From contig JASJBF010000017.1 in assembly GCA_030066685.1 (NCBI GenBank), positions 62,001 to 126,000 on the forward strand: 64,000 nt of DNA. Reading direction: 5' to 3'. Both the position numbers and the translations under genes were made by a program. The notes beneath the pieces were generated by a model. It worked only from the letters and a program-made list of their open reading frames with translations. It had not been told where the DNA came from and did no database searches. Shown piece after piece: positions 1 through 64,000 of the stretch (positions are counted from its first letter, which is position 1; every line of letters begins with the position of its first letter). The stretch is from Kiloniellales bacterium (GTDB lineage Bacteria; Pseudomonadota; Alphaproteobacteria; Kiloniellales; JAKSBE01).

Positions 1-2
1 AC

Positions 3-1724
3 GACGGGGCGGCGCTGCGGGGCGACGGCCTGGCGGCGGTGATCGTCACCATCATGCTGATCCCGCAGAGCCTGGCCTACGCCCTGCTCGCCGGGCTGCC
101 GCCGCAGGTCGGGCTCTACGCCTCGATGCTGCCGCTGCTCGGCTACGCGCTCTTCGGGTCGTCCAACGCCCTGGCGGTGGGCCCGGTGGCGGTGGTCTCC
201 TTGATGACCGCGGCGGCGGTGGGCGAGATCGCCGCCAGCGGCACGCCGGAATACCTCGGCGCGGCGCTGGCACTGGCGCTGCTGTCGGGAGTCTTTCTGA
301 TAGCGCTGGGGCTCCTGCGGCTCGGCTTCCTGGCCAGCCTGCTCAGCCATCCGGTGATCTCCGGCTTCATCACCGCCTCCGGCCTGCTGATCGCGGCCAG
401 CCAGCTCAAGCACATCCTGGGCATCGACGCCGGCGGCCACACGCTGCTCGAGCTCGGCCGCTCCCTCGCCGGCGGGCTCGGCGAGGCCAACCTGCCGACC
501 CTGGCGATCGGCGCGGCGGCGACGGCCTTCCTGTTCTGGGTCCGCAGCCGGCTGAAGCCTCTGGCGCAACGCCTCGGCCTCGGCCCGCGGCTGGCCGATT
601 TCCTGGCCAAGGCGGGCCCGGTCGCGGCGGTCCTGGCGACCATCCTGCTGGTCCGGCTCTTCGCCCTCGAGGCCGAGGGCGTGAAGGTGGTCGGCGAGAT
701 CCCCCAGGGCCTACCGCCAGTGACCCTGCCGCCCTTCGACCTCGAGCTGTGGCGGAGCCTGCTCCCCTCGGCGGTCCTGATCTCGGTGGTCGGCTTCGTC
801 GAATCGGTCTCGGTCGCCCAGACCCTGGCCGCCAAGCGGCGCGAGCGGATCCAGCCGGACCGCGAGCTCCTGGGCCTCGGCGCCGCCAACATCGCGGCCG
901 CGGTCGGCGGCGGCTATCCGGTCACCGGCGGCTTCGCCCGCTCGGTGGTGAACTTCGACGCCGGCGCCCGGACGCCCCTGGCCGGCGTGCTGACTGCGGT
1001 CGGCATTGGCCTGACTGCGCTGCTGCTGACGCCCCTTTTCCACCAGCTGCCCAAGGCGACCCTGGCGGCCACCATCGTGGTCGCGGTGCTGTCCCTGGTC
1101 GACCTCGGCGCCCTCAAGCGGACCTGGATCTACTCCAAGGCCGACTTCGCGGCCATGGCCGCGACCATCGTCACGGTCCTGACCGCCGGGATCGAGGCCG
1201 GCATCCTGGCCGGGGTCGGACTCTCCCTCGTCCTCTTCCTGGTCCGCTCCGCCCGGCCGCACATGGCCGTGGTCGGCCAGGTGCCGGGCACCCACCACTT
1301 CCGCAACGTGCTGCGCCACGAGGTGGTGACCAGCCCCCAGGTCCTGAGCGTGCGGGTCGACGAGAGCCTCTACTTCGCCAACGCCCGCTGGCTGGAGGAC
1401 CGGCTCTACGACATGGCGGTCGCCGAGCCGGCGCTGCGCCACGTTGTGCTGATCTGCAGCGCGGTCAACGAGATCGACGCCAGCGCCCTGGAGAGCCTGG
1501 AGACCCTGGCCGAGCGCCTGGGCACCGCCGGCATCAACTTCCACCTCTCCGAGGTCAAGGGCCCGGTCATGGACCGGCTGAAGCGCAGCGACTTCCTCGC
1601 CCACCTGAGCGGCCGGGTCTTCCTCAGCCAGCACGACGCCCTGGCCGCCCTCGACCCGGAGACCACCCGCAGCGCCGAAGCGGCCCTGCGCCCGGAACGC
1701 TCCGGCGCCGCGCTGGCCGTCTAG
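3..1724 (+). CDS. SulP family anion transporter with C-terminal STAS domain (5' truncated)
   Basis: This is an inner-membrane SulP/SLC26-type transporter, probably for sulfate, bicarbonate or another anion. The reading frame is open to the window edge, and the first visible residues already belong to the conserved N-terminal signature around IPQSLAYALLAGLPPQVGLY, so the true start lies upstream and only a few tens of residues are missing. About ten hydrophobic segments fill residues 15-420. The last ~130 residues form a STAS domain (about 430-550), the regulatory domain typical of this family. The substrate cannot be read from the sequence. No partner gene is visible; the next gene, a TadG-like protein, lies over 300 bases away behind an AT-rich region and is probably unrelated. 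Confidence 0.9.
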   Translation, partial: DGAALRGDGLAAVIVTIMLIPQSLAYALLAGLPPQVGLYASMLPLLGYALFGSSNALAVGPVAVVSLMTAAAVGEIAASGTPEYLGAALALALLSGVFLIALGLLRLGFLASLLSHPVISGFITASGLLIAASQLKHILGIDAGGHTLLELGRSLAGGLGEANLPTLAIGAAATAFLFWVRSRLKPLAQRLGLGPRLADFLAKAGPVAAVLATILLVRLFALEAEGVKVVGEIPQGLPPVTLPPFDLELWRSLLPSAVLISVVGFVESVSVAQTLAAKRRERIQPDRELLGLGAANIAAAVGGGYPVTGGFARSVVNFDAGARTPLAGVLTAVGIGLTALLLTPLFHQLPKATLAATIVVAVLSLVDLGALKRTWIYSKADFAAMAATIVTVLTAGIEAGILAGVGLSLVLFLVRSARPHMAVVGQVPGTHHFRNVLRHEVVTSPQVLSVRVDESLYFANARWLEDRLYDMAVAEPALRHVVLICSAVNEIDASALESLETLAERLGTAGINFHLSEVKGPVMDRLKRSDFLAHLSGRVFLSQHDALAALDPETTRSAEAALRPERSGAALAV

Positions 1725-2037
1725 GCCGTTCTCTCGCGGACCGGGGATCGCCTCCTCACCCTGACCTCTCCCCCGCAGGAGGAGGAGAGGCTTCCGACGG
1801 CCCGCCAAGCCCTGGCCCGTCTCGGAGCCGGCAAAAATGCACGGCGTTTTAGCCGACATGGCCCCGGAGCTGCAAAATCCCAAACAATACAATAAGTAGT
1901 GCGGGCGCAAATTTCCCGCAATTTGTAGATAAATACTTCAATTTACAGTCGGTTAGCTAGTACTTTTAGCTAGTTCGAAATATATTGAAGGTTATATTTC
2001 GAAAAGCGTGGCATTCATTTATTGGGAAACCTTGGCT
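1725..2037. other. Intergenic region, GC-rich then AT-rich
   Basis: The first half is GC-rich and holds a degenerate copy of the CTCCCCC-type palindrome (about 1757-1796). The second half, from about 1865, is strikingly AT-rich for this genome. It carries a direct repeat TTAGCTAG (1953-1960 and 1966-1973), followed at once by a perfect 11-bp inverted repeat (1974-2003). No gene is supported here. The region most likely carries the promoter and control sites of the downstream TadG-like gene. Confidence 0.5.
1974..2003. promoter_or_regulatory. Perfect 11-bp inverted repeat upstream of the TadG-like gene
   Basis: The arms TTCGAAATATA (1974-1984) and TATATTTCGAA (1993-2003) are exact reverse complements separated by 8 bases. 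They sit 34 bases before the preferred ATG of the next gene. Just upstream is a tandem pair of TTAGCTAG. The dyad could be an operator for a dimeric regulator or a 5' leader hairpin; sequence alone does not decide. It overlaps the approach to an alternative GTG start at 2008, which argues that translation begins later, at 2038. Confidence 0.55.
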
Positions 2038-3360
2038 ATGTCGCTTGGCAGAACCCGCGAAAAGCCGATTTCCAAGTTCCTGCGTCAGGAGCGCGGCAGC
2101 GCGATGGGCTTGGTCGCCGTCTCCCTGCTCACTCTGGCGGCCGCCTCGGGCCTGGCCCTGGACGCGGGCCGCGCCTACCTGATCAAGGCCAAGCTGAGCC
2201 AGGCCGTCGACGCCGCGGCCCTGGCCGGCGGCCGGGCGCTGTCGGAGGGTTCGTCGGAGGCCGCGAAGGTGCAGATCGAGAAGTACTTCCAGGCCAACTT
2301 CCCCGACGGCTACCTCGGCGTCAGCCTGTCGCAGGCCAAGATCGACCTGGCCCAGAGCGGCAACGAGATGAGCTTCAGCGCCGCCGTGAACGTCCCGACA
2401 ACCCTGCTGTCCGCCTTCAACATCCCCGGCTACGAGGTCTCGGCCAGCGCGACCGTCAGCAAGACCCTGCGCTCTCTCGAGATCGCCATGGTGATAGACA
2501 ACTCCAAGGCCATGGGCGGAAACCGCATGAAGCAGGTGAGGAAAGAGACGCGGGAGTTCCTCGACACCCTCTTCAAGGGCAAGGATTCGAGCAAGGACTT
2601 CAACGTCGCCGTGGTGCCCTTCACCGCGCGGGCCAACGTCAAAGGCCAGGCCCTGGTCCACCCGGATTCGCCACCGGATGGAAACCTCATCTGCATGGAC
2701 ATCCGACCGGGGATCCACGCCGTGGGTGAGGCCAACCCGACCGAAGAGCCCTTCGACCACTACTCCGGCGTCTATTCGAAGAAGAAGAACCCCCTGGGCT
2801 ACGAGGCCAGGATCTGTCCGCAGGCCAACGTCCTGCCGCTCAGCCGAAACCGGGCCGACATCGACAACGCCCTGGACGGCATGAAGGGCAAGGGCTGCCG
2901 ACGCTTCGATCTGGGCGCGGCCTGGGGCTGGCGCGCCCTCTCGCCGAGCTGGCAGAATCACTGGCAGGGCGCCAGCGCGACCCCGCCCGCGGACTACGAC
3001 CAGTCAGGCGTGACCAAGGCCATGGTCCTGCTGACCCACGGCAAGAACACCGACAAGAAGTGCAGCGGCGATCCCGAGGAGGTCGAGGAGACCGAGAAGA
3101 TGTTCCTCCATCTCTGCGACGAGATGAAGCGGGAGGGTGTCCTGATCTACACCATCGCCGTCGACGTCCCGGAGACGATCAGCGGCGACGAGGACGTGGA
3201 CGTGAAGCCCAACAAGTCCAAGAGCGAGCTGTCCCGGGACATCTTCGAGGACTGTGCTTCGGGTTCGTCGCGGGCCTTCTTCCCGGGCAAGATGAAAGAG
3301 GTCGCCGAGGCCCTGAGTGTCATCGCCGGCGACCTCTCGGTGGTGCGCCTGACCAGGTAA
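2038..3360 (+). CDS. TadG-like pilus-assembly protein with VWA domain
   Basis: This 440-residue protein begins with a short basic stretch, then the TadE/TadG-type signature: a RQERGSAMGL-like motif, one hydrophobic segment (about residues 23-45) and a VDAAALAGGRAL-type helix. Such proteins are inserted in the inner membrane with the bulk outside the cytoplasm and help assemble Flp/Tad pili. A von Willebrand factor A-like domain follows from about residue 147. Its MIDAS motif reads DNSKA instead of the usual DxSxS, so metal binding may be weakened. I prefer the ATG at 2038; an in-frame GTG at 2008 would add ten residues but lies next to a strong inverted repeat. No other tad/cpa gene is in the window, so it looks like an orphan. 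Confidence 0.78.
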   Translation: MSLGRTREKPISKFLRQERGSAMGLVAVSLLTLAAASGLALDAGRAYLIKAKLSQAVDAAALAGGRALSEGSSEAAKVQIEKYFQANFPDGYLGVSLSQAKIDLAQSGNEMSFSAAVNVPTTLLSAFNIPGYEVSASATVSKTLRSLEIAMVIDNSKAMGGNRMKQVRKETREFLDTLFKGKDSSKDFNVAVVPFTARANVKGQALVHPDSPPDGNLICMDIRPGIHAVGEANPTEEPFDHYSGVYSKKKNPLGYEARICPQANVLPLSRNRADIDNALDGMKGKGCRRFDLGAAWGWRALSPSWQNHWQGASATPPADYDQSGVTKAMVLLTHGKNTDKKCSGDPEEVEETEKMFLHLCDEMKREGVLIYTIAVDVPETISGDEDVDVKPNKSKSELSRDIFEDCASGSSRAFFPGKMKEVAEALSVIAGDLSVVRLTR

Positions 3361-3465
3361 CGGCCCTTCGCTCGGACCTCGCCTTCGAGCCTCTAAGCGT
3401 TTGGCCTGGCGCCGCCCGCGGCGCATAATCCGGCGACAGTCTCAATCGTTCCGGATCGCAGAGCC

Positions 3466-5001
3466 ATGCCCGCCAGCGTCGAGACCGCGGAGCCCCGGAC
3501 GCTCCGCCTACATGCCGAGGACAACATCGCCGTCGCCATCGACCCGCTCGCCGCGGGCCTGGAGGTCGCCGGCATCACCACCCGGGCGCCGATCCCGCGC
3601 GGCCACAAGGTCGCGACCCGGGAGATCGCCGAGGGCGCGGCGATCCGCAAGTTCGGCCAGATCATCGGCTTCGCCACCCGGGCTGTCGCGCCCGGCGAGC
3701 ACGTCCACGAGCACAACTGCGCCATGAAGGACTTCGCCCGCGACTACCGCTTCGCCGAGGCGGCCCGGCCTGAGGACCTGCTGCCCGAGGCCGAGCGCGC
3801 GACCTTCCAGGGCTACCGCCGGGACAGCGGCCGGGTCGGCACCCGCAACTACATCGGCATCCTGACCTCGGTCAACTGCTCGGCCTCGGTCGCCCGCTTC
3901 ATCGCCCAGGCGGCCGAGCGCGAGGGCCTGCTGGCCGACTATCCCAACGTCGACGGGGTGGTCGCCCTGGTCCACGGCACGGGCTGCGGCATGGCCATGT
4001 TGGGCGAGGGCTACGATCTCTTCAAGCGGCTCCAGTGGGGCTACGCCGGGCATCCCAACCTGGCCGGCGTGCTGCTGGTCGGCCTGGGCTGCGAGGTCTT
4101 CCAGATCCCGCGCTTTATGGAGGCCTACGGCCTGAGCGAGGGCGAGAGCTTCCGGACCATGACCATCCAGGGCGAGGGCGGCACCCGGCGGACCATCGAC
4201 CAGGGCCTGGCGGTCCTGCGCGAGATGCTGCCCCGAGCCGACGCGGCGCGGCGCGAGACCTGCCCGGCCGGCGCGCTGACGCTGGCGCTGCAGTGCGGCG
4301 GCTCCGACGGCTATTCCGGCATCACCGCCAACCCGGCCCTGGGCGCCGCGGCCGACCTCCTGGTGCGCAACGGCGGCACCGCGATCCTCTCGGAGACGCC
4401 GGAGATCTACGGCGCCGAGCACCTGCTGACCCGGCGCGCCGAGAGCCGCGAGGTCGGCGAGAAGCTGATCGCACGGATCAAGTGGTGGGAGGACTATACC
4501 GCGCGCAACGGCGGCGAGATGAACAACAACCCCTCGCCCGGCAACAAGGCCGGCGGTCTGACCACCATCCTTGAAAAGTCCCTGGGGGCGGCGGCCAAGG
4601 GCGGCACCACGACCCTGCGCGGGGTCTACCTCTACGGCGAGCGGATCGACCGCCGCGGCTTCGTGTTCATGGACTCGCCGGGCTACGACCCCTGCTCGGT
4701 CACCGGGCAGGTGGCGGCCGGCGCCAACGTGGTCTGCTTCACCACCGGCCGCGGCTCGGCCTTCGGCTACAAGCCGGCGCCCTCGATCAAGCTGGCGACC
4801 AACGCCCAGGTCTATGCCCGCATGACCGAGGACATGGACATCAACTGCGGCGACGTCCTGGAGGGCGTCTCGATCGAGGACAAGGGCCGGGAGATCTTCG
4901 AGACCGTGCTCGCGGTCGCCTCCGGCCGGCCCAGCAAGTCCGAGGCCTTGGGCTACGGCGACAACGAGTTCGTCCCCTGGCAGCTCGGCGCCACGATGTA
5001 G
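3466..5001 (+). CDS. UxaA-family (altronate/galactarate dehydratase type) hydro-lyase
   Basis: At 511 residues this is a full-length, single-chain UxaA-family enzyme. It has an N-terminal SAF domain (about residues 10-95) followed by the catalytic domain. Family landmarks are clear: a GTGCGM motif, GLGCEVFQI, QCGGSDGYSGITANPALG, a SPGNKAGG segment and a C-terminal MDINCGD motif. Known members are iron-dependent and dehydrate altronate, galactarate or related sugar acids to 2-keto-3-deoxy acids. The partners that would fix the substrate as altronate (uxaB, uxaC) are absent. A TRAP transporter and an enolase-superfamily dehydratase lie nearby on the opposite strand, so a sugar-acid or related hydroxyacid role is plausible, but the exact substrate is not. 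Confidence 0.87.
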   Translation: MPASVETAEPRTLRLHAEDNIAVAIDPLAAGLEVAGITTRAPIPRGHKVATREIAEGAAIRKFGQIIGFATRAVAPGEHVHEHNCAMKDFARDYRFAEAARPEDLLPEAERATFQGYRRDSGRVGTRNYIGILTSVNCSASVARFIAQAAEREGLLADYPNVDGVVALVHGTGCGMAMLGEGYDLFKRLQWGYAGHPNLAGVLLVGLGCEVFQIPRFMEAYGLSEGESFRTMTIQGEGGTRRTIDQGLAVLREMLPRADAARRETCPAGALTLALQCGGSDGYSGITANPALGAAADLLVRNGGTAILSETPEIYGAEHLLTRRAESREVGEKLIARIKWWEDYTARNGGEMNNNPSPGNKAGGLTTILEKSLGAAAKGGTTTLRGVYLYGERIDRRGFVFMDSPGYDPCSVTGQVAAGANVVCFTTGRGSAFGYKPAPSIKLATNAQVYARMTEDMDINCGDVLEGVSIEDKGREIFETVLAVASGRPSKSEALGYGDNEFVPWQLGATM

Positions 5002-5040
5002 CGGGCGCGGGGGCCCAATCCCATCGCGTGTTCTCCCCTT

Positions 5041-5387
5041 TCATCACAGGACTTGATCCGGTGATCCATGGATGCCCGGGTCAAGCCCATGGCTGTCCGG
5101 TTTAAATCGGAGACGGTCAAGTAAGATTTCTCCTCCCCCTTGATGGGGGAGGATAAAGGAGGGGGTGGCGGCCGTCAGGCCGCAGAAATCGGCTCTCAAG
5201 GTCTGGGTCCGAGCCGGGATCACCCCCACCCCGGCCCTCCCCCATCAAGGGGGAGGGAGTCCAAATCCGATCTCGCAGCCGGAGGCCCGATTTGCCTCAG
5301 CGCCGGCAAACCCAAGTCAAGCAAAGCATCCTCCGCAGTCCTCCCGCGCCAAACCGGACAGCCCCGGGTCAAGCCCGGGCATGACAG
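5041..5387. repeat. Nested inverted repeats (two dispersed palindrome families)
   Basis: The 420-base gap between two convergent genes is filled by nested repeats. The outer pair is GGCTGTCCGGTTT (5091-5103) and its exact reverse complement (5351-5363). Each is next to a GGGTCAAGCCC-type element, and the right-hand one ends in ATGACAG (5381-5387). The inner pair is a 19-bp core (5134-5152) and its exact reverse complement (5238-5256), with GGGGGTG/CACCCCC tails facing each other. The arrangement suggests one palindromic element family inserted inside another. No gene is supported here. The region may also serve as a bidirectional terminator. Confidence 0.7.
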
Positions 5388-5421
5388 AGGAGAATGAAGT
5401 GGCCGCTGCCGCAGCCCCACC

Positions 5422-7014
5422 TCATTCCAGCATCAGGGCCGGCAGCCAGAGGGTGATCTGGGGGAAGGCGATGACGACGGCCAGGCCGATCAGCTGGAGG
5501 ATCACAAAGGGGATAATGCCCTTGTAGATGTCCTGCATGCGGACCTCGGGCGGGGCCACGCCCTTCATGTAGAAGAGCGCGAATCCGAAGGGTGGAGTCA
5601 GGAATGACGTCTGCAGGTTGATCGCCACCAGGATCGCGAACCAGTAGATCGCCTGCTGCTGCACCGCCGCGAAGGGCGCGCCCTCCATGCCGAGGTGGAC
5701 CGCGAAGTCGGGCGCGATCTCCTTAATCACAGGCGCGAAGACCGGCAAGATGATCAGGGTGATCTCGATCCAGTCGAAGAAGAAGCCGAGCAGGAAGACC
5801 ACGAACATCAGCAGGAAGAGCAGCGCCCAGGAGTGCAGGTCGAGCCACTCGATGAACTCGATGATCAGGTCCTCGCCGTAGAGCGCACGGAAGATGTAGG
5901 AGAAGGTGGTCGCGCCGACGAAGATGAAGAAGATCATGCCGGTGGTCAGCGCGGTGCGGTGCACGACGTCGGTCAGCACCTTCCGGTTCAGGGTCCGGTT
6001 GAAGAGCGCCAGGACGATCGAGCCGAAGGCGCCGACGCCCGCGGCCTCGGTCGGGGTCGCCCAGCCGGCGAAGATCGAGCCCAAGACCAGCACGACCAGG
6101 AAGATCGGCGGGATGAAGCCCTTGAGGATCGCGCCGAAGAGCGAATCGCCCTCGCGGTGGCCGACGATCATCGAGGCGGCGAAGATGCCGAAGAAGGCGA
6201 TCAGGCCCCAGTTGGCGGCCCCGCTCAGTTCGGTCAGGTCGAGGCCCCAGGCCGCGGCGATCAGGGCCACGACGATGCCGACGTAGACGTTCATCCGGGT
6301 GCGGTTGGTCGGCTTGAGCTGGATCGCGTCGTCTGGCAGCGGGGGCGCCCAGTCCGGCTTGGCCATGCTGATGCTCAGGATGTAGAGCATGTAGAGGCCG
6401 GACAGCACGAGGCCGGGCAGGATCGCGCCGACGAAGAGGTTGCCGACCGAGACGGCCAGCAGGTTGGCCATCAGGACCAGCATGATCGAGGGCGGAATCA
6501 GGATGCCCAGGGTCGCCGAGGCGGCCAGAGTGCCGGTCGCCAGTGGCGTCTGGTAGCGCTGCTGCAGCATGGTCGGCAGCGCCAGCAGGGTCATCATGAC
6601 CACCGAGGCGCCGATGATGCCGGTGGTCGCAGCCATGATCGTGCCCATGACCGTGACCGCCATGGCCAGTCCGCCGGGGATCCGCTTCAGCATGACCTGC
6701 AGGATGTGCAGCAGGTCGGCGGCGACCCGGCTGCGTTCCAGCATGGTGCCCATGAAGATGAAACAGGGGATCGCGACCAGGACCGGGTTCTGCACCGCGC
6801 CGGAGGAGCCGTCGCCGCCCCAGATCCGCGGCAGGATGATGAAGAACTCGTTGAAGTCGATGATGTCGAGGGCGATGCCCAGGAAACCGAAGATCAGCGC
6901 CACGCCGCCGATCGCGTAGGCCACCGGCAGGCCGGTGAAGAGGGTCAGCGCCAGCGCCAGGAACATGTAGGCGCCGAGGTAGTCGTAGAAGTGGTCGTAG
7001 AGCACCTCCCACAC
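5422..7014 (-). CDS. dctM: TRAP transporter large permease (DctM type)
   Basis: This 530-residue protein is strongly hydrophobic with about twelve or more membrane segments. It carries DctM-family landmarks such as PVAYAIGG near the N-terminus, PCFIFMGTML, and a LIPPSIMLV motif near the middle. It would form the sodium-coupled channel subunit of a tripartite ATP-independent periplasmic transporter in the inner membrane. A GTG start is used, with GGGGAG nine bases upstream. It is the last gene of a dctP-dctQ-dctM operon and begins only three bases after the dctQ stop. At 530 residues it is longer than the usual 425-450, as in the FcbT3-like subgroup that takes aromatic or larger acids. Substrate unknown. 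Confidence 0.93.
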   Translation of the reverse strand: MWEVLYDHFYDYLGAYMFLALALTLFTGLPVAYAIGGVALIFGFLGIALDIIDFNEFFIILPRIWGGDGSSGAVQNPVLVAIPCFIFMGTMLERSRVAADLLHILQVMLKRIPGGLAMAVTVMGTIMAATTGIIGASVVMMTLLALPTMLQQRYQTPLATGTLAASATLGILIPPSIMLVLMANLLAVSVGNLFVGAILPGLVLSGLYMLYILSISMAKPDWAPPLPDDAIQLKPTNRTRMNVYVGIVVALIAAAWGLDLTELSGAANWGLIAFFGIFAASMIVGHREGDSLFGAILKGFIPPIFLVVLVLGSIFAGWATPTEAAGVGAFGSIVLALFNRTLNRKVLTDVVHRTALTTGMIFFIFVGATTFSYIFRALYGEDLIIEFIEWLDLHSWALLFLLMFVVFLLGFFFDWIEITLIILPVFAPVIKEIAPDFAVHLGMEGAPFAAVQQQAIYWFAILVAINLQTSFLTPPFGFALFYMKGVAPPEVRMQDIYKGIIPFVILQLIGLAVVIAFPQITLWLPALMLE

Positions 7015-7017
7015 GGC

Positions 7018-7686
7018 TCAGTGCTCCCCTTTGTGGGCGCTTTCCGCCTCTTTGACGACGATCCGGGCTTCCTCTTCCAGCTGTTCCTCCTCCTCGTGGG
7101 CGAAGATGTGCAGGTCGGCCTCGACCCGGGTCCGCGCCGCGGGCGTGCCGAAGAGGAAGACGCCGAGCCGGATGAAGGTCGCGACCACGGCGCTGAGCGC
7201 CAGCATGAAGCCGACGACGGTGAAGGACTTGACGATGTAGCGGTGGGTGATCCCGGTCAGCGATTCCGAGCCCTCGCCCTGCTCGATGGAGATCTTGACG
7301 AAGATGATGGCAAAGTAGGTGACCAGGATCAGGTAGGGCATCGCCATGACCAGCAGGCCCCAGAACTCGACCCAGGCCTGGCCGCGGCGCGACAGCTTCT
7401 CGCGGAAGATGTCGACGCGGACGTGGCCGTTCATCAGGTAGGTGAAGCCGAAGGACATCAGCAGCAGGACGCCGTGCAGATGCCACTCCATGTCCTGCAG
7501 CTTGATCGGCTCGATCAGCCAGTACCAGGTGAGCTCCGACAGGCCGATCCGGAAGTAGTCGATCTTGCGCGTGATCACGTCGAACATGATGATCGCGATC
7601 AGCGGCAAGATCAGCCAGGCCGCCAGCTTGCCGAGCGAGCGCGGGACCCTGTCGAGAACGTCGGCGACCTTCAGCAAAGACATCAT
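7018..7686 (-). CDS. dctQ: TRAP transporter small permease (DctQ type)
   Basis: This 222-residue protein has four predicted membrane segments: residues around 15-40, 85-105, 120-145 and 165-195. A WHLHGVLLLMSFGFTYLMNGHVRVDIF-like region is typical of DctQ. It is the small membrane subunit that pairs with the large permease. The C-terminal ~40 residues are rich in Glu and Lys (a charged tail with EEEEQLEEEAR), longer than in many family members. It lies between the binding-protein gene and the large permease gene and is separated from the former by 174 bases that contain a perfect GC-rich hairpin. Confidence 0.9.
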   Translation of the reverse strand: MMSLLKVADVLDRVPRSLGKLAAWLILPLIAIIMFDVITRKIDYFRIGLSELTWYWLIEPIKLQDMEWHLHGVLLLMSFGFTYLMNGHVRVDIFREKLSRRGQAWVEFWGLLVMAMPYLILVTYFAIIFVKISIEQGEGSESLTGITHRYIVKSFTVVGFMLALSAVVATFIRLGVFLFGTPAARTRVEADLHIFAHEEEEQLEEEARIVVKEAESAHKGEH

Positions 7687-7821
7687 GACGGCGGCGGCTC
7701 CCCCTCCTGGTCAGTCGGCCGGCAAAGGCGGCGGGTGGATGGGCCTTCGCCGCGCCTTCGGTCGAGGCGGACCGGACGCGATCACCACCAAGCGCTCCTG
7801 CGGGCGTGGCCGGCGGGCGTG

Positions 7822-7847
7822 GGCCGGCCGCCGGGCGGCGGCCGGCC
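7822..7847 (-). promoter_or_regulatory. Intercistronic GC-rich hairpin after dctP
   Basis: Arms 7822-7833 (GGCCGGCCGCCG) and 7836-7847 are perfect 12-bp reverse complements around two bases. The structure starts 13 bases past the dctP stop in the transcript and is not followed by a T-run. Such hairpins after a binding-protein gene often protect the upstream mRNA or partly terminate transcription, giving more binding protein than permease. That role is inferred here. Confidence 0.6.
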
Positions 7848-7860
7848 TCAAGATCCTGCC

Positions 7861-8913
7861 CTACTTCAGATAGCCGAAGTCACGCCAGATCTTGTAGTCG
7901 GCGCGGAACTTGGTGATCGAGTCCCAGACCTTCTTGGAATCCGGGTTGCTCTTGACCTCTTCCGCGATGACCTCGTCCCAGGCGCCCTTGAGCTTGGTCA
8001 GGACCTCGTCGGGCCAGTAATGGTTGGTGACGCCGTCCTTGACGTTGTCCTGCATGGCCTTGAACTGGGCGAACTCGCCGTCGGAGATCATCTCCATGAC
8101 CTGCGCCTTGCAGGCGGTCTCCATCATCGCCTTGTGCTCGTCCTCCAGCTCGTCCCACTTGGCCTGGTTGACCAGGATCTCGTTGGCCGTGGACTGCTGG
8201 TGCCAGCCGGGGAAGTAGTTGTGCTTGGCGATCTGGTAGAAGCCGTAGGAGCGGTCTATCGCCGGCATGGAGAACTCGGTCGCGTCGATGGTGCCGAGCT
8301 CGAGCGCCGGGTAGATGTCGCCGCCGGCCAGCTGCTGGGTCGAGACGCCGAACTTCTGCATGACCTTGGCGCCCAGGCCGAAGAAGCGCATCTTCAGGCC
8401 CTTGAGCTGGTCCAGGCTGGTGATCTCGCTGCGGAACCAGCCCGAGGTCTCCGGCGGGATCATGCCGCAGAGCAGGTACTTGATGTTGTCGCGGGCGTAC
8501 ATCTCGGTCGCGAGCTCGATGCCGCCGCCGTAGACGAACCAGGCGAGGAACTCGGGCGCGGCCGGGCCGAAGGGCCAGGTCGAGAAGAAGTTGTAGGCCG
8601 AGTTCTTGCCCTGGTTGGCGCCGGGGGTGCCGAAGGCGGCGTCGATCGCGCCCTGGCCGACCGGATCGTAGTAGGCGTAGCCGCCGACCAGCGCGCCGGG
8701 CTCGAAGACCTTGATGTCGAAATCGCCGCCCGACATGGCCTTGACCGCATCGGCGACGCGATGCGGCGGCGGGCCGATCACGGCGACGTTCTTGCCGAAG
8801 GCAGCGTGCATCTTCCAGCGGACCTTCTTGGCGTCCGCCGTGGTCGAGAAGACAACCGCGGTGCTGACCGCCAGCGCCAACACGCCGAGCGTCCTCAGGA
8901 TTCCTGGCTTCAT
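7861..8913 (-). CDS. dctP: TRAP transporter substrate-binding protein (DctP type)
   Basis: This 350-residue periplasmic solute-binding protein is the first gene of the dctPQM operon. It starts with a Sec signal peptide (about residues 1-28, ending near STTADAKK). The mature part shows the TRAP-binding-protein pattern, including a DLKVF-like segment, a GLKMRFFGLG motif containing the conserved arginine that usually salt-bridges a carboxylate, and a C-terminal KFRADYKIWRDFGYLK. I choose the ATG at 8913 because GGGAGG lies five bases upstream; a start six codons earlier has no such site. The ligand is probably an organic acid or sulfonate. It resembles the FcbT1/Dde-like large-acid branch more than classical C4-dicarboxylate binders. 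Confidence 0.92.
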   Translation of the reverse strand: MKPGILRTLGVLALAVSTAVVFSTTADAKKVRWKMHAAFGKNVAVIGPPPHRVADAVKAMSGGDFDIKVFEPGALVGGYAYYDPVGQGAIDAAFGTPGANQGKNSAYNFFSTWPFGPAAPEFLAWFVYGGGIELATEMYARDNIKYLLCGMIPPETSGWFRSEITSLDQLKGLKMRFFGLGAKVMQKFGVSTQQLAGGDIYPALELGTIDATEFSMPAIDRSYGFYQIAKHNYFPGWHQQSTANEILVNQAKWDELEDEHKAMMETACKAQVMEMISDGEFAQFKAMQDNVKDGVTNHYWPDEVLTKLKGAWDEVIAEEVKSNPDSKKVWDSITKFRADYKIWRDFGYLK

Positions 8914-9295
8914 TCTAACCTCCCTGTTCATGCGCTGCGGGGTCCTTCGCTCGAACCCTCGAATTCTTTGCGATCCCCGGCCCTGCGGGCCGAGGCGAAA
9001 TGCATCGCGACACCGCCCCGAGCGCGGCGCCGGGATCTCCAGTGGCCGCTAGCTTGTGTTGGACCCGTTTTCAGGTCAAGGCGAATCAGGCCGTTAACCC
9101 AAAGCTGCCCAGAAAAGGGGCAGTGGTCCAGGGCCGCGAGCGGCGGCGGAGCAGCGCCCGGCGCCCGATGGTTGTGACCCGGACCGCGCGGCTGGGACCT
9201 GGCCGGAAGGCCCTGGCCGCGCACATCCTTTTCGTCCCGGCGAAAGGCCTGCAACGGCGCCGGCGAGTGCGTCGAAACCGGCCGAAGCCCGGGTT
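8914..9295. other. Intergenic region upstream of the TRAP operon
   Basis: These 382 bases separate the enolase-superfamily gene from dctP, both on the minus strand. Short open frames on both strands have no ribosome site or recognisable homology, and I do not call them. A weak sigma-70-like pair on the minus strand (TTGACC at 9074-9079, AAGCTA at 9050-9055, 18-base spacer) could be the dctPQM promoter, but this is a low-confidence reading. Confidence 0.35.
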
Positions 9296-10456
9296 TCAAG
9301 CGGCGCGGTGAGCCTCCAGGAAGTCCCGGTCGACCTCGATTCCCAAGCCGGGACCCTGCGGCGGCGCCGCCGTGCCGCCGTGGTCCCGGACCTGCCCTTC
9401 GATGTCGAGCGGACGGACCAAGACCCCGTCCTTGAAGCGGTTCGGCGTGGTGTCGTACTCAAGGTAAGGCGGCTCGGGATGGGCGCCGCCGGGCAAGTCC
9501 GGCAGGGCCAGCAGCAGCTGAAGGTTGGCCGCGAGGGCGACTCCGGAGCCCCAGACGTGGTTGACCACGGGCAGCAGCTGCGCCTGGGCCAGCGCCAGAA
9601 CCTTGCGGTATTCCGTGATGCCGCCCAGGCCGCAGACCTCGGGCTGCAGGATGTCGACGCAGCGGCCCGCGATCAGGTCCCGGAAGCCCCAGCGGGTGAA
9701 CTCGGCCTCACCGCCGGCAATGTTGACCGCCAGCTTGGCTCTGAGTTCGCCGTAGCCGGCCAGGTCCTCGGGCGCCACCGGCTCCTCGAACCAGTAGACG
9801 CCGAGGCGCTCCAGCTCGCGGCCCAGGGCCAGGGCATCGTGGATCGCGAAGCCGTGGTTGGCGTCGACCATCAGCCGCATATCCGGGCCGATGCCGTCGC
9901 GCACCGCCTCGACCAGCTCGACGTCCCGCGCCACGCCCAGGCCGACCTTCATCTTGGTCGCGGTGAAGCCCTTGGCCTTGATGGCCGCCGCCTCGGCCTT
10001 GAAGGCCTCGGCCAGGTCGTCCCGGCGCTGCAGCATCATGCCGTAGCCGTAGACCGGCACCCGCTCCCGGAAGGCCCCGCCCAGCAGCTTGTAAAGCGGC
10101 AGCCCCGCGGCCTTGCCGGCGAGGTCCCAGAGCGCGATATCGACTCCGGAGAGCGCCTGAATCGGCATGCCCTTCTGGCCGTGGTCGCGCAGCAGGTTGT
10201 AGACCCGCTGCCAGACGACCTCGCGGTCGAGGGCATCCATGCCCAGGATCATCGGCTGGATGACCTGCTCGACGATGGCCTTGTTGGCCAGGGCGACGTT
10301 GCCGGCGCCGAAGCATTCGCCCCAGCCGGTCAGGCCGTCGTCGGTCTCGACCTCGACCAGGTGGGCGGTGCGCTGGCTGAAGTACTGCTGGGAGTAGCCG
10401 AGCTCCTCATCCAGGTCGTAGCGCAGCACGTGGCTAGTGACACGGACGATCTTCAT
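9296..10456 (-). CDS. Mandelate racemase / muconate lactonizing enzyme family protein
   Basis: This 386-residue enolase-superfamily enzyme has an N-terminal capping domain (about 1-130) and a TIM barrel. Catalytic positions of the mandelate-racemase subgroup are visible: a KMK (Lys-x-Lys) motif near residue 165, metal ligands in DANHGF, EEPVAPED and GGEAEF, and a histidine in VVNHVWGSG. The KxK plus His pattern suits acid-sugar dehydratases or racemases working by alpha-proton abstraction. The ATG at 10456 has GAAGGG seven bases upstream; a GTG five codons earlier is less likely. It lies in line with the NIPSNAP and dehydrogenase genes and just upstream of the TRAP operon, suggesting that it processes the imported acid. 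Confidence 0.88.
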   Translation of the reverse strand: MKIVRVTSHVLRYDLDEELGYSQQYFSQRTAHLVEVETDDGLTGWGECFGAGNVALANKAIVEQVIQPMILGMDALDREVVWQRVYNLLRDHGQKGMPIQALSGVDIALWDLAGKAAGLPLYKLLGGAFRERVPVYGYGMMLQRRDDLAEAFKAEAAAIKAKGFTATKMKVGLGVARDVELVEAVRDGIGPDMRLMVDANHGFAIHDALALGRELERLGVYWFEEPVAPEDLAGYGELRAKLAVNIAGGEAEFTRWGFRDLIAGRCVDILQPEVCGLGGITEYRKVLALAQAQLLPVVNHVWGSGVALAANLQLLLALPDLPGGAHPEPPYLEYDTTPNRFKDGVLVRPLDIEGQVRDHGGTAAPPQGPGLGIEVDRDFLEAHRAA

Positions 10457-10490
10457 GCCACGGCCCTTCACTGGAGCCAGGACGGCAAGA

Positions 10491-10814
10491 TCAGTTGCCC
10501 GGCAAGGTGAAGGGCGCGGCCACCAGGATACGGTTCTCCTGCTTGATCAGGTAGCCGGCCTCGGCGCTCATCCTGGTGTAGGCCAGCCAGTCCGGGTCGG
10601 CCCACATCGCGGCGCGTCGCGTCGCACGGTCGCCGACGTCGGTGTAGGCCCAGATGTGAACGTAGCTGTTGACGTCCCCGACCTCGGTCGTGGCCCAGAC
10701 CACGGGCAGGCCGAGGTGCCGGGTCTGGGGCTCCCAGCCGTGCTTCTGGTAGAGCTCCATGTGCGCCTTGATGGTGCCGGGACGGCAGGTGTAGGTCCTT
10801 TGATCGAAGATCAC
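10491..10814 (-). CDS. NIPSNAP family protein
   Basis: This 107-residue protein starts VIFDQRTYTCRPGTIKAHMELY, the usual opening of NIPSNAP-domain proteins, which form ferredoxin-like dimeric alpha-beta barrels. Later it shows a GDVNSYVHIWAYTDVGDRATRR segment conserved in the family. I take the GTG at 10814 as the start because GGGAG lies eight bases upstream; the reading frame runs open further upstream only as a shadow of the next gene. Bacterial NIPSNAP proteins are common companions of catabolic operons, but no reaction is established. It lies 34 bases upstream of the enolase-superfamily gene and 29 bases downstream of the dehydrogenase, so the three are probably co-transcribed. Confidence 0.82.
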   Translation of the reverse strand: MIFDQRTYTCRPGTIKAHMELYQKHGWEPQTRHLGLPVVWATTEVGDVNSYVHIWAYTDVGDRATRRAAMWADPDWLAYTRMSAEAGYLIKQENRILVAAPFTLPGN

Positions 10815-10843
10815 CTTGGCTTCTCCCTTTCCTGGATCGAATT

Positions 10844-11773
10844 TCAACTCGTCGGATCGCCGGACGGCCGCTTCGGCAAGGCCGCCTCGACGCCGGTCGC
10901 CGCCTCGTAGGCCTTGATGACGGCGGTGCAACCCTCCGCACCATGGCCCGCCTCTAGGGCCCGGGCGTAGGTCTGCTGCACGGCTTCGGCGAGCAGCGGC
11001 GGCAGCCCTGCGGCGGCGGCCCAGTACGCGTAGTAGCGGACGTCCTTCTCGGCGTTGGCCAGCGACATGTAGGGGGTGAAGTCGCGCTCCAGCGTCTTCT
11101 GGCCGTAGAGGTCCATCATGCCCGACTTGCCCCCGGCCGCCGAGATGATCCCGATCACCTTGTCCATGTCCAGGCCTTCCTTGGCGGCCAGGGCGAAGCC
11201 CTCGCACCAGGAGGCGACGTTGGCGAAGGCGATGTAGTTGTGGATCAGCTTCAGCCGGATCGCGTGCCCGGCGGGGCCGACGTGGAAGACGTTCTCGGCG
11301 TAGCAGTCGAAGAGCGGCCGCAGGCGCGCCAGAAGCCCGGCGTCGCCGCCGAAGAGCACATTGACCTCGCCGCGATCGGCATGCATCGGCGTGCGGGTCA
11401 TCGGTGCCTCGGCATAGGCGATTCCCGCCGCGGCGCAGGCCGCGTTCATGCGGTCGACGTGGTCCGGGCTGGTGGTGGTATGGTCGAGCAGGATGCTGCC
11501 GGGCTTCATGCGGGCCAGGGCGCCCTCGGGGCCAAGCGTCAGATCCCGAACCACCTCGGCGGTGGTAACGCAGAGCCCGAGAACGTCGCAATCGCTCGCC
11601 AGGCCGGCAACCGACTCCGCCGCCTCGGCGCCCCGCGCCACCGCGAGCGCCACGGCGTCGTCATCCAGGTCCAGGACCGAGACCGCAACGCCCCGCTTCA
11701 GCATGTTCTTGACCAGGCCCCGGCCCATGCCGCCGAGGCCCAGGAAACCGACCTTCCCTTCGAAGGCTGCCAC
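10844..11773 (-). CDS. NAD(P)-dependent beta-hydroxyacid dehydrogenase, YihU/HIBADH-like
   Basis: This is a 309-residue member of the 3-hydroxyisobutyrate dehydrogenase superfamily. The Rossmann motif GFLGLGGMGRG is at residues 9-19, and the catalytic lysine lies in a RLKLIHNYIAF motif near residue 170. The substrate-binding loop reads APMTRTPMHADRGE rather than the classical APVSGG. This places it nearer the YihU (sulfolactaldehyde reductase) branch than true HIBADH. It begins at a GTG with AGGGAGG six bases upstream. It heads a minus-strand unit with the NIPSNAP and enolase-superfamily genes. A second, clearly YihU-like paralogue lies 1 kb away on the plus strand. The true substrate is unknown. 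Confidence 0.85.
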   Translation of the reverse strand: MAAFEGKVGFLGLGGMGRGLVKNMLKRGVAVSVLDLDDDAVALAVARGAEAAESVAGLASDCDVLGLCVTTAEVVRDLTLGPEGALARMKPGSILLDHTTTSPDHVDRMNAACAAAGIAYAEAPMTRTPMHADRGEVNVLFGGDAGLLARLRPLFDCYAENVFHVGPAGHAIRLKLIHNYIAFANVASWCEGFALAAKEGLDMDKVIGIISAAGGKSGMMDLYGQKTLERDFTPYMSLANAEKDVRYYAYWAAAAGLPPLLAEAVQQTYARALEAGHGAEGCTAVIKAYEAATGVEAALPKRPSGDPTS

Positions 11774-11843
11774 CTCCGGCCTCCCTACCCGCTGCCGCGA
11801 CGGCGAAGCGCGCCGCCTCGCCCCATCCTGCCGTCCGGGGCGG

Positions 11844-12662
11844 TCAGAAGTCGAGCGTGTCGCCCGGCTGCATTACGATGACCCGTACGCCGCCTTCATT
11901 GCCGATCGCCGCCTTGAACTCCTCCGGGGTGCCCTTGAGCGGCGGGAAGGTGCCGTAGTGCATCGGCACCACCGTCCTGGTCATGAGCAGCGATTTGACC
12001 GCATAGGCCGCGTGGGTCGGGTCCATGGTGAAGTGGCCGCCGATCGGCAGCAGGGCGAGGTCCGGCTTGTAGTAGCTTCCGATGAAGGCCATGTCGGCGA
12101 AGACCCCGGTATCGCCGGCGTGGTAGAGCGACCTGCCGTCCTCCAGCTCGATCACGTAGCCGGCCGGCTCGCCGCCCGGGACGACCCGCTTCTTGCCCGT
12201 GGCGGGATCGGTGAAGACGTACTCCGAGCTGTGCTCGGCGCGCACCATGGTGACGGTGATGCCGTCGCCCAGGGGCTTGATCGGGCCGCTCTTGTTGAAG
12301 CGGATCAACTGCTCGTTGGGCACGATGCCCAGGGTCCGGAAGGACTGGCCGAGGTCGGCGTTCATCCCGACCTTGGCGCCGGTCATCTCGGCGATCTTGA
12401 CGGTATCGCCGACGTGGTCGCCGTGGCCGTGGGTGACCAGGATCAGGTCGACCTTGCCGAGCTGGGCCAGGTCCTTCAGCGCCTCCGGCGTCTTGGGGTT
12501 CCGGGTGATGAAGGGGTCGATCAGGATCACCTTGCCGCCCGAGGTGGTGATCTTGAAGGCCGCCTGGCCGTACCACTGGATCTCGGCCGCCGGGGCGGCC
12601 CCCGGCCCGGCCAGCACCGAGACCACCAGACCGGCGCAGAGGAAAAACGCAAAACGGAACAT
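11844..12662 (-). CDS. Exported UPF0173-like metal-dependent hydrolase (metallo-beta-lactamase fold)
   Basis: The 272-residue protein has a clear Sec signal peptide (FRFAFFLCAGLVVSVLAG, cleavage likely after APAA near residue 24). A metallo-beta-lactamase domain of the UPF0173 type follows. The metal motif THGHGDH (HxHxDH) is intact, and further ligands are visible in RAEHSSEY, YHAGDTG and a C-terminal PMHYGTFP. The start at 12662 is supported by AGGGAGA just upstream. Most UPF0173 proteins are cytoplasmic, so the leader is unusual and places this enzyme in the periplasm, possibly acting on a substrate before or during TRAP uptake. The reaction is not predictable. Confidence 0.85.
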   Translation of the reverse strand: MFRFAFFLCAGLVVSVLAGPGAAPAAEIQWYGQAAFKITTSGGKVILIDPFITRNPKTPEALKDLAQLGKVDLILVTHGHGDHVGDTVKIAEMTGAKVGMNADLGQSFRTLGIVPNEQLIRFNKSGPIKPLGDGITVTMVRAEHSSEYVFTDPATGKKRVVPGGEPAGYVIELEDGRSLYHAGDTGVFADMAFIGSYYKPDLALLPIGGHFTMDPTHAAYAVKSLLMTRTVVPMHYGTFPPLKGTPEEFKAAIGNEGGVRVIVMQPGDTLDF

Positions 12663-12845
12663 GCTAGTCTCCCTGTCCTCGACCACTGATGGCGGCGAGC
12701 ATAGCAGCCCGCAGCGAGCTTGGCGCGCCGCGTTCCGCATCCTCGCCCTGAAGCTTTGCAGGACGGCAGGGCCTGCGGCCGACTCCCCTATGGCGACCGG
12801 GAGCGAATGACGTAGAGTGTCGCAAAAGGAACCGGGGGAGGCGAC

Positions 12846-13748
12846 GTGGACAGGATCGGATTCATCGGTCTCGGCCGCATGGGCCGGGGCATGGCCAGCA
12901 ACCTGCAGCGCAAGGGCTTCAAGCTGACGGTCTTCGACCTCCAGGCCGAGCCCATGCGGGCGCTGGAAGCGCTGGGCGCCAAGCCGGCCGCCTCGGTGGC
13001 GGAGCTGAGCCGCGCCGCCGACACCGTGATCACCATGCTGCCCGGCCCGCCGGAGGTCGAGGCGACGATCCTCGGGGCCGAAGGGGTGTTCGCCAATGCG
13101 CCGTCGAGCCTGCTGGTCATGGACATGAGCACGGTCGACCCGGCCCTGAGCGACCGCCTGGCCGAGACCCTGCGGGACAAGGGCCGCGCCTTCGTCGACG
13201 CCCCGGTCGGCCGCTTAGCCAGCCACGCCGAGCGCGGCGAGAGCCTCTTCATGGTCGGCGCCGAGGAGGACGACTTCTCCCGGGTCCACCCGCTGCTGGC
13301 GGCCATGGGCACGACCATCTTTCACTGCGGCGGGCCCGGCACGGGCACCCGGACCAAGCTGGTGAACAACTTCCTGGCGATCGTGTCCTGCCAGATGAAC
13401 GCCGAGGCCCTGGCCCTGACCTCGGGCTTCGGCCTCGACCTGGAGACCACCTTGGAGGTGATCCACGGCACCACCGCGACCAACGGCCAGCTCAAGATCA
13501 ACTACGCGACCAAGGTCCTGGAGGGCGACACCGAGCCCGGCTTCGCCATCGACCTGGCGCACAAGGACCTGAGCCTGATCCTGCAGGCCGCCAACGGCAG
13601 CAAGGTGCCGACGCCCATCGCCGCGGTCGCCCGGGAGAGCCTGAGCCTGGCGCGCAGCGGCGGCTTCGGCGGCAAGGACTTCTCGGCCCTGCTCGACCAC
13701 TGGTGCGAGCGCGCCGGGGTCGAGAAGCTGCGCTTCAAGAGCCAATGA
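12846..13748 (+). CDS. YihU-like NAD(P)-dependent dehydrogenase (sulfolactaldehyde reductase type)
   Basis: This 300-residue protein closely follows the E. coli YihU pattern as I remember it. It has GFIGLGRMGRGMASNL at the N-terminus, ITMLPGPPEV, then DAPVGRLASHAERGE where YihU has a PVGRTSxNA loop, and the lysine motif TKLVNNFLAI. Late in the protein come a GTTATNG segment and FAIDLAHKDL. YihU reduces 3-sulfolactaldehyde; relatives handle other short hydroxyacids or semialdehydes. The gene starts at GTG with GGGGGAGG just upstream. Its stop overlaps the ATG of the first TPP-decarboxylase subunit, so translational coupling is likely. Together these suggest a C3-sulfonate or similar 3-substituted C3 substrate, which is inference. 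Confidence 0.86.
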   Translation: MDRIGFIGLGRMGRGMASNLQRKGFKLTVFDLQAEPMRALEALGAKPAASVAELSRAADTVITMLPGPPEVEATILGAEGVFANAPSSLLVMDMSTVDPALSDRLAETLRDKGRAFVDAPVGRLASHAERGESLFMVGAEEDDFSRVHPLLAAMGTTIFHCGGPGTGTRTKLVNNFLAIVSCQMNAEALALTSGFGLDLETTLEVIHGTTATNGQLKINYATKVLEGDTEPGFAIDLAHKDLSLILQAANGSKVPTPIAAVARESLSLARSGGFGGKDFSALLDHWCERAGVEKLRFKSQ

Positions 13749-14275
13749 GTGATGGCTTCTCCTGGGCGCCGGAGGACTGGCGCCGCGATGTCTACGACGC
13801 GCTGAAGCGGGTCGAGGTACGGCAGGTCGCCTATGTGCCCGACGCCGGACACGCCAGCCTGATCGAGGCCTGCCGCGCGGACCCGGAGATCGAGGCGACG
13901 GTCCTGACCACCGAGGAGGAAGGCATCGGGATCCTGGCCGGCGCCGACCTGGGCGGCCAGCGCGGTGCCCTGCTGATGCAGTCGAGCGGAGTCGGCAACT
14001 GCATCAACGCCTTCACGCTTCTGCAGAACTGCGGCTTCCCGCTCCTGACCCTGATCACGATGCGCGGCGAGTGGGCCGAGTTCAATCCCTGGCAGGTGCC
14101 CATGGGCCGGGCGACACCGGCCAGCCTCGACCTGGTCGACGTCCTTCAGTACCGGGTCGAGCGGCCCGAGGACGCGGGCCCGGTGGTCGAGGCCGCCGCG
14201 CGCACCGCCTTCGACTGCGACCGCGCCGCCGCGGTTTTGCTGACCCAGCGTCTGATCGGCGCCAAGGTTTTCTGA
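13745..14275 (+). CDS. TPP-dependent decarboxylase, alpha (PYR-domain) subunit, sulfopyruvate/phosphonopyruvate type
   Basis: At 176 residues this matches the pyrimidine-binding half of a split thiamine-diphosphate decarboxylase, as in sulfopyruvate decarboxylase alpha (ComD). The conserved glutamate that activates the cofactor lies in the TTEEEGIGILAGADLGG segment (about residues 56-72), and LLMQSSGVGNCINAF (78-92) is typical of the phosphonopyruvate/sulfopyruvate decarboxylase family. It overlaps the preceding YihU-like gene by four bases and the following beta subunit by one base (TGATG), so the three are one translational unit. The family decarboxylates a 3-substituted pyruvate to the matching acetaldehyde. 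Which substituent is used cannot be told. Confidence 0.85.
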   Translation: MSDGFSWAPEDWRRDVYDALKRVEVRQVAYVPDAGHASLIEACRADPEIEATVLTTEEEGIGILAGADLGGQRGALLMQSSGVGNCINAFTLLQNCGFPLLTLITMRGEWAEFNPWQVPMGRATPASLDLVDVLQYRVERPEDAGPVVEAAARTAFDCDRAAAVLLTQRLIGAKVF

Positions 14276-14862
14276 TGGCCGGCGGCAGCCTTCCGCGGCG
14301 GCGGGTCGTCGCCCGGGCCCTGGCCGAGCGGCCCGCCGACCTACTGGTGGTGACCGGGCTTGGCACGCCGACCTACGACGTCGCGGCCTGCGGCGATTCC
14401 AACCTCAACTTCTACCTCTGGGGCGCCATGGGCAGCGCCCTGCCCCTCGGCCTGGGACTGGCCCTGGCCCGGCCGGACCGGCGGGTCCTGGTGGTCACCG
14501 GCGACGGCGAACTGCTGATGGCCTTGGGCGCCCTGGCGACGGTCGGGGTCAAGGGACCGGAGAACCTGAGCCTCCTGGTCCTGGACAACGAGGCCTATGG
14601 TGAGACCGGCGGCCAGGCCAGCCACACGGCAGAGAGCGTCGACCTCTGCGCCGTCGCCCTGGGCTGCCGCTGGCGGCGCGCCGAGACCTTCGCCGAGGAA
14701 GCGGCGCTGGCGGGCCTGCACGGCTTCCTGCTTGAGAGGCCGGGCCCGGCCCTCGCCGTGGCCAAGATCGCCCGCGGCGAGGAGCCCCGGGTCCTGCCCA
14801 GCCGCGACGGCCACGAACTGCGCAGCCGCTTCCGCCGGGTTTTGCTAAGCGCCACCGACTGA
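14275..14862 (+). CDS. TPP-dependent decarboxylase, beta (PP-domain) subunit, sulfopyruvate/phosphonopyruvate type
   Basis: This 195-residue protein is the diphosphate-binding partner of the preceding subunit, like ComE. The TPP motif is complete: GDGELLMALGAL (about residues 66-77) with the downstream asparagine in LDNEAYGETGGQ (about 104-115). The GAMGSALPLGLGLALARPDR stretch before it is typical of this family. The start is the ATG overlapping the alpha-subunit stop. The expected complex is a cytoplasmic alpha-beta heteromer. Neither Xsc (sulfoacetaldehyde acetyltransferase) nor phosphonoacetaldehyde hydrolase is in the window, so the next step must be elsewhere in the genome or the substrate is different. 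Confidence 0.86.
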   Translation: MAGGSLPRRRVVARALAERPADLLVVTGLGTPTYDVAACGDSNLNFYLWGAMGSALPLGLGLALARPDRRVLVVTGDGELLMALGALATVGVKGPENLSLLVLDNEAYGETGGQASHTAESVDLCAVALGCRWRRAETFAEEAALAGLHGFLLERPGPALAVAKIARGEEPRVLPSRDGHELRSRFRRVLLSATD

Positions 14863-14931
14863 CGCCTTGGAGCGGCGCCTCCGCCGTGGCAGACTTCCTG
14901 CCCCTTTCCGCCTCGGAGGAGTGAGCCAGCC

Positions 14932-16332
14932 ATGGCCCTGGCAGAGCAGCTGAAGCCGGCGATCTCCGCCGCGATCGAGGACCTCCAGGCACGCTTCGGC
15001 GAGCGCCTCTCGACCGCGGAGTCGGTGCGGCTTCACCACGGCACCGGCGAGGCCTACCACCCGGTCAGCCCGCCCGACGCGGTGGTATACGCGCGCAGCA
15101 CCGAGGAGGTCAGCGAAGCCGTCAAGGTCGCCGCCCGCCACAAGGTGCCGATCATCCCCTACGGCACCGGCACCGGGCTTGAGGGCCATACCCTGGCGGT
15201 GCGCGGCGGCATCACCCTCGACCTCTCGGAGATGAACGAGATCCTCGAGGTCTCGGTCGAGGACCTGGACTGCCGGGTCCAGGCCGGAGTGACCCGCAAG
15301 CAGCTCAACGCCTACCTGCGCGACACCGGGCTGTTCTTCCCGATCGACCCGGGGGCCGACGCCAGCCTCGGCGGCATGGCGGCGACCCGGGCCAGCGGCA
15401 CCAACGCGGTGCGCTATGGGACCATGAAGGAGAACGTCCTCGGCCTGACCGTGGTCCTGGCCGACGGCCGGATCATCCGGACCGGCACCCGGGCCCGGAA
15501 GTCCTCGGCCGGCTACGACCTGAGCGGCCTCATGGTTGGCTCCGAGGGCACCCTGGGGGTGATCACCGAGGTCGGCTTGCGCCTGGCCCCGGTGCCCGAG
15601 GCCATGTCCTCGGCGGTCTGCGCCTTCCCCTCCCTGGAGGACGCGGTCAACACGGTAATCCTAACCATCCAGTCGGGCATCCCGGTGGCCCGGATCGAGC
15701 TGCTGGACAAGGAGGGGCTTTCGGCCATTCTCGACCACGCCGGGATGGACGGCTTCGAGATCGCCGACACCCTTTTCTTCGAATTCCACGGCAGCCAGGC
15801 CGGCGCGGCGGAGCAGGCCGAGGCGGTGCGCGCCATCGCCGAGGAGTTCGGCGGCAGCGCCTTCAGATGGGCGACCAAGACCGAGGAGCGCGCCGCGCTC
15901 TGGGAGGCGCGGCACAACGCCCACTACGCGATCCTGGCCCGCGCCAAGCCGGGGCAACGCACGCTGTCGACCGACGTCTGCGTGCCGATCTCGCGCTTGG
16001 CGGACTGCATCCTGGAGTCCAAGGCCGACCTGGAGGAGACCGGCTTCTGGTCGCCGGTCATCGGCCACGTCGGCGACGGCAACTTCCACATGGCGCCGAT
16101 CGCCAACTACGACGACCCGGAGGAGAACCGGCGGGTCCAGGCCTGGCACGAGCGCATGGTCCGCCGCGCCATCGCGATGGGCGGCACCTGCACCGGCGAG
16201 CACGGCATCGGCACCGGCAAGATGCCCTACCTGGAGGTCGAGCATGGCGCCGCGGTCGAGGTCATGCGCCAGATCAAGCGCAAGCTCGACCCCGACAACA
16301 TCATGAACCCGGGCAAAGTGCTCGAGCCGTGA
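14932..16332 (+). CDS. FAD-linked D-2-hydroxyacid dehydrogenase (LDHD/GlcD type)
   Basis: This 466-residue oxidoreductase has the FAD-binding (PCMH) domain at about residues 50-230, with IPYGTGTGLEGHTLAVRGG and the PGADASLGGMAATRASG motif, and a C-terminal FAD-oxidase domain. The C-terminal domain ends in GHVGDGNFHM, GEHGIGTGKM and DPDNIMNPGKV. The pattern matches cytochrome- or quinone-linked D-lactate dehydrogenases. It follows the split decarboxylase genes by 69 bases and has a good GGAGG-type ribosome site, so it probably belongs to the same operon. If the decarboxylase uses a 3-substituted pyruvate, this enzyme could make it by oxidising the corresponding 2-hydroxyacid, for example D-sulfolactate. 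That link is inference. Confidence 0.9.
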   Translation: MALAEQLKPAISAAIEDLQARFGERLSTAESVRLHHGTGEAYHPVSPPDAVVYARSTEEVSEAVKVAARHKVPIIPYGTGTGLEGHTLAVRGGITLDLSEMNEILEVSVEDLDCRVQAGVTRKQLNAYLRDTGLFFPIDPGADASLGGMAATRASGTNAVRYGTMKENVLGLTVVLADGRIIRTGTRARKSSAGYDLSGLMVGSEGTLGVITEVGLRLAPVPEAMSSAVCAFPSLEDAVNTVILTIQSGIPVARIELLDKEGLSAILDHAGMDGFEIADTLFFEFHGSQAGAAEQAEAVRAIAEEFGGSAFRWATKTEERAALWEARHNAHYAILARAKPGQRTLSTDVCVPISRLADCILESKADLEETGFWSPVIGHVGDGNFHMAPIANYDDPEENRRVQAWHERMVRRAIAMGGTCTGEHGIGTGKMPYLEVEHGAAVEVMRQIKRKLDPDNIMNPGKVLEP

Positions 16333-16372
16333 GGCCCGCCCCGCGGGCCCGGCCGACCTGGCTCAACTTGAG

Positions 16373-16840
16373 ATGACCGACAAGCGGCTCCTGATCGTCG
16401 CCCACGCGCCCTCGCCCAACACCCGGCGGCTGCTGGACGCCGTAGTCGCGGGCGCCCGGCATCCCGACATCACCGGGGTCGAGGTGGTCGCCCGGAGCCC
16501 CTTCGACACCCGGCCCGAGCACGTCCTGGCGGCCCAGGCCATCGTCCTCGGCACCACCGAGAACCTGGGCTACATGAGCGGCGCGCTGAAGGATTTCTTC
16601 GACCGCTGCTACTACCCTTGCCTGGACAAGACCCAGGGTCTGCCCTATGCGCTCTACATCCGCGCCGGCCATGACGGCACCGGCACCAAGCGCGGCGTCG
16701 TGACCATCGTCACCGGCCTTCGCTGGCGCGCGGTGCAGGAGCCGCTGATCTGCCGGGGTGAGTTCAAGGAAGACTTCGTGCCCGACTGCGAAGAGCTCGG
16801 CACCCTCATGGCCGCTGGGCTGGAAGCGGGGGTGTTCTAG
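16373..16840 (+). CDS. Flavodoxin/NAD(P)H reductase-like protein
   Basis: This 155-residue protein has a flavodoxin-like fold. Its opening LLIVAHAPSPNTRRLLDAVVAGA corresponds to the FMN phosphate loop, and GTTENLGYMSGALKDFFDRCYYP (residues 62-84) to the second FMN loop of the WrbA/NADPH-dependent FMN reductase family. It lies 40 bases after the FAD-linked dehydrogenase gene on the same strand and probably closes that operon. It might pass electrons in the pathway or simply protect against quinone stress. A short palindrome (16861-16875) soon after the stop may be a terminator. Confidence 0.8.
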   Translation: MTDKRLLIVAHAPSPNTRRLLDAVVAGARHPDITGVEVVARSPFDTRPEHVLAAQAIVLGTTENLGYMSGALKDFFDRCYYPCLDKTQGLPYALYIRAGHDGTGTKRGVVTIVTGLRWRAVQEPLICRGEFKEDFVPDCEELGTLMAAGLEAGVF

Positions 16841-17258
16841 GTCGCTGGGCCCTGAGTCGGCCTTCGAATCGAAGGTCGGCCAACCGACTGTCGCGACCGA
16901 CTGAAAAGCCGATAGCCGGAAGGTGACGAGGTCGCGCAGCAGGTCGATTCGCAGTCCCTCAGAATCGCTCGCGCGCAGGAAGGTTGCCGTCGCCAAACGA
17001 TGATCTGCATCGGCCAGAAAGACGTAAAATCGACAATATTTCGCCAAATTCAGGGCTTGCAATCTGGTCAGCGTCGGACACCGCGCATCATGTCGACGAC
17101 CGAAGATGAGCTGAAAGTGGCCGCGAGACCTGCCTCGCTCAATCTTATAACGGCCATTTTCTTGTTCTGGGGATCGGTGTCCAACGTGAATGACGCCGCC
17201 TCGAGTTCCTCTAGATCTGGCGCTCGTAGCAGTCTGTAACTGGAGCGGACACGGTATC
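16841..17258. other. Intergenic region of lower GC content
   Basis: These 418 bases begin with an imperfect GGCC-flanked dyad (CCTTCGA/TCGAAGG, 16861-16875) that may end the upstream operon. They then become clearly less GC-rich than the surroundings, with AT-rich stretches near 17025-17050 and 17135-17170. A 79-codon open frame (17000-17239) has no ribosome site and no recognisable family, so I do not call it. The region opens a compositionally atypical block reaching to about 19030. Confidence 0.4.
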
Positions 17259-17903
17259 ATGAAGATGAAATCATCGACTCCTTGGCTGGCCGTTTTCTTC
17301 GTTCTGGCATTGGGCAGCACCTTGCCGTCCGTAGAGCTGGCTGCCGCCGTGGAACCGGCCAACGGCAAGGCAAAAACCTTCCTGGCGTCGCTCGGCGAGC
17401 GAGCCATCGAAGTGGCCCAGGACAAAGGCTCCAGCAGGCAAGACCGGGAATCGCGCATGCGCGCCCTGCTGATCGAAGGCTTCGACCTGAAGACCTTGGC
17501 CCGCCTGGTCCTGGGCAAGCATTGGCGAAAGCTTGACGGGGCCCAGCGCGCGGAGTTCGTCGACGTCTTCGAAGACGCGATGGTCCAGCAGACTTTGGCC
17601 ATCTTCGGCAGGTACACGGGCGAGCGCTTCAAGATTACCGGTGTTACGGCCGACCGCACCAACGCGAAGCTGATCGCCGTGAGCGTGGACCTCTTGCGCG
17701 CCAACGGTGCCCTGCTCGCCAAGGTCTATTATCGGCTTCGAAAGGACGGGGACGACTTCAAGGTCGTCGATATCGTCGCCGAAGGCGTGAGCATGGCCCT
17801 GACCCTAAGGCAGGAGTACAGCGCGGTGATCGAGAAATCGGGCGGCAAGGTGGACGGCCTGATCGATAAACTGCGCAAGGCCGGCGCCGGAACAAGTTCC
17901 TAA
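17259..17903 (+). CDS. MlaC/Ttg2D-family phospholipid-binding protein
   Basis: This 214-residue protein has a Sec signal peptide (about residues 1-27, WLAVFFVLALGSTLPSVELAAA) followed by an MlaC (toluene-tolerance Ttg2) domain. Family features are the helical segment ESRMRALLIEGFDLKTLARLVLGKHWRKL and the conserved FVDVFEDAMVQQTL region. Periplasmic MlaC proteins shuttle phospholipids between the outer membrane MlaA complex and the inner membrane MlaFEDB transporter. Neither is encoded nearby, so this is an orphan copy. In alphaproteobacteria, orphan MlaC paralogues sometimes accompany hopanoid-related genes, but none is visible here. The ATG at 17259 is preferred; the upstream in-frame extension lacks a ribosome site. 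Confidence 0.83.
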   Translation: MKMKSSTPWLAVFFVLALGSTLPSVELAAAVEPANGKAKTFLASLGERAIEVAQDKGSSRQDRESRMRALLIEGFDLKTLARLVLGKHWRKLDGAQRAEFVDVFEDAMVQQTLAIFGRYTGERFKITGVTADRTNAKLIAVSVDLLRANGALLAKVYYRLRKDGDDFKVVDIVAEGVSMALTLRQEYSAVIEKSGGKVDGLIDKLRKAGAGTSS

Positions 17904-18064
17904 CCAGGCTAGGCCGAGACGCGGCCCTTGCGCCCTGAGATGAGGGTGCTTAAGGGTCGCGCCGGCCATGAGGGCACCGCGGCACAGGACAGCCACAGGG
18001 AGCCCGTGTTGGCGATCTCGGCAGTCCCAGAGTGCACGCACTAGATTTGCGATGCCGTTTTCGA

Positions 18065-18727
18065 TTATGGGCTATTTTGCCCCAGGCGTGGCTCTGTCCC
18101 AGCCAGGAGCCGCTGAAGGTTGGCACGATGGCGCACAATCACGTAAATGCCACCTGCAATCACCAGTGCTCGATAGGGCAAGGGTTGCTCCAAGCTGCAG
18201 ATGAGGGCGATCGCGGTCAACGCCGCCAGCATCGAACCAAGGGAAACAATCCGAGAAAAAGCCAGCACAACGCCAAAAACCGTCGCAGCACCTAAACCTA
18301 CCGGCCAAGACATCGCCAGCAACACGCCGAGCCCCGTCGCAGCGGATTTGCCACCGGTGAAATTCAACCAAATCGAACGGCCATGCCCCAACAACACGGC
18401 AAGTCCGGCCAAGCAAACAGCCCAAGGCACCCAGGTTTGCAGATCAAGCGCTGTCGGTGGCGTGACGGACGGCAATGTAAAGAACCAAGGATAAAACCAC
18501 CCGGCAAAGACGATCGCCCCCGCACCTTTCAGCACATCGACCAGGAGCACCGCCAAGGCAGGCCATTTCCCCAGGGTTCGCAGTACGTTCGTCGCCCCGG
18601 TGGATCTGGAGCCATGCTCTCGGATATCGATGCCCTTGAGCAGTTTCCCCGCCAGATAGCCTGTGGGCGTGGAACCCAAGAGATAAGCGATCGCCAATCC
18701 AACCACACCCGCTATCCAGAAAACCAT
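18065..18727 (-). CDS. plsY: Glycerol-3-phosphate acyltransferase PlsY
   Basis: This 220-residue integral membrane protein transfers acyl groups from acyl-phosphate to glycerol-3-phosphate, the first step of phospholipid synthesis. PlsY motifs are clear: a YLLGSTPTGYLAGKLLKGIDIREHGSRSTGATNV region near the N-terminus (GS.N/T-type motif), LGHGRSIWLNFTGGKSAATGLG in the middle, and the membrane segments expected of the family. The ATG at 18727 has GAGG eight bases upstream; a GTG three codons earlier is possible. Base composition is noticeably less GC-rich than neighbouring genes, which hints at transfer. It is convergent with the mlaC-like gene. Whether it is the only plsY of the genome cannot be seen; the usual dprA/pyrC neighbours are absent. 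Confidence 0.9.
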   Translation of the reverse strand: MVFWIAGVVGLAIAYLLGSTPTGYLAGKLLKGIDIREHGSRSTGATNVLRTLGKWPALAVLLVDVLKGAGAIVFAGWFYPWFFTLPSVTPPTALDLQTWVPWAVCLAGLAVLLGHGRSIWLNFTGGKSAATGLGVLLAMSWPVGLGAATVFGVVLAFSRIVSLGSMLAALTAIALICSLEQPLPYRALVIAGGIYVIVRHRANLQRLLAGTEPRLGQNSP

Positions 18728-19030
18728 GGGATTCACCTCGACACGCCGATTTCAGGCAATCGTCATTCGGTCGTCTACCTCTTTGACTGACATGGGTCAT
18801 TCCCCACCGTTCGCACTTCGGCCCGGGAACGTCCGCTTTCCGATTGAAAGCCGACCCCCTGGGCACCGACCCAGTCGGCCTCAATTAGCCAACAAAAGCC
18901 AGGCCTTGGGTATCAAGACGAAGGGCGCGATTGCGGCACCTCAGGATAGTCGATTGAGCCGCCTCGCGCGTCCGGTCTGGTGCCCGGCGGAAGCAACCGT
19001 AGGCCGCGTTATGCGAGTTTGCCGGAGCGA
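18728..19030. other. Intergenic region between plsY and the serine protease gene
   Basis: This stretch of about 300 bases lies upstream of plsY and downstream of the protease gene, both on the minus strand. It is less GC-rich than the genome average. I find no convincing gene, hairpin or consensus promoter. It must hold the plsY promoter if that gene is transcribed alone. Confidence 0.35.
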
Positions 19031-19642
19031 CTAGCCAGCACAGGACCCCGCCCCTATCGCCGCCGCCGGCCGCACCGCGATCGCCGTGCGGCCGCGGGCG
19101 GCGGAGACCACCGCGACGACCTCGTAGCCGGTCTCGGTCGGGCGCAGGACCGGGGCGCCCGAGGTGCCCGGGGCGACGGCGCAGTCCAGGGTGACCTGGC
19201 GGCCCGCGTTGGACAGGACCGGGCAGTCGCGGCGCGAGAGGGCATGGATGCGCGGGCGGCCGTAGCCCCAGACGACCAGGGTCTCGCCCGGCATGGGGGC
19301 GGTCTCGGCCCAGGGGAAGGCGACGGCCGCCGCAGCGGCCTTCAGACAGAGCGTGGCCAGGTCGGCGCCCTCGGCGTCGCGCGCCACGCTCGCGGGCCGC
19401 AGATGCTCCCGCCAAGCGCCCTTGTCGTAGCCGAGCAGCAGGTGGAGATCGTCGGCTCGGAGCCGCGCCACGCAGTGCGCGGCGGTCACCGCGACCTCTG
19501 CCCGGACCAGGAAGGCGGTGCAGTGCCGGGCGGCCTTGTAGCCGGCGTAGTTGAGGCGGCCGATGGCCTCCGCCGGCGAAGTGGCCTGGGCCGGCAGGTG
19601 GGCAAGGAGCAGGAGGCTTAGGACCAGGAGCAGGAGACGCAT
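19031..19642 (-). CDS. Trypsin-like serine protease, secreted
   Basis: This 203-residue protein has a short, strongly hydrophobic signal peptide (RLLLLVLSLLLLAHLPAQA). A chymotrypsin-fold domain follows. The catalytic histidine lies in VTAAHC (about residues 52-57) and the aspartate in GADLATL (about 93-99). The serine is in APGTSGAPV near residue 157, where the usual GDSG is GTSG, as in several bacterial V8-like or trypsin-like proteases. Six cysteines are visible, allowing disulfides in the periplasm or outside. The ATG at 19642 has AGGGAA upstream. No inhibitor or regulatory partner is adjacent. The target is unknown. Confidence 0.82.
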   Translation of the reverse strand: MRLLLLVLSLLLLAHLPAQATSPAEAIGRLNYAGYKAARHCTAFLVRAEVAVTAAHCVARLRADDLHLLLGYDKGAWREHLRPASVARDAEGADLATLCLKAAAAAVAFPWAETAPMPGETLVVWGYGRPRIHALSRRDCPVLSNAGRQVTLDCAVAPGTSGAPVLRPTETGYEVVAVVSAARGRTAIAVRPAAAIGAGSCAG

Positions 19643-19720
19643 GGAGTTCCCTGACGCGCTGAGGCTTCCGGTATCGGGCCACAAAAGGATGAAGCAGGCC
19701 TTTCCGGCGCGGCGGCACGC

Positions 19721-20767
19721 TCAGGCGTCGACCGGGCATCCCAGGTGGAACAGGCAGTCGCCGCGCTGACAGCGGCTCGGCGTCCGCTTGCAGAGCACCA
19801 CGCCCTCCGCTTCGAAGCGGAGCTCTTCGGGCGCCGCCCAGGGTTTCTCCGGCTGGTGAATATGCCCGGCCAGGTCGCCGGGCCGGACCCGGGCGCCCAG
19901 GTCGACCGCCGGCTCGAAGACGCCGTCCTCGCCGGCGAAGACGAAGGCCTGGTCGGTCAGGGCCGCCAGCACCTCAAGCTCGCCGCCGGCGGGGCCTTCC
20001 GGCGCCCCTCCGATGACGCCCAGGTGGCACAGCAGCCGCGCAACGCCCTGCGTGGCAAGCGCCGCGGTTTCGGGCGTCAGGCTGCCGCTGCCGCCGAGCT
20101 CGAAGGTCAGGGAGACGGCGTCCTGCCGCTCCGCCGCCGCCGCGCTGCTGCCGCCGCCGTGGCCGACGGGAAAGAAACAGGCGTAGGGCGTGCCGAAGAT
20201 CCGGGCGGTGTCGATCTGGCGGCGGCGCTCCTCGGCGTCCTCGGTCCAGCCGAGGATCGCCGTCGGCAGGTAGTGCAGCGACGCGCCGCCGCTGTGCAGG
20301 TCGAAGACGTAGTCGGCCCGGGGCATGAGCCGGGTCTCGACGTAGTGCGCCAGCTTCTCGGTCGGGCGGCCGGCCGCGTCACCGGGAAAGACCCGGTTCA
20401 TGTTGAGGTCGTCGACCGGCGAGACTCGAGTGCCGGCCTTGGCGGCGGGAAAGTTGGCCATGGGCAGGATGATCAACTGGCCGGAGACCTCCGCGGGCTC
20501 GAGGTTGCGGATCAGCCGGGTCAGCGCAACCTGGCCTTCGTATTCGTCGCCGTGCACCCCGCTCATCAGCAGCACGGTCGGTCCGCTGCCGTTGCGGATC
20601 GAGACCAGCGGCACCGGGAGCCAGCCGTAAGCCGAGCGATTGACCGAATGCGGCAGGCGCAGGTAGTCGCACTGCTTGCCGTCGCGGTCGAGATCGATCC
20701 GTGTCGATAGTTGTGTGTCGCCCGCTGCTGCCCGTCCTTGGCCCCGCTCCGTCTCTGTCCGGTCCAT
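19721..20767 (-). CDS. Succinylglutamate desuccinylase/aspartoacylase family protein (DoeB-like deacetylase)
   Basis: This is a 348-residue zinc carboxypeptidase-fold deacylase. Zinc ligands are visible in GVHGDEYEG (His and Glu, about residues 71-79) and in DLHSGG (His, near 160). The DLNMNRVFPGD motif is typical of the DoeB / N-acetyl-diaminobutyrate deacetylase branch, and a beta-barrel-like domain closes the protein. GGAAGG lies seven bases before the ATG. The last 25 residues hold four cysteines in a CxnCxnCxnC arrangement around the RGDC motif; only one is usual in the family, so the tail is unusual. No ectoine degradation genes are nearby. It is divergent from the CoA-transferase gene, with about 180 bases between. 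Confidence 0.83.
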   Translation of the reverse strand: MDRTETERGQGRAAAGDTQLSTRIDLDRDGKQCDYLRLPHSVNRSAYGWLPVPLVSIRNGSGPTVLLMSGVHGDEYEGQVALTRLIRNLEPAEVSGQLIILPMANFPAAKAGTRVSPVDDLNMNRVFPGDAAGRPTEKLAHYVETRLMPRADYVFDLHSGGASLHYLPTAILGWTEDAEERRRQIDTARIFGTPYACFFPVGHGGGSSAAAAERQDAVSLTFELGGSGSLTPETAALATQGVARLLCHLGVIGGAPEGPAGGELEVLAALTDQAFVFAGEDGVFEPAVDLGARVRPGDLAGHIHQPEKPWAAPEELRFEAEGVVLCKRTPSRCQRGDCLFHLGCPVDA

Positions 20768-20944
20768 CGCCGCGCCTTCCGCCTCCGTCCACGAAGTCTC
20801 GCCACGCTAGCGGGCCGGCAGACCGGGGACAATCGGCGGGCGAAGACCCCGGCGGAGAGTTGACGGCCGGGGGCGGGCGCGGTCAGCTTCGGGCGTCGCG
20901 GCGGCTCTGGTGCCGGCGCAACGGCTCGCAGGGGAGGTCGCAGC

Positions 20945-22144
20945 ATGGAAAGGCCGCTCGATGGCATCCGGGTCCTCGATCTGACCAATGTCCTGGCGGG
21001 TCCCTTCTGCTGCCACCAGCTGGCCCACCTGGGCGCCGAGGTGATCAAGGTCGAGGTGCCGGGGCGCGGCGACCTTGCCCGGCAGCTGGGCGCCGACCCG
21101 GAGTTGAACGACAGCTTGATGGGGGTCTCCTTCCTGGCGCAGAACGCCGGCAAGAAGTCGGTCACCCTCAACCTGAAGAACGCGGCGGGCAAGGCTTTGC
21201 TGAAGCGCCTGGTCCGCAGCGCGGACGTCCTGGTCGAGAACTTCCGCCCCGGCGTGATGGCGCGCCTGGAGGTCGGCTACGAGGTCCTGAAGGCGGAGAA
21301 CCCGAGGCTGGTCTACTGCGCGATCTCGGGCTTCGGCCAGGACGGGCCGCTGCGCGACCTGCCGGCCTACGATCAGATCATTCAGGGCCTGTCGGGCGTG
21401 ATGAGCATCACCGGCGCGCCGGAGACCGCGCCCTACCGGGTCGGCTATCCGATCTGCGATACCATCGGCGGCCTGACCGCGGCCTTCGCCATCGCCGCCG
21501 CGCTGAACGGGCGCGCGGCCGGCGGCGGGACCTTCATCGACGTCTCCATGCTGGAGGCGACCCTGGCGACCATGGGCTGGGTGGTCTCCAACTGGCTGAT
21601 CGCCGGCGTCCGGCCGCAGCCCCAGGGCAACGAGAACGTCACCTCGGCGCCCTCCGGCGCCTTCGAGACCGCCGAGGGCCTGCTCAACATCGCCGCCAAC
21701 AAGCAGGAGCAGTGGGAGATTCTCTGCCGCCACCTCGGCCGCGAAGAGCTGCTGGCGCACCCGGACTACCGGACCCGGGAGGACCGCAAGGCCAATCGCT
21801 TCGCGCTGAAATCCTTGCTCGAGGAGAGCCTGGCGGCCAGGCCGGCGCGGGACTGGGCGCGGGAGCTGAACCGGCTGGGCGTGCCCTCGGGCGCGGTCTT
21901 CACGGTGCCCGACATCCTGGAGCACCCGCAGATCGCCGAACGCGGCATGATCGCCCGCTTCGAGGCGGTGCCGGGCGCGGAGCGCGCGGTCCAGGTCCTG
22001 CGCACCGGGGTCAAGCTCGACGGCGCCGCGCCCGCGGTCGAGGCGCCACCACCGACCCTGGGGGCGGACAACGCGGAAGTCTACGGCGCCCTGGGCCTGA
22101 GCGAGTCGGAGATCGAGGCGCTGCAAAGGGAGGGCGCGATATGA
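20945..22144 (+). CDS. CaiB/BaiF-type (family III) CoA-transferase
   Basis: This 399-residue class III CoA-transferase moves CoA between carboxylic acids. Landmarks are RVLDLTNVLAGPFCCHQLAHLGAEVIKVE at the N-terminus, NLKNAAGKALLKRLV, VENFRPGVM, and YDQIIQGLSGVMSITG. The likely catalytic aspartate lies in YPICDTIGGL near residue 175. The ribosome site GGGGAGG is well placed. Its stop overlaps the start of a citryl-CoA-lyase-like gene (ATGA), and TctC, TctB and TctA genes follow. The arrangement suggests that it activates an imported tricarboxylate-like acid as its CoA thioester for cleavage by the next enzyme. The substrate itself is inferred, not shown. Confidence 0.9.
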   Translation: MERPLDGIRVLDLTNVLAGPFCCHQLAHLGAEVIKVEVPGRGDLARQLGADPELNDSLMGVSFLAQNAGKKSVTLNLKNAAGKALLKRLVRSADVLVENFRPGVMARLEVGYEVLKAENPRLVYCAISGFGQDGPLRDLPAYDQIIQGLSGVMSITGAPETAPYRVGYPICDTIGGLTAAFAIAAALNGRAAGGGTFIDVSMLEATLATMGWVVSNWLIAGVRPQPQGNENVTSAPSGAFETAEGLLNIAANKQEQWEILCRHLGREELLAHPDYRTREDRKANRFALKSLLEESLAARPARDWARELNRLGVPSGAVFTVPDILEHPQIAERGMIARFEAVPGAERAVQVLRTGVKLDGAAPAVEAPPPTLGADNAEVYGALGLSESEIEALQREGAI

Positions 22145-22962
22145 CCGGACCCGAGACCCGCGATCCCACGGTCGCCGACTGGTGGCGGACCGCGATCATC
22201 GACATGGAGCCGGGCCGGATCGCCTTCCGCGGCCGGCCCGTCGAAGACCTGATCGGCACGCTCAGCTTCCCGCAGATGATCTGGCTGCTGACCATGGGCC
22301 GGGTGCCCGACGACGGCGAGGCGAAGCTGCTGGAGGCGGCCCTGGTCGCGGCGGTCGATCACGGCCCCCAGGCGCCCTCGATCGCCGCGGCACGCATGGC
22401 CGTGACCTGCGGCCTGGACCTGAACAACGCCCTGGCCAGCGCGGTCAACATGCTGGGCGACGTTCACGGCGGCGCCGGCGAACAGGCGGTGGAGCTCTAC
22501 GGCGCCATCGCCGGCCGGCTCGACCGGGGCGAGGTCCTCGAAGCCGCCGTCGCTGCCGAGCTGGCGGCCTGGCGCGCCGCGCGGGGCCGCTTCGTCCCCG
22601 GCTTCGGTCACCGCTTCCACACCCCGGTCGACCCACGGGCCCCACGCCTGCTGGCGCTGGTCGACGAGGCCGCCGCCGGCGGGGTGGTGGCGGGCCGTTT
22701 CGCCGAGATCGGGCGGGCCATCGAGGCCGCCCTGCGGGCCGAGAAGGGCAAGCCGGTGCCGATGAACATCGACGGCGCCACGGCGGTGATCTTCGCCGAG
22801 CTCGGCTGCCCGCCGCCCCTGGCCCGAGGACTGTTCTGCTTGTCCCGCTCGGTCGGAATCCTGGCCCACGCCTGGGAACAGATGCAGCAAGGCGGCCGCA
22901 ACAAGGGGCCGACCCCGCCCGAATATCGCTGGACCTACGACGGTCCAGATGCTGGTCTATAG
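22141..22962 (+). CDS. Citryl-CoA lyase-like protein (citrate synthase family, short form)
   Basis: At 273 residues this is the short citrate-synthase fold found in citryl-CoA lyases and CoA-ester lyase/synthase paralogues, lacking the N-terminal extension of full citrate synthase. Active-site features are LGDVHGGAGEQAVEL (His region, about residues 104-118), PGFGHRFHTPVDPRAPRL (His and substrate arginine region, about 155-172) and NIDGATAVIFAELG. It is translationally coupled to the CoA-transferase. The expected reaction is retro-Claisen cleavage of a citryl-CoA-like thioester to acetyl-CoA and an oxoacid. With the TTT transporter genes right behind, this forms an uptake, activation and cleavage module. 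Confidence 0.84.
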   Translation: MTGPETRDPTVADWWRTAIIDMEPGRIAFRGRPVEDLIGTLSFPQMIWLLTMGRVPDDGEAKLLEAALVAAVDHGPQAPSIAAARMAVTCGLDLNNALASAVNMLGDVHGGAGEQAVELYGAIAGRLDRGEVLEAAVAAELAAWRAARGRFVPGFGHRFHTPVDPRAPRLLALVDEAAAGGVVAGRFAEIGRAIEAALRAEKGKPVPMNIDGATAVIFAELGCPPPLARGLFCLSRSVGILAHAWEQMQQGGRNKGPTPPEYRWTYDGPDAGL

Positions 22963-23008
22963 GCCAAGCAACGACAGAAAAGACAGATCCTTAAGGGAGG
23001 TCACCGAA

Positions 23009-23989
23009 ATGCTTTCTGGACGAACGACTCGCCGCGTCTTTCTGGCGCTGCCCCTGGTCCTGGGCCTCGGTCTGGCCGGCCCGGGCCAGGCCGCCGACAT
23101 CGAGTCGATCCACTTCCTGATTCCCGGCGGCGCCGGCGGCGGCTGGGACGGCACGGCGCGCGGCACCGGCGAGGCCCTGACCAAGGCCGGCATCGTCGGC
23201 AAGGCCTCCTTCGAGAACATGTCGGGCGGCGGCGGCGGCAAGGCCATCGCACACCTGATCGAGACCGCCAAGAAGCAGCAGGGCACCCTGATGGTCAATT
23301 CGACGCCGATCGTCATCCGCTCGCTGCAGAAGGTCTTCCCCCAGTCCTTCCGCGACCTGACGCCGATCGCCGGGACCATCGGCGACTACGCCGCCTTCGT
23401 GGTCAACACGGAGTCCGACATCAAGGACTTCGGCGACCTGGTCGCCCGCTACAAGGCGGACCCGAAGAAGGTGGCGATCGGCGGCGGCTCGGTGGCTGGC
23501 GGCATGGACCACATCGTCGCGGCCATGATCATGAAGGCGGCCGGGGCCCAGCCGACCAAGGTCAAGTACATTCCCTACGACGCCGGCGGCAAGGCCATGG
23601 CCGGCCTGCTGTCCAAGGAGATCCAGGCGCTGTCCACCGGCTTCGGCGAAGCGGCCGAGATGTCCAAGCAGGGCCAGGTCCGGATCCTCTGCGTGACCGC
23701 GGCCGAGCGTCTGAAGGACGCACCGGACGTGCCGACCTGTAAGGAGGAAGGCGCGGACGCTCAGTTCGTCAACTGGCGCGGTTTCTTCGGCGCGCCGGGC
23801 CTGTCCGACGAGAGGAAGCAGGCCTTCGTGGCGGCCCTGGAGAAGATGTACACCACCCCGGAGTGGGAGGCCGTCCGCGCCCGCAACGGCTGGGTCAACA
23901 TCTTCAACCCGGACGCCAAGTTCGTTGCCTTCCTGGAGGACCAGGAAAAGGTGATCGGCGACCTGATGAAGGAACTCGGCTTCCTTTGA
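23009..23989 (+). CDS. tctC: Tripartite tricarboxylate transporter substrate-binding protein (TctC type)
   Basis: This 326-residue periplasmic binding protein belongs to the TctC/BugT family. The leader contains TTRRVFLALPLVLGLGLAG, resembling a twin-arginine signal, with likely cleavage after GQAA. The mature protein shows FLIPGGAGGGWDGTARGTGEAL, the ligand-binding loop of the family, and NMSGGGGGKAIAHL. GGAGG lies eight bases before the chosen ATG; the longer frame starting at 22949 overlaps the lyase gene and lacks a ribosome site. Family members bind citrate and many other carboxylates. Context with a citryl-CoA-lyase-like enzyme favours a citrate-like ligand. Confidence 0.9.
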   Translation: MLSGRTTRRVFLALPLVLGLGLAGPGQAADIESIHFLIPGGAGGGWDGTARGTGEALTKAGIVGKASFENMSGGGGGKAIAHLIETAKKQQGTLMVNSTPIVIRSLQKVFPQSFRDLTPIAGTIGDYAAFVVNTESDIKDFGDLVARYKADPKKVAIGGGSVAGGMDHIVAAMIMKAAGAQPTKVKYIPYDAGGKAMAGLLSKEIQALSTGFGEAAEMSKQGQVRILCVTAAERLKDAPDVPTCKEEGADAQFVNWRGFFGAPGLSDERKQAFVAALEKMYTTPEWEAVRARNGWVNIFNPDAKFVAFLEDQEKVIGDLMKELGFL

Positions 23990-24005
23990 TTGCATGACCG
24001 AACAG

Positions 24006-24031
24006 GGGGGCGCCGCCGCCGCGGCGTCCCC
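24006..24031 (+). promoter_or_regulatory. Intercistronic GC hairpin after tctC
   Basis: Arms 24006-24016 and 24021-24031 pair over 11 positions (one G-U) around a CGCC loop, beginning 16 bases after the tctC stop. It has no T-run. Its position matches the hairpin after dctP elsewhere in this window and suggests stabilisation or attenuation to keep binding protein in excess over the membrane subunits. Confidence 0.55.
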
Positions 24032-24058
24032 GCCACGCTCCGGAGAGACCTCCAGATC

Positions 24059-24526
24059 ATGCTGAGCCGCGACCGGATCGGCGCCCTCCTGCTGCTAGCC
24101 TTCTCGGCGGCCTATGGCTTCCTGACCTTTCAGATCCCGGTGCTGCCCTTCCAGGCGGAAGCGGCCATGACGGCGCGCACCATGCCCGAGGTCCTAACCG
24201 GGCTGGGGGTCCTGCTGTCGCTGTTGCTGCTGTTGAGGCCGGGCGAGTCGGAAGGCCCTTCGCTTGCCGGCTTTCAATGGCGGGCGGCCCTTCTGGTCTG
24301 CGCCCTGATGGTAGTCTACGGCTTCGCGGTCCGGCCCCTGGGGTTCCTGATCTCGACGACCCTGTTCCTGGCCGGCGGCTTTGTCATCCTGGGTGAGCGG
24401 CGCTGGTGGCTGATCCTCCTCGCCTCGGTCCCGGTGGTCGTTTTCTTCTGGGTCCTGATGACCCAGCTGCTGGGCGTCTTCATCGAGCCCTGGCCCGAGT
24501 TCCTGGCGGGAGCGGGCGATGCTTGA
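24059..24526 (+). CDS. tctB: Tripartite tricarboxylate transporter small permease (TctB type)
   Basis: This 155-residue membrane protein has four hydrophobic segments (about residues 5-24, 42-60, 75-95 and 100-145). The RPLGFLISTTLFLAGGFVILGERRW region is typical of TctB. It is the small subunit that pairs with the large TctA permease in the inner membrane. The chosen ATG lies 70 bases after the tctC stop, past a hairpin. The gene overlaps tctA by eight bases, so the two membrane subunits are translationally coupled while tctC is set apart. Confidence 0.85.
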   Translation: MLSRDRIGALLLLAFSAAYGFLTFQIPVLPFQAEAAMTARTMPEVLTGLGVLLSLLLLLRPGESEGPSLAGFQWRAALLVCALMVVYGFAVRPLGFLISTTLFLAGGFVILGERRWWLILLASVPVVVFFWVLMTQLLGVFIEPWPEFLAGAGDA

Positions 24527-26057
24527 AGGCATCCTGACCGGCCTGCAGACCGCAGCCTCGCCGCTGAACATCCTGATGGTGGCGGTCGGCTGCTTCGTCG
24601 GGACCTTCATCGGCATGCTGCCGGGATTGGGACCGATCTCGGCCATCGCCCTGATGATCCCGATCACCTACGGCTTCGATCCGGCGACCGGGCTCATCCT
24701 CATGGCAGGGGTCTACTACGGCGCCATCTTCGGCGGCTCGACCTCCTCGATCCTGATCAACGCGCCGGGAGTCGCCGGCACGGTCGCGACCGCCTTCGAC
24801 GGCTATCCCATGGCCCGGCGGGGCGAGGCCGGCAAGGCCCTGGCGGTCGCCGCCTATTCCTCCTTCGCGGGCGGCAGCATCGCGGCGGTCTTCCTGCTGA
24901 TCGCAGCGCCCTCGCTGGCCATCGTCTCGCTCGCCTTCCAGTCGGCCGACTACTTCGCGCTGATGGTCCTGGGCCTGACCGCGGTCGCCGCCTTCGCCGG
25001 CAAGGGCAACATCACCAAGGCTTTGTTGATGACCGTGCTGGGCCTCATGCTGTCGACGGTCGGGACCGATGCGGCGGTCGGCATGCAGCGCTTCACCCTC
25101 GGCATGCTGGACCTGATCGACGGCATCTCCTTCCTGCTGCTGGCGATGGCGACCTTCGCCCTCTCCGAGGCCCTGATGTCGGTCCTCAAGCCCAAGTCCG
25201 ATGCCGATCGGCGGCGCGAGATGGAGGCCCAGCAGAACCTCGGCTCCATGAAGGTCAGCCGCGATGAGGTCAAGGAGGTGGTGCCCGTGATCGGCCGCTC
25301 CTCGGTGCTGGGCTTTTTCGTCGGCGTGCTGCCCGGCGCCGGCGCGACCATCGCCAGCTTCCTGGCCTACGGCATGGAGCAGCGCCTGGCCGGGCCGAAG
25401 AAGGGCGCCGAGTTCGGCAAGGGCTCGATCCGCGGCCTCTCGGCGCCGGAGACGGCGAACAACGCCGCCTGCTCCGGCTCCTTCGTGCCGCTGCTGACCC
25501 TTGGCATTCCCGGCTCGGGCACCACGGCGATCATGCTGGGCGCGCTGATCTCCTACGGGATCCAGCCGGGCCCGCGGCTCTTCGTCGACAACCCGGCCGT
25601 CTTTTGGTCGGTGATCATCTCGATGTACATCGGCAACGTGATCCTGCTGATCCTGAACCTGCCGCTGATCCCCTACATCGCGCGGATCCTGGCGATCCCC
25701 TCGACCATCCTGATCCCGATGATCCTGTTCTTCTCGCTGATCGGGGTCTACTTCGTGTCCTTCAACACCTTCGACATCCACCTGATGGTCATCTTCGCGG
25801 TCGCCGCGGTCGGGCTCAGGCTGCTCGACTTCCCGATGGCGCCCATGCTGCTGGGCTTCATCCTGGGCGGCATGATGGAGGACAACCTGCGCCGGGCGCT
25901 CAGCATCAACGACGATTCCTGGTCCTTCCTCTGGGCCCGGCCCCTGACGGTCTCGATCCTGGCGATCGCGGTCCTGATCCTGGTCCTGCCGGCGCTAACC
26001 CCCTACCTGCGGCGCCTTCTGGGCCGCCGTCGGGAGGCCGCCGGCGAGGGCGGCTGA
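24519..26057 (+). CDS. tctA: Tripartite tricarboxylate transporter large permease (TctA type)
   Basis: This 512-residue protein has about eleven or twelve membrane segments and the TctA signatures GMLPGLGPISAIALMIPIT and YYGAIFGGSTSSILINAPG near the N-terminus. In the middle is LPGAGATIASFLAYGMEQR, the second inverted copy of that motif. It forms the ion-coupled channel of the transporter. The length is normal for the family. It ends the catabolic and uptake operon; a 144-base gap then separates it from the SWIM-domain gene. Confidence 0.93.
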   Translation: MLEGILTGLQTAASPLNILMVAVGCFVGTFIGMLPGLGPISAIALMIPITYGFDPATGLILMAGVYYGAIFGGSTSSILINAPGVAGTVATAFDGYPMARRGEAGKALAVAAYSSFAGGSIAAVFLLIAAPSLAIVSLAFQSADYFALMVLGLTAVAAFAGKGNITKALLMTVLGLMLSTVGTDAAVGMQRFTLGMLDLIDGISFLLLAMATFALSEALMSVLKPKSDADRRREMEAQQNLGSMKVSRDEVKEVVPVIGRSSVLGFFVGVLPGAGATIASFLAYGMEQRLAGPKKGAEFGKGSIRGLSAPETANNAACSGSFVPLLTLGIPGSGTTAIMLGALISYGIQPGPRLFVDNPAVFWSVIISMYIGNVILLILNLPLIPYIARILAIPSTILIPMILFFSLIGVYFVSFNTFDIHLMVIFAVAAVGLRLLDFPMAPMLLGFILGGMMEDNLRRALSINDDSWSFLWARPLTVSILAIAVLILVLPALTPYLRRLLGRRREAAGEGG

Positions 26058-26201
26058 AGGACACGGCGCCGACATCAACGAAATCGTAGCCGGATCGCCG
26101 GCACTTCAATCTGCGGGTGAAACACCGGCGCATTCCTCGTTCACTGAGCTCGCGCCGCGTGTTACCACCGAAGCGACGGCAGGGACACGGCACCGGGTGG
26201 C

Positions 26202-27641
26202 ATGTCTTTCTCCTTGAAGAAGGTCGAAGAGCTGGCACCCGATCAGGCGTCGCTCAACGCCGCCAGCAAGCTGATCAAGCCCGCGAAGTGGCCGCTTCTC
26301 GGCCGCGAGACCCGGCGCAGCCTGCTGTGGGGGGAGTGCCAGGGATCCGGCAGCAACCCCTACAGGCTTTCGGTCGACCTCTCGGACCTGGGCTACCGCT
26401 GCTCCTGCCCGAGCCGGAAGTTCCCCTGCAAGCACGTGCTGGCCCTTCTGTGGCAGTACGCCGAGTCGCAAGACCGCTTCCAGGACGCCGGCGCGCCTGA
26501 CTGGGTCGAGGACTGGTTGAGCCGGCGCCGGCCCAAGGCCGCCTCGGGCAAGGCCGGGCCCGCGGAAGCGGGCACAAGTGGAAAGGCCAGCCTGCGCGCG
26601 GCACGCAAGGAAGAGAAAGATCCCGAGAAGACGGCGAAGGACGAGGCCCGGGCCGCGGCTCAGCGCGAACGGCAAAAGCGCAAGCGCGAGGAAAGCATCC
26701 GCCATGGCCTGGATGAGCTGGACCGCTGGATCGCCGACCAACTGGACCGGGGCATCGCCGCCTTCGCCCAAACGGCTGTGCAGCAATGCCGCCTTGCCGC
26801 ACAGCGCCTGGTCGACGCGAAGGCCTCCGGGATCGCGAGCGCCCTCGATCAGCTTCCCGCCGCCCTCTTCGCCCTGCCGGAAGAGCTTCGCCACGATTTC
26901 CTGATCGAGCGTCTGGGCGGGCTCTACCTTCTGAGCCAGGCCTATCGAAATCAGGAGGCATTGCCTCGAGAGCTTCGCGACGACGTGCGCCGCCTGATTG
27001 GCTGGTCGACGCGGCGGGAGGACCTGCTGGGCGACCCCGAGGCGCCGCGCGCGAAGGGGCGCTGGTTCGTCCTGGCGACCCGCTCGGAGAACCAGGCCGA
27101 CAACCTGCGGCGGATCGAGACCTGGATGTGGCGGGCGCCCGCATCGGAGGCGGCGGCCTCCGACGGCAGGCCCGAGTTTGCAGTCCTGATGGACTTCGTC
27201 CCGCTCTCGGCGGGCGCGGCGGCGGCCCCCTTCACCCCCGGTGAGAGCTTCGAGGCCGAGCTGGTCTTCTATCCCTCCGCGGCTCCCCTGCGCGCCGTGA
27301 TCGCCGAACGCGGACAGGGCGAGGAGGACGGAGCCTGGCCCGAGCCGCCGCGCCGCCTGCCGGACGCGATCAAGCACCATTTCGAAGCGCTGGCCCGCCA
27401 GCCCTGGCTGACCGTGTCGCCCATCGCCGCGGCGGAGACCCTTGTCGTGGCGGGTGGCCGCGACGAACTGTTTCTCGCCGATCGGAACCAGGAGGTCTTC
27501 CTGCGCCTCGACCCCAGCCAGCGGGAGGAAACCCTGCCGCTCCTCGGCCTCGACGGTCTGGCGGTCGCCGGGCTCTGGGACGGCCGTTTCCTTCATCTCT
27601 TGACGGCCGATACCCCCATCGGCCGTTGGCTGCAGGCCTAG
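26202..27641 (+). CDS. SWIM zinc-finger family protein (MoxR/VWA cluster, gene 1)
   Basis: This 479-residue protein carries a SWIM zinc finger near residues 60-85: CSCPSRKFPCKH, giving the CxCx(n)CxH pattern, which in other proteins binds DNA or partner proteins. Between about 120 and 175 is a highly charged, probably coiled segment rich in Lys, Glu and Arg. The remainder is helical followed by mixed alpha-beta and has no domain I recognise. SWIM proteins of this kind recur beside MoxR ATPase, DUF5682 and VWA genes (compare E. coli YehQ with YehL, YehM and YehP). It is the first gene of a tight five-gene operon, 12 bases before the next gene. Function unknown. Confidence 0.83.
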   Translation: MSFSLKKVEELAPDQASLNAASKLIKPAKWPLLGRETRRSLLWGECQGSGSNPYRLSVDLSDLGYRCSCPSRKFPCKHVLALLWQYAESQDRFQDAGAPDWVEDWLSRRRPKAASGKAGPAEAGTSGKASLRAARKEEKDPEKTAKDEARAAAQRERQKRKREESIRHGLDELDRWIADQLDRGIAAFAQTAVQQCRLAAQRLVDAKASGIASALDQLPAALFALPEELRHDFLIERLGGLYLLSQAYRNQEALPRELRDDVRRLIGWSTRREDLLGDPEAPRAKGRWFVLATRSENQADNLRRIETWMWRAPASEAAASDGRPEFAVLMDFVPLSAGAAAAPFTPGESFEAELVFYPSAAPLRAVIAERGQGEEDGAWPEPPRRLPDAIKHHFEALARQPWLTVSPIAAAETLVVAGGRDELFLADRNQEVFLRLDPSQREETLPLLGLDGLAVAGLWDGRFLHLLTADTPIGRWLQA

Positions 27642-27653
27642 AAGAGGGCGAGG

Positions 27654-29177
27654 ATGTCGGAGGTCTTCACGGCCGAGGATCTGGAAAGCCTGAAGCGGGC
27701 CTGCATCCTCGGCCTGTCCCGCCACCCCTTGCCCAAGAGGAAGGCCACGAGGGCGCTGACGGCCGAGGGCGGGGAGGCGGAACCGCTCGCCCTGCTGGCG
27801 CTGATGGCCCAGTACGCGCGCTTCCTGCCGCCGACGCAGCGGCCTCTCGAGCACCGCGAGTCCCGGCAGCTTCCGATCGACGATCCGCGGCCGACCCTGC
27901 CGGAAGCCGCGCGCGCCGCCCTGGGCCGGCTTCTCCTGAACCGGCAGCAGGGCCAGGACGACCTGATCCTTAGGGCGGTCTTCGACCGACTGCGCGACAC
28001 CGGCTACCGCCTGCATCCCTTCGACCTGCCCAGGCTGGCCGGCACGCTTCGCCGTCACGAGGATCGCTTGGGTCCGGCCGAACGGGCCTATCTCCGGCTG
28101 CTCCGCACTGATCAGGTCGGGCCGGAAGAGCCCCTTCTCGACCGGCCGATCGACGCCGAGACCTGGACCGACTTCCCGCGAGCTGCGCGCCTGCGCTTCC
28201 TGCGCGACCTCCGCTCGACGGCGCCCGAGACGGCACGAGGTCTCATCGAATCCTGTTTCGCGGGCGAAGCGGCGAGTCTGCGCGCCGATCTGGTCGAGAC
28301 CCTGCAGATCGGCCTGAGCGACGCCGACCGGCCCTTCCTCGAAAGCCTGAACAAGGACCGCGCGCGGACGGTCAAGGAACGGGCGCAGGATCTGCTGGCG
28401 CACATCCGCGGCACGACCGCCTACGAAGAGCGCCTGAGCCAGGTTCTGGAGCTTTTCGCCGTCAAGAAGGGACTGCTGAAGCGGCGCGAAACGCTGACGG
28501 TGAAGCTGCCCGTGACCAAGCGCGGAATCGATCAAGGCGGCGCCCTGCGGGCTTCGTTCTCCGGTATCTGGCTGTCGGATCTCTGCCGTGGCCTGGAGCT
28601 GAGCTTCGAGCAGCTTCTGGAGCTCCTGGCGAAAACCCAAGAACCGCTGGCCTATGCCCTGCTGTCCTGCGCCCTGGCCGAAGGCGATCTGGACGCGCTG
28701 TCGCAGCTGGCGGCGGCGATCCCGGACCTGGAGCTCCAGCTCGCACTCGAGGCCCTGGACGAGACACTCTGGCGCCGGGCCAAGGCCGAGCAGGCCGAGG
28801 TCATCCGCTTGCTTTTCGCCCGGGCGCGCTGGGACGGATTGCCGCCGGCAGGCGTTTGGGAAGCTGTCCAGGCCGCCTTGGACGATGCCCTGCCCCGGGA
28901 CATCGCTGACGAGCTGATCGCCTCGCCGGCCTGGCGGCAGCATCTCGGGCACCTGCAAAAGCAGCCCGATGGCGGCCTTGGCGACCCGCTGCTGGCGGCC
29001 ATCGTCCCGCTGCTGCCGCCGGCGCTCGGGCCTCGGCTGCTCGCCGACCTCGACGGTCTGACCTTGCCGCGCCACGACCCGGCCGCCGCCTACGCCGCTT
29101 TCCTTGCGGCGCTGGACGCGGCGGGACCGGCCGAATCGAGGGAACAGCCCTTGGACTTCAAGAAACCAGGAGTGTGA
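27654..29177 (+). CDS. DUF5691-like protein (MoxR/VWA cluster, gene 2)
   Basis: This 507-residue, largely helical, soluble protein has no signal peptide or membrane segment. Leucine- and arginine-rich helices recur (for example LRADLVETLQIGL, WTDFPRAARLRFLRDLRS), suggesting a HEAT-like or tetratricopeptide-like scaffold. Its place between the SWIM gene and the MoxR gene and its length match the DUF5691 proteins found in such clusters; the family assignment rests on context and general pattern, not on a diagnostic motif. It probably acts as an adaptor or scaffold for the AAA+/VWA pair. Only six bases separate it from the next start. Confidence 0.68.
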   Translation: MSEVFTAEDLESLKRACILGLSRHPLPKRKATRALTAEGGEAEPLALLALMAQYARFLPPTQRPLEHRESRQLPIDDPRPTLPEAARAALGRLLLNRQQGQDDLILRAVFDRLRDTGYRLHPFDLPRLAGTLRRHEDRLGPAERAYLRLLRTDQVGPEEPLLDRPIDAETWTDFPRAARLRFLRDLRSTAPETARGLIESCFAGEAASLRADLVETLQIGLSDADRPFLESLNKDRARTVKERAQDLLAHIRGTTAYEERLSQVLELFAVKKGLLKRRETLTVKLPVTKRGIDQGGALRASFSGIWLSDLCRGLELSFEQLLELLAKTQEPLAYALLSCALAEGDLDALSQLAAAIPDLELQLALEALDETLWRRAKAEQAEVIRLLFARARWDGLPPAGVWEAVQAALDDALPRDIADELIASPAWRQHLGHLQKQPDGGLGDPLLAAIVPLLPPALGPRLLADLDGLTLPRHDPAAAYAAFLAALDAAGPAESREQPLDFKKPGV

Positions 29178-29183
29178 TCGGAG

Positions 29184-30266
29184 ATGTCGGAGACCCAGTT
29201 GCGACGCCCCGCCGAGACCGTCTTCGCCGAGGAGCTGGAGGCCCTGGACAAGGCCGACGACAACCCGCGCCCGGCGAGCTGGCGGCTGTCGCCCCAGGCC
29301 GTGGTCACCTATCTGATGGGCGGCAAGCTGAAGGACGGAACCGAGATCACGGCAAAGTATGTCGGCAACCGGCGCCTGATCGAGACCGCGGTTGCCACCC
29401 TGGCGACCGACCGCGCCCTCCTTTTGCTCGGCCTGCCGGGCACCGCGAAGTCCTGGGTCTCCGAGCACATGGCCGCCGCGGTCTCCGGCGATTCCCAGCT
29501 TCTGATCCAGTGCACCGCCGGGACCGACGAGAACCAGATCCGTTACGGCTGGAACTACGCCCAGCTCCTGGCCAAGGGGCCGTCGCGCGAGGCCCTGGTG
29601 GCGACGCCGCTGATGCGTGGCATGGAGGCGGGCAAGATCGTGCGCCTGGAGGAGCTGACCCGCATGGGCTCCGACGTCCAGGACACCCTGATCACCGTGC
29701 TCTCCGAGAAGACCTTGCCCATCCCCGAGCTCAACACAGCGGTCTTCGCCGAGCGCGGCTTCAACATCATCGGCACCGCGAACAACCGCGACAAGGGCGT
29801 GAACGAGCTCTCCTCGGCCCTGAAGCGGCGCTTCAACGTCGTGGTCCTGCCGCTCCCGGACGACATGGAGGAAGAGGCCGCGATCGTGGTCAAGCGCGTG
29901 CGCGAGTTGGGCAGCGGCCTTGAGCTGCCCGAAATCGCGCCGGCGGACAAGGAGATCGAGCGCGTGGTCACGATCTTCCGGGAGCTGCGCGACGGCCAGA
30001 CCCTGAACGGGAAGCTGAAGCTGAAGACGCCGAGCAGCACCTTGAGCACCGCCGAGGCCATCGCGGTGACCATCGGCGCCTGGTCCGAGGCCGGGCATTT
30101 CGGCGCCGGCGCGATCGACGCCAGCAGCCTGGCCGCCAACCTCGTCGGCGCCATCGTCAAGGACCCGGTGCAGGATTCCATCGTCCTGCAGGAGTACCTC
30201 GAGACCGTGGTCCGCGAGCGCAAGGACTGGCGCGACCTCTATGGCGCGATCCGCGAGGTCATCTAG
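29184..30266 (+). CDS. MoxR-family AAA+ ATPase (MoxR/VWA cluster, gene 3)
   Basis: This is a 360-residue AAA+ ATPase. Walker A is GLPGTAKS (about residues 81-88). The Walker B region reads IVRLEEL (about 151-157), so the usual Asp-Glu pair is Glu-Glu. Sensor 1 is IIGTANNRD (about 195-203), and an arginine-finger-like LSSALKRRF follows. A helical lid domain completes the protein. MoxR ATPases act as chaperones that remodel or activate VWA-domain partners, and the VWA gene is two genes downstream. The protein most resembles YehL-type ATPases of the same gene neighbourhood in E. coli. The target of the complex is not known. Confidence 0.9.
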   Translation: MSETQLRRPAETVFAEELEALDKADDNPRPASWRLSPQAVVTYLMGGKLKDGTEITAKYVGNRRLIETAVATLATDRALLLLGLPGTAKSWVSEHMAAAVSGDSQLLIQCTAGTDENQIRYGWNYAQLLAKGPSREALVATPLMRGMEAGKIVRLEELTRMGSDVQDTLITVLSEKTLPIPELNTAVFAERGFNIIGTANNRDKGVNELSSALKRRFNVVVLPLPDDMEEEAAIVVKRVRELGSGLELPEIAPADKEIERVVTIFRELRDGQTLNGKLKLKTPSSTLSTAEAIAVTIGAWSEAGHFGAGAIDASSLAANLVGAIVKDPVQDSIVLQEYLETVVRERKDWRDLYGAIREVI

Positions 30267-30268
30267 CC

Positions 30269-32593
30269 TTGGACGACCGGGTCCACCTCTTCGGCATCCG
30301 CCATCACGGCCCGGGCTGCGCCCGCAGCCTGCAGCAGGCGCTGGAGGCCCTGAACCCGGAAGCTGTGCTGGTGGAAGGCCCGTCGGAGGCCGAAGCGGTG
30401 ATCGACTTCGCCCGCGCGCCCGCCATGCGGCCGCCGCTGGCGCTGCTGGTCTATGCCGAGAGCGATCCGACCCTTGCCAGCTTCTTTCCCTTCGCGGAGT
30501 TCTCGCCGGAGTGGCGCGCCCTGCTCTGGGCGCTCGAGCGGCGGCGGCCGCTGCGCTTCATCGACCTGCCCTCGACCTATCGACTCGCCGCCGAGGAAGC
30601 CGCTGCCAAACAGGCGGCCGAAGAGCCTCGAGATCCGGAAGACGGCCCAGCCAAGGAGCCCGAGGCGGAAACAGGCCGTCACCGGGGGCTGAGGGGCGAT
30701 CCCCTGGCCCACCTGGCCGCGGCCGCCGGCTACGACGACAGCGAGGCCTGGTGGAACAACCTGATCGAACAGGGCGCGCCGGCCCCGGAGCTCTTCGCGG
30801 CGATCGAGTCCGCCATGACCGCGCTGCGCGAGGACGCGGTCGGTGAAACCGAGGCGCCGGCCGACGAAAGCCTTTGGGAAGACCGCCGCGAGGCGCAGAT
30901 GCGCCTGGCGATCGGCAAGGCGCTGAAGGACTTCAGCGGCCCGATTGCGGTCGTGGTCGGTGCCTGGCACGTCCCGGCCCTGCGCCGCGCGTCCAAGGCC
31001 AACGAGGATCGCGCGCTCCTGAAGGGGCTGGCCAAGACCAAGGTCACCGTCACCTGGGTCCCCTGGACCGATTCCCGCCTCGCCGTTGCCTCGGGCTATG
31101 GCGCCGGCGTGCGCTCGCCCGGCTGGTACCGGCACATCTGGGCCGAGCTGCAGCGCCTCGGGCCGGCCGAGCGTCCGGACCTTCAAGGCCTGGCCGCTCG
31201 CTGGCAGACCCGGGTCGCGGAGCTGCTGCGCCGCGAAGGCCAGGTCGTGGCGCCGGCCTCGGTGATCGAGGCGGCCCGGCTTTCGACCAGCCTGGCCGCC
31301 CTACGCGAGCTCGCCGTGCCGGGGCTCTCGGAAATGCAGGACGCAAGCCTGGCGGCAATCTGCTTCGGCCAGACCGCGCCGATGATGCTGATCGAACGGC
31401 GGCTGGTGATCGGCAACGAGGTCGGCGAGATCGCCGAGGGCGTGCCGCAGATCCCGCTCCAAGCCGACCTGCAACGCTGGCAGAAGCGCCTGCGCCTGAA
31501 GCCCGAGGCCCTGGAGCAGGAGGTCGCGCTGGACCTGCGCAGCGAGGCCGGACTGCTGAAGTCCTCCCTGCTGCACCGGCTCAAGCTGATCGCGGTGCCC
31601 TGGGGCCAGCTGCTCGACGCCGGCCGCAGTCGGGGCACTTTCCGCGAGCGCTGGCAGCTGCAGTGGGAGCCCGAGTTCTCGGTCCGGCTGGTCGAGGCGA
31701 TGATCTGGGGCACGACCATCCAGCAGGCGGCGGGCAACGCCGCGCGCGGACGGGCCGAGGACGCGGCGGCGCTCTCCGAGCTCGCCGGCCTGGTCCACGA
31801 CTGCCTGGTCGCCGACCTGCCGGAGGCGGCACGGGACTGCATCGAGACCCTGCAGGTCTCGGCGGCCGAGACCGGCGAGGTCGCGCCGCTTCTGGAGGCG
31901 GCGCCGCCGCTGGCCGACATCCTGCGCTACGGCACCGCGCGCCGGATCCCGGAGCGGGAGCTCCGGCTCCTGGTGACCAGCCTCACCGAGGAGATCTTCG
32001 TCGGCCTGGCCTACGCCTGCCATCAGCTGGAGGAGGAGGCCGCGGCCGAGATGCTCCGGCGCTGCGGTGCCTTCGACCGGGCCATCCAGCTGCTCGAGGA
32101 CGATCGCCTGCAGAACGATTGGCAGCGCGCGCTGCTGCGCCTCGCCGAGGACGACGCGGCCGCGCCGCTGCTCAAGGGCTTCGCCACGCGGCGGCTCTAC
32201 GACCAGGGGTCGCTGGACAGCGAGGCGACATCGGGCCAGCTCTCCCGGGCCCTTTCGCCCGCCCTGGGACCGCGGGACGCCGGCGCCTGGCTCGAGGGCT
32301 TCCTGGCCGACGCCGGGCAGCTCCTGCTCCACGACCCCGCGCTCTTCGCCGTGATCGACGACTGGCTGCTGGCCCTGCCGGATGAGAATTTCACCAACCT
32401 CTTGCCCATGCTGCGCCGGACCTTCGGCGGCTTCGACGCGATGGAGCGACGCCATCTGCTGACTTTGGTTCGAGAGGGACCGCGCCCGGAGCGCCGCCTC
32501 GACCCGGCCGCCGGGCCCGCGGCGCCGCAGGTCGACGAGGCCTTCGAACGCGCCCTGCCGCTGCTGCAGACGATCCTGGGACTGCGCCCATGA
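30269..32593 (+). CDS. DUF5682-like protein (MoxR/VWA cluster, gene 4)
   Basis: This 774-residue soluble protein opens with VHLFGIRHHGPGCARSLQQAL, the characteristic start of DUF5682/YehM-type proteins, and later shows VVVGAWHVPALRR near residue 230. These segments recall the TraB/ChaN/EreA-like fold (a GxRHHGPG His-rich loop and a GxxH motif), so a hydrolase-like active site is conceivable, but this is inference. The C-terminal half is helical and repeats Leu/Glu-rich units. Translation must start at TTG, since it lies two bases after the MoxR stop and no ATG or GTG fits before the conserved motif. It overlaps the VWA gene by four bases. Confidence 0.82.
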   Translation: MDDRVHLFGIRHHGPGCARSLQQALEALNPEAVLVEGPSEAEAVIDFARAPAMRPPLALLVYAESDPTLASFFPFAEFSPEWRALLWALERRRPLRFIDLPSTYRLAAEEAAAKQAAEEPRDPEDGPAKEPEAETGRHRGLRGDPLAHLAAAAGYDDSEAWWNNLIEQGAPAPELFAAIESAMTALREDAVGETEAPADESLWEDRREAQMRLAIGKALKDFSGPIAVVVGAWHVPALRRASKANEDRALLKGLAKTKVTVTWVPWTDSRLAVASGYGAGVRSPGWYRHIWAELQRLGPAERPDLQGLAARWQTRVAELLRREGQVVAPASVIEAARLSTSLAALRELAVPGLSEMQDASLAAICFGQTAPMMLIERRLVIGNEVGEIAEGVPQIPLQADLQRWQKRLRLKPEALEQEVALDLRSEAGLLKSSLLHRLKLIAVPWGQLLDAGRSRGTFRERWQLQWEPEFSVRLVEAMIWGTTIQQAAGNAARGRAEDAAALSELAGLVHDCLVADLPEAARDCIETLQVSAAETGEVAPLLEAAPPLADILRYGTARRIPERELRLLVTSLTEEIFVGLAYACHQLEEEAAAEMLRRCGAFDRAIQLLEDDRLQNDWQRALLRLAEDDAAAPLLKGFATRRLYDQGSLDSEATSGQLSRALSPALGPRDAGAWLEGFLADAGQLLLHDPALFAVIDDWLLALPDENFTNLLPMLRRTFGGFDAMERRHLLTLVREGPRPERRLDPAAGPAAPQVDEAFERALPLLQTILGLRP

Positions 32594-33792
32594 CCGACGA
32601 CAAGGGGACTCCCGACGAACGCTGGCGGCGCTGGCGCCTGGCCTTCGGCAACGAGGACGAGGATCCGGCGGGCTTCGGCCTCTCGGCGCGGGACGTCCGC
32701 CTCGACCAGGCGCTGAAGATGCTCTACGGCGGCGGCAGCGGCCAGGGCGCCACGAGCAAGAGCCGGCGGGGCGGGCTCGGCGGCTCGGCGCCCCGGGTCG
32801 CCCGCTGGCTCGGCGACATCCGGGAGTTCTTCCCCGCGCCGGTGGTCCAGGTCATCCAGCGCGACGCCTTCGACCGCCTGGGCCTGAAGCAGATGCTGCT
32901 GGAGCCGGAATTCCTGGCCGCGATGGAGGCCGACGTCCACCTGGTCGCCGACCTGATCAGCCTGGGCTCGGCCATGCCGAAGAAGTCCAAGGAGACGGCG
33001 CGCCAGGTCGTCGAGAAGGTGGTCCAGGAACTCATGAAGCGGCTGGAGCAGAAGACGACCGAGACGCTGCGCGGCGCCCTCAACCGCTCGCAGCGCACCT
33101 TCCGCCCGCGCTTCTCCGACATCGACTGGCCGACGACGATCCGCGCCAACCTGCGCCATTACCAGCCGGACTACCGGACCGTCGTCCCCGAGAAGCTGAT
33201 CGGCTTCGGGCGCAAGTCGAAGCGCCTGAGCGACCTGGAGGAGATCATCCTCTGCGTCGACCAGTCCGGCTCCATGGCCAGCTCCGTCGTCTACTCCTCG
33301 ATCTTCGCGGCGGTCATGGGCTCCATGCCGGCGCTGGATACCAAGCTGGTGGTCTTCGACACCGCGGTGATCGATCTGACCGAGCAGCTCGCCGACCCGG
33401 TCGAGGTGCTCTTCGGCGTCCAGCTGGGCGGCGGTACCGACATCAACCAGGCCCTGGCCTACTGCGAGACCCTGGTCCGGCAGCCCACCAAGGCGCATCT
33501 GGTCCTGATCACCGACCTCTTCGAGGGCGGCAACGCGGCCGAGATGGTCGAACGGGCCGCCGGCCTGATCGCCAGCGGGGTCAACGTGATCACCCTGCTG
33601 GCGCTCAGCGACGACGGCAAGCCCTCCTACGACGAGGAGCTGAGTCAGAAGCTGGCCGCCCTGGACAGCCCGGTCTTCGCCTGCACTCCCGACCTCTTCC
33701 CCGACCTAATGGCCGCGGCTCTGAAGCGCGAGGACCTGCAGGCCTGGGCGGCGGCCCGGGACATCGCCCTGGTCCGCGGCGGCGAGGCCTGA
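32590..33792 (+). CDS. VWA-domain protein (MoxR/VWA cluster, gene 5)
   Basis: This 400-residue protein has a helical N-terminal half and a C-terminal von Willebrand A domain from about residue 215. The metal-ion-dependent adhesion site is complete: DQSGSM (about 223-228), the threonine in GGGTDIN (about 281-287) and the aspartate in LITDLFEGG (about 304-312). VWA proteins paired with MoxR ATPases are effector or assembly modules, as in cofactor insertion or stress complexes. It is the homologue in position of E. coli YehP. It lacks a signal peptide, so the complex is cytoplasmic. The start overlaps the previous stop (ATGA), and it ends the operon. Confidence 0.9.
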   Translation: MTDDKGTPDERWRRWRLAFGNEDEDPAGFGLSARDVRLDQALKMLYGGGSGQGATSKSRRGGLGGSAPRVARWLGDIREFFPAPVVQVIQRDAFDRLGLKQMLLEPEFLAAMEADVHLVADLISLGSAMPKKSKETARQVVEKVVQELMKRLEQKTTETLRGALNRSQRTFRPRFSDIDWPTTIRANLRHYQPDYRTVVPEKLIGFGRKSKRLSDLEEIILCVDQSGSMASSVVYSSIFAAVMGSMPALDTKLVVFDTAVIDLTEQLADPVEVLFGVQLGGGTDINQALAYCETLVRQPTKAHLVLITDLFEGGNAAEMVERAAGLIASGVNVITLLALSDDGKPSYDEELSQKLAALDSPVFACTPDLFPDLMAAALKREDLQAWAAARDIALVRGGEA

Positions 33793-33873
33793 GCCAGGAC
33801 CTGACGGGACTGCCCGCGCGCCCGGAGCTGTGCTATTGCCGAAGGGCCCGCAACCCGGACCTCGAGGCTCGCA

Positions 33874-34731
33874 ATGGACCATCGCACGCTCACCGACGAG
33901 GAGCTGGAACGGCACCTCAACCCCCGGGTCGCGGCGCCGGGCTTCGAGGCCCACCTGGCCGACTACGCCGCGCGCAGCGCCGTCAGCCGCGCGAAGCTCG
34001 AGGCGGTGCTGGACCTGCCCTTCGGCAAAAGCCCTTTGGAGCGCCTCGATGTCTTCCCCGCCGCGAGCGCGGGCGCGCCGGTCCAGGTCTTCGTCCACGG
34101 CGGCTACTGGCGCGCCCTGGACAAGAGCGACCACAGCTTCGCCGCCGAGGCCCTGGTCGCAGCCGGCGCAACGGTGGTCGCGATCAACTACGACCTCTGC
34201 CCGGCGGTGACCCTAGACCGGATCGTGGCCCAGACCCGCGCCGCCGTCGCCTGGACCTACCGCAATATCGCGGCCTATGGCGGCGATCCGGAGCGGATCT
34301 TCCTCTCCGGGCATTCCGCCGGCGCCCACCTCGCGGTCATGGCGCTGCTGGAGGATTGGCCGGGGCAGCACGGCCTGCCGCCCGAGCCGATCAAGGGGGT
34401 GACGGCGATCAGCGGAGTCTACGACCTGGCGCCGGTGCTCCGGATCTCGGTCAACGACGACGTCCGCCTGACCGCGGAGATGGCCGCGCGCAACTCGCCG
34501 ACGTTGCACCCGCCGCGGCGCGCCCTGCCGCTGCTCCTGGCGGTCGGCGCCGAGGAACCGGCCGGCTGGATCCAGCAGACCCTCGACTTCCGCCGGGCCT
34601 TCGAGGCGAGCGCTGGGCCGGCCAGCTTCCTCGAGGTGCCCGACCGCAACCACTTCTCCGTGCTCTACGACCTCGCCGACCCCGAGACGGCGCTCTGCCG
34701 CGCGGTCCTGCAGCAGATGGGCCTGGCTTAG
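33874..34731 (+). CDS. Alpha/beta hydrolase, arylformamidase/esterase-like
   Basis: The 285-residue protein has the oxyanion motif HGGYW (about residues 73-77) and the nucleophile elbow GHSAG (about 149-153). A C-terminal histidine lies in DRNHFS (about 256-261), and a candidate acid is present in the final third. The HGGYWRALDKSDHSF stretch is typical of kynurenine formamidase-like and related short-chain carboxylesterases of the HSL branch. No tryptophan catabolic gene is nearby. It lies 81 bases after the VWA gene on the same strand and may or may not share its transcript. Its convergent neighbour is a dihydropyrimidinase, so hydrolysis of an N-formyl or N-carbamoyl compound is one possibility. 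Confidence 0.82.
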   Translation: MDHRTLTDEELERHLNPRVAAPGFEAHLADYAARSAVSRAKLEAVLDLPFGKSPLERLDVFPAASAGAPVQVFVHGGYWRALDKSDHSFAAEALVAAGATVVAINYDLCPAVTLDRIVAQTRAAVAWTYRNIAAYGGDPERIFLSGHSAGAHLAVMALLEDWPGQHGLPPEPIKGVTAISGVYDLAPVLRISVNDDVRLTAEMAARNSPTLHPPRRALPLLLAVGAEEPAGWIQQTLDFRRAFEASAGPASFLEVPDRNHFSVLYDLADPETALCRAVLQQMGLA

Positions 34732-34758
34732 TCGGTCTCGGCAGGTCGCATCAATCAC

Positions 34759-34839
34759 GCTGTCATGCCCGGACGTGATCCGGGCATCCATCGTGCCGAT
34801 TGCGCGACGGATTGCCGGGTCAAGCCCGGCAATGACAGC
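34759..34839. repeat. Dispersed palindromic element, 'tgtcatgcccgg' family
   Basis: This 81-bp element lies between two convergent genes. The ends GCTGTCAT and ATGACAGC are exact reverse complements. Inside are two smaller palindromes, one around CCCGGACGTGATCCGGG and one around GCCGGGTCAAGCCCGGC. A close relative is at 50533-50611, and partial ones lie at 5041-5090 and 5363-5387. It would form a cruciform or an RNA hairpin and could act as terminator for both genes. Confidence 0.75.
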
Positions 34840-34882
34840 GGTGGTGAAGTTCCTTGCTTGCTCGACGACAAGTGACATTGCC

Positions 34883-36352
34883 TCACGGCCAGCCAAGGTC
34901 GATGCCACCGTTGGACGCGGGGTCGAGCTCCGGGGCGGCGCGGCCCAGGGGCCTGGCGCTTTCGGGCGGGTCGCAGGGCAGGAAGGTGCCGCTGCCGCGG
35001 GCGACCTGCAATTCACCGTCCTCGACCACGATGCGGCCGCGGTTGAGGACCGTAACCGGCCAGCCGGTGATCCGCCGCCCCTCGTAGGGCGTGTAGCCGG
35101 CCCGGTCGTGCAGCAGGTCGTAGCTGACGTCGACCGTCTTCTCCGGATCCCAGATCGCCAGGTCCGCGTCGGCGCCGACCGCGAGGCTGCCCTTGCGCGG
35201 GTAGAGGCCGTAGAGCCTGGCCGCGTTGGTTGAGGCCAGGGCGACGAAGTCGTTGAGCGACAGGCGGCCGCCACCGACCCCTTCCGAGAACAGCAATGGC
35301 AGGCGCAGCTCCAGGCCCGGCACGCCGTTTGCCATCTCCTTGAAGGTGGTCTTGTCGCCGCGCGGCAGCTTGCCGCTCTCGTCGAAGCGATAGGGCGCGT
35401 GGTCGGAGGAGAAGACCTGGAAGGTGCCGTTCGCGAGGCCCCGCCACATGGCCTCCTGGTCGGCCGTGTCGCGCGGCGGCGGGCTGCAGCAGAACTTGGC
35501 GCCCTCGAGACCGTCGCGATCCAGGTCGGCCGCGGTGAGAAACAGGTACTGCGGGCAGGTCTCGCCGTAGATCTTGAGCCCGCGGGTCTGGGCCGCGCGG
35601 ATCGCGTCCATCGCCTCCGCCGCCGAGACGTGCACCACCAGCAAGGGCACGTCGAGGAACTCGGCGAGGCGGATCGCGCGGTGGGTGGCCTCGCCCTCGG
35701 CGGCCCGGGCATGGCTCAGGGCATGGTGCCGCGGCAGGACGTGGCCGCCCTGCAGCAGGCGCTCGGTCATCCAGGCGATGACATCGTGGTTCTCGGCATG
35801 GACCATGACCAGGGCGCCCTCGCGCCGGGCGACGGACAGCACGTCGAGCAGCTGGCGGTCGTCGAGCTTCAGGCGCTCGTAGGTCATGTAGACCTTGAAG
35901 GAGCTGTAGCCGTCGCGGATCAGGGCCGGCAGCTCCTGCCCCAGGACGCTCTCGCTGGGGTCGGAGACGATCAGGTGAAAGGCGTAGTCGATCACCGCCT
36001 TGGGGCCGGCGCAGGCGTGGTAGTCCTGGACCACCTGGCGCAGGGACTGGCCGCGGTGCTGGGCGGCGAAGGGAATCACCGTGGTGGTGCCGCCGAAGGC
36101 GGCGGAGACGGTCGCTGAATGGAAGTCGTCGGCGGTCATCACGCCGGCGGAGGACATCTGCTCGATGTGGCAGTGGCTGTCGACCCCGCCCGGCAGGACG
36201 TAGGCGCCCGTGGCGTCGATCTCCCGCACGCCCGGCCCGAGGTCCACACCCAACGCGGCGATCCGCTCGCCTGCGACGCCGACGTCGCAGCGCATGGTGT
36301 CGCCGGCCGTGACGACGGTGCCGCCACGCACCACCAGATCGAAGTCGGCCAT
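34883..36352 (-). CDS. hydA: Dihydropyrimidinase / D-hydantoinase
   Basis: This 489-residue metal-dependent amidohydrolase opens cyclic ureides such as dihydrouracil or hydantoins. Metal ligands include the HxH in DSHCHIEQ (about residues 58-65), the lysine expected to be carbamylated in SFKVYMTY (about 149-156), histidines in MVHAEN and LVVHVSA, and the aspartate in SSDHAPYRF (about 313-321). The pattern matches dihydropyrimidinase closely. The start is ATG with GGGAGG upstream. No dihydropyrimidine dehydrogenase or beta-ureidopropionase gene is present, so it may serve another cyclic amide. A strong GC hairpin sits in its 5' leader. Confidence 0.9.
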   Translation of the reverse strand: MADFDLVVRGGTVVTAGDTMRCDVGVAGERIAALGVDLGPGVREIDATGAYVLPGGVDSHCHIEQMSSAGVMTADDFHSATVSAAFGGTTTVIPFAAQHRGQSLRQVVQDYHACAGPKAVIDYAFHLIVSDPSESVLGQELPALIRDGYSSFKVYMTYERLKLDDRQLLDVLSVARREGALVMVHAENHDVIAWMTERLLQGGHVLPRHHALSHARAAEGEATHRAIRLAEFLDVPLLVVHVSAAEAMDAIRAAQTRGLKIYGETCPQYLFLTAADLDRDGLEGAKFCCSPPPRDTADQEAMWRGLANGTFQVFSSDHAPYRFDESGKLPRGDKTTFKEMANGVPGLELRLPLLFSEGVGGGRLSLNDFVALASTNAARLYGLYPRKGSLAVGADADLAIWDPEKTVDVSYDLLHDRAGYTPYEGRRITGWPVTVLNRGRIVVEDGELQVARGSGTFLPCDPPESARPLGRAAPELDPASNGGIDLGWP

Positions 36353-36378
36353 CCCGCGCCTCCCAGACCTCTTCAGCT

Positions 36379-36402
36379 CTCCCGCGCGCGGACGCGCGGG
36401 AG
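36379..36402 (-). promoter_or_regulatory. Leader hairpin upstream of the dihydropyrimidinase gene
   Basis: Arms 36379-36388 and 36393-36402 are perfect 10-bp reverse complements around four bases (CTCCCGCGCG with CGCGCGGGAG), ending 26 bases before the hydA start. Lying between divergent genes, it could be an operator, an mRNA leader structure or a terminator for transcription entering from upstream. Confidence 0.5.
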
Positions 36403-36608
36403 CACTCTAGCGCAGCGGCTGGGTTGCCGGTCAACGTTTCCTCCGCGCCAGGCACCGGGTCGGCCCGCAAGGACGAGACAAAGGAGGACCCGCACAGGCC
36501 TGCGGCCTCTTGACCCTTGCGGCCAGACCCGGCCCGGCCAAGAATGCGACTGTGTTCGGCAGCGAACAGCGGCGGCCACCACAGACGACAGCGAGGAGAG
36601 GTCCTGGC

Positions 36609-37718
36609 ATGGAAAGCGGCGGAACGTCCCAGGGCAGCGACGCCTTCATAGAGCGCAGCTTGAACGTCGCAATCCGTGTTGGCCTTGTACTGCTTCTGAT
36701 CGCCTGGTGCTTCACCGTCGTGCGACCCTTCGTTGCGCCGATCATCTGGGGCATCATCATCGCGGTCGCGACTCATCCGGCCTACGTCCGCCTGCAATGG
36801 GCGCTCAGGGGACGGAGCGGCCTGGCGGCAACGGTCTACGTCGTGATCTTCCTCCTGGTGGTGATCACCCCGGCGCTCCTGCTGGCCGGCACCCTGGTCG
36901 ATGCGGTGCGTTTCGTCGCGAACGACTTGAGCGACGGCGTGCTGGACCTGCCGCCGCCACCGACGGAGATCGAGGCCTGGCCGTTCGTCGGCAAGCCGCT
37001 ATTCGAATTCTGGGTCCTGGCTTCGACCAATATTCAGGAGGCTCTGGGCCAGCTCGAGCCGGAGCTCAAGGTGATTGGCAGCTGGCTGCTCAACTTCGTT
37101 GGTACGGTTGCCATCGGCTTGCTGCAGTTCATCGTCGCGATCTTCATTGCCGCCGCGTTGCTGGTGAATGCGGCCGGCGGCGAGCGGGTCGCGGGCGATA
37201 TCGCGACTCGCCTCATGGGAGAGCGGGGACCGGTCTACGCCGACCTGGCGCGCGCGACGATTCGCAGTGTCGCTTACGGCATCCTGGGCGTCGCGCTGAT
37301 CCAGTCGATCCTCGCCGGGCTCGGCTTCCTGGCCGTCGGCCTGCCCGGTGCCGGGCTGCTGGCGCTGATCTGCCTCCTCCTCATCGTCGTGCAGATCGGA
37401 CCAACCCTGGTGATGATCCCGGTTGTGATCTACGAGTTCTACGCCGCCGACATCACGACCGCGATCATCTTCGCCATCTGGTGTTTTCTCGTCACCATCC
37501 TCGACAACGTCCTCAAGCCCTTCGTCCTCGGACGCGGCGTGAAGGTGCCGTTGCTGGTTGTCTTCGTCGGCGCCATCGGCGGCATCCTCTCGATGGGAAT
37601 TCTCGGCCTCTTCGTCGGGCCGGTGGTGCTGGCGCTCGGCTATACCCTCTTCACCGCCTGGATGGAGGACGGGCTGCGGCCGGCACCGGCCGTCGCCGCA
37701 CCGACCGAGGAGCCCTGA
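36609..37718 (+). CDS. AI-2E family transporter
   Basis: This 369-residue membrane protein has eight or so hydrophobic segments in the AI-2E (UPF0118) pattern. There is an early pair (VGLVLLLIAWCFTVVRPFVAPIIWG), another pair near residues 75-100, a soluble amphipathic stretch (about 105-155) and a block of five segments to the end containing GLPGAGLLALICLLLIVVQIG. The C-terminal LDNVLKPFVLGRG motif is diagnostic. Members have been linked to autoinducer-2 export or Na+/H+ exchange; the role here is unknown. The ATG at 36609 has GAGGAGAGG seven bases upstream, whereas the longer frame does not. It is divergent from hydA. Confidence 0.88.
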   Translation: MESGGTSQGSDAFIERSLNVAIRVGLVLLLIAWCFTVVRPFVAPIIWGIIIAVATHPAYVRLQWALRGRSGLAATVYVVIFLLVVITPALLLAGTLVDAVRFVANDLSDGVLDLPPPPTEIEAWPFVGKPLFEFWVLASTNIQEALGQLEPELKVIGSWLLNFVGTVAIGLLQFIVAIFIAAALLVNAAGGERVAGDIATRLMGERGPVYADLARATIRSVAYGILGVALIQSILAGLGFLAVGLPGAGLLALICLLLIVVQIGPTLVMIPVVIYEFYAADITTAIIFAIWCFLVTILDNVLKPFVLGRGVKVPLLVVFVGAIGGILSMGILGLFVGPVVLALGYTLFTAWMEDGLRPAPAVAAPTEEP

Positions 37719-38025
37719 TGCCGGCTTCTTTCGACGCTCAGACGCCGCGCCGGGCCCGGCCGAGCCAGATGACGGCGCCGTGAGCGCTCATTATCCATTT
37801 GTGCAACAAGCTCGCGAATGGGTGGCGGATCGCGTTTCCGGCCGGAAGACGCCCTGCTTCCGGAGAAGAGCCTGCCGCTGCAGGACCGCGGGGGCTTGCC
37901 GCCGGGAAACGATCGGCGCTTAATCCTTGTGGCGTGCAGGTATCGCCGGGCGGCCTGGGCTCGCCGGTGCGAGATCGGTCGGCCCGAGGACGATGGCATT
38001 GGTGTCGGGAGAGAAGGCAGCAACC
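37719..38025. other. Intergenic region before the Mo-hydroxylase operon
   Basis: About 300 bases lie between the AI-2E-type gene and coxM. I find no gene with a ribosome site. A weak promoter-like pair (TTGCCG, 18 bases, TTAATC, around 37896-37925) could serve the downstream operon but is only suggestive. The stretch just after the AI-2E stop has no clear terminator. Confidence 0.35.
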
Positions 38026-38889
38026 ATGCGATATGAAGCCCCCGAGACGATCGAGGCGGCGGTGGCCTTGCTCGCCGACGAGCCCGGCCCGGCCCGTGTG
38101 CTGGCGGGAGGCACCGATCTCCTGGTCCAGTTGCGCTCCGGCCTCACAGAACCGGAGCTCGTGGTCGACGTGAAGCGGATTTCGGCGATGCGGAGGATCA
38201 CGCCGGAGGCGGGCGGCTTCCGCATCGGCGCCGCGGTCTCTGCGGCGGAGCTGAGCGAGCACGAGGGGGTCTGCGACCTTTGGCCCGGCGTGGTCGACGC
38301 TGCCGAGCTCATCGGCTCCTCCCAGATCCAGAGCCGGGCCACCCTTGCCGGCAATCTCTGCAACGCCTCGCCGGCCGCCGATACCGTCCCGGCCTTGGTC
38401 GCCGCCGATGCTGTCGCCAGCATCGCCGGGCCCCGTGGCAGGCGCGCGCTGCCGGTGGCCGAGGTCGCCGTCGCGCCCGGCAAGACCGCCTTGGCAGCAG
38501 GCGAGCTGGTGGAATCGATCTTTCTGCCCGCCCGGCCGAGCAAGGCGTCCGATGCCTACTTGCGCTTCATCCCGCGGACCGAGATGGACATTGCCGTGGT
38601 CGGCGCCGGGGTCAGCCTGGTGCTGGAGGATGACGGCACCTGCCGCGCGGCGCGGGTCGCCTTGGGCGCCGTGGCGGCGCGCGTGCTCCTGGTCGAAGAG
38701 GCGGCCGCGGCCCTGATCGGGACGCCCCTCGACGGCGCGGCCCTGGACGCGCTGGCGGCTGCGGCCTCGGCCGCCTGCCAGCCGATCGACGACAAGCGCG
38801 GCACGATCGAATTCCGAACCGAGGTCGCCGGCGTCCTGGCACGGCGGGCGGCGGAGACGGCGCTGGCGCGCGCCAAGGCCAAGACCTAG
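38026..38889 (+). CDS. Xanthine dehydrogenase-family FAD-binding subunit (CoxM type)
   Basis: This 287-residue medium subunit has the FAD-binding fold of molybdenum hydroxylases. The FAD pyrophosphate loop VLAGGTDLL is near residue 27 and the second motif TLAGNLCNASPAADT near 108-122, and a CO-dehydrogenase flavoprotein C-terminal domain follows. It carries electrons from the iron-sulfur subunit to FAD. The chosen ATG starts the conserved MRYEAPETIEAAVALL. It is first in a coxM-coxS-coxL-moaD-like operon, eight bases before the 2Fe-2S gene. The substrate is set by the large subunit. Confidence 0.9.
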   Translation: MRYEAPETIEAAVALLADEPGPARVLAGGTDLLVQLRSGLTEPELVVDVKRISAMRRITPEAGGFRIGAAVSAAELSEHEGVCDLWPGVVDAAELIGSSQIQSRATLAGNLCNASPAADTVPALVAADAVASIAGPRGRRALPVAEVAVAPGKTALAAGELVESIFLPARPSKASDAYLRFIPRTEMDIAVVGAGVSLVLEDDGTCRAARVALGAVAARVLLVEEAAAALIGTPLDGAALDALAAAASAACQPIDDKRGTIEFRTEVAGVLARRAAETALARAKAKT

Positions 38890-38897
38890 GAGAGACG

Positions 38898-39386
38898 ATG
38901 TCCCAGATCCATGTCACGACCACGGTGAACGGCGACGCTGTCGAGCTGCTCTGCGAGCCGGAGGAGACCCTGCTCGACGTGCTGCGCGACCGGCTCTGCC
39001 TGACCGGCAGCAAGGAAGGCTGCGGCACCGGCGACTGCGGCGCCTGCAGCGTCTTGCTCGATGACCGCCTGGTCTGTTCCTGCCTGGTCCTGGGCGCCGA
39101 GGCCGAAGGCCGGGAGATCCGCACCATCGAGGGCCTGGCCGAAGGCGAGCACCTGCATCCCCTGCAACGCAAGTTCCTGGAGCACGCGGCCCTGCAGTGT
39201 GGCGTCTGCACGCCGGGCTTTCTGATGGCGGCCAAGGCGCTGCTGGATCGCAATCCGGATCCGAGCGAGACCGAGGTTCGCTACTGGCTGGCCGGCAACC
39301 TCTGCCGCTGCACCGGCTACGACAAGATCGTGCGCGCGGTTCTCGACGCCGCGCGCGAACTGAGGACGACGAGCCATGCCGCTTGA
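38898..39386 (+). CDS. 2Fe-2S subunit of Mo hydroxylase (CoxS type)
   Basis: This 162-residue small subunit carries two [2Fe-2S] clusters. The plant-ferredoxin-type motif GCGTGDCGACSVLLDD gives CxxxxCxxC plus a later cysteine near residue 61. The second domain shows QCGVCTPGF (about residues 101-109) and NLCRCTGYDKI (about 134-144). The length is typical of the family. It overlaps the start of the large subunit by eleven bases, so the two are probably translated together. Electrons flow from the Mo centre through these clusters to FAD in the M subunit. Confidence 0.93.
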   Translation: MSQIHVTTTVNGDAVELLCEPEETLLDVLRDRLCLTGSKEGCGTGDCGACSVLLDDRLVCSCLVLGAEAEGREIRTIEGLAEGEHLHPLQRKFLEHAALQCGVCTPGFLMAAKALLDRNPDPSETEVRYWLAGNLCRCTGYDKIVRAVLDAARELRTTSHAA

Positions 39387-41652
39387 TGTGAAGTCCGACC
39401 TTGAGAAGCGGAGCTTCTCGACCGTCGGCACCCGGCCCCTGCGCCCGGACGGCGTCGACAAGGTGACCGGCCGCGCCCGCTTCGGCGCCGACATGACCGC
39501 GCCGGGCATGCTGATCGGCAAGATCCTGCGCAGCCCCCACCCCCACGCCCGGATCCGCGCCATCGACGTCTCCAGGGCCGGCGCTTTGCCCGGCGTCAAG
39601 GCCGTGGTCACCCGCGATGACTTCGAAGACCGGGACGACGACCTGCGCGACCTGCTGCACAACGTCATGGCCCGGGACAAGGCACTCTACGAGGGCCACG
39701 CCGTGGCCGCGGTCGCGGCGGCCTCCACGGCGGTGGCCAGGAAGGCTCTGCGCCTGATCGAGGTCGACTACGAAGCGCTGCCCCACGTCACCGACGTCGA
39801 GGCCGCGATGGCGGCCGACGCACCGCTGCTGCACGAGGACCTCTTCACCGAGGGAGTCGAGCCGGCGCCGACGAGACCGTCCAACGTCGCCAAGCGTTCC
39901 GAGTGGGTTCTGGGCGACATCGAGGCCGGCTTCGCCCGGGCGGACGAAGTCGTCGAGCGCAGCTTCCGCACCGAGGCGGCGCATCAGGGATACATCGAGC
40001 CCCACGCCTGCCTGGCCAGCCTGGGCGCCGACGGCCAGGGCGAGCTCTGGTGCTGCACGCAGGGCCACTTCATGGTGCGCGACACCTGTGCCGCCCTGCT
40101 CGGCATCGACACCTCGGGGCTGCGGGTGACGGCCTCGGAGATCGGCGGCGGCTTCGGCGGCAAGACCACGGTCTTCATCGAGCCAGTGGCGCTCGCCCTG
40201 TCGCGCAAGGCCGGCCGACCGGTCAAGCTGGTCATGTCGCGCGACGAGGTGTTCCGCGCCAGCGGTCCGACCGCCAGCACCGCGGTCCGGGTCAAGATGG
40301 GCGTCACCAAGGACGGCCGCATCACCGCCGGCGAGGCCGAGCTCAAGTATCAGGGCGGCGCCTTCCCGGGCTCGCCGGTCGAGCTCGGCGCCATGACGGC
40401 TTTCGCCTGCTACGACCTGGAGCACGTCAAGGTGGTCGGTTACGACGTCGTCGCCAACCGGCCCAAGCAGGCTGCCTACCGGGCCCCTGGCGCGCCCATG
40501 TCGGCCTTCGCGGTGGAAAGCGTCGTCGACGAGCTGGCCGGCAGGATCGGCATCGACCCGATCGAGCTGCGTCTGAAGAACGCCGCCAAGGAAGGCACCA
40601 AGGCCGCCTACGGACCGCGCTTCGGACCGGTCGGCTTGGTCGAGACCCTCAAGGCGGTCAGGAGCCATCCGAACCGCGCCGAGCCGCTCGGCCCCAACCA
40701 GGGGCGCGGCATCGCCAGCGGGTTCTGGTTCAACTTCGGCGGCCAGACCTGCGTCTCGCTCAACATCAACGAGGACGGCACGGTCGTCCTGGCGGTCGGC
40801 ACGCCCGACATCGGCGGCTCGCGGGCCTCGATGTGCCTGATGGCGGCCGAGGCGCTGGGCATCGACTACGACCGGGTCCGGGCCATCGTCGCCGATACCT
40901 CATCGCTGGGCTACAACGACGTGACCGATGGCAGCCGCACCACCTTCGCCAGCGGCATGGCGACGATCCACGCCGCCGAAGACGCGATCCAGAAACTCTG
41001 CTCCCGCGCCGCCCAGACCTGGGGGATCCCGGTCGAGGCGGTGGAGTGGGCGCAGGGCCAGGCCCGCCCGGCCGGCTCCAACGCCGGCGACTTCGAGCCC
41101 TTGTCCCTGAAGGACATCGCCGCCACGGCCGCCAACACCGGCGGGCCAATCGCCGGACACCACGAATACTCTGCCGAGAACGCGGGGCCCAGCTTCGCCA
41201 CGCACATGGTCGACGTCGAGGTCGACCCGGAGACCGGCCGCGTCACGATCCTGCGCTACACCGTGGCCCAGGATGCCGGCAAGGCGGTCCATCCTGCCTA
41301 CGTCGAGGGGCAGTTCCAGGGCGGCGCGGCCCAGGGTGTCGGCTGGGCGCTCAACGAGGAGTACATCTACGGCGCCGACGGCAAGCTGCAGAACCCGGGC
41401 TTCCTGGACTATCGGGTCCCGGTCGCATCCGACCTGCCGATGATCGACACCGTCATCGTCGAAGTGCCGAACCCCGGCCATCCCTACGGCGTGCGCGGGG
41501 TCGGCGAGTCCTCCATCGTGCCGCCCCTGGCGGCCGTCGCCAACGCGGTCTCCGCCGCCACGGGGCTGCGGCTGACCGAGGTGCCCATGTCGCCGCCGCG
41601 GATCCTCAAGGCCCTGAACGATGCCAAGGGGGCCGGGGCAAAGGACGGCTGA
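39376..41652 (+). CDS. Xanthine dehydrogenase-family molybdopterin-binding large subunit (CoxL type)
   Basis: This 758-residue catalytic subunit binds molybdopterin cytosine dinucleotide. Landmarks are GGFGGKTTVFIEP (about residues 257-269) and the active-site region QAAYRAPGAPMSAFAVES (about 369-386). Further landmarks are GSRTTFASGMA and, near the C-terminus, GVRGVGESSIVPP with the glutamate that acts as base in this family. The active-site loop is AYRAPGAP, not the AYXCSFR of true aerobic CO dehydrogenase, so it is a hydroxylase of an N-heterocycle, aldehyde or similar compound. The neighbouring dihydropyrimidinase makes a purine- or pyrimidine-related compound possible, without proof. Confidence 0.9.
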   Translation: MPLDVKSDLEKRSFSTVGTRPLRPDGVDKVTGRARFGADMTAPGMLIGKILRSPHPHARIRAIDVSRAGALPGVKAVVTRDDFEDRDDDLRDLLHNVMARDKALYEGHAVAAVAAASTAVARKALRLIEVDYEALPHVTDVEAAMAADAPLLHEDLFTEGVEPAPTRPSNVAKRSEWVLGDIEAGFARADEVVERSFRTEAAHQGYIEPHACLASLGADGQGELWCCTQGHFMVRDTCAALLGIDTSGLRVTASEIGGGFGGKTTVFIEPVALALSRKAGRPVKLVMSRDEVFRASGPTASTAVRVKMGVTKDGRITAGEAELKYQGGAFPGSPVELGAMTAFACYDLEHVKVVGYDVVANRPKQAAYRAPGAPMSAFAVESVVDELAGRIGIDPIELRLKNAAKEGTKAAYGPRFGPVGLVETLKAVRSHPNRAEPLGPNQGRGIASGFWFNFGGQTCVSLNINEDGTVVLAVGTPDIGGSRASMCLMAAEALGIDYDRVRAIVADTSSLGYNDVTDGSRTTFASGMATIHAAEDAIQKLCSRAAQTWGIPVEAVEWAQGQARPAGSNAGDFEPLSLKDIAATAANTGGPIAGHHEYSAENAGPSFATHMVDVEVDPETGRVTILRYTVAQDAGKAVHPAYVEGQFQGGAAQGVGWALNEEYIYGADGKLQNPGFLDYRVPVASDLPMIDTVIVEVPNPGHPYGVRGVGESSIVPPLAAVANAVSAATGLRLTEVPMSPPRILKALNDAKGAGAKDG

Positions 41653-41656
41653 GCCC

Positions 41657-41902
41657 ATGGTTCGGGTCACCCTCGCCGGGCCCTTGCAGGCGGCGGCCGA
41701 CGGCCGGTCCGAGTTCGAGCTGGAGGCCGCCAACATCCGCGAACTGCTGACCCGCCTCAGCGAGGATCATCCCAAGCTCAAGCCGGTGATCGAGAAGGGC
41801 GTCACCGTGGCGATCGACGGCGAGCTCTACCGCAGCGCCTGGTTCCAGCCCATCCCGCCCGGCAGCGAGGTCCACATCCTGCCCCGCATGGCCGGGGGCT
41901 AG
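41657..41902 (+). CDS. MoaD/ThiS-family small sulfur carrier-like protein
   Basis: This 81-residue beta-grasp protein has the N-terminal strand VRVTLAGPL, a central helix region (NIRELLTRLSEDHPKL), and a C-terminus ending in Gly-Gly (MAGG), the thiocarboxylate-forming tail of MoaD and ThiS. It begins four bases after the large-subunit stop and closes the Mo-hydroxylase operon. MoaD supplies sulfur to molybdopterin, so this may be a dedicated copy for this enzyme or a sulfur carrier for another reaction. The ATG after GAGCCC is the only in-frame start that fits the family. Confidence 0.85.
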   Translation: MVRVTLAGPLQAAADGRSEFELEAANIRELLTRLSEDHPKLKPVIEKGVTVAIDGELYRSAWFQPIPPGSEVHILPRMAGG

Positions 41903-41949
41903 ATCAAACTGCGCTCAATTGGACTCAATTGAGCGCAGATAATTTGATC
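41902..41949 (+). terminator. Strong bipartite hairpin after the Mo-hydroxylase operon
   Basis: The inner arms CTGCGCTCAATTG (41909-41921) and 41926-41938 are perfect 13-bp reverse complements around four bases. The outer arms GATCAAA and TTTGATC (41902-41908, 41943-41949) extend the stem past a small bulge. It starts at the stop codon of the MoaD-like gene. A second, shorter hairpin sharing the CTGCG start (41976-41995) follows. There is no T-run, so termination could be Rho-dependent or the structure may have another role. Confidence 0.6.
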
Positions 41950-41975
41950 TATCTCATATAGATAGAGCAGCTCAT

Positions 41976-41995
41976 CTGCGTTCGAATGAACGCAG
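41976..41995. repeat. Second short hairpin sharing the CTGCG core
   Basis: Arms CTGCGTTC (41976-41983) and GAACGCAG (41988-41995) are perfect around GAAT. With the larger hairpin 27 bases upstream, it frames an AT-rich stretch containing TCTATCTCATATAGATAGA. The two structures may be decayed remnants of one mobile palindrome or tandem terminators. Confidence 0.45.
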
Positions 41996-42106
41996 GCTGT
42001 TCTAGCGTGGTGGTTCCTAAGTTCGTTGTTTCAGAGACTTGGTGGCGGTGCAGGCAGTCTCGAGCGAACCCGCCTCTGGGACTTGGCTTGCTGGTCCTAA
42101 CGGCAG

Positions 42107-42349
42107 CTACCATAACCTCCGCCGCGCGAATGCGTGGCCGGAGCCGGATTTCAAATAGCGCTCAAACGATACCGCCTTGGCCTCATCAGAGAATGCGACA
42201 TACGTCACCAGCCGCCACGGCTTGAACTTGGCGGTGTGCGCGGACTTGCCAGAATTGTGGTCTGCGATCCGTTGCTTGAGATCGGTTGTCAGGCCAACAT
42301 AGCGATGTGGCGGTTGCTGAACGCTCTCAATCAAATAGACGTAATGCAT
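42107..42349 (-). CDS. GIY-YIG nuclease family protein (UPF0213-like)
   Basis: This 80-residue protein is the complete minimal GIY-YIG domain. It has the strand pair VYLI and RYVGLT corresponding to GIY and YIG, the catalytic-type arginine in LKQRIADHN, and the conserved glutamate in FERYLKSGSGHAFARRRLW. Such stand-alone copies (YhbQ relatives) have no settled role; some cut DNA, and others may be inactive. The gene lies next to tRNA-Ser on the same strand, and the bases between them show repeated AAGC/GCTT motifs. It is convergent with the Mo-hydroxylase operon. The composition is lower in GC than its neighbours. Confidence 0.88.
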   Translation of the reverse strand: MHYVYLIESVQQPPHRYVGLTTDLKQRIADHNSGKSAHTAKFKPWRLVTYVAFSDEAKAVSFERYLKSGSGHAFARRRLW

Positions 42350-42443
42350 GTCGGAAGCCCTTCTTCGCTAAAGCTTCGAAGGGCAACCTGCTTCGCATGG
42401 GAGATCGCGGCAAATCCTGCGAAGCGCGGAGCGCGAAGCAGGA

Positions 42444-42536
42444 TGGCGGAGGGGGTGGGATTCGAACCCACGATACGGCTCTTCACCGTATACGCACTTT
42501 CCAGGCGCGCGCCTTCGACCGCTCGGCCACCCCTCC
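42444..42536 (-). tRNA. tRNA-Ser (anticodon GGA)
   Basis: This 93-nt class II tRNA is on the minus strand. Acceptor arms GGAGGGG and CCCCTCC pair perfectly over 7 bp, followed by discriminator G and an encoded CCA. The anticodon stem encloses loop CTGGAAA, giving anticodon GGA, which reads UCC and UCU. A long variable arm (about TATACGGTGAAGAGCCGTATC) is typical of serine tRNAs. The T-loop GGTTCGAAT is normal. It stands alone, not in a tRNA cluster. Confidence 0.95.
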
Positions 42537-42729
42537 GCGTCGGCATCCGGGGACGATGGAGGCCCCGACGCGGGGCGGGACGTTAGCCCGCGGCAGCCCC
42601 GGATGCAACGGCATTGGCGCGGTCCCCGGACGGAAGCCGCGGCCCCGCGGCAACGGTGCTGCCAGCGGCTGTCAGCAGGCGCCGCCGGCACGGCTGGCCT
42701 GGACGCGGCGGGCCTGCTAGCTTGCGCCG

Positions 42730-43062
42730 ATGGCCGCACGACGTTCCGGACGCATCCTCTTGGCCGGCCTTTGGTGTCTGACCGGCCTGCTTCTTCTGAT
42801 CGCCGCTGCGCTTCTGGGCCTGGCCGTCTTCGGCGAGGCCGAGGCCGGTGGCACCCGTTTCATGGCGTTGGGCGCCCTGTGGTTCTGGCTCAGCCCGGGC
42901 AGCCTGAACCTGGTGCAGTCGGTGACCGAGCGCTACCTTTCGGTCGCCCTCTGGGATCATCTGATCTTCCCCCTGGTGCAGCAGCCGGCGGTGGTGGTCT
43001 TCGGACTCGCGGGCGTCGGTTTCGGCATCATCGCCTGGCTTCTGGGGCGACGACATGCATGA
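42730..43062 (+). CDS. Small hypothetical membrane protein
   Basis: I do not recognise this 110-residue protein. It has a short basic N-terminus and three hydrophobic segments (about residues 10-33, 42-58 and 85-105), and it ends in a basic GRRHA. The middle loop includes QSVTERYLSVALWDHLIF. The last eight bases overlap the start of the DinB-like gene, so the two are probably co-translated. The overlap and good codon use argue that it is real. It starts with ATG shortly after the tRNA-Ser promoter region, on the opposite strand. Confidence 0.65.
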   Translation: MAARRSGRILLAGLWCLTGLLLLIAAALLGLAVFGEAEAGGTRFMALGALWFWLSPGSLNLVQSVTERYLSVALWDHLIFPLVQQPAVVVFGLAGVGFGIIAWLLGRRHA

Positions 43063-43597
43063 CCTCTGCAGCCACTTCGCAATCCTGGCCCGCAACAACC
43101 TCTGGTCCAACCACCGGCTCCACGGCGCTTGCGCGCAGCTCAGCGGTGGCGAGTACCGCAAGCCGCGCCGCGCCGCCTTCTTCGGCTCGATCCACGGCAC
43201 CCTGAACCACATCCTGCTGATCGATCGCTATTACCTGGACCGCCTGGCGGGACGGGCGGAGGACCGCTTCGACTACCACGTCGAGCTCGCCCCCGACCTG
43301 CCGGGGCTGACCGCGGCCCAGGAAAGCGCGGATCGTCGGCTGCTGGACTTGACCCTGTCCCTGAGCGAGGCCGGTCTCGAGGCGCCGGTGACGCTCAGCG
43401 GCTATGATGGCAAACCGCTCCAGGACCCGGTGCGCAGCGTGCTGCTGCACCTCTTCCTGCATCAGGTCCACCATCGCGGCCAGGTCCATGCCCTCCTGAA
43501 GGAGACTCCGGTCGAGCCGCCGCAGCTGGACGAGTTCTTCCTGTCGCAGGATCTCGGCCGGCGCGAAGCGGAACTGCGGGAGCTCGGGCTGGTCTGA
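43055..43597 (+). CDS. DinB-family protein
   Basis: This 180-residue four-helix-bundle protein of the DinB/YfiT superfamily has its presumed metal-binding histidines in SIHGTLNHILLID (about residues 46-58) and HLFLHQVHHRGQVHALL (about 131-147; H-x3-H). Members include bacillithiol- and mycothiol-type thiol transferases and many proteins of unknown function. The FCSHFAILARNNLWSNHRL-like opening is typical of the proteobacterial group. It is translationally coupled to a small membrane protein, which is not a known partner, so the pairing is a hint at a local function. Confidence 0.87.
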   Translation: MHDLCSHFAILARNNLWSNHRLHGACAQLSGGEYRKPRRAAFFGSIHGTLNHILLIDRYYLDRLAGRAEDRFDYHVELAPDLPGLTAAQESADRRLLDLTLSLSEAGLEAPVTLSGYDGKPLQDPVRSVLLHLFLHQVHHRGQVHALLKETPVEPPQLDEFFLSQDLGRREAELRELGLV

Positions 43598-43789
43598 CGG
43601 CGCCTCGGACCGAGGATCTCGACCCGCGACTCGAGAAGTGCTTGGAACAAGGCATGGACAATCCATAAATCTATCCGGAACACTGTGCCGCGACTCGGCG
43701 CGCGAGCCTGGTCCGGGATTCGCCCGGACCTTTAGCGGAAACGGGGCGCGAAACCGTCGGGCGCGCGGATTTCGCACCGGAAGGTCGGC

Positions 43790-44170
43790 ATGATCGGACG
43801 ACTCCTCCTCGCGGCGGTACTCGGGTTGAGCTTGGCGGCCTGCGCGAAGCGGACGGAGCCGGGGGACCTGGCCGCAAGCTGGGTCGGCCAACCGGTCGGC
43901 GCGCTGATCGCGAGCTGGGGCGTGCCGGACAAGATCGAGGACGACCTAGGCGGGCACAGGGTCTACTCCTGGCATGCCGAGCGCCGCTACGTCCAACCGC
44001 CCCAATGCAGCTCGACGGGCTTTCGCAGCGTCGGGCCCTGTATCCCGGGCCGGGTCCTGATCCTGGGTTGCGACTTCGAGTTCGAAGCCGATGCCGAAGG
44101 CGAGATCCTCGCGGCCAGCGGCCGCGGCGACTGCCTGCCGCTGCGCCGGCTTTCCCCGCCCGGATTCTGA
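43790..44170 (+). CDS. Hypothetical lipoprotein
   Basis: This 126-residue protein has a lipoprotein signal peptide with lipobox LAAC (cysteine at about residue 18), so it is probably anchored to the inner or outer membrane. The mature part contains GALIASWGVPDKIEDDLGGHRVYSWH, a pattern seen in small outer-membrane-assembly-like (SmpA/OmlA-type) lipoproteins, but I am not sure of that assignment. Four further cysteines occur in the C-terminal half (QCSST, PCIPG, GCDFE, DCLPL), which may form two disulfides. It is convergent with lepA. Confidence 0.72.
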   Translation: MIGRLLLAAVLGLSLAACAKRTEPGDLAASWVGQPVGALIASWGVPDKIEDDLGGHRVYSWHAERRYVQPPQCSSTGFRSVGPCIPGRVLILGCDFEFEADAEGEILAASGRGDCLPLRRLSPPGF

Positions 44171-44213
44171 CACCGATCTCAGGCCCCAAGGCCTGCCCGT
44201 GGGCGGCTTCGCC

Positions 44214-46016
<1,803 letters not shown>

Positions 46017-46093
46017 GGCCCCGACGCGGAATGGCTGTCGGGCAGCTATCTAAGGCCCGGCGGGGCCAAAGACAAGGAAAGACCGCCGGGCGG

Positions 46094-47032
46094 TCACGCC
46101 GGGCCGGCGCCGCGCCCTGGGCGCACCACCAGGACATAGTGGACCGCGAAGATCACGACCGTGGCGAAGAGGGTGAACTCGTAGCCCTCGGGCTCGGTGA
46201 CGAAGACCGTCGGCGTCCGATAGCCGTCGCCCGCGGCGCCCTGGATCAGGAAGGCGAAGAGGTTGATTCCCAGGTGCACGCCTAGGGGATGCTCAAGGCC
46301 GTCGCCGGTCACCGCCAGAAAGGTCAGGTAGAAGGCCATGATGCCGTAGACCGCGACCGCCCAGAGGCCGCCCTGCAAAACCGGGCCGTTGTTCAGATGG
46401 GCGCCCCAGAACAGCAGGGTCGGCAGCAAGATCGCCGCCCAGGGCCGGGTGAAGAAGCGGCCGATCGCCTGCACCAGGTAGCCGCGGAAAAAGACCTCCT
46501 CCGACAGCACCTGAATCGGCACCAGGATCAGGACCAGGGGCAGAAAGAGCAGGAAGGCCTGGGGATCGAGGACGAAGACCACGGCCTCGGGCGACAACAA
46601 CCGGCCGGCCGCCAGGACCGCCAGGGCCAGGACCAGGATCACCGCGAGGCTGCTCAGGGTCTGGGACCACCGGAAACGGGCCCGTCCGGTCAGCAGGCTG
46701 CGCGGGCTGCGGCCGTGCACCAGCCTGTTGGCCAGGAACACCGCCATCAGCAGGAAGACGAAGGGCAGCATGACGAAGCCGAAGCTGAACAGGGCCGTTG
46801 ACAGGGGCTGCTCGCGCCAGTCGCCCCGCGCCAGCGACTCGATCCCGGAGGGATCGAAAGCCCCCAACAGCATGCCCGCGACCAACATGCCCAGCAGCAA
46901 GATCACGAGGATCAGAGGCAGCGAGAGGGCGAAGAGCCAGGGCGCGCTCCTGCCGAGGCGGCCCTGCTCCCAGAAGCGCTTCTGCGGCGGCTGCGCGGCC
47001 GCGAGGCCGGCATCGAAGGTGGCGTCGCTCAT
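46094..47032 (-). CDS. CPBP-family intramembrane metalloprotease
   Basis: This 312-residue membrane protein has about eight hydrophobic segments. The CPBP (CAAX protease/bacteriocin-processing) motifs are EEVFFRGYLVQ (EExxxR, about residues 205-215) and FWGAHLNN (FxxxH, about 240-247). Such proteins are Rce1-like glutamate proteases involved in processing or immunity. The start at 47032 fits the family; a longer open frame upstream crosses the divergent TetR promoter region and is not used. The substrate is unknown. Confidence 0.86.
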   Translation of the reverse strand: MSDATFDAGLAAAQPPQKRFWEQGRLGRSAPWLFALSLPLILVILLLGMLVAGMLLGAFDPSGIESLARGDWREQPLSTALFSFGFVMLPFVFLLMAVFLANRLVHGRSPRSLLTGRARFRWSQTLSSLAVILVLALAVLAAGRLLSPEAVVFVLDPQAFLLFLPLVLILVPIQVLSEEVFFRGYLVQAIGRFFTRPWAAILLPTLLFWGAHLNNGPVLQGGLWAVAVYGIMAFYLTFLAVTGDGLEHPLGVHLGINLFAFLIQGAAGDGYRTPTVFVTEPEGYEFTLFATVVIFAVHYVLVVRPGRGAGPA

Positions 47033-47122
47033 GCGGGGTCCTGTGGTCTGGCACCGGACTATAGCGCCGGACCGCTCTCCAGAAGGTGAATCCCCAGGCC
47101 GCCGACGGCTTTCGGCTCCCGC

Positions 47123-47175
47123 TTGACATCGGCGATCGGACCACCCAAATCTTTTCGGACCGAATGGTTCGGAAA
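47123..47175 (+). promoter_or_regulatory. Promoter/operator region of the TetR gene
   Basis: A consensus -35 box TTGACA (47123-47128) lies 17-18 bases before a weak -10, and its spacer contains GATCGGACC. Downstream is an imperfect dyad TTTTCGGACC-GAAT-GGTTCGGAAA (47152-47175). These share the CGGACC half-site with the perfect operator before the downstream reductase gene, suggesting autoregulation by the TetR protein. Confidence 0.5.
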
Positions 47176-47201
47176 CCGCTTCGAGACCCGGACAAGGCGC
47201 C

Positions 47202-47783
47202 ATGGGCCGACCCAAGACCTTCGACGAGACCGCCGCCCTCGACCAGGCGATGGAAGTCTTCTGGGCCAAGGGCTACGCGGCGACCTCGCTGACCGACCTC
47301 CTGGCCGCCACCGGGCTCAGCAAGAGCAGCCTCTACGAAACCTTCGGCAGCAAGCACGACCTCTTCCTCAAGGCCCTGGAGCGCTACCGCGATGTCGTGG
47401 TCGCGCGCAGCATCGCGGCACTGGAGACCGGCATGCCCGCGCGCGCCGCGATTCGCGGCGCCTTCACCCAGGTGGTCGAGGGCTGCACCGAGGCCGCCGG
47501 GCCGCGCGGCTGCTTCTCCAACAACTGCGCGGTCGAGCAGGCGGCCCGCGACCCCGCCGCCTGTCGCCGGGTGATGGAGGTCTTCGGCCGCTTCGAGGCG
47601 GCCTTCGAGGCCGCGGTCCGGCGCGGCCAGGCGGCCGGCGAGATCTCTCCCGAGCGCGACCCCAAGGCCCTGGCCCGCTACCTGAACTCCGCGCTCAACG
47701 GCCTGATCGTGGTCAGCAAGACCCGGCCAGTGCGCGAGGATCTGACCGACGTCGTGGAGATCACCCTCAAGGCTCTGGACTGA
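47202..47783 (+). CDS. TetR-family transcriptional regulator
   Basis: This 193-residue repressor has an N-terminal helix-turn-helix domain: a GYAATSLTDLLAATGLSKSSLYETFGSKHDLFLKAL region at about residues 24-60. The ligand domain contains three cysteines, in GCTEAAGPRGCFSNNCAVE (about 89-107), which could sense electrophiles or oxidants, as in NemR-type regulators. It is followed by an old yellow enzyme gene with a palindromic operator between them. That arrangement strongly suggests that it represses the reductase and itself. Thiol sensing is inference from the cysteine pattern and gene pairing. Confidence 0.9.
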   Translation: MGRPKTFDETAALDQAMEVFWAKGYAATSLTDLLAATGLSKSSLYETFGSKHDLFLKALERYRDVVVARSIAALETGMPARAAIRGAFTQVVEGCTEAAGPRGCFSNNCAVEQAARDPAACRRVMEVFGRFEAAFEAAVRRGQAAGEISPERDPKALARYLNSALNGLIVVSKTRPVREDLTDVVEITLKALD

Positions 47784-47792
47784 CTTGCTTAT

Positions 47793-47822
47793 TTGACCAA
47801 ATTGGACCGATCGGTCCATTAT
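47793..47822 (+). promoter_or_regulatory. Promoter with 16-bp palindromic operator before the OYE gene
   Basis: -35 TTGACC (47793-47798) and -10 CATTAT (47817-47822) are 18 bases apart. The spacer carries the perfect 16-bp palindrome TGGACCGATCGGTCCA (47803-47818), as expected for a TetR dimer blocking RNA polymerase. It starts ten bases after the TetR stop and 39 bases before the reductase start. Confidence 0.7.
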
Positions 47823-47860
47823 CTGACCCGCCCACAGGGGCATGATCGAGGAGAACGAGG

Positions 47861-48988
47861 ATGCCGAAAGACCAGATCGAAAAGGGCCAGACCGAGGCCG
47901 CGGTGTTGTTCCGGCCGGGGCGGCTGGGCGCGCTGACCCTGCCCAACCGGGTGATCATGGCGCCGCTGACCCGCAACCGGACCGGCCGCGACGGCGTCCC
48001 CGGACCGCTCAACGTCGAGTACTACCGGCAGCGCGCCTCGGCCGGTTTGATCATCACCGAGGCCACCGACATCTCGCCTCAGGCCCGCGGCTATCCCGAC
48101 ACCCCGGGGATCCACAGCCGCGACCAGGTCGAGGGCTGGCGCCGGGTGACCGAGGCCGTCCACGCCGCCGGCGGCCGGATCTTCCTGCAGATCTTGCACA
48201 CCGGGCGGATCTCCCATGCCTCGCTGCAGCCGGGCGGTGCCCGGCCGGTCGCGCCCTCGGCGATCCGGCCGGCCGGCGAGGCCATGACCTATGACGGCCT
48301 GCAGCCCTTCGGCACCCCGCGGGCCCTGGAGACCCAGGAGATAACGGGCATCGTCGCCGACTTCCGCCGGGCCGCGGAGAACGCCGAGGCGGCCGGCTTC
48401 GACGGGGTCGAGATCCACGCCGCCAATGGCTACCTGCTGGACCAGTTCCTGCGCGACGGCAGCAACCGCCGCGACGACGCCTACGGTGGTTCGGTCGAAA
48501 ACCGGGCCCGGCTGCTGCTCGAGGTCGTGTCGGCGGCGGCCGAGGTGCTCGGCGCCGGACGGGTCGGCGTCCGCCTTTCGCCGCTCAACAGCTTCAACGA
48601 CATCCGCGACGGCGACCCGCAGGGAACCTTCCTGCGCGTCGCCGGACTGCTGGCGCCCATGGGCCTCGCCTACCTCCACGTCGTCGAGGGCGACATGACC
48701 GGCCAGGAGAACGCGGAACTCGACCACGGCCGCTTGCGCGAGGCCTTCGGCGGACCCTATATCGCAAATAACGGCTATGACAGGTCGCGAGCGATCGAGG
48801 CGATCGCCGGCGGCCAAGCGGACTTCGTCGCCTTCGGGAGCCTGTTCCTGGCGAACCCCGACCTTCCGGAGCGGTTCCGGCGCGACGCCCCGCTGAACAC
48901 GCCGATCCGCGAGACCTTCTACGGCGGCGACGGCCGTGGCTATACGGATTATCCCTTCCTCGAGGAAGGGACTCTCAGCGCCGCCTGA
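47861..48988 (+). CDS. Old yellow enzyme / alkene reductase (NemA-like)
   Basis: This 375-residue FMN-dependent flavoprotein of the old yellow enzyme family reduces activated alkenes and nitro compounds. Landmarks are APLTRNR near residue 30, QILHTGRISH (about 109-118), GFDGVEIHAANGYLLDQFLRDGSNRRDD (about 180-207, with the His/Asn substrate pair) and the phosphate-binding GRGYTDYP close to the C-terminus. It follows the TetR gene with an operator in between, like nemRA. GGAG lies seven bases before the ATG. A strong hairpin shortly after the stop probably ends the transcript. Confidence 0.93.
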   Translation: MPKDQIEKGQTEAAVLFRPGRLGALTLPNRVIMAPLTRNRTGRDGVPGPLNVEYYRQRASAGLIITEATDISPQARGYPDTPGIHSRDQVEGWRRVTEAVHAAGGRIFLQILHTGRISHASLQPGGARPVAPSAIRPAGEAMTYDGLQPFGTPRALETQEITGIVADFRRAAENAEAAGFDGVEIHAANGYLLDQFLRDGSNRRDDAYGGSVENRARLLLEVVSAAAEVLGAGRVGVRLSPLNSFNDIRDGDPQGTFLRVAGLLAPMGLAYLHVVEGDMTGQENAELDHGRLREAFGGPYIANNGYDRSRAIEAIAGGQADFVAFGSLFLANPDLPERFRRDAPLNTPIRETFYGGDGRGYTDYPFLEEGTLSAA

Positions 48989-49012
48989 CCCCTCTCCAGG
49001 CGGTCGCTGGTG

Positions 49013-49043
49013 GCAGGCCCACCGTACGGGGCGGTGGGCCTGC
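49013..49043. terminator. Bidirectional terminator hairpin
   Basis: Arms GCAGGCCCACCG (49013-49024) and CGGTGGGCCTGC (49032-49043) are perfect 12-bp reverse complements around seven bases. They lie between the convergent OYE and EEP genes. T-rich bases are few, but its position favours termination from both sides. Confidence 0.72.
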
Positions 49044-49075
49044 TTGCGGTCTGAGGCCGGGTCCGACCGTGCCGT

Positions 49076-50350
49076 TCAGTCCGCCGCCGAGGCGAAGGGC
49101 CCGCCGAAGCCCGGCAGCAGCTTCACGTCGACATAGACCAGCCGGTGGTCCGAGGCGGAGACCAGGGCGGCCAAGGGGTCCCCCTGGATCGGCCAGAAGA
49201 CCTCGGCGCGCTTGATCCGCAGCTGGCGCGACGCCAGCACGTAGTCGACCCGCAGGTTGCCGGGGCTGGGCGCGGCGTCGCCGAAGTCGGCGGTGTCGAA
49301 GGCCGGATCGCCCCGGTGTGTGTCGTTCTCCCCGCCCTGGAGGGCCGCCGCCTCGACCCCGCCGTCGCTGGCCGGCACCGGCCGCCGGGCGATCAGCGGG
49401 TTGCGCAGCAGCTGCCGCGCCGCGTTGCCGGTGCTGTCGCCGTCGAAGGGGTCGGCGTTGAGGTCGCCCAGCACCACGAAGGGCCGGCCGAAGCGCAGGC
49501 CGCCGCGCCGCCCCGCGTCGTCGTAGATGTAGCGGCCGCGGAAGGGCAGCACGTAGTCCGACCAGAAGCGGATCTCGTCGTGGTTGCGGGTGCCGTTGCG
49601 GTCCTCGGGCCCGTCGAAGACCGGCGGGGTGGGATGGCTGGCCAGGAGGTGGACGACCCGGCCGGCGACCTCGATCGGGACGTCCCAATGGCTCTTGGAG
49701 GAGAGGCGGAAGACCGCCAGCTCCTCGGCCGAGTGCCAGTCCTCAGGCTCGGGCGTGGCAGGGTCGTCCGGCAGCAGGGCGCCGGGCATGTCCTTCCAGA
49801 GGAAGTTGCGGAAGGTCCGCACCTGCGCCTCCCGGATCGGGTGCTTGGACAGCAGCACCATGGCGAAGTGGCCGGGAAAGAACCCGAAGCCGAAGGCGTC
49901 GTTGCCGCCGCCGATGCTGCCGTCGTTGTCCAGGTCGAGGCCAGAAGGCACGCCGGTGTTCGAGGGCGCCAGGAAGACGTGGTCGAAGCGGATCGGCGCG
50001 GCGCCGTTCTGCGGCACCTCGAGGAAGTTCTCCAGGAAGAGCGCGAGGGCCCGGCTCTCGCCGCCGTCGTTCTCATCGAAGTTGAACTCGTTGATCAGCA
50101 GCACGTCGGGATCGACCCGCTGGATGATCTCGGCGATCGCCCGCGCCTGGGGATCCGACGGGTCCGCGAGCTGCGCCTCCAGCCCGCCCAGGCTGAAGGG
50201 GCTGAGCGAGGCGTTGAAGGTCGCGACCCGCAGGGTCGTGGCGCGGAAGGGAAAGCCGTCGTCGGCCGAGGCGGCGGTAGCGGTGAGCGCGACGCCGGCA
50301 AGGGCCAGGGTTGCAGCCGCAAGACGGAAGCTTCCGCGAAGAAAAGGCAT
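49076..50350 (-). CDS. Exported endonuclease/exonuclease/phosphatase-family protein
   Basis: This 424-residue protein has a Sec signal peptide (about residues 1-28, LAAATLALAGVALTATAASA) and a DNase I-like EEP domain. Conserved features are TLRVATFNASLS (N-terminal strand and Asn), LLINEFNFDE (metal Glu), a HPTPPVF segment, GDLNADPFDG (catalytic Asp/Asn) and SDHRLVYVDV (catalytic His) at the end. Secreted EEP proteins include DNases, phosphodiesterases and sphingomyelinase-like enzymes. The exact substrate is unclear. AGGGGA precedes the ATG at 50350. A dispersed palindrome lies upstream. Confidence 0.86.
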   Translation of the reverse strand: MPFLRGSFRLAAATLALAGVALTATAASADDGFPFRATTLRVATFNASLSPFSLGGLEAQLADPSDPQARAIAEIIQRVDPDVLLINEFNFDENDGGESRALALFLENFLEVPQNGAAPIRFDHVFLAPSNTGVPSGLDLDNDGSIGGGNDAFGFGFFPGHFAMVLLSKHPIREAQVRTFRNFLWKDMPGALLPDDPATPEPEDWHSAEELAVFRLSSKSHWDVPIEVAGRVVHLLASHPTPPVFDGPEDRNGTRNHDEIRFWSDYVLPFRGRYIYDDAGRRGGLRFGRPFVVLGDLNADPFDGDSTGNAARQLLRNPLIARRPVPASDGGVEAAALQGGENDTHRGDPAFDTADFGDAAPSPGNLRVDYVLASRQLRIKRAEVFWPIQGDPLAALVSASDHRLVYVDVKLLPGFGGPFASAAD

Positions 50351-50532
50351 GTCGAAATCCCCTGGAACGGCGTTTCCCCAGGCGCGGCCGCGACGACCAC
50401 CCGCAACCTCGAAGTGTTCCGGCCCAGCATGACACAACGCCGTCATCCGGGTGATAGCTTTGTGACGGGATGGGATTGATGAGGAAGGCGCAATCCCGAC
50501 CTGGAGATGCTACCCAATCGATACCCACACCA

Positions 50533-50611
50533 CTGTCATGCCCGGGCTTGACCTGGGCATCCATCGAGCAACTGGCACCATGGATAGCCGGGTCAAGCCC
50601 GGCTATGACAG
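50533..50611. repeat. Dispersed palindromic element, 'tgtcatgcccgg' family
   Basis: The element is 79 bp, bounded by CTGTCAT and ATGACAG, with inner palindromes at CCCGGGCTTGACCTGGG and GCCGGGTCAAGCCCGGC. The halves are themselves mirror images, ATCCATCG against CCATGGAT. It closely resembles the copy at 34759-34839. Here it sits between divergent genes, so it is not only a terminator. Confidence 0.75.
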
Positions 50612-50653
50612 AAAGAGGAGCCAAGGGTGGGTTGCGTTGGAGTGAGGCGCTGC

Positions 50654-51214
50654 ATGTCCACCACCGCCGACCGCGTCATCGAGATCTTCGCCGCCGCGCC
50701 CTGGCGCCTCGACGCCCTGCGCGCGGTGGCGGCGCTCGGCCTGCCGGATTGCTGGGCCGCGGCCGGCGTCCTGCGCAACCCGATCTGGGACAGCCTGCAC
50801 GGCTACGCCGCGGCAACGCCGCTCAACGACTTGGACATGGTCTACTTCGATCCAAAAGACCACACGAAGGAGCGGGATCGGACGCTGGAGGCGGAGCTGC
50901 GGAAGCTGTCCCCCGGCCTGCCCTGGTCCATCCGCAACCAGGCCCGCATGCACCACACCAACGGCGACCGGCCCTACACTTCGACCGAAGACGCGCTGCG
51001 CCACTGGCTGGAGACGGTCTCGGCGGTCGGCATCCGCCTGACCGGGACGGGCGAGCTCGAGCTGCTCGCCCCTTTCGGTTTCGACGACATCTTCGCCCTG
51101 ACCGTGCGCCCGACCCCGCACGCCCGCGCCAAGCGATCGGGCGCTTACCGGGCTCGAATGGCCCGGAAGAACTGGCCGGCAACTTGGCCGCGAGTCAATG
51201 TGCTGGCGGAGTAA
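50654..51214 (+). CDS. COG3575-type nucleotidyltransferase-like protein
   Basis: This 186-residue protein of the DUF925/COG3575 family has a nucleotidyltransferase-like core. It shows AAAGVLRNPIWDSLHGYA and LNDLDMVYFD (metal Asp pair, about residues 57-66), then PWSIRNQARMHHTNGD and YTSTEDALRHWLETVSAVGIRL. These proteins resemble tRNA nucleotidyltransferase-fold enzymes but have no assigned substrate. The ATG at 50654 follows GAGG; a GTG nine codons earlier is less likely. It is convergent with pheT, three bases apart. Confidence 0.83.
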   Translation: MSTTADRVIEIFAAAPWRLDALRAVAALGLPDCWAAAGVLRNPIWDSLHGYAAATPLNDLDMVYFDPKDHTKERDRTLEAELRKLSPGLPWSIRNQARMHHTNGDRPYTSTEDALRHWLETVSAVGIRLTGTGELELLAPFGFDDIFALTVRPTPHARAKRSGAYRARMARKNWPATWPRVNVLAE

Positions 51215-51217
51215 ACC

Positions 51218-53623
51218 TCAGCCCCGCAGCACCCCACCCGTCGCCTTCTCGACCTGCTGGACGACCTTCTGGCCGATGGCGTCGATCTCGGCGTCGGTCA
51301 GGGTGCGGTCGCGGGGCTGGATGGTGACGGCGATGGCGAGGGACTTCTTGCCGTCCTCGACGCCCTGGCCCTGGTAGACGTCGAAGACGTCGACCCGGGT
51401 CACCATCGCCTTGTCGGCCCCCCTGGCGGCGCGCAGCAGCTTCTCGGCCGGCAGCTCGGCGTCGACCACGAAGGCGAAGTCGCGCTCCAGCGGCTGCAGG
51501 GCCGAGGTCTGGAGCGCCGGGCGCAGCTTACCGCTCGCCTTGGCCTTGGGCGCCGGGATGGTGCCCAGATGGACCTCGAAGGCGACCACCGGGCCCTTGA
51601 GATCGATGGCGCGCAGCACCTTGGGATGCAGCTCGCCGAAGTTGGCCAGGACCTTGGGGCCCAGGCGCAGGCAGCCGGAGCGGCCGGGATGGTACCAGCC
51701 GGGCGCGTCGGCGGTGACCTGCAGGTTCTCGACCGGCGCGCCGCAGGCGGTCAGCGCCGCCAGGGCGTCGGCCTTGGCGTCGAAGGCGTCGACCTCTCGC
51801 GCGCCCGCCCAGTGGCGCGGACCGAAGGACCCGGCGCGCAGGCCCGCGGCGACCTCGTCCTGGCCGTGGGGCGTGTTGTCGCGGTACTGGCCGCCGATCT
51901 CGAAGAGCGCAGCGTCGCCCAGGCCCTTGTCGGCGGCGCGCGCCGCGGCGACCGCCAGGTTGGGCAGGATCGAGGGCCGCATGACGTCGAGGTCGGCGCT
52001 GATCGGGTTGAGCAGCCGCAGGCTCTCCGGTACTTCGGCGAAGAGCCGGGCCAGCTCCGAGGACATGAAGGAGAAGGTCACGGTCTCGTCCAGGCCGCGC
52101 CAGGCCAGGGCGTTGCGGGCGAAGGTCTCGCGCCGCTGCGCCAGGGTCAGCACGCCGTGGGACAGCACGGTCTCGCGCACCAGCGGCACCACGGGGATCT
52201 CGTCGTAGCCGTGGATCCGCAGCACCTCCTCGACCAGGCAGGCCTCGCCCTCGACGTCGGGGCGCCAGGAGGGCACCTGGATCGCGATCGCCTTCTTGCC
52301 CGCTTCGACCTCGAAGCCGAGGCGCTCCAGGATCTCGCGCTGACGCTCGGCCGGCAGATCGAGGCCGCCGAGGGTGGCGCTGCGCTCCGGTCGCAGGGCG
52401 ATCTCGCGCCGCCAGTCCGGGATCGTGCCGGCGGTGACCACCTGGCTCGCTTCGCCGCCGCAGATCTCCAGGATCAGGCGCGCCGCGACCTCGGGCCCCC
52501 AGCGGGCCGATTCCGGATCGAGCCCGCGCTCGAAGCGGTAGCGGGCGTCGGAGATAATGCCAAGTTTGCGGCCGGTGGCGGCGGTGCGCACCGGATCGAA
52601 GAGCGCGACCTCGAGGAAGACCTCGGTGGTCTCCTCGGTGCAGCCCGAGAGCTCGCCGCCCATGACCCCGCCAATGCCCTGCAGGCCGGCCTCGTCGGCG
52701 ATGACCGCCATCTCGGCGTCCATGACGTAGGACTTGCCGTCGAGGGCCAGGATCTCCTCGCCCGCTTGGGCCAGGCGCATGGTCAGGTCGCCCTCGAGCT
52801 TGGCGGCGTCGAAGACGTGGAGCGGCCTGCCCAGGTCGAAGGTGACGAAGTTGGTGATGTCGACCAGGGCCGAGATCGGCCGGAGGCCGATCGACAGCAG
52901 GCGGTCCTGCAGCCATTTGGGCGAGGGCCCGTTCTTCACGCCGCGGAAGCTGCGCCCGGCGACGAAGGGGCAGGCCTCGGCCGTGTCCTCGGAGAAGTCG
53001 CGCAGCCACTTGACCGGGCTGTCGAAGCTGCCCGGCACCTCGGCGAAGTCGTGGGGCTTGAGGGTCCCGAGGCCCGCCGCCGCCAGGTCCCGCGCCACGC
53101 CGCGCACGCCGAGGCAGTCGCCCCGGTTGGGGGTGATCGCGATGTCGATGACCGGGTCGTCGAGACCCATGACCGTGGCGAAGGGCGCGCCGAAGGGGGC
53201 GTCCGCGGGCAGCTCGATGATGCCCTCGTGCTCGTCGGAGAGGCCCATCTCGCGCTCGGAGACCAGCATGCCGTTGGACTCGACGCCGCGGATGGTGCCC
53301 GTCTTGAGGTCGACGCCGGTGCCCGGGATGTAGGTCCCGACCGGGGCGAAGACGCCGATCATGCCGGTCCGCGCGTTGGGCGCGCCGCAGACCACCTGGA
53401 CCTCGCCGTGGTCCAGCGTCTCGACGATGCAGACCTTGAGCCGGTCGGCGTCGGGGTGGGGCCTGGCCTCCTTGACGCGGGCGACGGTGAAAGGCGCCAG
53501 CGCCCGGCCGCGGTCCTCCACGCCCTCCAGCTCGAGGCCGATCATCGACAGCTTGTCGGTGATCTCCTCCAGCGAGGCCTCGGTCTCCAGGTGGGTCTTC
53601 AGCCAGGACAGGGTGAACTTCAT
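51218..53623 (-). CDS. pheT: Phenylalanyl-tRNA synthetase beta subunit
   Basis: At 801 residues this is the full beta chain of PheRS. It begins MKFTLSWLKTHL, followed by the tRNA-binding (EMAP-like) domain with HPDADRLKVCIVE, the B3/B4 editing region with LVDITNFV and DLGRPLHVFDAAKL, and B5. A C-terminal ferredoxin-fold anticodon-binding domain ends the protein (DVFDVYQGQGVEDGKKSLA). It edits misacylated Tyr-tRNA and forms an (alpha-beta)2 enzyme with PheS. The start at 53623 matches the family. Between pheS and pheT are 178 bases holding repeat elements, more than is usual. Confidence 0.97.
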   Translation of the reverse strand: MKFTLSWLKTHLETEASLEEITDKLSMIGLELEGVEDRGRALAPFTVARVKEARPHPDADRLKVCIVETLDHGEVQVVCGAPNARTGMIGVFAPVGTYIPGTGVDLKTGTIRGVESNGMLVSEREMGLSDEHEGIIELPADAPFGAPFATVMGLDDPVIDIAITPNRGDCLGVRGVARDLAAAGLGTLKPHDFAEVPGSFDSPVKWLRDFSEDTAEACPFVAGRSFRGVKNGPSPKWLQDRLLSIGLRPISALVDITNFVTFDLGRPLHVFDAAKLEGDLTMRLAQAGEEILALDGKSYVMDAEMAVIADEAGLQGIGGVMGGELSGCTEETTEVFLEVALFDPVRTAATGRKLGIISDARYRFERGLDPESARWGPEVAARLILEICGGEASQVVTAGTIPDWRREIALRPERSATLGGLDLPAERQREILERLGFEVEAGKKAIAIQVPSWRPDVEGEACLVEEVLRIHGYDEIPVVPLVRETVLSHGVLTLAQRRETFARNALAWRGLDETVTFSFMSSELARLFAEVPESLRLLNPISADLDVMRPSILPNLAVAAARAADKGLGDAALFEIGGQYRDNTPHGQDEVAAGLRAGSFGPRHWAGAREVDAFDAKADALAALTACGAPVENLQVTADAPGWYHPGRSGCLRLGPKVLANFGELHPKVLRAIDLKGPVVAFEVHLGTIPAPKAKASGKLRPALQTSALQPLERDFAFVVDAELPAEKLLRAARGADKAMVTRVDVFDVYQGQGVEDGKKSLAIAVTIQPRDRTLTDAEIDAIGQKVVQQVEKATGGVLRG

Positions 53624-53663
53624 GACCGGCCTCCCCTCCAAAGGTCGAACGCCGTCGGCGTCC

Positions 53664-53765
53664 CCCCCACCCTGTCCCTCCCCCACGCCGGGGGGAGGGG
53701 ACGCGCTGCTGTGGCCTGCGCCTCATTCCCTCCCCCTTGATGGGGGAGGGCTAGGGAGGGGGTGA
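53664..53765. repeat. Pair of CTCCCCC-type palindromes between pheS and pheT
   Basis: Two facing copies of the repeat family first seen at 5131-5258 lie here. The right copy has the identical 19-bp core CTCCCCCTTGATGGGGGAG (53730-53748) and a GGGAGGGGGTG tail. The left copy is a variant (53664-53700) with a CACCC start in the opposite orientation. It lies inside the pheS-pheT intergenic gap, so it must be tolerated within the transcript. Confidence 0.65.
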
Positions 53766-53801
53766 CCGTCGACAGTTCCTCGCTCTTCCCGCGATGCATC
53801 A

Positions 53802-54881
53802 CTAGATCCCCCGGACCAGGCTCGGGGTCTCCAGGGGCAGGAAGCCGTAGTGCTTCAGCCAGCGGAGGTCGGAGTCGTAGAAGGTGCGCAGGTCGGGGAT
53901 GCCGTACTTCAGCATGGCGATGCGCTCGATCCCCATGCCGAAGGCGAAGCCCTGGTACCTGGTGGAGTCGATGCCGCAGTTCTCCAGCACCTTGGGATGG
54001 ACCATGCCGCAGCCCAGGATCTCCAGCCAGTCGTCGCCGTGGCCGATCTTGAGCTGGCCGTCGGCGCGGGTGCAGCCGATGTCGACCTCGGCCGAGGGCT
54101 CGGTGAAGGGGAAGTAGCTGGGCCGGAAGCGGACCGGCAGGTCGTCGATGTCGAAGAAGGCCCGGCAGAACTCGATCAGGGTGCCCTTGAGGTGGCCCAT
54201 GTGGGTGGTCTCGTCGACCACCAGCCCCTCGACCTGGTGGAACATCGGCGAGTGGGTGGCGTCGGAATCGCAGCGGAAGGTGCGGCCGGGCACGATGATC
54301 CGGATCGGCGGCTCGACCGACTGCATGGTCCGGATCTGGACCGGCGAGGTGTGGGTGCGCAGCACCATCGGCGGGCCGTCGGCGTCGCGCGGCGGCAGGT
54401 AGAAGGTGTCCTGCTCCTGCCGGGCCGGGTGCTCCTCGGGGATGTTGAGGGCGGTGAAGTTGTGGAAGTCGTCCTCGACGTGCGGCCCCTCGGCGACGCC
54501 GAAGCCCATCTCGCCGAAGATCGCGACCAGCTCCTCGACGGTGCGGCTGATCGGGTGGATGTGGCCGACCCGGTCGGGCCGCGCCGGCAGGGAGACGTCG
54601 ATGCGCTCCGCCTGAAGGCGCTGCTCCAGATCGGCGTCGGCCAGGTCCTGGCGCCGGGCCTCGATCGCCTCGGCGACCGCGTCCTTGATCCGGTTGTAGG
54701 CCTGGCCGCGTTCCTTGCGCTCCTCGGGCGTGAGTCCGCCCAGGGTCTTCATCAGCTGGGTGACCTGGCCCTTCTTGCCGAGGATCCGCACCCGCGCCTG
54801 CTCCAGCGCCTCAAGGTCGGCGGCGTCGGCCACCTGGCCCAGCAGGCTGCTCTTCAGGTCGTCGAGGTTCTGGTGCTCCAT
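53802..54881 (-). CDS. pheS: Phenylalanyl-tRNA synthetase alpha subunit
   Basis: This 359-residue class II aminoacyl-tRNA synthetase catalytic subunit has an N-terminal coiled coil (about residues 5-90), motif 1 in the [19 protein letters not shown] region, motif 2 around [22 protein letters not shown], and motif 3 in [14 protein letters not shown]. It charges tRNA-Phe. It lies between rplT and pheT in the conserved order. The start ATG fits the family ([17 protein letters not shown]). Confidence 0.97.
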
Positions 54882-54961
54882 CTTCGCGCTCCGCCTGTCT
54901 TGCTTCGACCGGCGGCCCCTCGCTCGGTTCCAGGGCCGCCCCTCCGGCCCCTGAAACCGCG

Positions 54962-55327
54962 TTAGCGAGCTTGGCTCAGCGCGGCCTGGGCCTGATCCAC
55001 CAAGCTCTTAAAGGCCTCGGGCTCGCGCAGCGCGATGTCGGCCAGGACCTTGCGGTCGACCTCGATGCCGGCCTTGTGGATGCCGTTCATGAACTGGGAA
55101 TAGGTCAGGCCGTGCTCCCGGGCGCCGGCGTTGATCCGCTGGATCCAGAGGGCGCGGAAGTTGCGCTTGCGGACCCGGCGGTCGCGGTAGGCGTACTGCT
55201 GCGCCTTCTCCATCCGCTCGACGGCGACGCGGAACACGTTCTTGCCCCGGCCCTGGTAGCCCGAGGACTTCTTGATGACCTTCTTGTGCTTGGCGTGCGC
55301 GGTGACGCCGCGCTTGACTCTTGCCAT
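54962..55327 (-). CDS. rplT: 50S ribosomal protein L20
   Basis: This 121-residue L20 begins [31 protein letters not shown] in the family pattern: a basic N-terminal extension that threads into 23S rRNA, then a globular domain with [23 protein letters not shown]. The length is normal (about 118). In other bacteria L20 also represses its own operon by binding leader RNA. Eighteen bases separate it from rpmI upstream. Confidence 0.98.
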
Positions 55328-55345
55328 GTCTCTCGCTCCCCGGCG

Positions 55346-55549
55346 CTAGAAGCCGTACGGCAGGAAATTGCGCTTGATGATCTTGGCGTCCGGCGCCGAG
55401 GCGATGGTGGTGCCGCGGGCGTTTCGGATCATCTTCTGGGAGCGGCGGCGCATGAAATGGCGCTTGCCGGCGTAGTTGCGCTTGACCTTGCCCTTGGCGG
55501 ACAGGCGGAAGCGCCCCTTGGCACTGCTCTTGGTCTTCAACTTGGGCAT
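55346..55549 (-). CDS. rpmI: 50S ribosomal protein L35
   Basis: This 67-residue L35 starts at [14 protein letters not shown], has the typical [19 protein letters not shown] core and ends in FLPYGF. The ATG at 55549 is clear; a longer open frame upstream is only leader sequence. A good sigma-70 promoter lies 100 bases upstream, so rpmI-rplT can be made independently of infC. Confidence 0.98.
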
Positions 55550-55648
55550 TTCGTCTTCCTCTAACATATTGATTTCAGGCGATTTCATCAGAGCGGCCGG
55601 GCATGCCCTCGAAGAAGCACCGGCGCGCCTTCGCCTTGAGCGGCGCGT

Positions 55649-55677
55649 TTTATAGCGGGGGCGGGGGCGGAAGGCAA
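55649..55677 (-). promoter_or_regulatory. Predicted sigma-70 promoter for rpmI-rplT
   Basis: On the minus strand, -35 TTGCCT (55672-55677) and -10 TATAAA (55649-55654) are exactly 17 bases apart, about 100 bases before rpmI. The leader between this promoter and rpmI has not been assigned a known L20-binding fold but is long enough for one. Confidence 0.55.
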
Positions 55678-55814
55678 GGCGGTCGGGCCCGTCAAGGCCC
55701 CCAGTTCCTGCGCCGGGCAAGCCCGCCGAGCCGACGGGGAAGCCGGAGCCGCACGATCGGATCCTGAGGGAAAGGAGGTTGGGGCTACGGTGGCGGCCTG
55801 CCTGGCCACCGGCC

Positions 55815-56351
55815 TTAGCGGGGCGCCATGACCATGGTCATCTGGCGGCCTTCGAGGCGGGGGAACTGCTCGACCTTGGCCACCTCCTCGAGCTCGTCGC
55901 GAACCTTCTGGAGCAGCTTGAGGCCGAGGTCCTGATGAACCATCTCACGGCCGCGGAAACGCATGGTGACCTTGACCTTGTCGCCGTCGTCGAGGAAGCG
56001 ATTGATCGACCGCATCTTCACGTCGTAGTCGTGCTGGTCGATGTTCGGGCGCATCTTGATTTCCTTGACGTCGATGATCTTCTGTTTCTTGCGCGCCTCG
56101 CTCTTGCGCTTCTGCTCCTCGTACTTGTACTTGCCGAAGTCCATGATCTTGCAGACCGGCGGGTCCGCATTGGGCGAGACCTCGACCAGGTCGAGGCCGA
56201 CGTTGGTCGCCCGATCGAGTGCCTCCGAGGTCGCAACGACGCCGACGTTCTCGCCGGTCTCATCGATCAGACGGATGGTCCGATTGTCGATGTTTTCATT
56301 CACGCGCGGCCCACCGCGGGACGGCGTGGGATCAAAGGGTGGTCTGGCGAT
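55815..56351 (-). CDS. infC: Translation initiation factor IF-3, probable AUC start
   Basis: IF-3 here is 178 residues if translation starts at the ATC codon 56349-56351. This is preceded by GGAGG (56358-56362) with a six-base spacer. The resulting N-terminus, [19 protein letters not shown], matches alphaproteobacterial IF-3 (ARRP...P...GPRVN) and gives normal family length. The first GTG would give only 162 residues with no ribosome site, and no ATG is in frame. The rest is typical: the two IF-3 domains, with [20 protein letters not shown] and [18 protein letters not shown] non-AUG start (AUU in E. coli) is how infC senses its own protein level, so AUC probably serves the same autoregulation. 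Confidence 0.9.
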
Positions 56352-56450
56352 GGATAGCCTCCATAACAGTTAGCCCGGTCGAAAGGCGTAAAAGCCCCGC
56401 CCCGCACCCCGACGGCGCCGGGCAGGGCCGCAAGCCCCGACCAGAAGTGA

Positions 56451-58385
56451 TCATGCCGGTGGCCCGGCTTCCTCGACAAGTCTAGAGACTGCCTCGTCGA
56501 GCGCAAGGATCTCTTGAGTCTTTCCGCCCAGGCGGCGCAGTGCGACCTTGCGACCTTCGGCCTCGCGGCCGCCGACCACGGCGATGACGGGAACCTTGGC
56601 CAGGGAGTGCTCCCGGACCTTGTAATTGATCTTCTCGTTGCGCAGGTCGGTGACCGTCCGCAGGCCGGCGCCGGCCAGCGCCTCGGCGGCCTCCGCGGCG
56701 TAGGCGTCGGCTTCCGAGGTGATGGTCGCGACCACCACCTGGACCGGCGCCAGCCAGAGCGGGAAGCGGCCGGCGAACTGCTCGATCATGATCGCCAGGA
56801 AGCGCTCGAAGGAGCCGAGGATCGCCCGGTGCAGCATGACCGGGCGGTGCTTGGCGCCGTCCTCGCCGACATAGCTGGCGTCGAGCCGCTCCGGCAGGAC
56901 GAAATCGACCTGGTGGGTGCCGCACTGCCAGTCGCGGCCGATGGCGTCGCGCAGGACGAACTCCAGCTTGGGTCCGTAGAAGGCGCCCTCGCCCGGGTTG
57001 AGGCTATACTCCAGGCCGGTCTCCTCCAGGGCGCTCATCAAGGCGGCCTCGGCCTTGTCCCAGATCTCGTCGCTGCCGGCGCGCACCGCCGGCCGGTCGG
57101 AGAACTTCACGGTGACGTCCTCGAAGCCGAGGTCGCGGTAGATGCTGCGCAGCAGCTCGCAGAAGATCACGGTCTCCGCGTTGATCTGGTCCTCGGTGCA
57201 GAAGATGTGGGCGTCGTCCTGGGTGAAGGCGCGCACGCGCATCAGGCCGTGGAGCGCACCCGAGGGCTCGTTGCGGTGGCAGGAGCCGAACTCGGCCATG
57301 CGCAGGGGCAGGTCGCGGTAGCTCTTCAGGCCCTGCTTGAAGATCTGCACGTGGCCCGGGCAGTTCATCGGCTTGACCGCCAGGACCCGGTCCTCGCTCT
57401 CGGCTATGAACATGTGCTCGCGGAACTTCTCCCAGTGGCCCGAGGCCTCCCAGAGCGCCCGGTCGATGAGCTGCGGGGTCTTGACCTCGACGTAGCCGGC
57501 GTCGTCGAGGCGGCGGCGCATGTAGGCCTCGACCGTGCGGTAGAGGGTCCAGCCCTTGGGGTGCCAGAAGACCGAGCCGACCGCCTCCTCCTGCTGGTGG
57601 AAGAGGTCCATCTCGCGGCCCAGGCGGCGGTGGTCGCGTTTCTCTGCCTCCTCCAGCATGTGGAGATGGGCCTTGAGCTGCTTCTCGGTCTCCCAGCAGG
57701 TGCCGTAGACCCGCTGCAGCTGCTCGTTCTTGGCGTCGCCGCGCCAGTAGGCGCCCGAGACCCGCATCAGCTTGAAGGCATGCCCCAGCTTGCCGGTCGA
57801 GGGCAGGTGCGGCCCGATGCAGAGGTCGAGCCAGTCGCCCTGAAGGTAGATCGAGATCTCCTCGTCAGCCGGCAGGGTGGCGATGTGCTCGGCCTTGTAC
57901 TTCTCGCCGATGTCCTCGAAGTGGCGGATCGCCTTGTGGCGGTCCCAGACCTCGCGCTCGATCGCCTCGTCGCGCTCGACGATCTCGTGCATCCGCGCCT
58001 CGATCTTCTCCAGGTCCTCGGGCGTGAAGGGCTCGGCGCGGGCGAAGTCGTAGTAGAAGCCGTCTTCGGTCGCCGGCCCGAAGGTGACCTGGGTGCCCGG
58101 ATAGAGCTCCTGCACCGCCTCGGCCAGAACGTGGGCGCAGTCGTGGCGCAGCAACGGCAGGGCCTCGGGATGGCCGCGGGTGACGATCTCGACGGTCGCG
58201 TCCCGGTCGATGTCGCGCGCCAGGTCGCGCAGGGCGCCGTCGACCACCACCGCAAGGGCATCCTTGGCGAGGCGCGGGCCGATACTCGCGGCAAGGTCGG
58301 CGCCGGAGACCGGCCCGTCGAAATCGCGCCGGCTGCCGTCCGGCAGGGTGATGGTGACCTTCTCTTTGACTCCGGCGTCGGCCAT
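56451..58385 (-). CDS. thrS: Threonyl-tRNA synthetase
   Basis: At 644 residues this is a full-length ThrRS. It has an N-terminal TGS domain (about 8-65), an editing domain with [21 protein letters not shown] (HxxxH, about 78-98) and [15 protein letters not shown], a class II core with [10 protein letters not shown] (about 340-349; zinc cysteine) and [31 protein letters not shown], and a C-terminal anticodon-binding domain. AGGAG lies eight bases before the ATG. It is first in the thrS-infC-rpmI-rplT-pheS-pheT cluster. A TTGACA-containing promoter lies just upstream. Confidence 0.97.
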
Positions 58386-58409
58386 GGATCTCGCTCCTGA
58401 AGCGCGCGG

Positions 58410-58437
58410 ACTCTAGAAGCTCATCCTAGGCTGTCAA
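58410..58437 (-). promoter_or_regulatory. Predicted promoter for thrS
   Basis: On the minus strand a consensus -35 TTGACA (58432-58437) precedes TAGAGT (58410-58415) by 16 bases. It is 25 bases upstream of the thrS ATG, so the leader would be very short, with no room for a T-box or an operator RNA like that of E. coli thrS. Confidence 0.5.
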
Positions 58438-58451
58438 GAAATCTGCGGCCG

Positions 58452-59648
58452 TCAACTGGCCGCCGCCGCCATCGCCTGGCGCAGGATCTCATCGTAGAGC
58501 GCGAGGGTCTGCGCGCACATCTCGTCGCGAGAGAAATGCCGCCGGGTGAAGGTGATGGCCTCCTCGGCCAGGTGCTCGCGCTGCTCTTCGGTGAGCTCCA
58601 GCGCCCGGCGGATCGCCGAGGCCAGGCCGGCGGCGTCGTTCGGCGGGGCGAGGAAGGCGGTGTGCCCGGCGATGACCTGCTCGCCGGCGCCGCCGTGATC
58701 GACCGTGACCACCGGCCGGCCCATGGCCTGGGCCTCGCTGATCGTGCGGACGAAGGACTGTGGCTCGCCGCCCGCCGCGACCACCACGTTGGCGACCTTG
58801 TAGGCCGCCGGCATGTCGTCGCAGTGGTCCAGGATCACGCAGCGGTGGCCCAGCTCGTGGCGCTGGATCGCCTCGTCGAGCTCGCGGCGGTAGTTGCCCC
58901 GGCCGGAGTCCGCGCCGACCAGGAGACAGACGAAGTCGAGGTCGCCGAGCCGGGCGACCGCCTCGAGCAGCAGCGCCTGGCCCTTGCGGCGCTCCAGCCG
59001 TGCCGGCAGCATCACGACCGGCTGGCCGTCGGGCAGGCGCCAGTCGTTGACCCGCTTGATCAGGCGCTCGTTGGACACGCTGTCCGGACTGAAGGAGGTG
59101 AGGTCGATGCCGCGCCGGATCAGGCGCAAGCGGGTCGGGTCGACGCCGTGGTGCTCGCGCAGGTAGTCGGCGATGAACTGCGAGGTCGCGATCACCCGCT
59201 CGCCGCGGACCAGGACGGCGTTGTAGCGCCGCTGCAGGAGGTTGCCGTCGGGATAGGCGGCGTGGACCGAGGTAACGAAGTGACGACCGCTGCGTTCCGC
59301 CGCGGTCAGCGCGCTCCAGCCGGGCCCGCGGGCCCGGGCGTGGACGATCTCGACCTGGTGGCGCTCGATGACGTCGATCAGGCGCTGGATGTTGCCGTAG
59401 ATCGAGGCCGGATTGCGGCTGGCCAGAGGGACCGACTCGTGGATCGCGCCGGCCCGCGTCAGGCGGTGCTCCAGCGGCCCCCCGGCCGAGGCGACCACCG
59501 CGGTGCAGCCCGCGGCGGTCAGCGCCTCGGCGATGTCGACCGCGGAACGCTGAAGCCCACCGTCCTGCAGGTCCGGCACGACCTGCAGGACGACCGGGCG
59601 GGTCGTTTCCGGCGGCACCGTACCGGTGCTACCTTGCATCTCCATCAT
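58452..59648 (-). CDS. Glycosyltransferase family 4 protein
   Basis: This 398-residue GT-B fold glycosyltransferase has the acceptor domain at about 1-190, with VVPDLQDGGLQRSAVDIAEAL (glycine-rich loop) near residue 25 and EIVHARARGPGWSAL. The donor domain starts with VVMLPARLERRKGQALLLEAVARL, and the GT4 E-x7-E type motif lies in SEAQAMGRPVVTVDHGGAGEQV near residue 320. It probably transfers a sugar from a nucleotide donor to a lipopolysaccharide or polysaccharide acceptor in the cytoplasm. The gene stands alone, so the substrate is open. The exact start among three nearby ATGs is uncertain; I use the first. It is divergent from the hydrolase gene with under 30 bases between. Confidence 0.88.
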   Translation of the reverse strand: MMEMQGSTGTVPPETTRPVVLQVVPDLQDGGLQRSAVDIAEALTAAGCTAVVASAGGPLEHRLTRAGAIHESVPLASRNPASIYGNIQRLIDVIERHQVEIVHARARGPGWSALTAAERSGRHFVTSVHAAYPDGNLLQRRYNAVLVRGERVIATSQFIADYLREHHGVDPTRLRLIRRGIDLTSFSPDSVSNERLIKRVNDWRLPDGQPVVMLPARLERRKGQALLLEAVARLGDLDFVCLLVGADSGRGNYRRELDEAIQRHELGHRCVILDHCDDMPAAYKVANVVVAAGGEPQSFVRTISEAQAMGRPVVTVDHGGAGEQVIAGHTAFLAPPNDAAGLASAIRRALELTEEQREHLAEEAITFTRRHFSRDEMCAQTLALYDEILRQAMAAAAS

Positions 59649-59676
59649 TTGCGTCTTAACCCCGGATACCCGTGAC

Positions 59677-60450
59677 GTGTCGTTCGTACAACCGCCCCCA
59701 GACCGCCTCGCCCGCCCGCAAGACGAGTCCCTTGCCTACCACAGGACGGCCGGTCGCGCACCCGGGATCATCTTCCTGGGCGGTTTCGTATCGGACATGA
59801 CCGGCACCAAGGCTTTGGCCCTGGAGGCCTATGCCCGCAGGCGGGGCCAGGCCTTCCTGCGTTTCGACTATCAAGGCCACGGCGGGTCTTCCGGCCTCTT
59901 CGAGGACGGCACCATCGGCCGCTGGGCGGAGGATTCAATCGCGGCGATCGACGAGCTGACCGAGGGTCCGCAGGTCCTGGTCGGCTCCTCCATGGGCGGC
60001 TGGATCATGCTGCTGGCGGCGCTGGCCCGGCCGGGGCGGGTCGCGGCGCTGCTCGGAATCGCGGCGGCGCCGGACTTCACCGAGGACCTGATGTGGCAGC
60101 GCTTCCCGGAGGAGATCAAGGCCGAGATCGAATCCAAAGGTGTCTACTACGCGCCCTCAGACTACGCCGAAACCCCTTACCCCTTGACTAAGCGCCTGAT
60201 CGAGGAGGGCCGCCGGCATCTGCTGCTGCGCGGCCCGATCCCGCTGACCTGCCCCATCCGCCTGCTGCAGGGCATGCAGGACCCCGACGTGCCCTGGGAG
60301 ACCGCCCTGCGCCTGGCCGAGGCGCTGGAGTCCCGCGACGTCGAGGTCACCCTGGTCAAGGACGGCGACCACCGGCTGTCGGACCCCGCCGACCTGCGGC
60401 GCCTCGAGGCGACCTTGGATCGCCTGCTCGATCAGCTGGACGGCGGCTGA
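59677..60450 (+). CDS. Alpha/beta hydrolase
   Basis: This 257-residue protein is a serine hydrolase of the alpha/beta fold. The nucleophile elbow GSSMGG lies near residue 109, the strand before it carries IIFLGGFVSDMTGTKA (oxyanion region), FDYQGHGGSS precedes it, and the histidine is in KDGDHRLSD near residue 230. DPDVPW supplies a candidate acid. It resembles the FrsA/YfhR-like palmitoyl-thioesterase group (ABHD10-like). The GTG at 59677 is the most likely start; a TTG further upstream would run into the divergent gene. It is convergent with the PhyH gene. Confidence 0.82.
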   Translation: MSFVQPPPDRLARPQDESLAYHRTAGRAPGIIFLGGFVSDMTGTKALALEAYARRRGQAFLRFDYQGHGGSSGLFEDGTIGRWAEDSIAAIDELTEGPQVLVGSSMGGWIMLLAALARPGRVAALLGIAAAPDFTEDLMWQRFPEEIKAEIESKGVYYAPSDYAETPYPLTKRLIEEGRRHLLLRGPIPLTCPIRLLQGMQDPDVPWETALRLAEALESRDVEVTLVKDGDHRLSDPADLRRLEATLDRLLDQLDGG

Positions 60451-60460
60451 CTCCGGGCAC

Positions 60461-61252
60461 TCAGGCGTGGCCGACCTGGAGGTCGTTGCCGGCCCGGTCT
60501 TCGCCGCGCAGCAGCCAGATCGGCCGGACCGCGAAGGCGGTCTTGAGGCCCGGCGTCGTGTTCGGCGTCGCCATCTCGCGGTCGAAGAGCGAGGTCGCCG
60601 GCATATAGCGCAGGGCGATCCCGGCCCGGCGCCGCGGCGAGCGGTTGGCCTCAGAGCCATGCAGCAGGTAGACGTCGTGCAGCGACATCTGCCCGGCTTC
60701 CAGCACCACGTCCCGGGCCGCGGACTCCTCGAAGCTGCCCGGCGCCAGGGCACGGTCCAGGGCGAGGTTGCTCCCGTCCACCTGCTCGTGCGGAAAGTGC
60801 CGCCGCTCGGCGTGGCTGCCTGGAATCACCCGCAGGCAGCCGTTCTCCGGCGTCGAATCGTCCAGCGCCACCCAGACCGACACGGTCGCCAGCGGCCGGA
60901 TCGGCCAGTAGTGGCCGTCCTGGTGCCAGGGCACGGCCTGACCGTCGCCGGCCGGCTTGCAGAAGAGATGGCCCCCCCAGAGGATGATGTCCGGGCCGAT
61001 CAGCTGCTCGACCATGTCCAGGATCGCGGGTTCCCGGGCCAGGTCCATGAAGGCGTCGTGGCCCTTGACCCCCTCGGGGCCGCCCGCGGCGATATGGGCG
61101 CTGACCAGCTTCTCGGGCCGGGTGTCAGGATTGGCCGCGATGACCGCGTCGACCGCGGCCCGAAGTGCGGCCAGCCGCGCCTGAGGCAAGCGGTAGCGCG
61201 GGACCAGGATCCCATCGCGCCGGTAGGCGGCGATCTCCTCGGGTGTCAGCAT
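60461..61252 (-). CDS. Phytanoyl-CoA dioxygenase (PhyH) family protein
   Basis: This 263-residue non-heme Fe(II)/2-oxoglutarate-dependent oxygenase has the HxD of the iron site in VPWHQDGHYWPI (about residues 129-140). The distal histidine lies in LHDVYLLHGSEAN, and RAGIALRYMP carries the arginine that binds 2-oxoglutarate. It opens with the family-typical LTPEEIAAYRRDGILVPR. I start at the ATG at 61252, preceded by GGGAGGGG; the longer frame is not supported. PhyH relatives hydroxylate fatty acids, ectoine, phosphonates or other small molecules. No neighbour fixes the substrate. Confidence 0.88.
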   Translation of the reverse strand: MLTPEEIAAYRRDGILVPRYRLPQARLAALRAAVDAVIAANPDTRPEKLVSAHIAAGGPEGVKGHDAFMDLAREPAILDMVEQLIGPDIILWGGHLFCKPAGDGQAVPWHQDGHYWPIRPLATVSVWVALDDSTPENGCLRVIPGSHAERRHFPHEQVDGSNLALDRALAPGSFEESAARDVVLEAGQMSLHDVYLLHGSEANRSPRRRAGIALRYMPATSLFDREMATPNTTPGLKTAFAVRPIWLLRGEDRAGNDLQVGHA

Positions 61253-61401
61253 TGGGGCCCCTCCCTTCGGACCAAACGGCGCGGCGACGAGCCTAGCGGC
61301 GCCTTGGCCACAATACCTTAGCAAATATCGCCTAAAGTCCGCGGTCGGCCGCGGGGGTTCCCATCCCGGCGGCAAGCGGAGACCCCCTCGTCCTTCGAAC
61401 C

Positions 61402-62829
61402 ATGCCAACGCGCCGTCTGCGAGACCTTTTCACTGGAGCCGTGGACCTGACCCTTCGCCTCTTCGGCCGAAGGAGAGGCGATCGTTGGATCGAGCGCGTG
61501 AATCGTGCGCGCCAGGCCGCCAGGCACGACCGCCTCGAAGAGGCCGAAGACCTGCTTCGTCAAGCATCGCCAAGCGAGCTGGCGTCCGAGGCGCGCTTTC
61601 GCAGGGAGACAGCGACCACCTGGCATTCCATAGCGATAAGCTGGGCGCGGCGTGACGAGGACCGCAAGGCCATTGCGGCCTACGGCGAGGCGATTCGACT
61701 GGCGCCAAAAAACCTGGAGGCCTGGCACCAGCTCGGCCATCTCCACGAGGACGCCGAGCAGACTGCGGAGGCGAAGTCAGCCTACGAAACCTATGCCGCC
61801 CTCGCCCGGGAAAAAGGCGCCGGGGAAGACGAGGCCCTCGCGCTCAGCCATCTGGGAGACCTTGCGCGCGATCGAGACGACCTGGACGAGGCCGCCTCCT
61901 GCTTCGACAGGGCGCTGCGCATCGCCGAGGGCCTCGAGGACCAGGAGCAGGTGAGCATGCTCCTGAGACGCTGCGGCGACACCGCCAGAGATCGCGAAGC
62001 CTGGGACGAGGCGGAGCGCTACTACCGGCGCGCCCTGGCGCTCGACCAAAGCCGGGACGATCGGGAGGACGTGCTGACGAGCCTGGAGCGGCTCGGACAC
62101 CTGGCCGAGATCCGCGACGATTTGGACGGCTCTGCGGAGCTTTATCGGCAGGTGCTCGATCTCGCGCAGGAACAGGAAAACAAGCTGGAAGTGGCGAGGG
62201 CCTCGGCGGCTCTCGGCGACATCTCCTTCAGGCAGGGCGATATGGCCGCGGCGGAGGCTTACAGCAAACGGGCGCTGTCCGTCTTCTCGACTCTAGGTCG
62301 GCGCAAAGACATGGCCAACTGCCTGCTCGACCTCTGTGACATCGCCAACCGACGCGACCGCCCGCGCGAAGTCGCGGAACACGCTGGCGGCGCTGTTGAG
62401 ATCTACAGGGAGCTCGGAGACCATGACGGCCTGGCCGACGCTCTCGACACGCTGGGTTGCGCGGCCTTGGACTACGAGGACTTCGACGGCGCTGAACGGC
62501 ACTTGACGGAGGCGCTCGGCCTTCGACAGGCGATGGACGCGCACCGCGACGTCGCCTGGCTGACGTCGAGACTTGCGACCGCTGCCCTCGGCCGCTGCGA
62601 GTTCGATGAGGCGCTTTCAGGGTTCCAGAGCGCCCTGGCGCTCTACCGCGAGCACGGCGGTCCGTACGATGCCGCTGCCTGCCTGGCCGAGATCGGCGAC
62701 ATCCGGGAGGCGGCGGGCAAGCTTGAAGATGCCGAGGCCTGTTGGCGGGAGGCCATCGCGCTGTTCGAAGAGGCCGGCTCGCCCGAAATTGCTGCAGCCT
62801 TGCGGCAGGAGGCCTTTGGATCGCGGTAG
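61402..62829 (+). CDS. Tetratricopeptide-repeat protein
   Basis: This 475-residue protein is built almost wholly of about ten TPR-like units of 34-42 residues from residue 60 to the end (for example AIAAYGEAIRLAPKNLEAWHQLGHL and DEAERYYRRALALDQSRDDREDVLTSLERLGHLAE). The first 40 residues are basic with a weak hydrophobic patch. The repeats with Gly-Asp at turns resemble the FlpR/NB-ARC-associated type used for protein-protein contact. No enzymatic domain is present. It is divergent from the PhyH gene. Composition is slightly less GC-rich than neighbours. Its partners cannot be predicted. Confidence 0.82.
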   Translation: MPTRRLRDLFTGAVDLTLRLFGRRRGDRWIERVNRARQAARHDRLEEAEDLLRQASPSELASEARFRRETATTWHSIAISWARRDEDRKAIAAYGEAIRLAPKNLEAWHQLGHLHEDAEQTAEAKSAYETYAALAREKGAGEDEALALSHLGDLARDRDDLDEAASCFDRALRIAEGLEDQEQVSMLLRRCGDTARDREAWDEAERYYRRALALDQSRDDREDVLTSLERLGHLAEIRDDLDGSAELYRQVLDLAQEQENKLEVARASAALGDISFRQGDMAAAEAYSKRALSVFSTLGRRKDMANCLLDLCDIANRRDRPREVAEHAGGAVEIYRELGDHDGLADALDTLGCAALDYEDFDGAERHLTEALGLRQAMDAHRDVAWLTSRLATAALGRCEFDEALSGFQSALALYREHGGPYDAAACLAEIGDIREAAGKLEDAEACWREAIALFEEAGSPEIAAALRQEAFGSR

Positions 62830-62848
62830 CCTGCGCCAAGGGCCGAGT

Positions 62849-63718
62849 TCAAGTGCCGGCGAGGAGGGCCTTGAGCCCGGTCCTGTAGTCGGGATAGGCC
62901 AGGGTGACGCCGAGCTCGGCCTTGATCCTGGCGTTGGAGACCCGCTTGTTGTCGCGGTAGAAGCTGCGCGCCATGTCGGAGAGCTCGGCCGCCTCGAAGG
63001 GCACCAGCGGCGGCGGCTCGACGCCCAGCAGCGCGCAGGCGTGGGCGATGACCGCCTCGGGCGGCGCTGGATCGTCGTCGCAGAGGTTGTAGGCGCGCCC
63101 GGGATCCGGCCGAGCGATCGAGGCCTCCAGCACCGTCGCGATGTCCTCGACGTGGATCCGGCTGAAGACCTGGCCCGGCTTGTCGATCCGCTGGGCCCGG
63201 CCGTGCCGCACGGTCTCCAACGCGTTGCGGCCCGGCCCATAGATCCCGGCCAGGCGGAAGAGCTGGACCGGCAGGCCGTGGTCCCGCCAGAGCGCCAGCC
63301 AGCCCCGTTCCGCGGCCAGCCGCCGCGCGCCGCGCGGTCCGGTCGGCTCCAGCGCCGAGTCCTCGTCGACCCAGCCGCCGCCGCGGTCGCCGTAAACGCC
63401 TGTGGTCGAGAGATAGCCGAGCCATTCGATGCTGCCGCAGGCGAGAATGTCGGTGGCGTGCCGGTCGAGAACGGGATCCCCCTGGGCGTCCGGCGGCGCC
63501 GAGATCAGAATGTGGGTCGCGCCGGCGAGCGCAGCGGCCGGGTCGTCGAGCGGCCGGTCGCGGTCGAAGAGAAAGGCCTCGATCCCCTCGGCGGCGAGCG
63601 CCGCCAGCTTCTCGGAGCTGCGCGTGGTCCCGGCGACGGCCCAGCCCCGTGCCGAGAGGCGCGCGGCCAAAACGCTGGCGCTGAAGCCGTGTCCGAAGCA
63701 GAATAGCCGCTGGTTCAT
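62849..63718 (-). CDS. NAD(P)-binding SDR-like protein (YeeZ type)
   Basis: This 289-residue extended-SDR/epimerase-like protein has the nucleotide-binding segment LFCFGHGFSASVLAARL (about residues 5-21) and STTGVYGDRGG (about 129-139), where the serine/threonine of the SDR site sits. The usual YxxxK is not obvious: the expected region reads ARRLAAERGW, as in YeeZ-type proteins, which may therefore lack typical SDR catalysis. Later come RLAGIYGPGRNALE and IHVEDIATVLEA. The product of the E. coli homologue is uncharacterised. It lies head-to-head with the partial gene at the window end. Confidence 0.85.
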   Translation of the reverse strand: MNQRLFCFGHGFSASVLAARLSARGWAVAGTTRSSEKLAALAAEGIEAFLFDRDRPLDDPAAALAGATHILISAPPDAQGDPVLDRHATDILACGSIEWLGYLSTTGVYGDRGGGWVDEDSALEPTGPRGARRLAAERGWLALWRDHGLPVQLFRLAGIYGPGRNALETVRHGRAQRIDKPGQVFSRIHVEDIATVLEASIARPDPGRAYNLCDDDPAPPEAVIAHACALLGVEPPPLVPFEAAELSDMARSFYRDNKRVSNARIKAELGVTLAYPDYRTGLKALLAGT

Positions 63719-63792
63719 CTTGCGTCTTGACGCTCCGAGCTCGGGTCGCGCGCCGAGCCACGCCGACCGGGGCTGCGACTTTAGGAGCCGGC

Positions 63793-64000
63793 ATGCGCCC
63801 GAACAAGCGCCAGCGCTGTCGCCCGATACTGACCGGGATCCAGGCCCTGTTCCTCGGATCGCTGCTGCTGCTGAGCGCCGCCGCTGCGCGCGCCGACGAC
63901 GAAGCCGAGGCCAGAGCCTATCGCAGCTGCATCCTCCTGGCGGAGGAGGACCCTGCGGCCGCCTACGAGCAGGCCTCGATCTGGGTCTCGCAGGGCGGCA
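63793..64000 (+). CDS. Secreted protein, TPR-like start (3' truncated by window end)
   Basis: The visible 69 codons begin at an ATG 74 bases from the divergent YeeZ-type gene. They encode a basic N-region, a hydrophobic segment (ALFLGSLLLLSAAAARA) with likely Sec cleavage near ARA-DD, and then a mature start with EAEARAYRSCILLAEEDPAAAYEQASIWVSQGG. That last stretch looks like the beginning of a tetratricopeptide-like repeat protein. The rest lies outside the window, so length and function are unknown. Confidence 0.7.
   Translation, partial: MRPNKRQRCRPILTGIQALFLGSLLLLSAAAARADDEAEARAYRSCILLAEEDPAAAYEQASIWVSQGG

Follow-up and report, generated by a model that had tools for sequence, protein, structure and literature searches.

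Gene organization of the locus

The locus is built around five consecutive plus-strand genes within the window, by which we mean the whole 64,000-nucleotide stretch that was analyzed. All five are where the original prediction placed them; family or structure comparisons support four of them strongly and the flavodoxin-like gene weakly:

12846..13748, plus strand: YihU-like beta-hydroxyacid dehydrogenase, with a GTG start, a PVGR loop and a K171-equivalent lysine (NF012005, 6sm7)
13745..14275, plus strand: alpha (PYR) subunit of a two-subunit TPP decarboxylase, 176 amino acids (TIGR03845, below cut-off; clade B in the tree described below)
14275..14862, plus strand: beta (PP) subunit of the two-subunit TPP decarboxylase, 195 amino acids (PRK06163, TIGR03846, PF02775)
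14932..16332, plus strand: FAD-linked D-2-hydroxyacid dehydrogenase of the LDHD type with an altered side-chain pocket (PF01565, PF02913; 8jdc)
16373..16840, plus strand: flavodoxin-like protein (weak PF03358; 2ark flavodoxin)

The YihU-like gene ends in a stop codon that overlaps the ATG of alpha by four bases (ATGA at 13745); alpha in turn ends in a stop that has one base in common with the beta ATG (TGATG at 14275). The FAD gene begins 69 bases after the end of beta and is followed, after 40 bases, by the flavodoxin-like gene. The dehydrogenase had been called "fused in translation" to the decarboxylase; the overlapping reading frames provide translational coupling, but there is no fusion. 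A promoter and terminator scan was uninformative, returning one minus-strand promoter-like site and zero terminators.

The upstream part of the locus comprises a divergent minus-strand set and one further plus-strand gene:

11844..12740, minus strand: metallo-beta-lactamase-fold hydrolase (PRK00685, 239 bits, above the cut-off of 144)
10844..11773, minus strand: second beta-hydroxyacid dehydrogenase, L-threonate-dehydrogenase-like, with a PMTR loop (NF043037, 173.7 bits, cut-off 350)
10491..10886, minus strand: NIPSNAP-domain protein, start uncertain (PF07978 towards the C-terminus of ORF 10491-11591; 85% identical copy in the sister genome)
9296..10471, minus strand: MR/MLE enolase-superfamily protein, acid-sugar-dehydratase-like (PF13378, PF02746; NF040866, 217.5 bits, cut-off 650)
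7861..8931, minus strand: TRAP solute-binding protein DctP (PF03480, 115.8 bits)
7018..7686, minus strand: probable TRAP small subunit, judged by its place between the DctP and large-subunit genes
5422..7014, minus strand: TRAP large subunit
3466..5001, plus strand: GarD-like fused SAF and GD_AH dehydratase (TIGR03248, 399 bits, cut-off 730.85; 6u7l GarD, 340.7 bits)

The original prediction likened the transporter to that of DHPS degradation. TRAP genes do lie nearby, but the large subunit is only 23% identical (E 8e-14) to that of a DHPS-type cluster. The MR/MLE and second beta-hydroxyacid dehydrogenase genes of the divergent set went unmentioned in that prediction, as did the GarD-like dehydratase, which is the genome's only GD_AH_C match. 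The superfamily of the latter also holds SuyB. Being of the right superfamily, this gene may still encode SuyAB, although GarD is its best match among the models and structures compared.

A separate branch of two-subunit decarboxylases

At the superfamily level, alpha and beta form a two-subunit TPP 2-oxoacid decarboxylase with separate PYR and PP subunits and the TPP-enzyme fold. Beta is assigned by PF02775 (61.8 bits, cut-off 21.9) and alpha by its structural model, PF02776 giving 25.3 bits, just short of its cut-off of 26.8. For alpha, folding from the sequence alone gave a poor model (pLDDT 46.9), and an alignment-based AF2 model (pLDDT 94.5) was used in its place. The best fold match of this model is the alpha-imino acid decarboxylase AzcB/AzcC (9u8q-9u8s; TM 0.82, 9u8q closest), which differs at 23-24% identity and, by its entry title, in substrate. 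The other close fold, the phosphonopyruvate decarboxylase RhiEF (9iz3/9iz4; TM 0.80 to 9iz4), has the same two-subunit organization but only 21-23% identity to alpha over the aligned fold. LumK/LumL, reported as a two-subunit TPP quinoxaline-carboxylate decarboxylase (PMC12746152), is alike in organization, and its substrate is an aromatic heterocycle. Two-subunit TPP decarboxylases with a known substrate are few (ComDE, RhiEF, LumKL and AzcBC were those met here), and their substrates are very different.

ComDE shares with the window pair two small subunits in the same order and a conserved core that includes E57, E59, G60, M78, Q79, R107, G108, E112, Q117 and M120. The loops differ: VPCKQL, mostly NTA-GV and EPV-ACQ in ComDE, against VPDAGH, SSGVGN and EFNPWQ in the window. 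Alpha scores 121.1 bits with TIGR03845 (cut-off 147.95), and beta 127.1 bits with TIGR03846 (cut-off 221.5) and 133.6 bits with PRK06163 (cut-off 240), whereas a ComDE pair taken for comparison (L179) passes both TIGR cut-offs, at 149.4 and 240.3 bits. In an alpha tree (FastTree topology; 92 of 137 collected sequences kept after thinning at about 80% similarity), a single group, here called clade B, unites 78 tips, the window among them, with support of 0.82 and without any of the 11 ComD or 3 distant tips. By cut-offs and tree position alike, the pair falls outside ComDE. The window alpha is 48-67% identical to its clade-B relatives and 30-37% identical, in local matches, to the 11 sulfopyruvate-type loci (28-32% at full length for six). 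The VPDAGH loop recurs in 61 of the 77 other clade-B tips, while the ComD tips carry VPCKQL (nine) or VPCKLL (two), and the clade-B signature reads VPDAGH...MQSSGVGN...MRGEW-EFNPWQ. Judged from sequence, alpha-beta is probably a ComDE/RhiEF-type two-subunit TPP decarboxylase of an uncharacterized, widespread branch, separate from the ComDE of sulfonate degraders.

Clade-B relatives number in the hundreds, with loci in Alpha-, Beta- and Gammaproteobacteria, Actinomycetes and Deinococcus. A literature search that reached few subscription papers found none on this branch or on heterodimeric thiamine diphosphate 2-oxoacid decarboxylases. Plasmid annotations of the branch are mostly "thiamine pyrophosphate-binding protein", but also "phosphonopyruvate decarboxylase", "aldehyde dehydrogenase" and "hypothetical protein".

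The YihU-like dehydrogenase co-occurs with the decarboxylase

The closest solved structure to the YihU-like dehydrogenase is YihU itself (6sm7; 228 bits, runner-up 177), and the best of 12 models is NF012005, sulfolactaldehyde reductase, at 280.7 bits and short of the cut-off of 348. The alignment with YihU is full length and confirms the predicted PVGR loop together with the catalytic lysine. The two differ in the surroundings of that loop (PVGRTSANA in YihU, PVGRLASHA in the window) and in an alanine that replaces serine after KLxNNxx. The arginine at the PVGR place is not specific to sulfonate enzymes, because the window's second beta-hydroxyacid dehydrogenase has it too, in PMTR.

YihU orthologues co-occur with alpha subunits of this kind in 28 of 31 genomes versus 127 of 385 (Fisher 6e-12, relatedness and genome size ignored) and, counted by hand at the genus level, in 17 of 20 versus 120 of 277 (9e-5). 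Their co-occurrence with xsc shows no enrichment (5 of 31 genomes, p 0.31). The second beta-hydroxyacid dehydrogenase, present in only 2 of 385 genomes, was too rare to serve as a control. In L226 and L227, of one genus, YihU runs at its end into the start of a gene for a single-chain acetolactate-synthase-like TPP enzyme; L230 has such a gene immediately upstream of YihU.

Gene neighborhoods in relatives and in the sister genome

We compared 92 relatives' loci (80 from genomes, with flanks up to 8 kb, and 12 from plasmids, with flanks up to 7 kb, some ended by the contig). Of 46 matching plasmid records, 13 of the 40 listed were read and 12 counted, among them L139, whose alpha is only 35% identical. 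Reading frames were picked heuristically, with tblastn where alpha or YihU was missed. Frequent neighbors are a CoA cluster of the itaconate type and aldehyde dehydrogenase: the latter is near alpha at 9 of the 80 loci from genomes and at 10 of the 12 from plasmids, and at least one of ALDH, ACAD, CaiB, HTD2 and CitE in 38 of 80 genome loci, these five baits having been taken from L133, one of the 12 plasmid loci counted. Of the window's two nearest neighbors in the alpha tree, L085 has an aldehyde dehydrogenase beside alpha and L018 a divergent gene resembling aldo/keto reductases (118 bits, cut-off 327). L138, from Sphingobium, combines an annotated alpha-hydroxy-acid oxidizing enzyme, alpha, beta and an aldehyde dehydrogenase.

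A YihU-like gene lies within the flank at 4 of 80 genome loci and 1 of 12 plasmid loci. It adjoins alpha in G014 and G149; among the positions listed, adjacency is found in only 2 of the 28 class genomes with both genes (G000, G149). The YihU-alpha-beta neighborhood is repeated in several genera, and the alphas with a YihU-like partner are not monophyletic in the alpha tree, so the pairing probably arose more than once. The FAD enzyme was found in the fetched flanks of none of the 92 other loci. MR/MLE genes turn up close to alpha at just 3 of the 80 genome loci. In L069 an MR/MLE gene overlaps the alpha start; the MR/MLE-alpha link is based on this overlap and one joint absence, in G001.

In this sister genome, G001, the YihU (94%), FAD (92%) and flavodoxin (93%) genes are kept in synteny, and alpha-beta, MR/MLE and the second beta-hydroxyacid dehydrogenase were not found at the same locus. 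Alpha still aligns there over its first 26 bases and beta over its last 7, which suggests loss of alpha-beta in G001 rather than gain in the window genome. Since the YihU and FAD genes persist without alpha-beta, they may serve another pathway.

The FAD enzyme has an altered side-chain pocket

The FAD enzyme aligns with mouse LDHD (8jdc) at 506 bits and keeps all five residues of subsite A (R347, H398, H405, E442, H443). The hydrophobic subsite B, consisting of V101, W351, S365 and I407 in LDHD (PMC10589216), is altered to L, H, S and A (V101L, W351H, I407A), with A363T nearby. These changes suggest a substrate side chain perhaps other than that of D-lactate. The pocket comparison covered 16 of 18 homologues (L236-L253, the genome's own paralogue included; L236 and L237 left out). 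The flavodoxin-like protein reaches 19.9 bits with PF03358 (cut-off 24) and matches the 2ark flavodoxin with E 2.2e-5.

SlcD, the identity expected of the FAD enzyme, was rejected: it is of the PF01565/PF02913 family, not the FMN alpha-hydroxyacid dehydrogenase type found beside ComDE in three DHPS-type clusters (L177, L179, L180). The position of those FMN genes suggests that they are SlcD; that of L179 is of the L-lactate-dehydrogenase type (261.5 bits, cut-off 376), and the genome's best match to this type is 36% identical.

Sulfonate and phosphonate genes across genomes

The original prediction reported no Xsc, HpsN or SuyAB and advised a search for xsc or phnX elsewhere in the genome. Xsc is indeed lacking inside the window, but elsewhere the genome carries a bona fide xsc at 925.9 bits (cut-off 676.4), a phnX on another contig (342.1 bits, cut-off 220) and, on the window's contig, a HisD/HpsN-like gene. 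One 20-kb stretch holds the xsc together with genes for an omega-aminotransferase, a MocR-type regulator and TauE, surroundings that fit taurine. The HpsN-like gene shares 59% identity with its HisD-type counterpart in a DHPS-type cluster, and the LacI-type gene next to it shares 40% with the one in such a cluster. Its surroundings also encode a ProU-type binding protein and a DegT-type aminotransferase, and SDR, ADH and TRAP partner baits had no match there.

A ComD-model match is present in 166 of 385 class genomes, only 10 of them over the cut-off, and xsc accompanies it in 10 of these 10. Xsc is found in 14 of 116 genomes with strong below-cut-off alpha matches, a set that mixes clade B with single-chain phosphonopyruvate-type genes, versus 21 of 258 others (p 0.16). 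This comparison leaves out 39 hand-picked weak matches (best E 1e-3 to about 1e-7) as well as G210 (143.3 bits). HpsN-type, DHPS-type DctP, TRAP-small, LacI and ADH genes occur at 0 of 92 relatives' loci versus 2-3 of 11 ComD loci. Xsc is likewise at 0 of 92; bait matches of 25-29% near some of these loci (best identity 29.4%) were other TPP enzymes. The DHPS-type gene set was seen in three of the 11 ComD-type loci (L177 and L179, over cut-off, and L180, just under) and not within the stretch read at the other eight, for which the case for a sulfonate role therefore comes from the model score and from an xsc at another place in the genome. Earlier work on sulfolactate was reportedly done in Roseovarius. 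With TIGR03297, for phosphonopyruvate decarboxylase, alpha and beta score 59.3 and 108.4 bits (cut-off 312.5), a weak test because the model was built for single-chain enzymes.

Proposed function and alternatives

The general chemistry first proposed, from 2-hydroxyacid to 2-oxoacid to aldehyde with the YihU-like enzyme acting on the aldehyde or alcohol, is still the best frame, and the prediction itself left room for a new substrate; its C3-sulfonate or phosphonate class is not supported. In the reading we favor, with moderate confidence, alpha-beta would take CO2 off a probably plain carboxylic 2-oxoacid (sugar-acid or dicarboxylic-acid derived) and pass the aldehyde to the coupled, NAD(P)-dependent YihU-like enzyme for reduction to a hydroxy compound. 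The 2-oxoacid could come from the MR/MLE dehydratase encoded in the divergent TRAP set, and possibly from the FAD enzyme. Many relatives seem to have an aldehyde dehydrogenase in place of the YihU-like enzyme. Family, clade, gene overlap, co-occurrence and the joint absence in G001 are computational results; the reaction, its direction, the substrate class and the order of steps are inferred.

The same genes could be ordered into a C3-sulfonate route, in which the FAD enzyme would oxidize sulfolactate, alpha-beta decarboxylate sulfopyruvate, the YihU-like enzyme handle sulfolactaldehyde/DHPS or sulfoacetaldehyde, and the genomic Xsc finish. A SlcD-ComDE-Xsc route is published (PMC11382572). 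The true xsc, the HpsN-like and LacI-type pair and the kinship with YihU speak for such a route, and the window alpha, being the genome's only ComD-model match among the matches listed, would be the candidate if this genome decarboxylates sulfopyruvate. Plasmid loci L135 and L129 have, respectively, an annotated cysteine dioxygenase and a SulP transporter, which could be sulfur-related, and one neighboring acyl-CoA dehydrogenase has 3-sulfinopropanoyl-CoA desulfinase as its third-best match, far under the cut-off (186.8 of 600). We nonetheless regard the route as improbable, given the cut-offs, clade and loops of alpha-beta, the lack of significant xsc enrichment with either below-cut-off alphas or YihU orthologues, the lack of Xsc and DHPS-type genes in the flanks compared at relatives' loci, the non-FMN type of the FAD enzyme, and the taurine-like and ProU/DegT-type settings of the genomic xsc and HpsN-like genes. 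A phosphonopyruvate decarboxylase feeding the genomic phnX is very unlikely: RhiEF is a fold neighbor, but phnX lies on another contig and the TIGR03297 scores, weak test as they are, fall far below cut-off.

Two further alternatives concern the coupling itself. The YihU-like, FAD and flavodoxin genes may be an older unit, with alpha-beta an accessory acting on its own substrate. The gene content of G001 and the missing FAD enzyme at the other loci are in line with this arrangement, which we consider possible though doubtful, as the neighborhood recurs in several genera, the genes overlap in the window, and the remnants in G001 suggest loss. Tartronate semialdehyde reductase acts after Gcl, and by analogy the TPP enzyme could make a hydroxy-oxo acid by carboligation for reduction by the YihU-like enzyme. 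The acetolactate-synthase-like partners in L226, L227 and L230 favor carboligation, but the two-subunit relatives of known activity are decarboxylases, and we think it a poor candidate.

Clade B may well be a large unstudied branch of two-subunit TPP decarboxylases, with its own signature and a new substrate. It would form a module with an aldehyde-disposing enzyme (ALDH, aldo/keto reductase or YihU-like), often feeding an itaconate-type set of CoA-transferase, acyl-CoA dehydrogenase, hydratase and lyase, and in the window may follow the MR/MLE dehydratase in a new route of sugar-acid shortening. Counting clade-B genes as comDE would make C3-sulfonate degradation look commoner among environmental genomes than it is (166 of 385 class genomes match, 10 pass); the loop signature is a simple test separating the branches. 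The partner genes suggest a concrete assay, in which decarboxylation is coupled to NAD(P)H oxidation.

Organization of the Operon

The five-gene plus-strand set described in the original prediction is borne out by open reading frames, overlaps, family scans, structure matches, and a model of α, and comprises the following genes:

12846–13748, +, YihU-like β-hydroxyacid dehydrogenase; best family model sulfolactaldehyde reductase
13745–14275, +, α (PYR) subunit of a two-subunit TPP decarboxylase; best family model ComD
14275–14862, +, β (PP) subunit of the same enzyme; PRK06163 and ComE models
14932–16332, +, FAD-linked enzyme; closest solved structure mouse LDHD
16373–16840, +, flavodoxin-like protein

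The YihU-like gene overlaps α by 4 bases, and α overlaps β by 1 base. In the family scan, the YihU-like protein scores 280.7 bits against the sulfolactaldehyde reductase model (cut-off 348) and α scores 121.1 bits against ComD (cut-off 147.95), both below threshold; β likewise misses the cut-offs of PRK06163 (133.6 bits; cut-off 240) and ComE (127.1 bits; cut-off 221.5). Among solved structures, the closest relative of the YihU-like protein is YihU itself (228 bits; runner-up, 177) and that of the FAD enzyme is mouse LDHD (506 bits). An AF2 model of α (pLDDT 94.5) finds its best fold matches in the two-subunit decarboxylases AzcBC and RhiEF.

α-β and Sulfonate-Type ComDE

The best reading of the operon, which we hold with middling confidence, is that α-β is a predicted two-subunit 2-oxoacid decarboxylase of an uncharacterized branch (clade B) and would convert a 2-oxoacid to an aldehyde that passes to the YihU-like enzyme. 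Family membership alone gives no substrate, because those of the characterized two-subunit relatives differ: sulfopyruvate, phosphonopyruvate, a quinoxaline carboxylate, and an α-imino acid, according to paper excerpts or structure entry titles. The earlier, tentative assignment of the operon to C3-sulfonate metabolism is not supported by the cut-offs, clade, loops, neighborhoods, or xsc co-occurrence, and we consider it improbable.

The ComD model has matches in 166 of the 385 class genomes, only 10 of them over the cut-off; these ten, with one locus at 143.3 bits, form our comparison set of 11 ComD-type loci. Two loci over the cut-off (L177 and L179) and one just under it (L180) have in common TRAP, LacI-type, HisD-type, SDR, ComD-ComE, and FMN lactate-dehydrogenase-type genes, with an ADH gene also present in two of the three. 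This gene set is the DHPS layout, and its HisD-type dehydrogenase scores 449.7 bits, over its cut-off. We infer the names HpsN and SlcD for the HisD-type and FMN genes, guided by excerpts of PMC11382572 and PMC4334477. The DHPS gene set was not seen within the stretch read at the remaining eight loci. All ten over-cut-off genomes carry xsc, versus 46/385 overall (Fisher, 2e-10); it occurs in 14/116 genomes with a strong below-cut-off match, versus 21/258 without a strong match (p 0.16).

The window α is only 30–37% identical to its counterparts in these 11 loci. In a 92-tip α tree, 78 clade B sequences, including that of the window, form one group (support 0.82) with no ComD or distant tip inside. 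The two types also differ in three conserved loops: VPDAGH in clade B versus VPCKQL or VPCKLL in ComD, MQSSGVGN versus mostly MQNTA-G, and MRGEW-EFNPWQ versus mostly YRGE-GEPV-ACQ. The first of these presumably faces the substrate in TPP enzymes, as we assume from the pyruvate decarboxylase family.

Neighborhoods of Clade B

A named-genome scan gave at least 578 relatives, of which 80 were kept; 46 plasmid records had a match and 13 were read, 12 of them entering the counts below (one, L139, only 35% identical in α). Neighbors were counted at 40% identity or more, and the counts are lower bounds because flanks span 7–8 kb and contig ends cut some loci. β was matched together with α in 78 of the 80 genome loci. 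An aldehyde dehydrogenase gene lies near α in 9/80 genome and 10/12 plasmid loci; the genome loci also hold acyl-CoA dehydrogenase (31), CaiB (30), HTD2 (23), and CitE (12), with at least one of these five families in 38 and none in 42. This set of CoA genes resembles the itaconate cluster of P. aeruginosa, and one scanned CitE has the itaconate lyase RipC as its best model (167.7 bits, under the cut-off of 375). Within the flanks of the 92 relatives' loci, neither a true Xsc nor the FAD enzyme was found. The DHPS-cluster baits HisD-type, DctP, TRAP small, LacI, and ADH matched in none of the 92, and the FMN-type bait from DHPS-type clusters matched in three, at 37% at most.

One plasmid locus (L135) has an annotated cysteine dioxygenase and another (L129) a SulP transporter, both of them possibly sulfur-related. 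L135 is on a plasmid of the peanut symbiont Bradyrhizobium guangxiense; next to α-β it also has CaiB, MaoC, an aldehyde dehydrogenase, and a Glu/Leu/Phe/Val dehydrogenase, and our guess for this locus is 4-methyleneglutamate catabolism. Two near-identical MAG loci carry, close to α-β, a 404-residue galactarate-dehydratase-family protein (L035, 3501–4715; L077, 2797–4011) that could be SuyB- or UxaA-like; the L035 match scores 172 bits and begins at profile position 96. At L018, a second, Xsc-like (28%) TPP enzyme gene (5307–7058) lies upstream of clade B α-β.

The YihU-like and FAD Enzymes

A YihU-like gene is near α in 4/80 genome loci and 1/12 plasmid loci, and directly beside it in the genomes G014 and G149; the αs with this neighbor are spread across the α tree. 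YihU orthologs (E at most 1e-60) occur in 31/385 genomes, 28 of which have a strong α match, versus 127/385 overall (Fisher, 6e-12), and five of which have xsc (p 0.31). Among the positions listed, the two genes are adjacent only in the window's genome and G149, and in most of the 28 they look unlinked. A second kind of pairing between a TPP enzyme and YihU is seen at three loci: in L226 and L227 (same genus) the ortholog overlaps a single-chain acetolactate-synthase-like TPP gene by 4 bases, and in L230 a gene of this type lies just upstream of the ortholog.

The PVGR loop, previously likened to that of sulfolactaldehyde reductase, is present, and its arginine is kept in all aligned orthologs. 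It is no proof of a sulfonate substrate, however, because the window's other β-HAD also has Arg at this place (PMTR).

Taking subsite residues of LDHD from excerpts of PMC10589216, we find that the FAD enzyme keeps five of five in subsite A. Subsite B reads L101, H351, S365, and A407, with T363 nearby, all identical in the sister genome G001; among 16 further homologs from the order, position 351 is Y, F, or A, and position 407 is never Ala. Because subsite B differs, the FAD enzyme is perhaps not a D-lactate enzyme. Its tie to α-β is putative.

Sulfonate- and Phosphonate-Type Genes Elsewhere in the Genome

The window's genome (5.96 Mb, 73 contigs) contains a true xsc and phnX. The xsc neighborhood fits taurine use, since a MocR-type regulator, an omega-aminotransferase (∼8.5 kb from xsc; 610 bits, over the cut-off of 500), and a TauE/SafE exporter share its 20-kb stretch, along with several intervening ORFs without assignment. 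Locus L264, on contig C17 of this genome, holds an HpsN-like HisD gene (59% identity) together with a ProU-type ABC transporter with its binding protein and a DegT-type aminotransferase (8395–11318), an HpsN-family enzyme outside the DHPS layout. A LacI-type gene beside it shares 40% identity with its counterpart in a DHPS-type cluster.

The FMN enzyme that adjoins ComDE elsewhere has a best match of 36% in this genome, and the single match to the ComD model is the window α. The single GD_AH_C match is the window's GarD-like gene (3466–5001, +), a fused SAF and GD_AH protein that scores 399 bits, far under the galactarate dehydratase cut-off of 731, and may have a SuyAB-like function.

Comparison with a Sister Genome

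In G001, a genome of the window's genus (completeness 99%, contamination 10%), this locus carries, in order, NIPSNAP, the hydrolase, YihU (94%), the FAD enzyme (92%), and flavodoxin (93%). Window positions 13771–14855 are replaced by 51 bases, and α has no match anywhere in G001 or in the genome G002 (81% complete). The alignment still covers 26 bases at the start of α and 7 at the end of β, a pattern suggesting loss of α-β from G001. Neither an MR/MLE gene nor the second β-HAD was found at the G001 locus, and this joint absence, in one comparison, hints that α-β, MR/MLE, and β-HAD may act together. An MR/MLE gene is near α in 3/80 genome loci, and at the locus L069 it overlaps the start of α. 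At 20945–26057 (+) of the window, a gene for a CaiB-family CoA-transferase precedes tripartite tricarboxylate transporter genes of the TctC and TctA types, and G001 keeps this set (L254).
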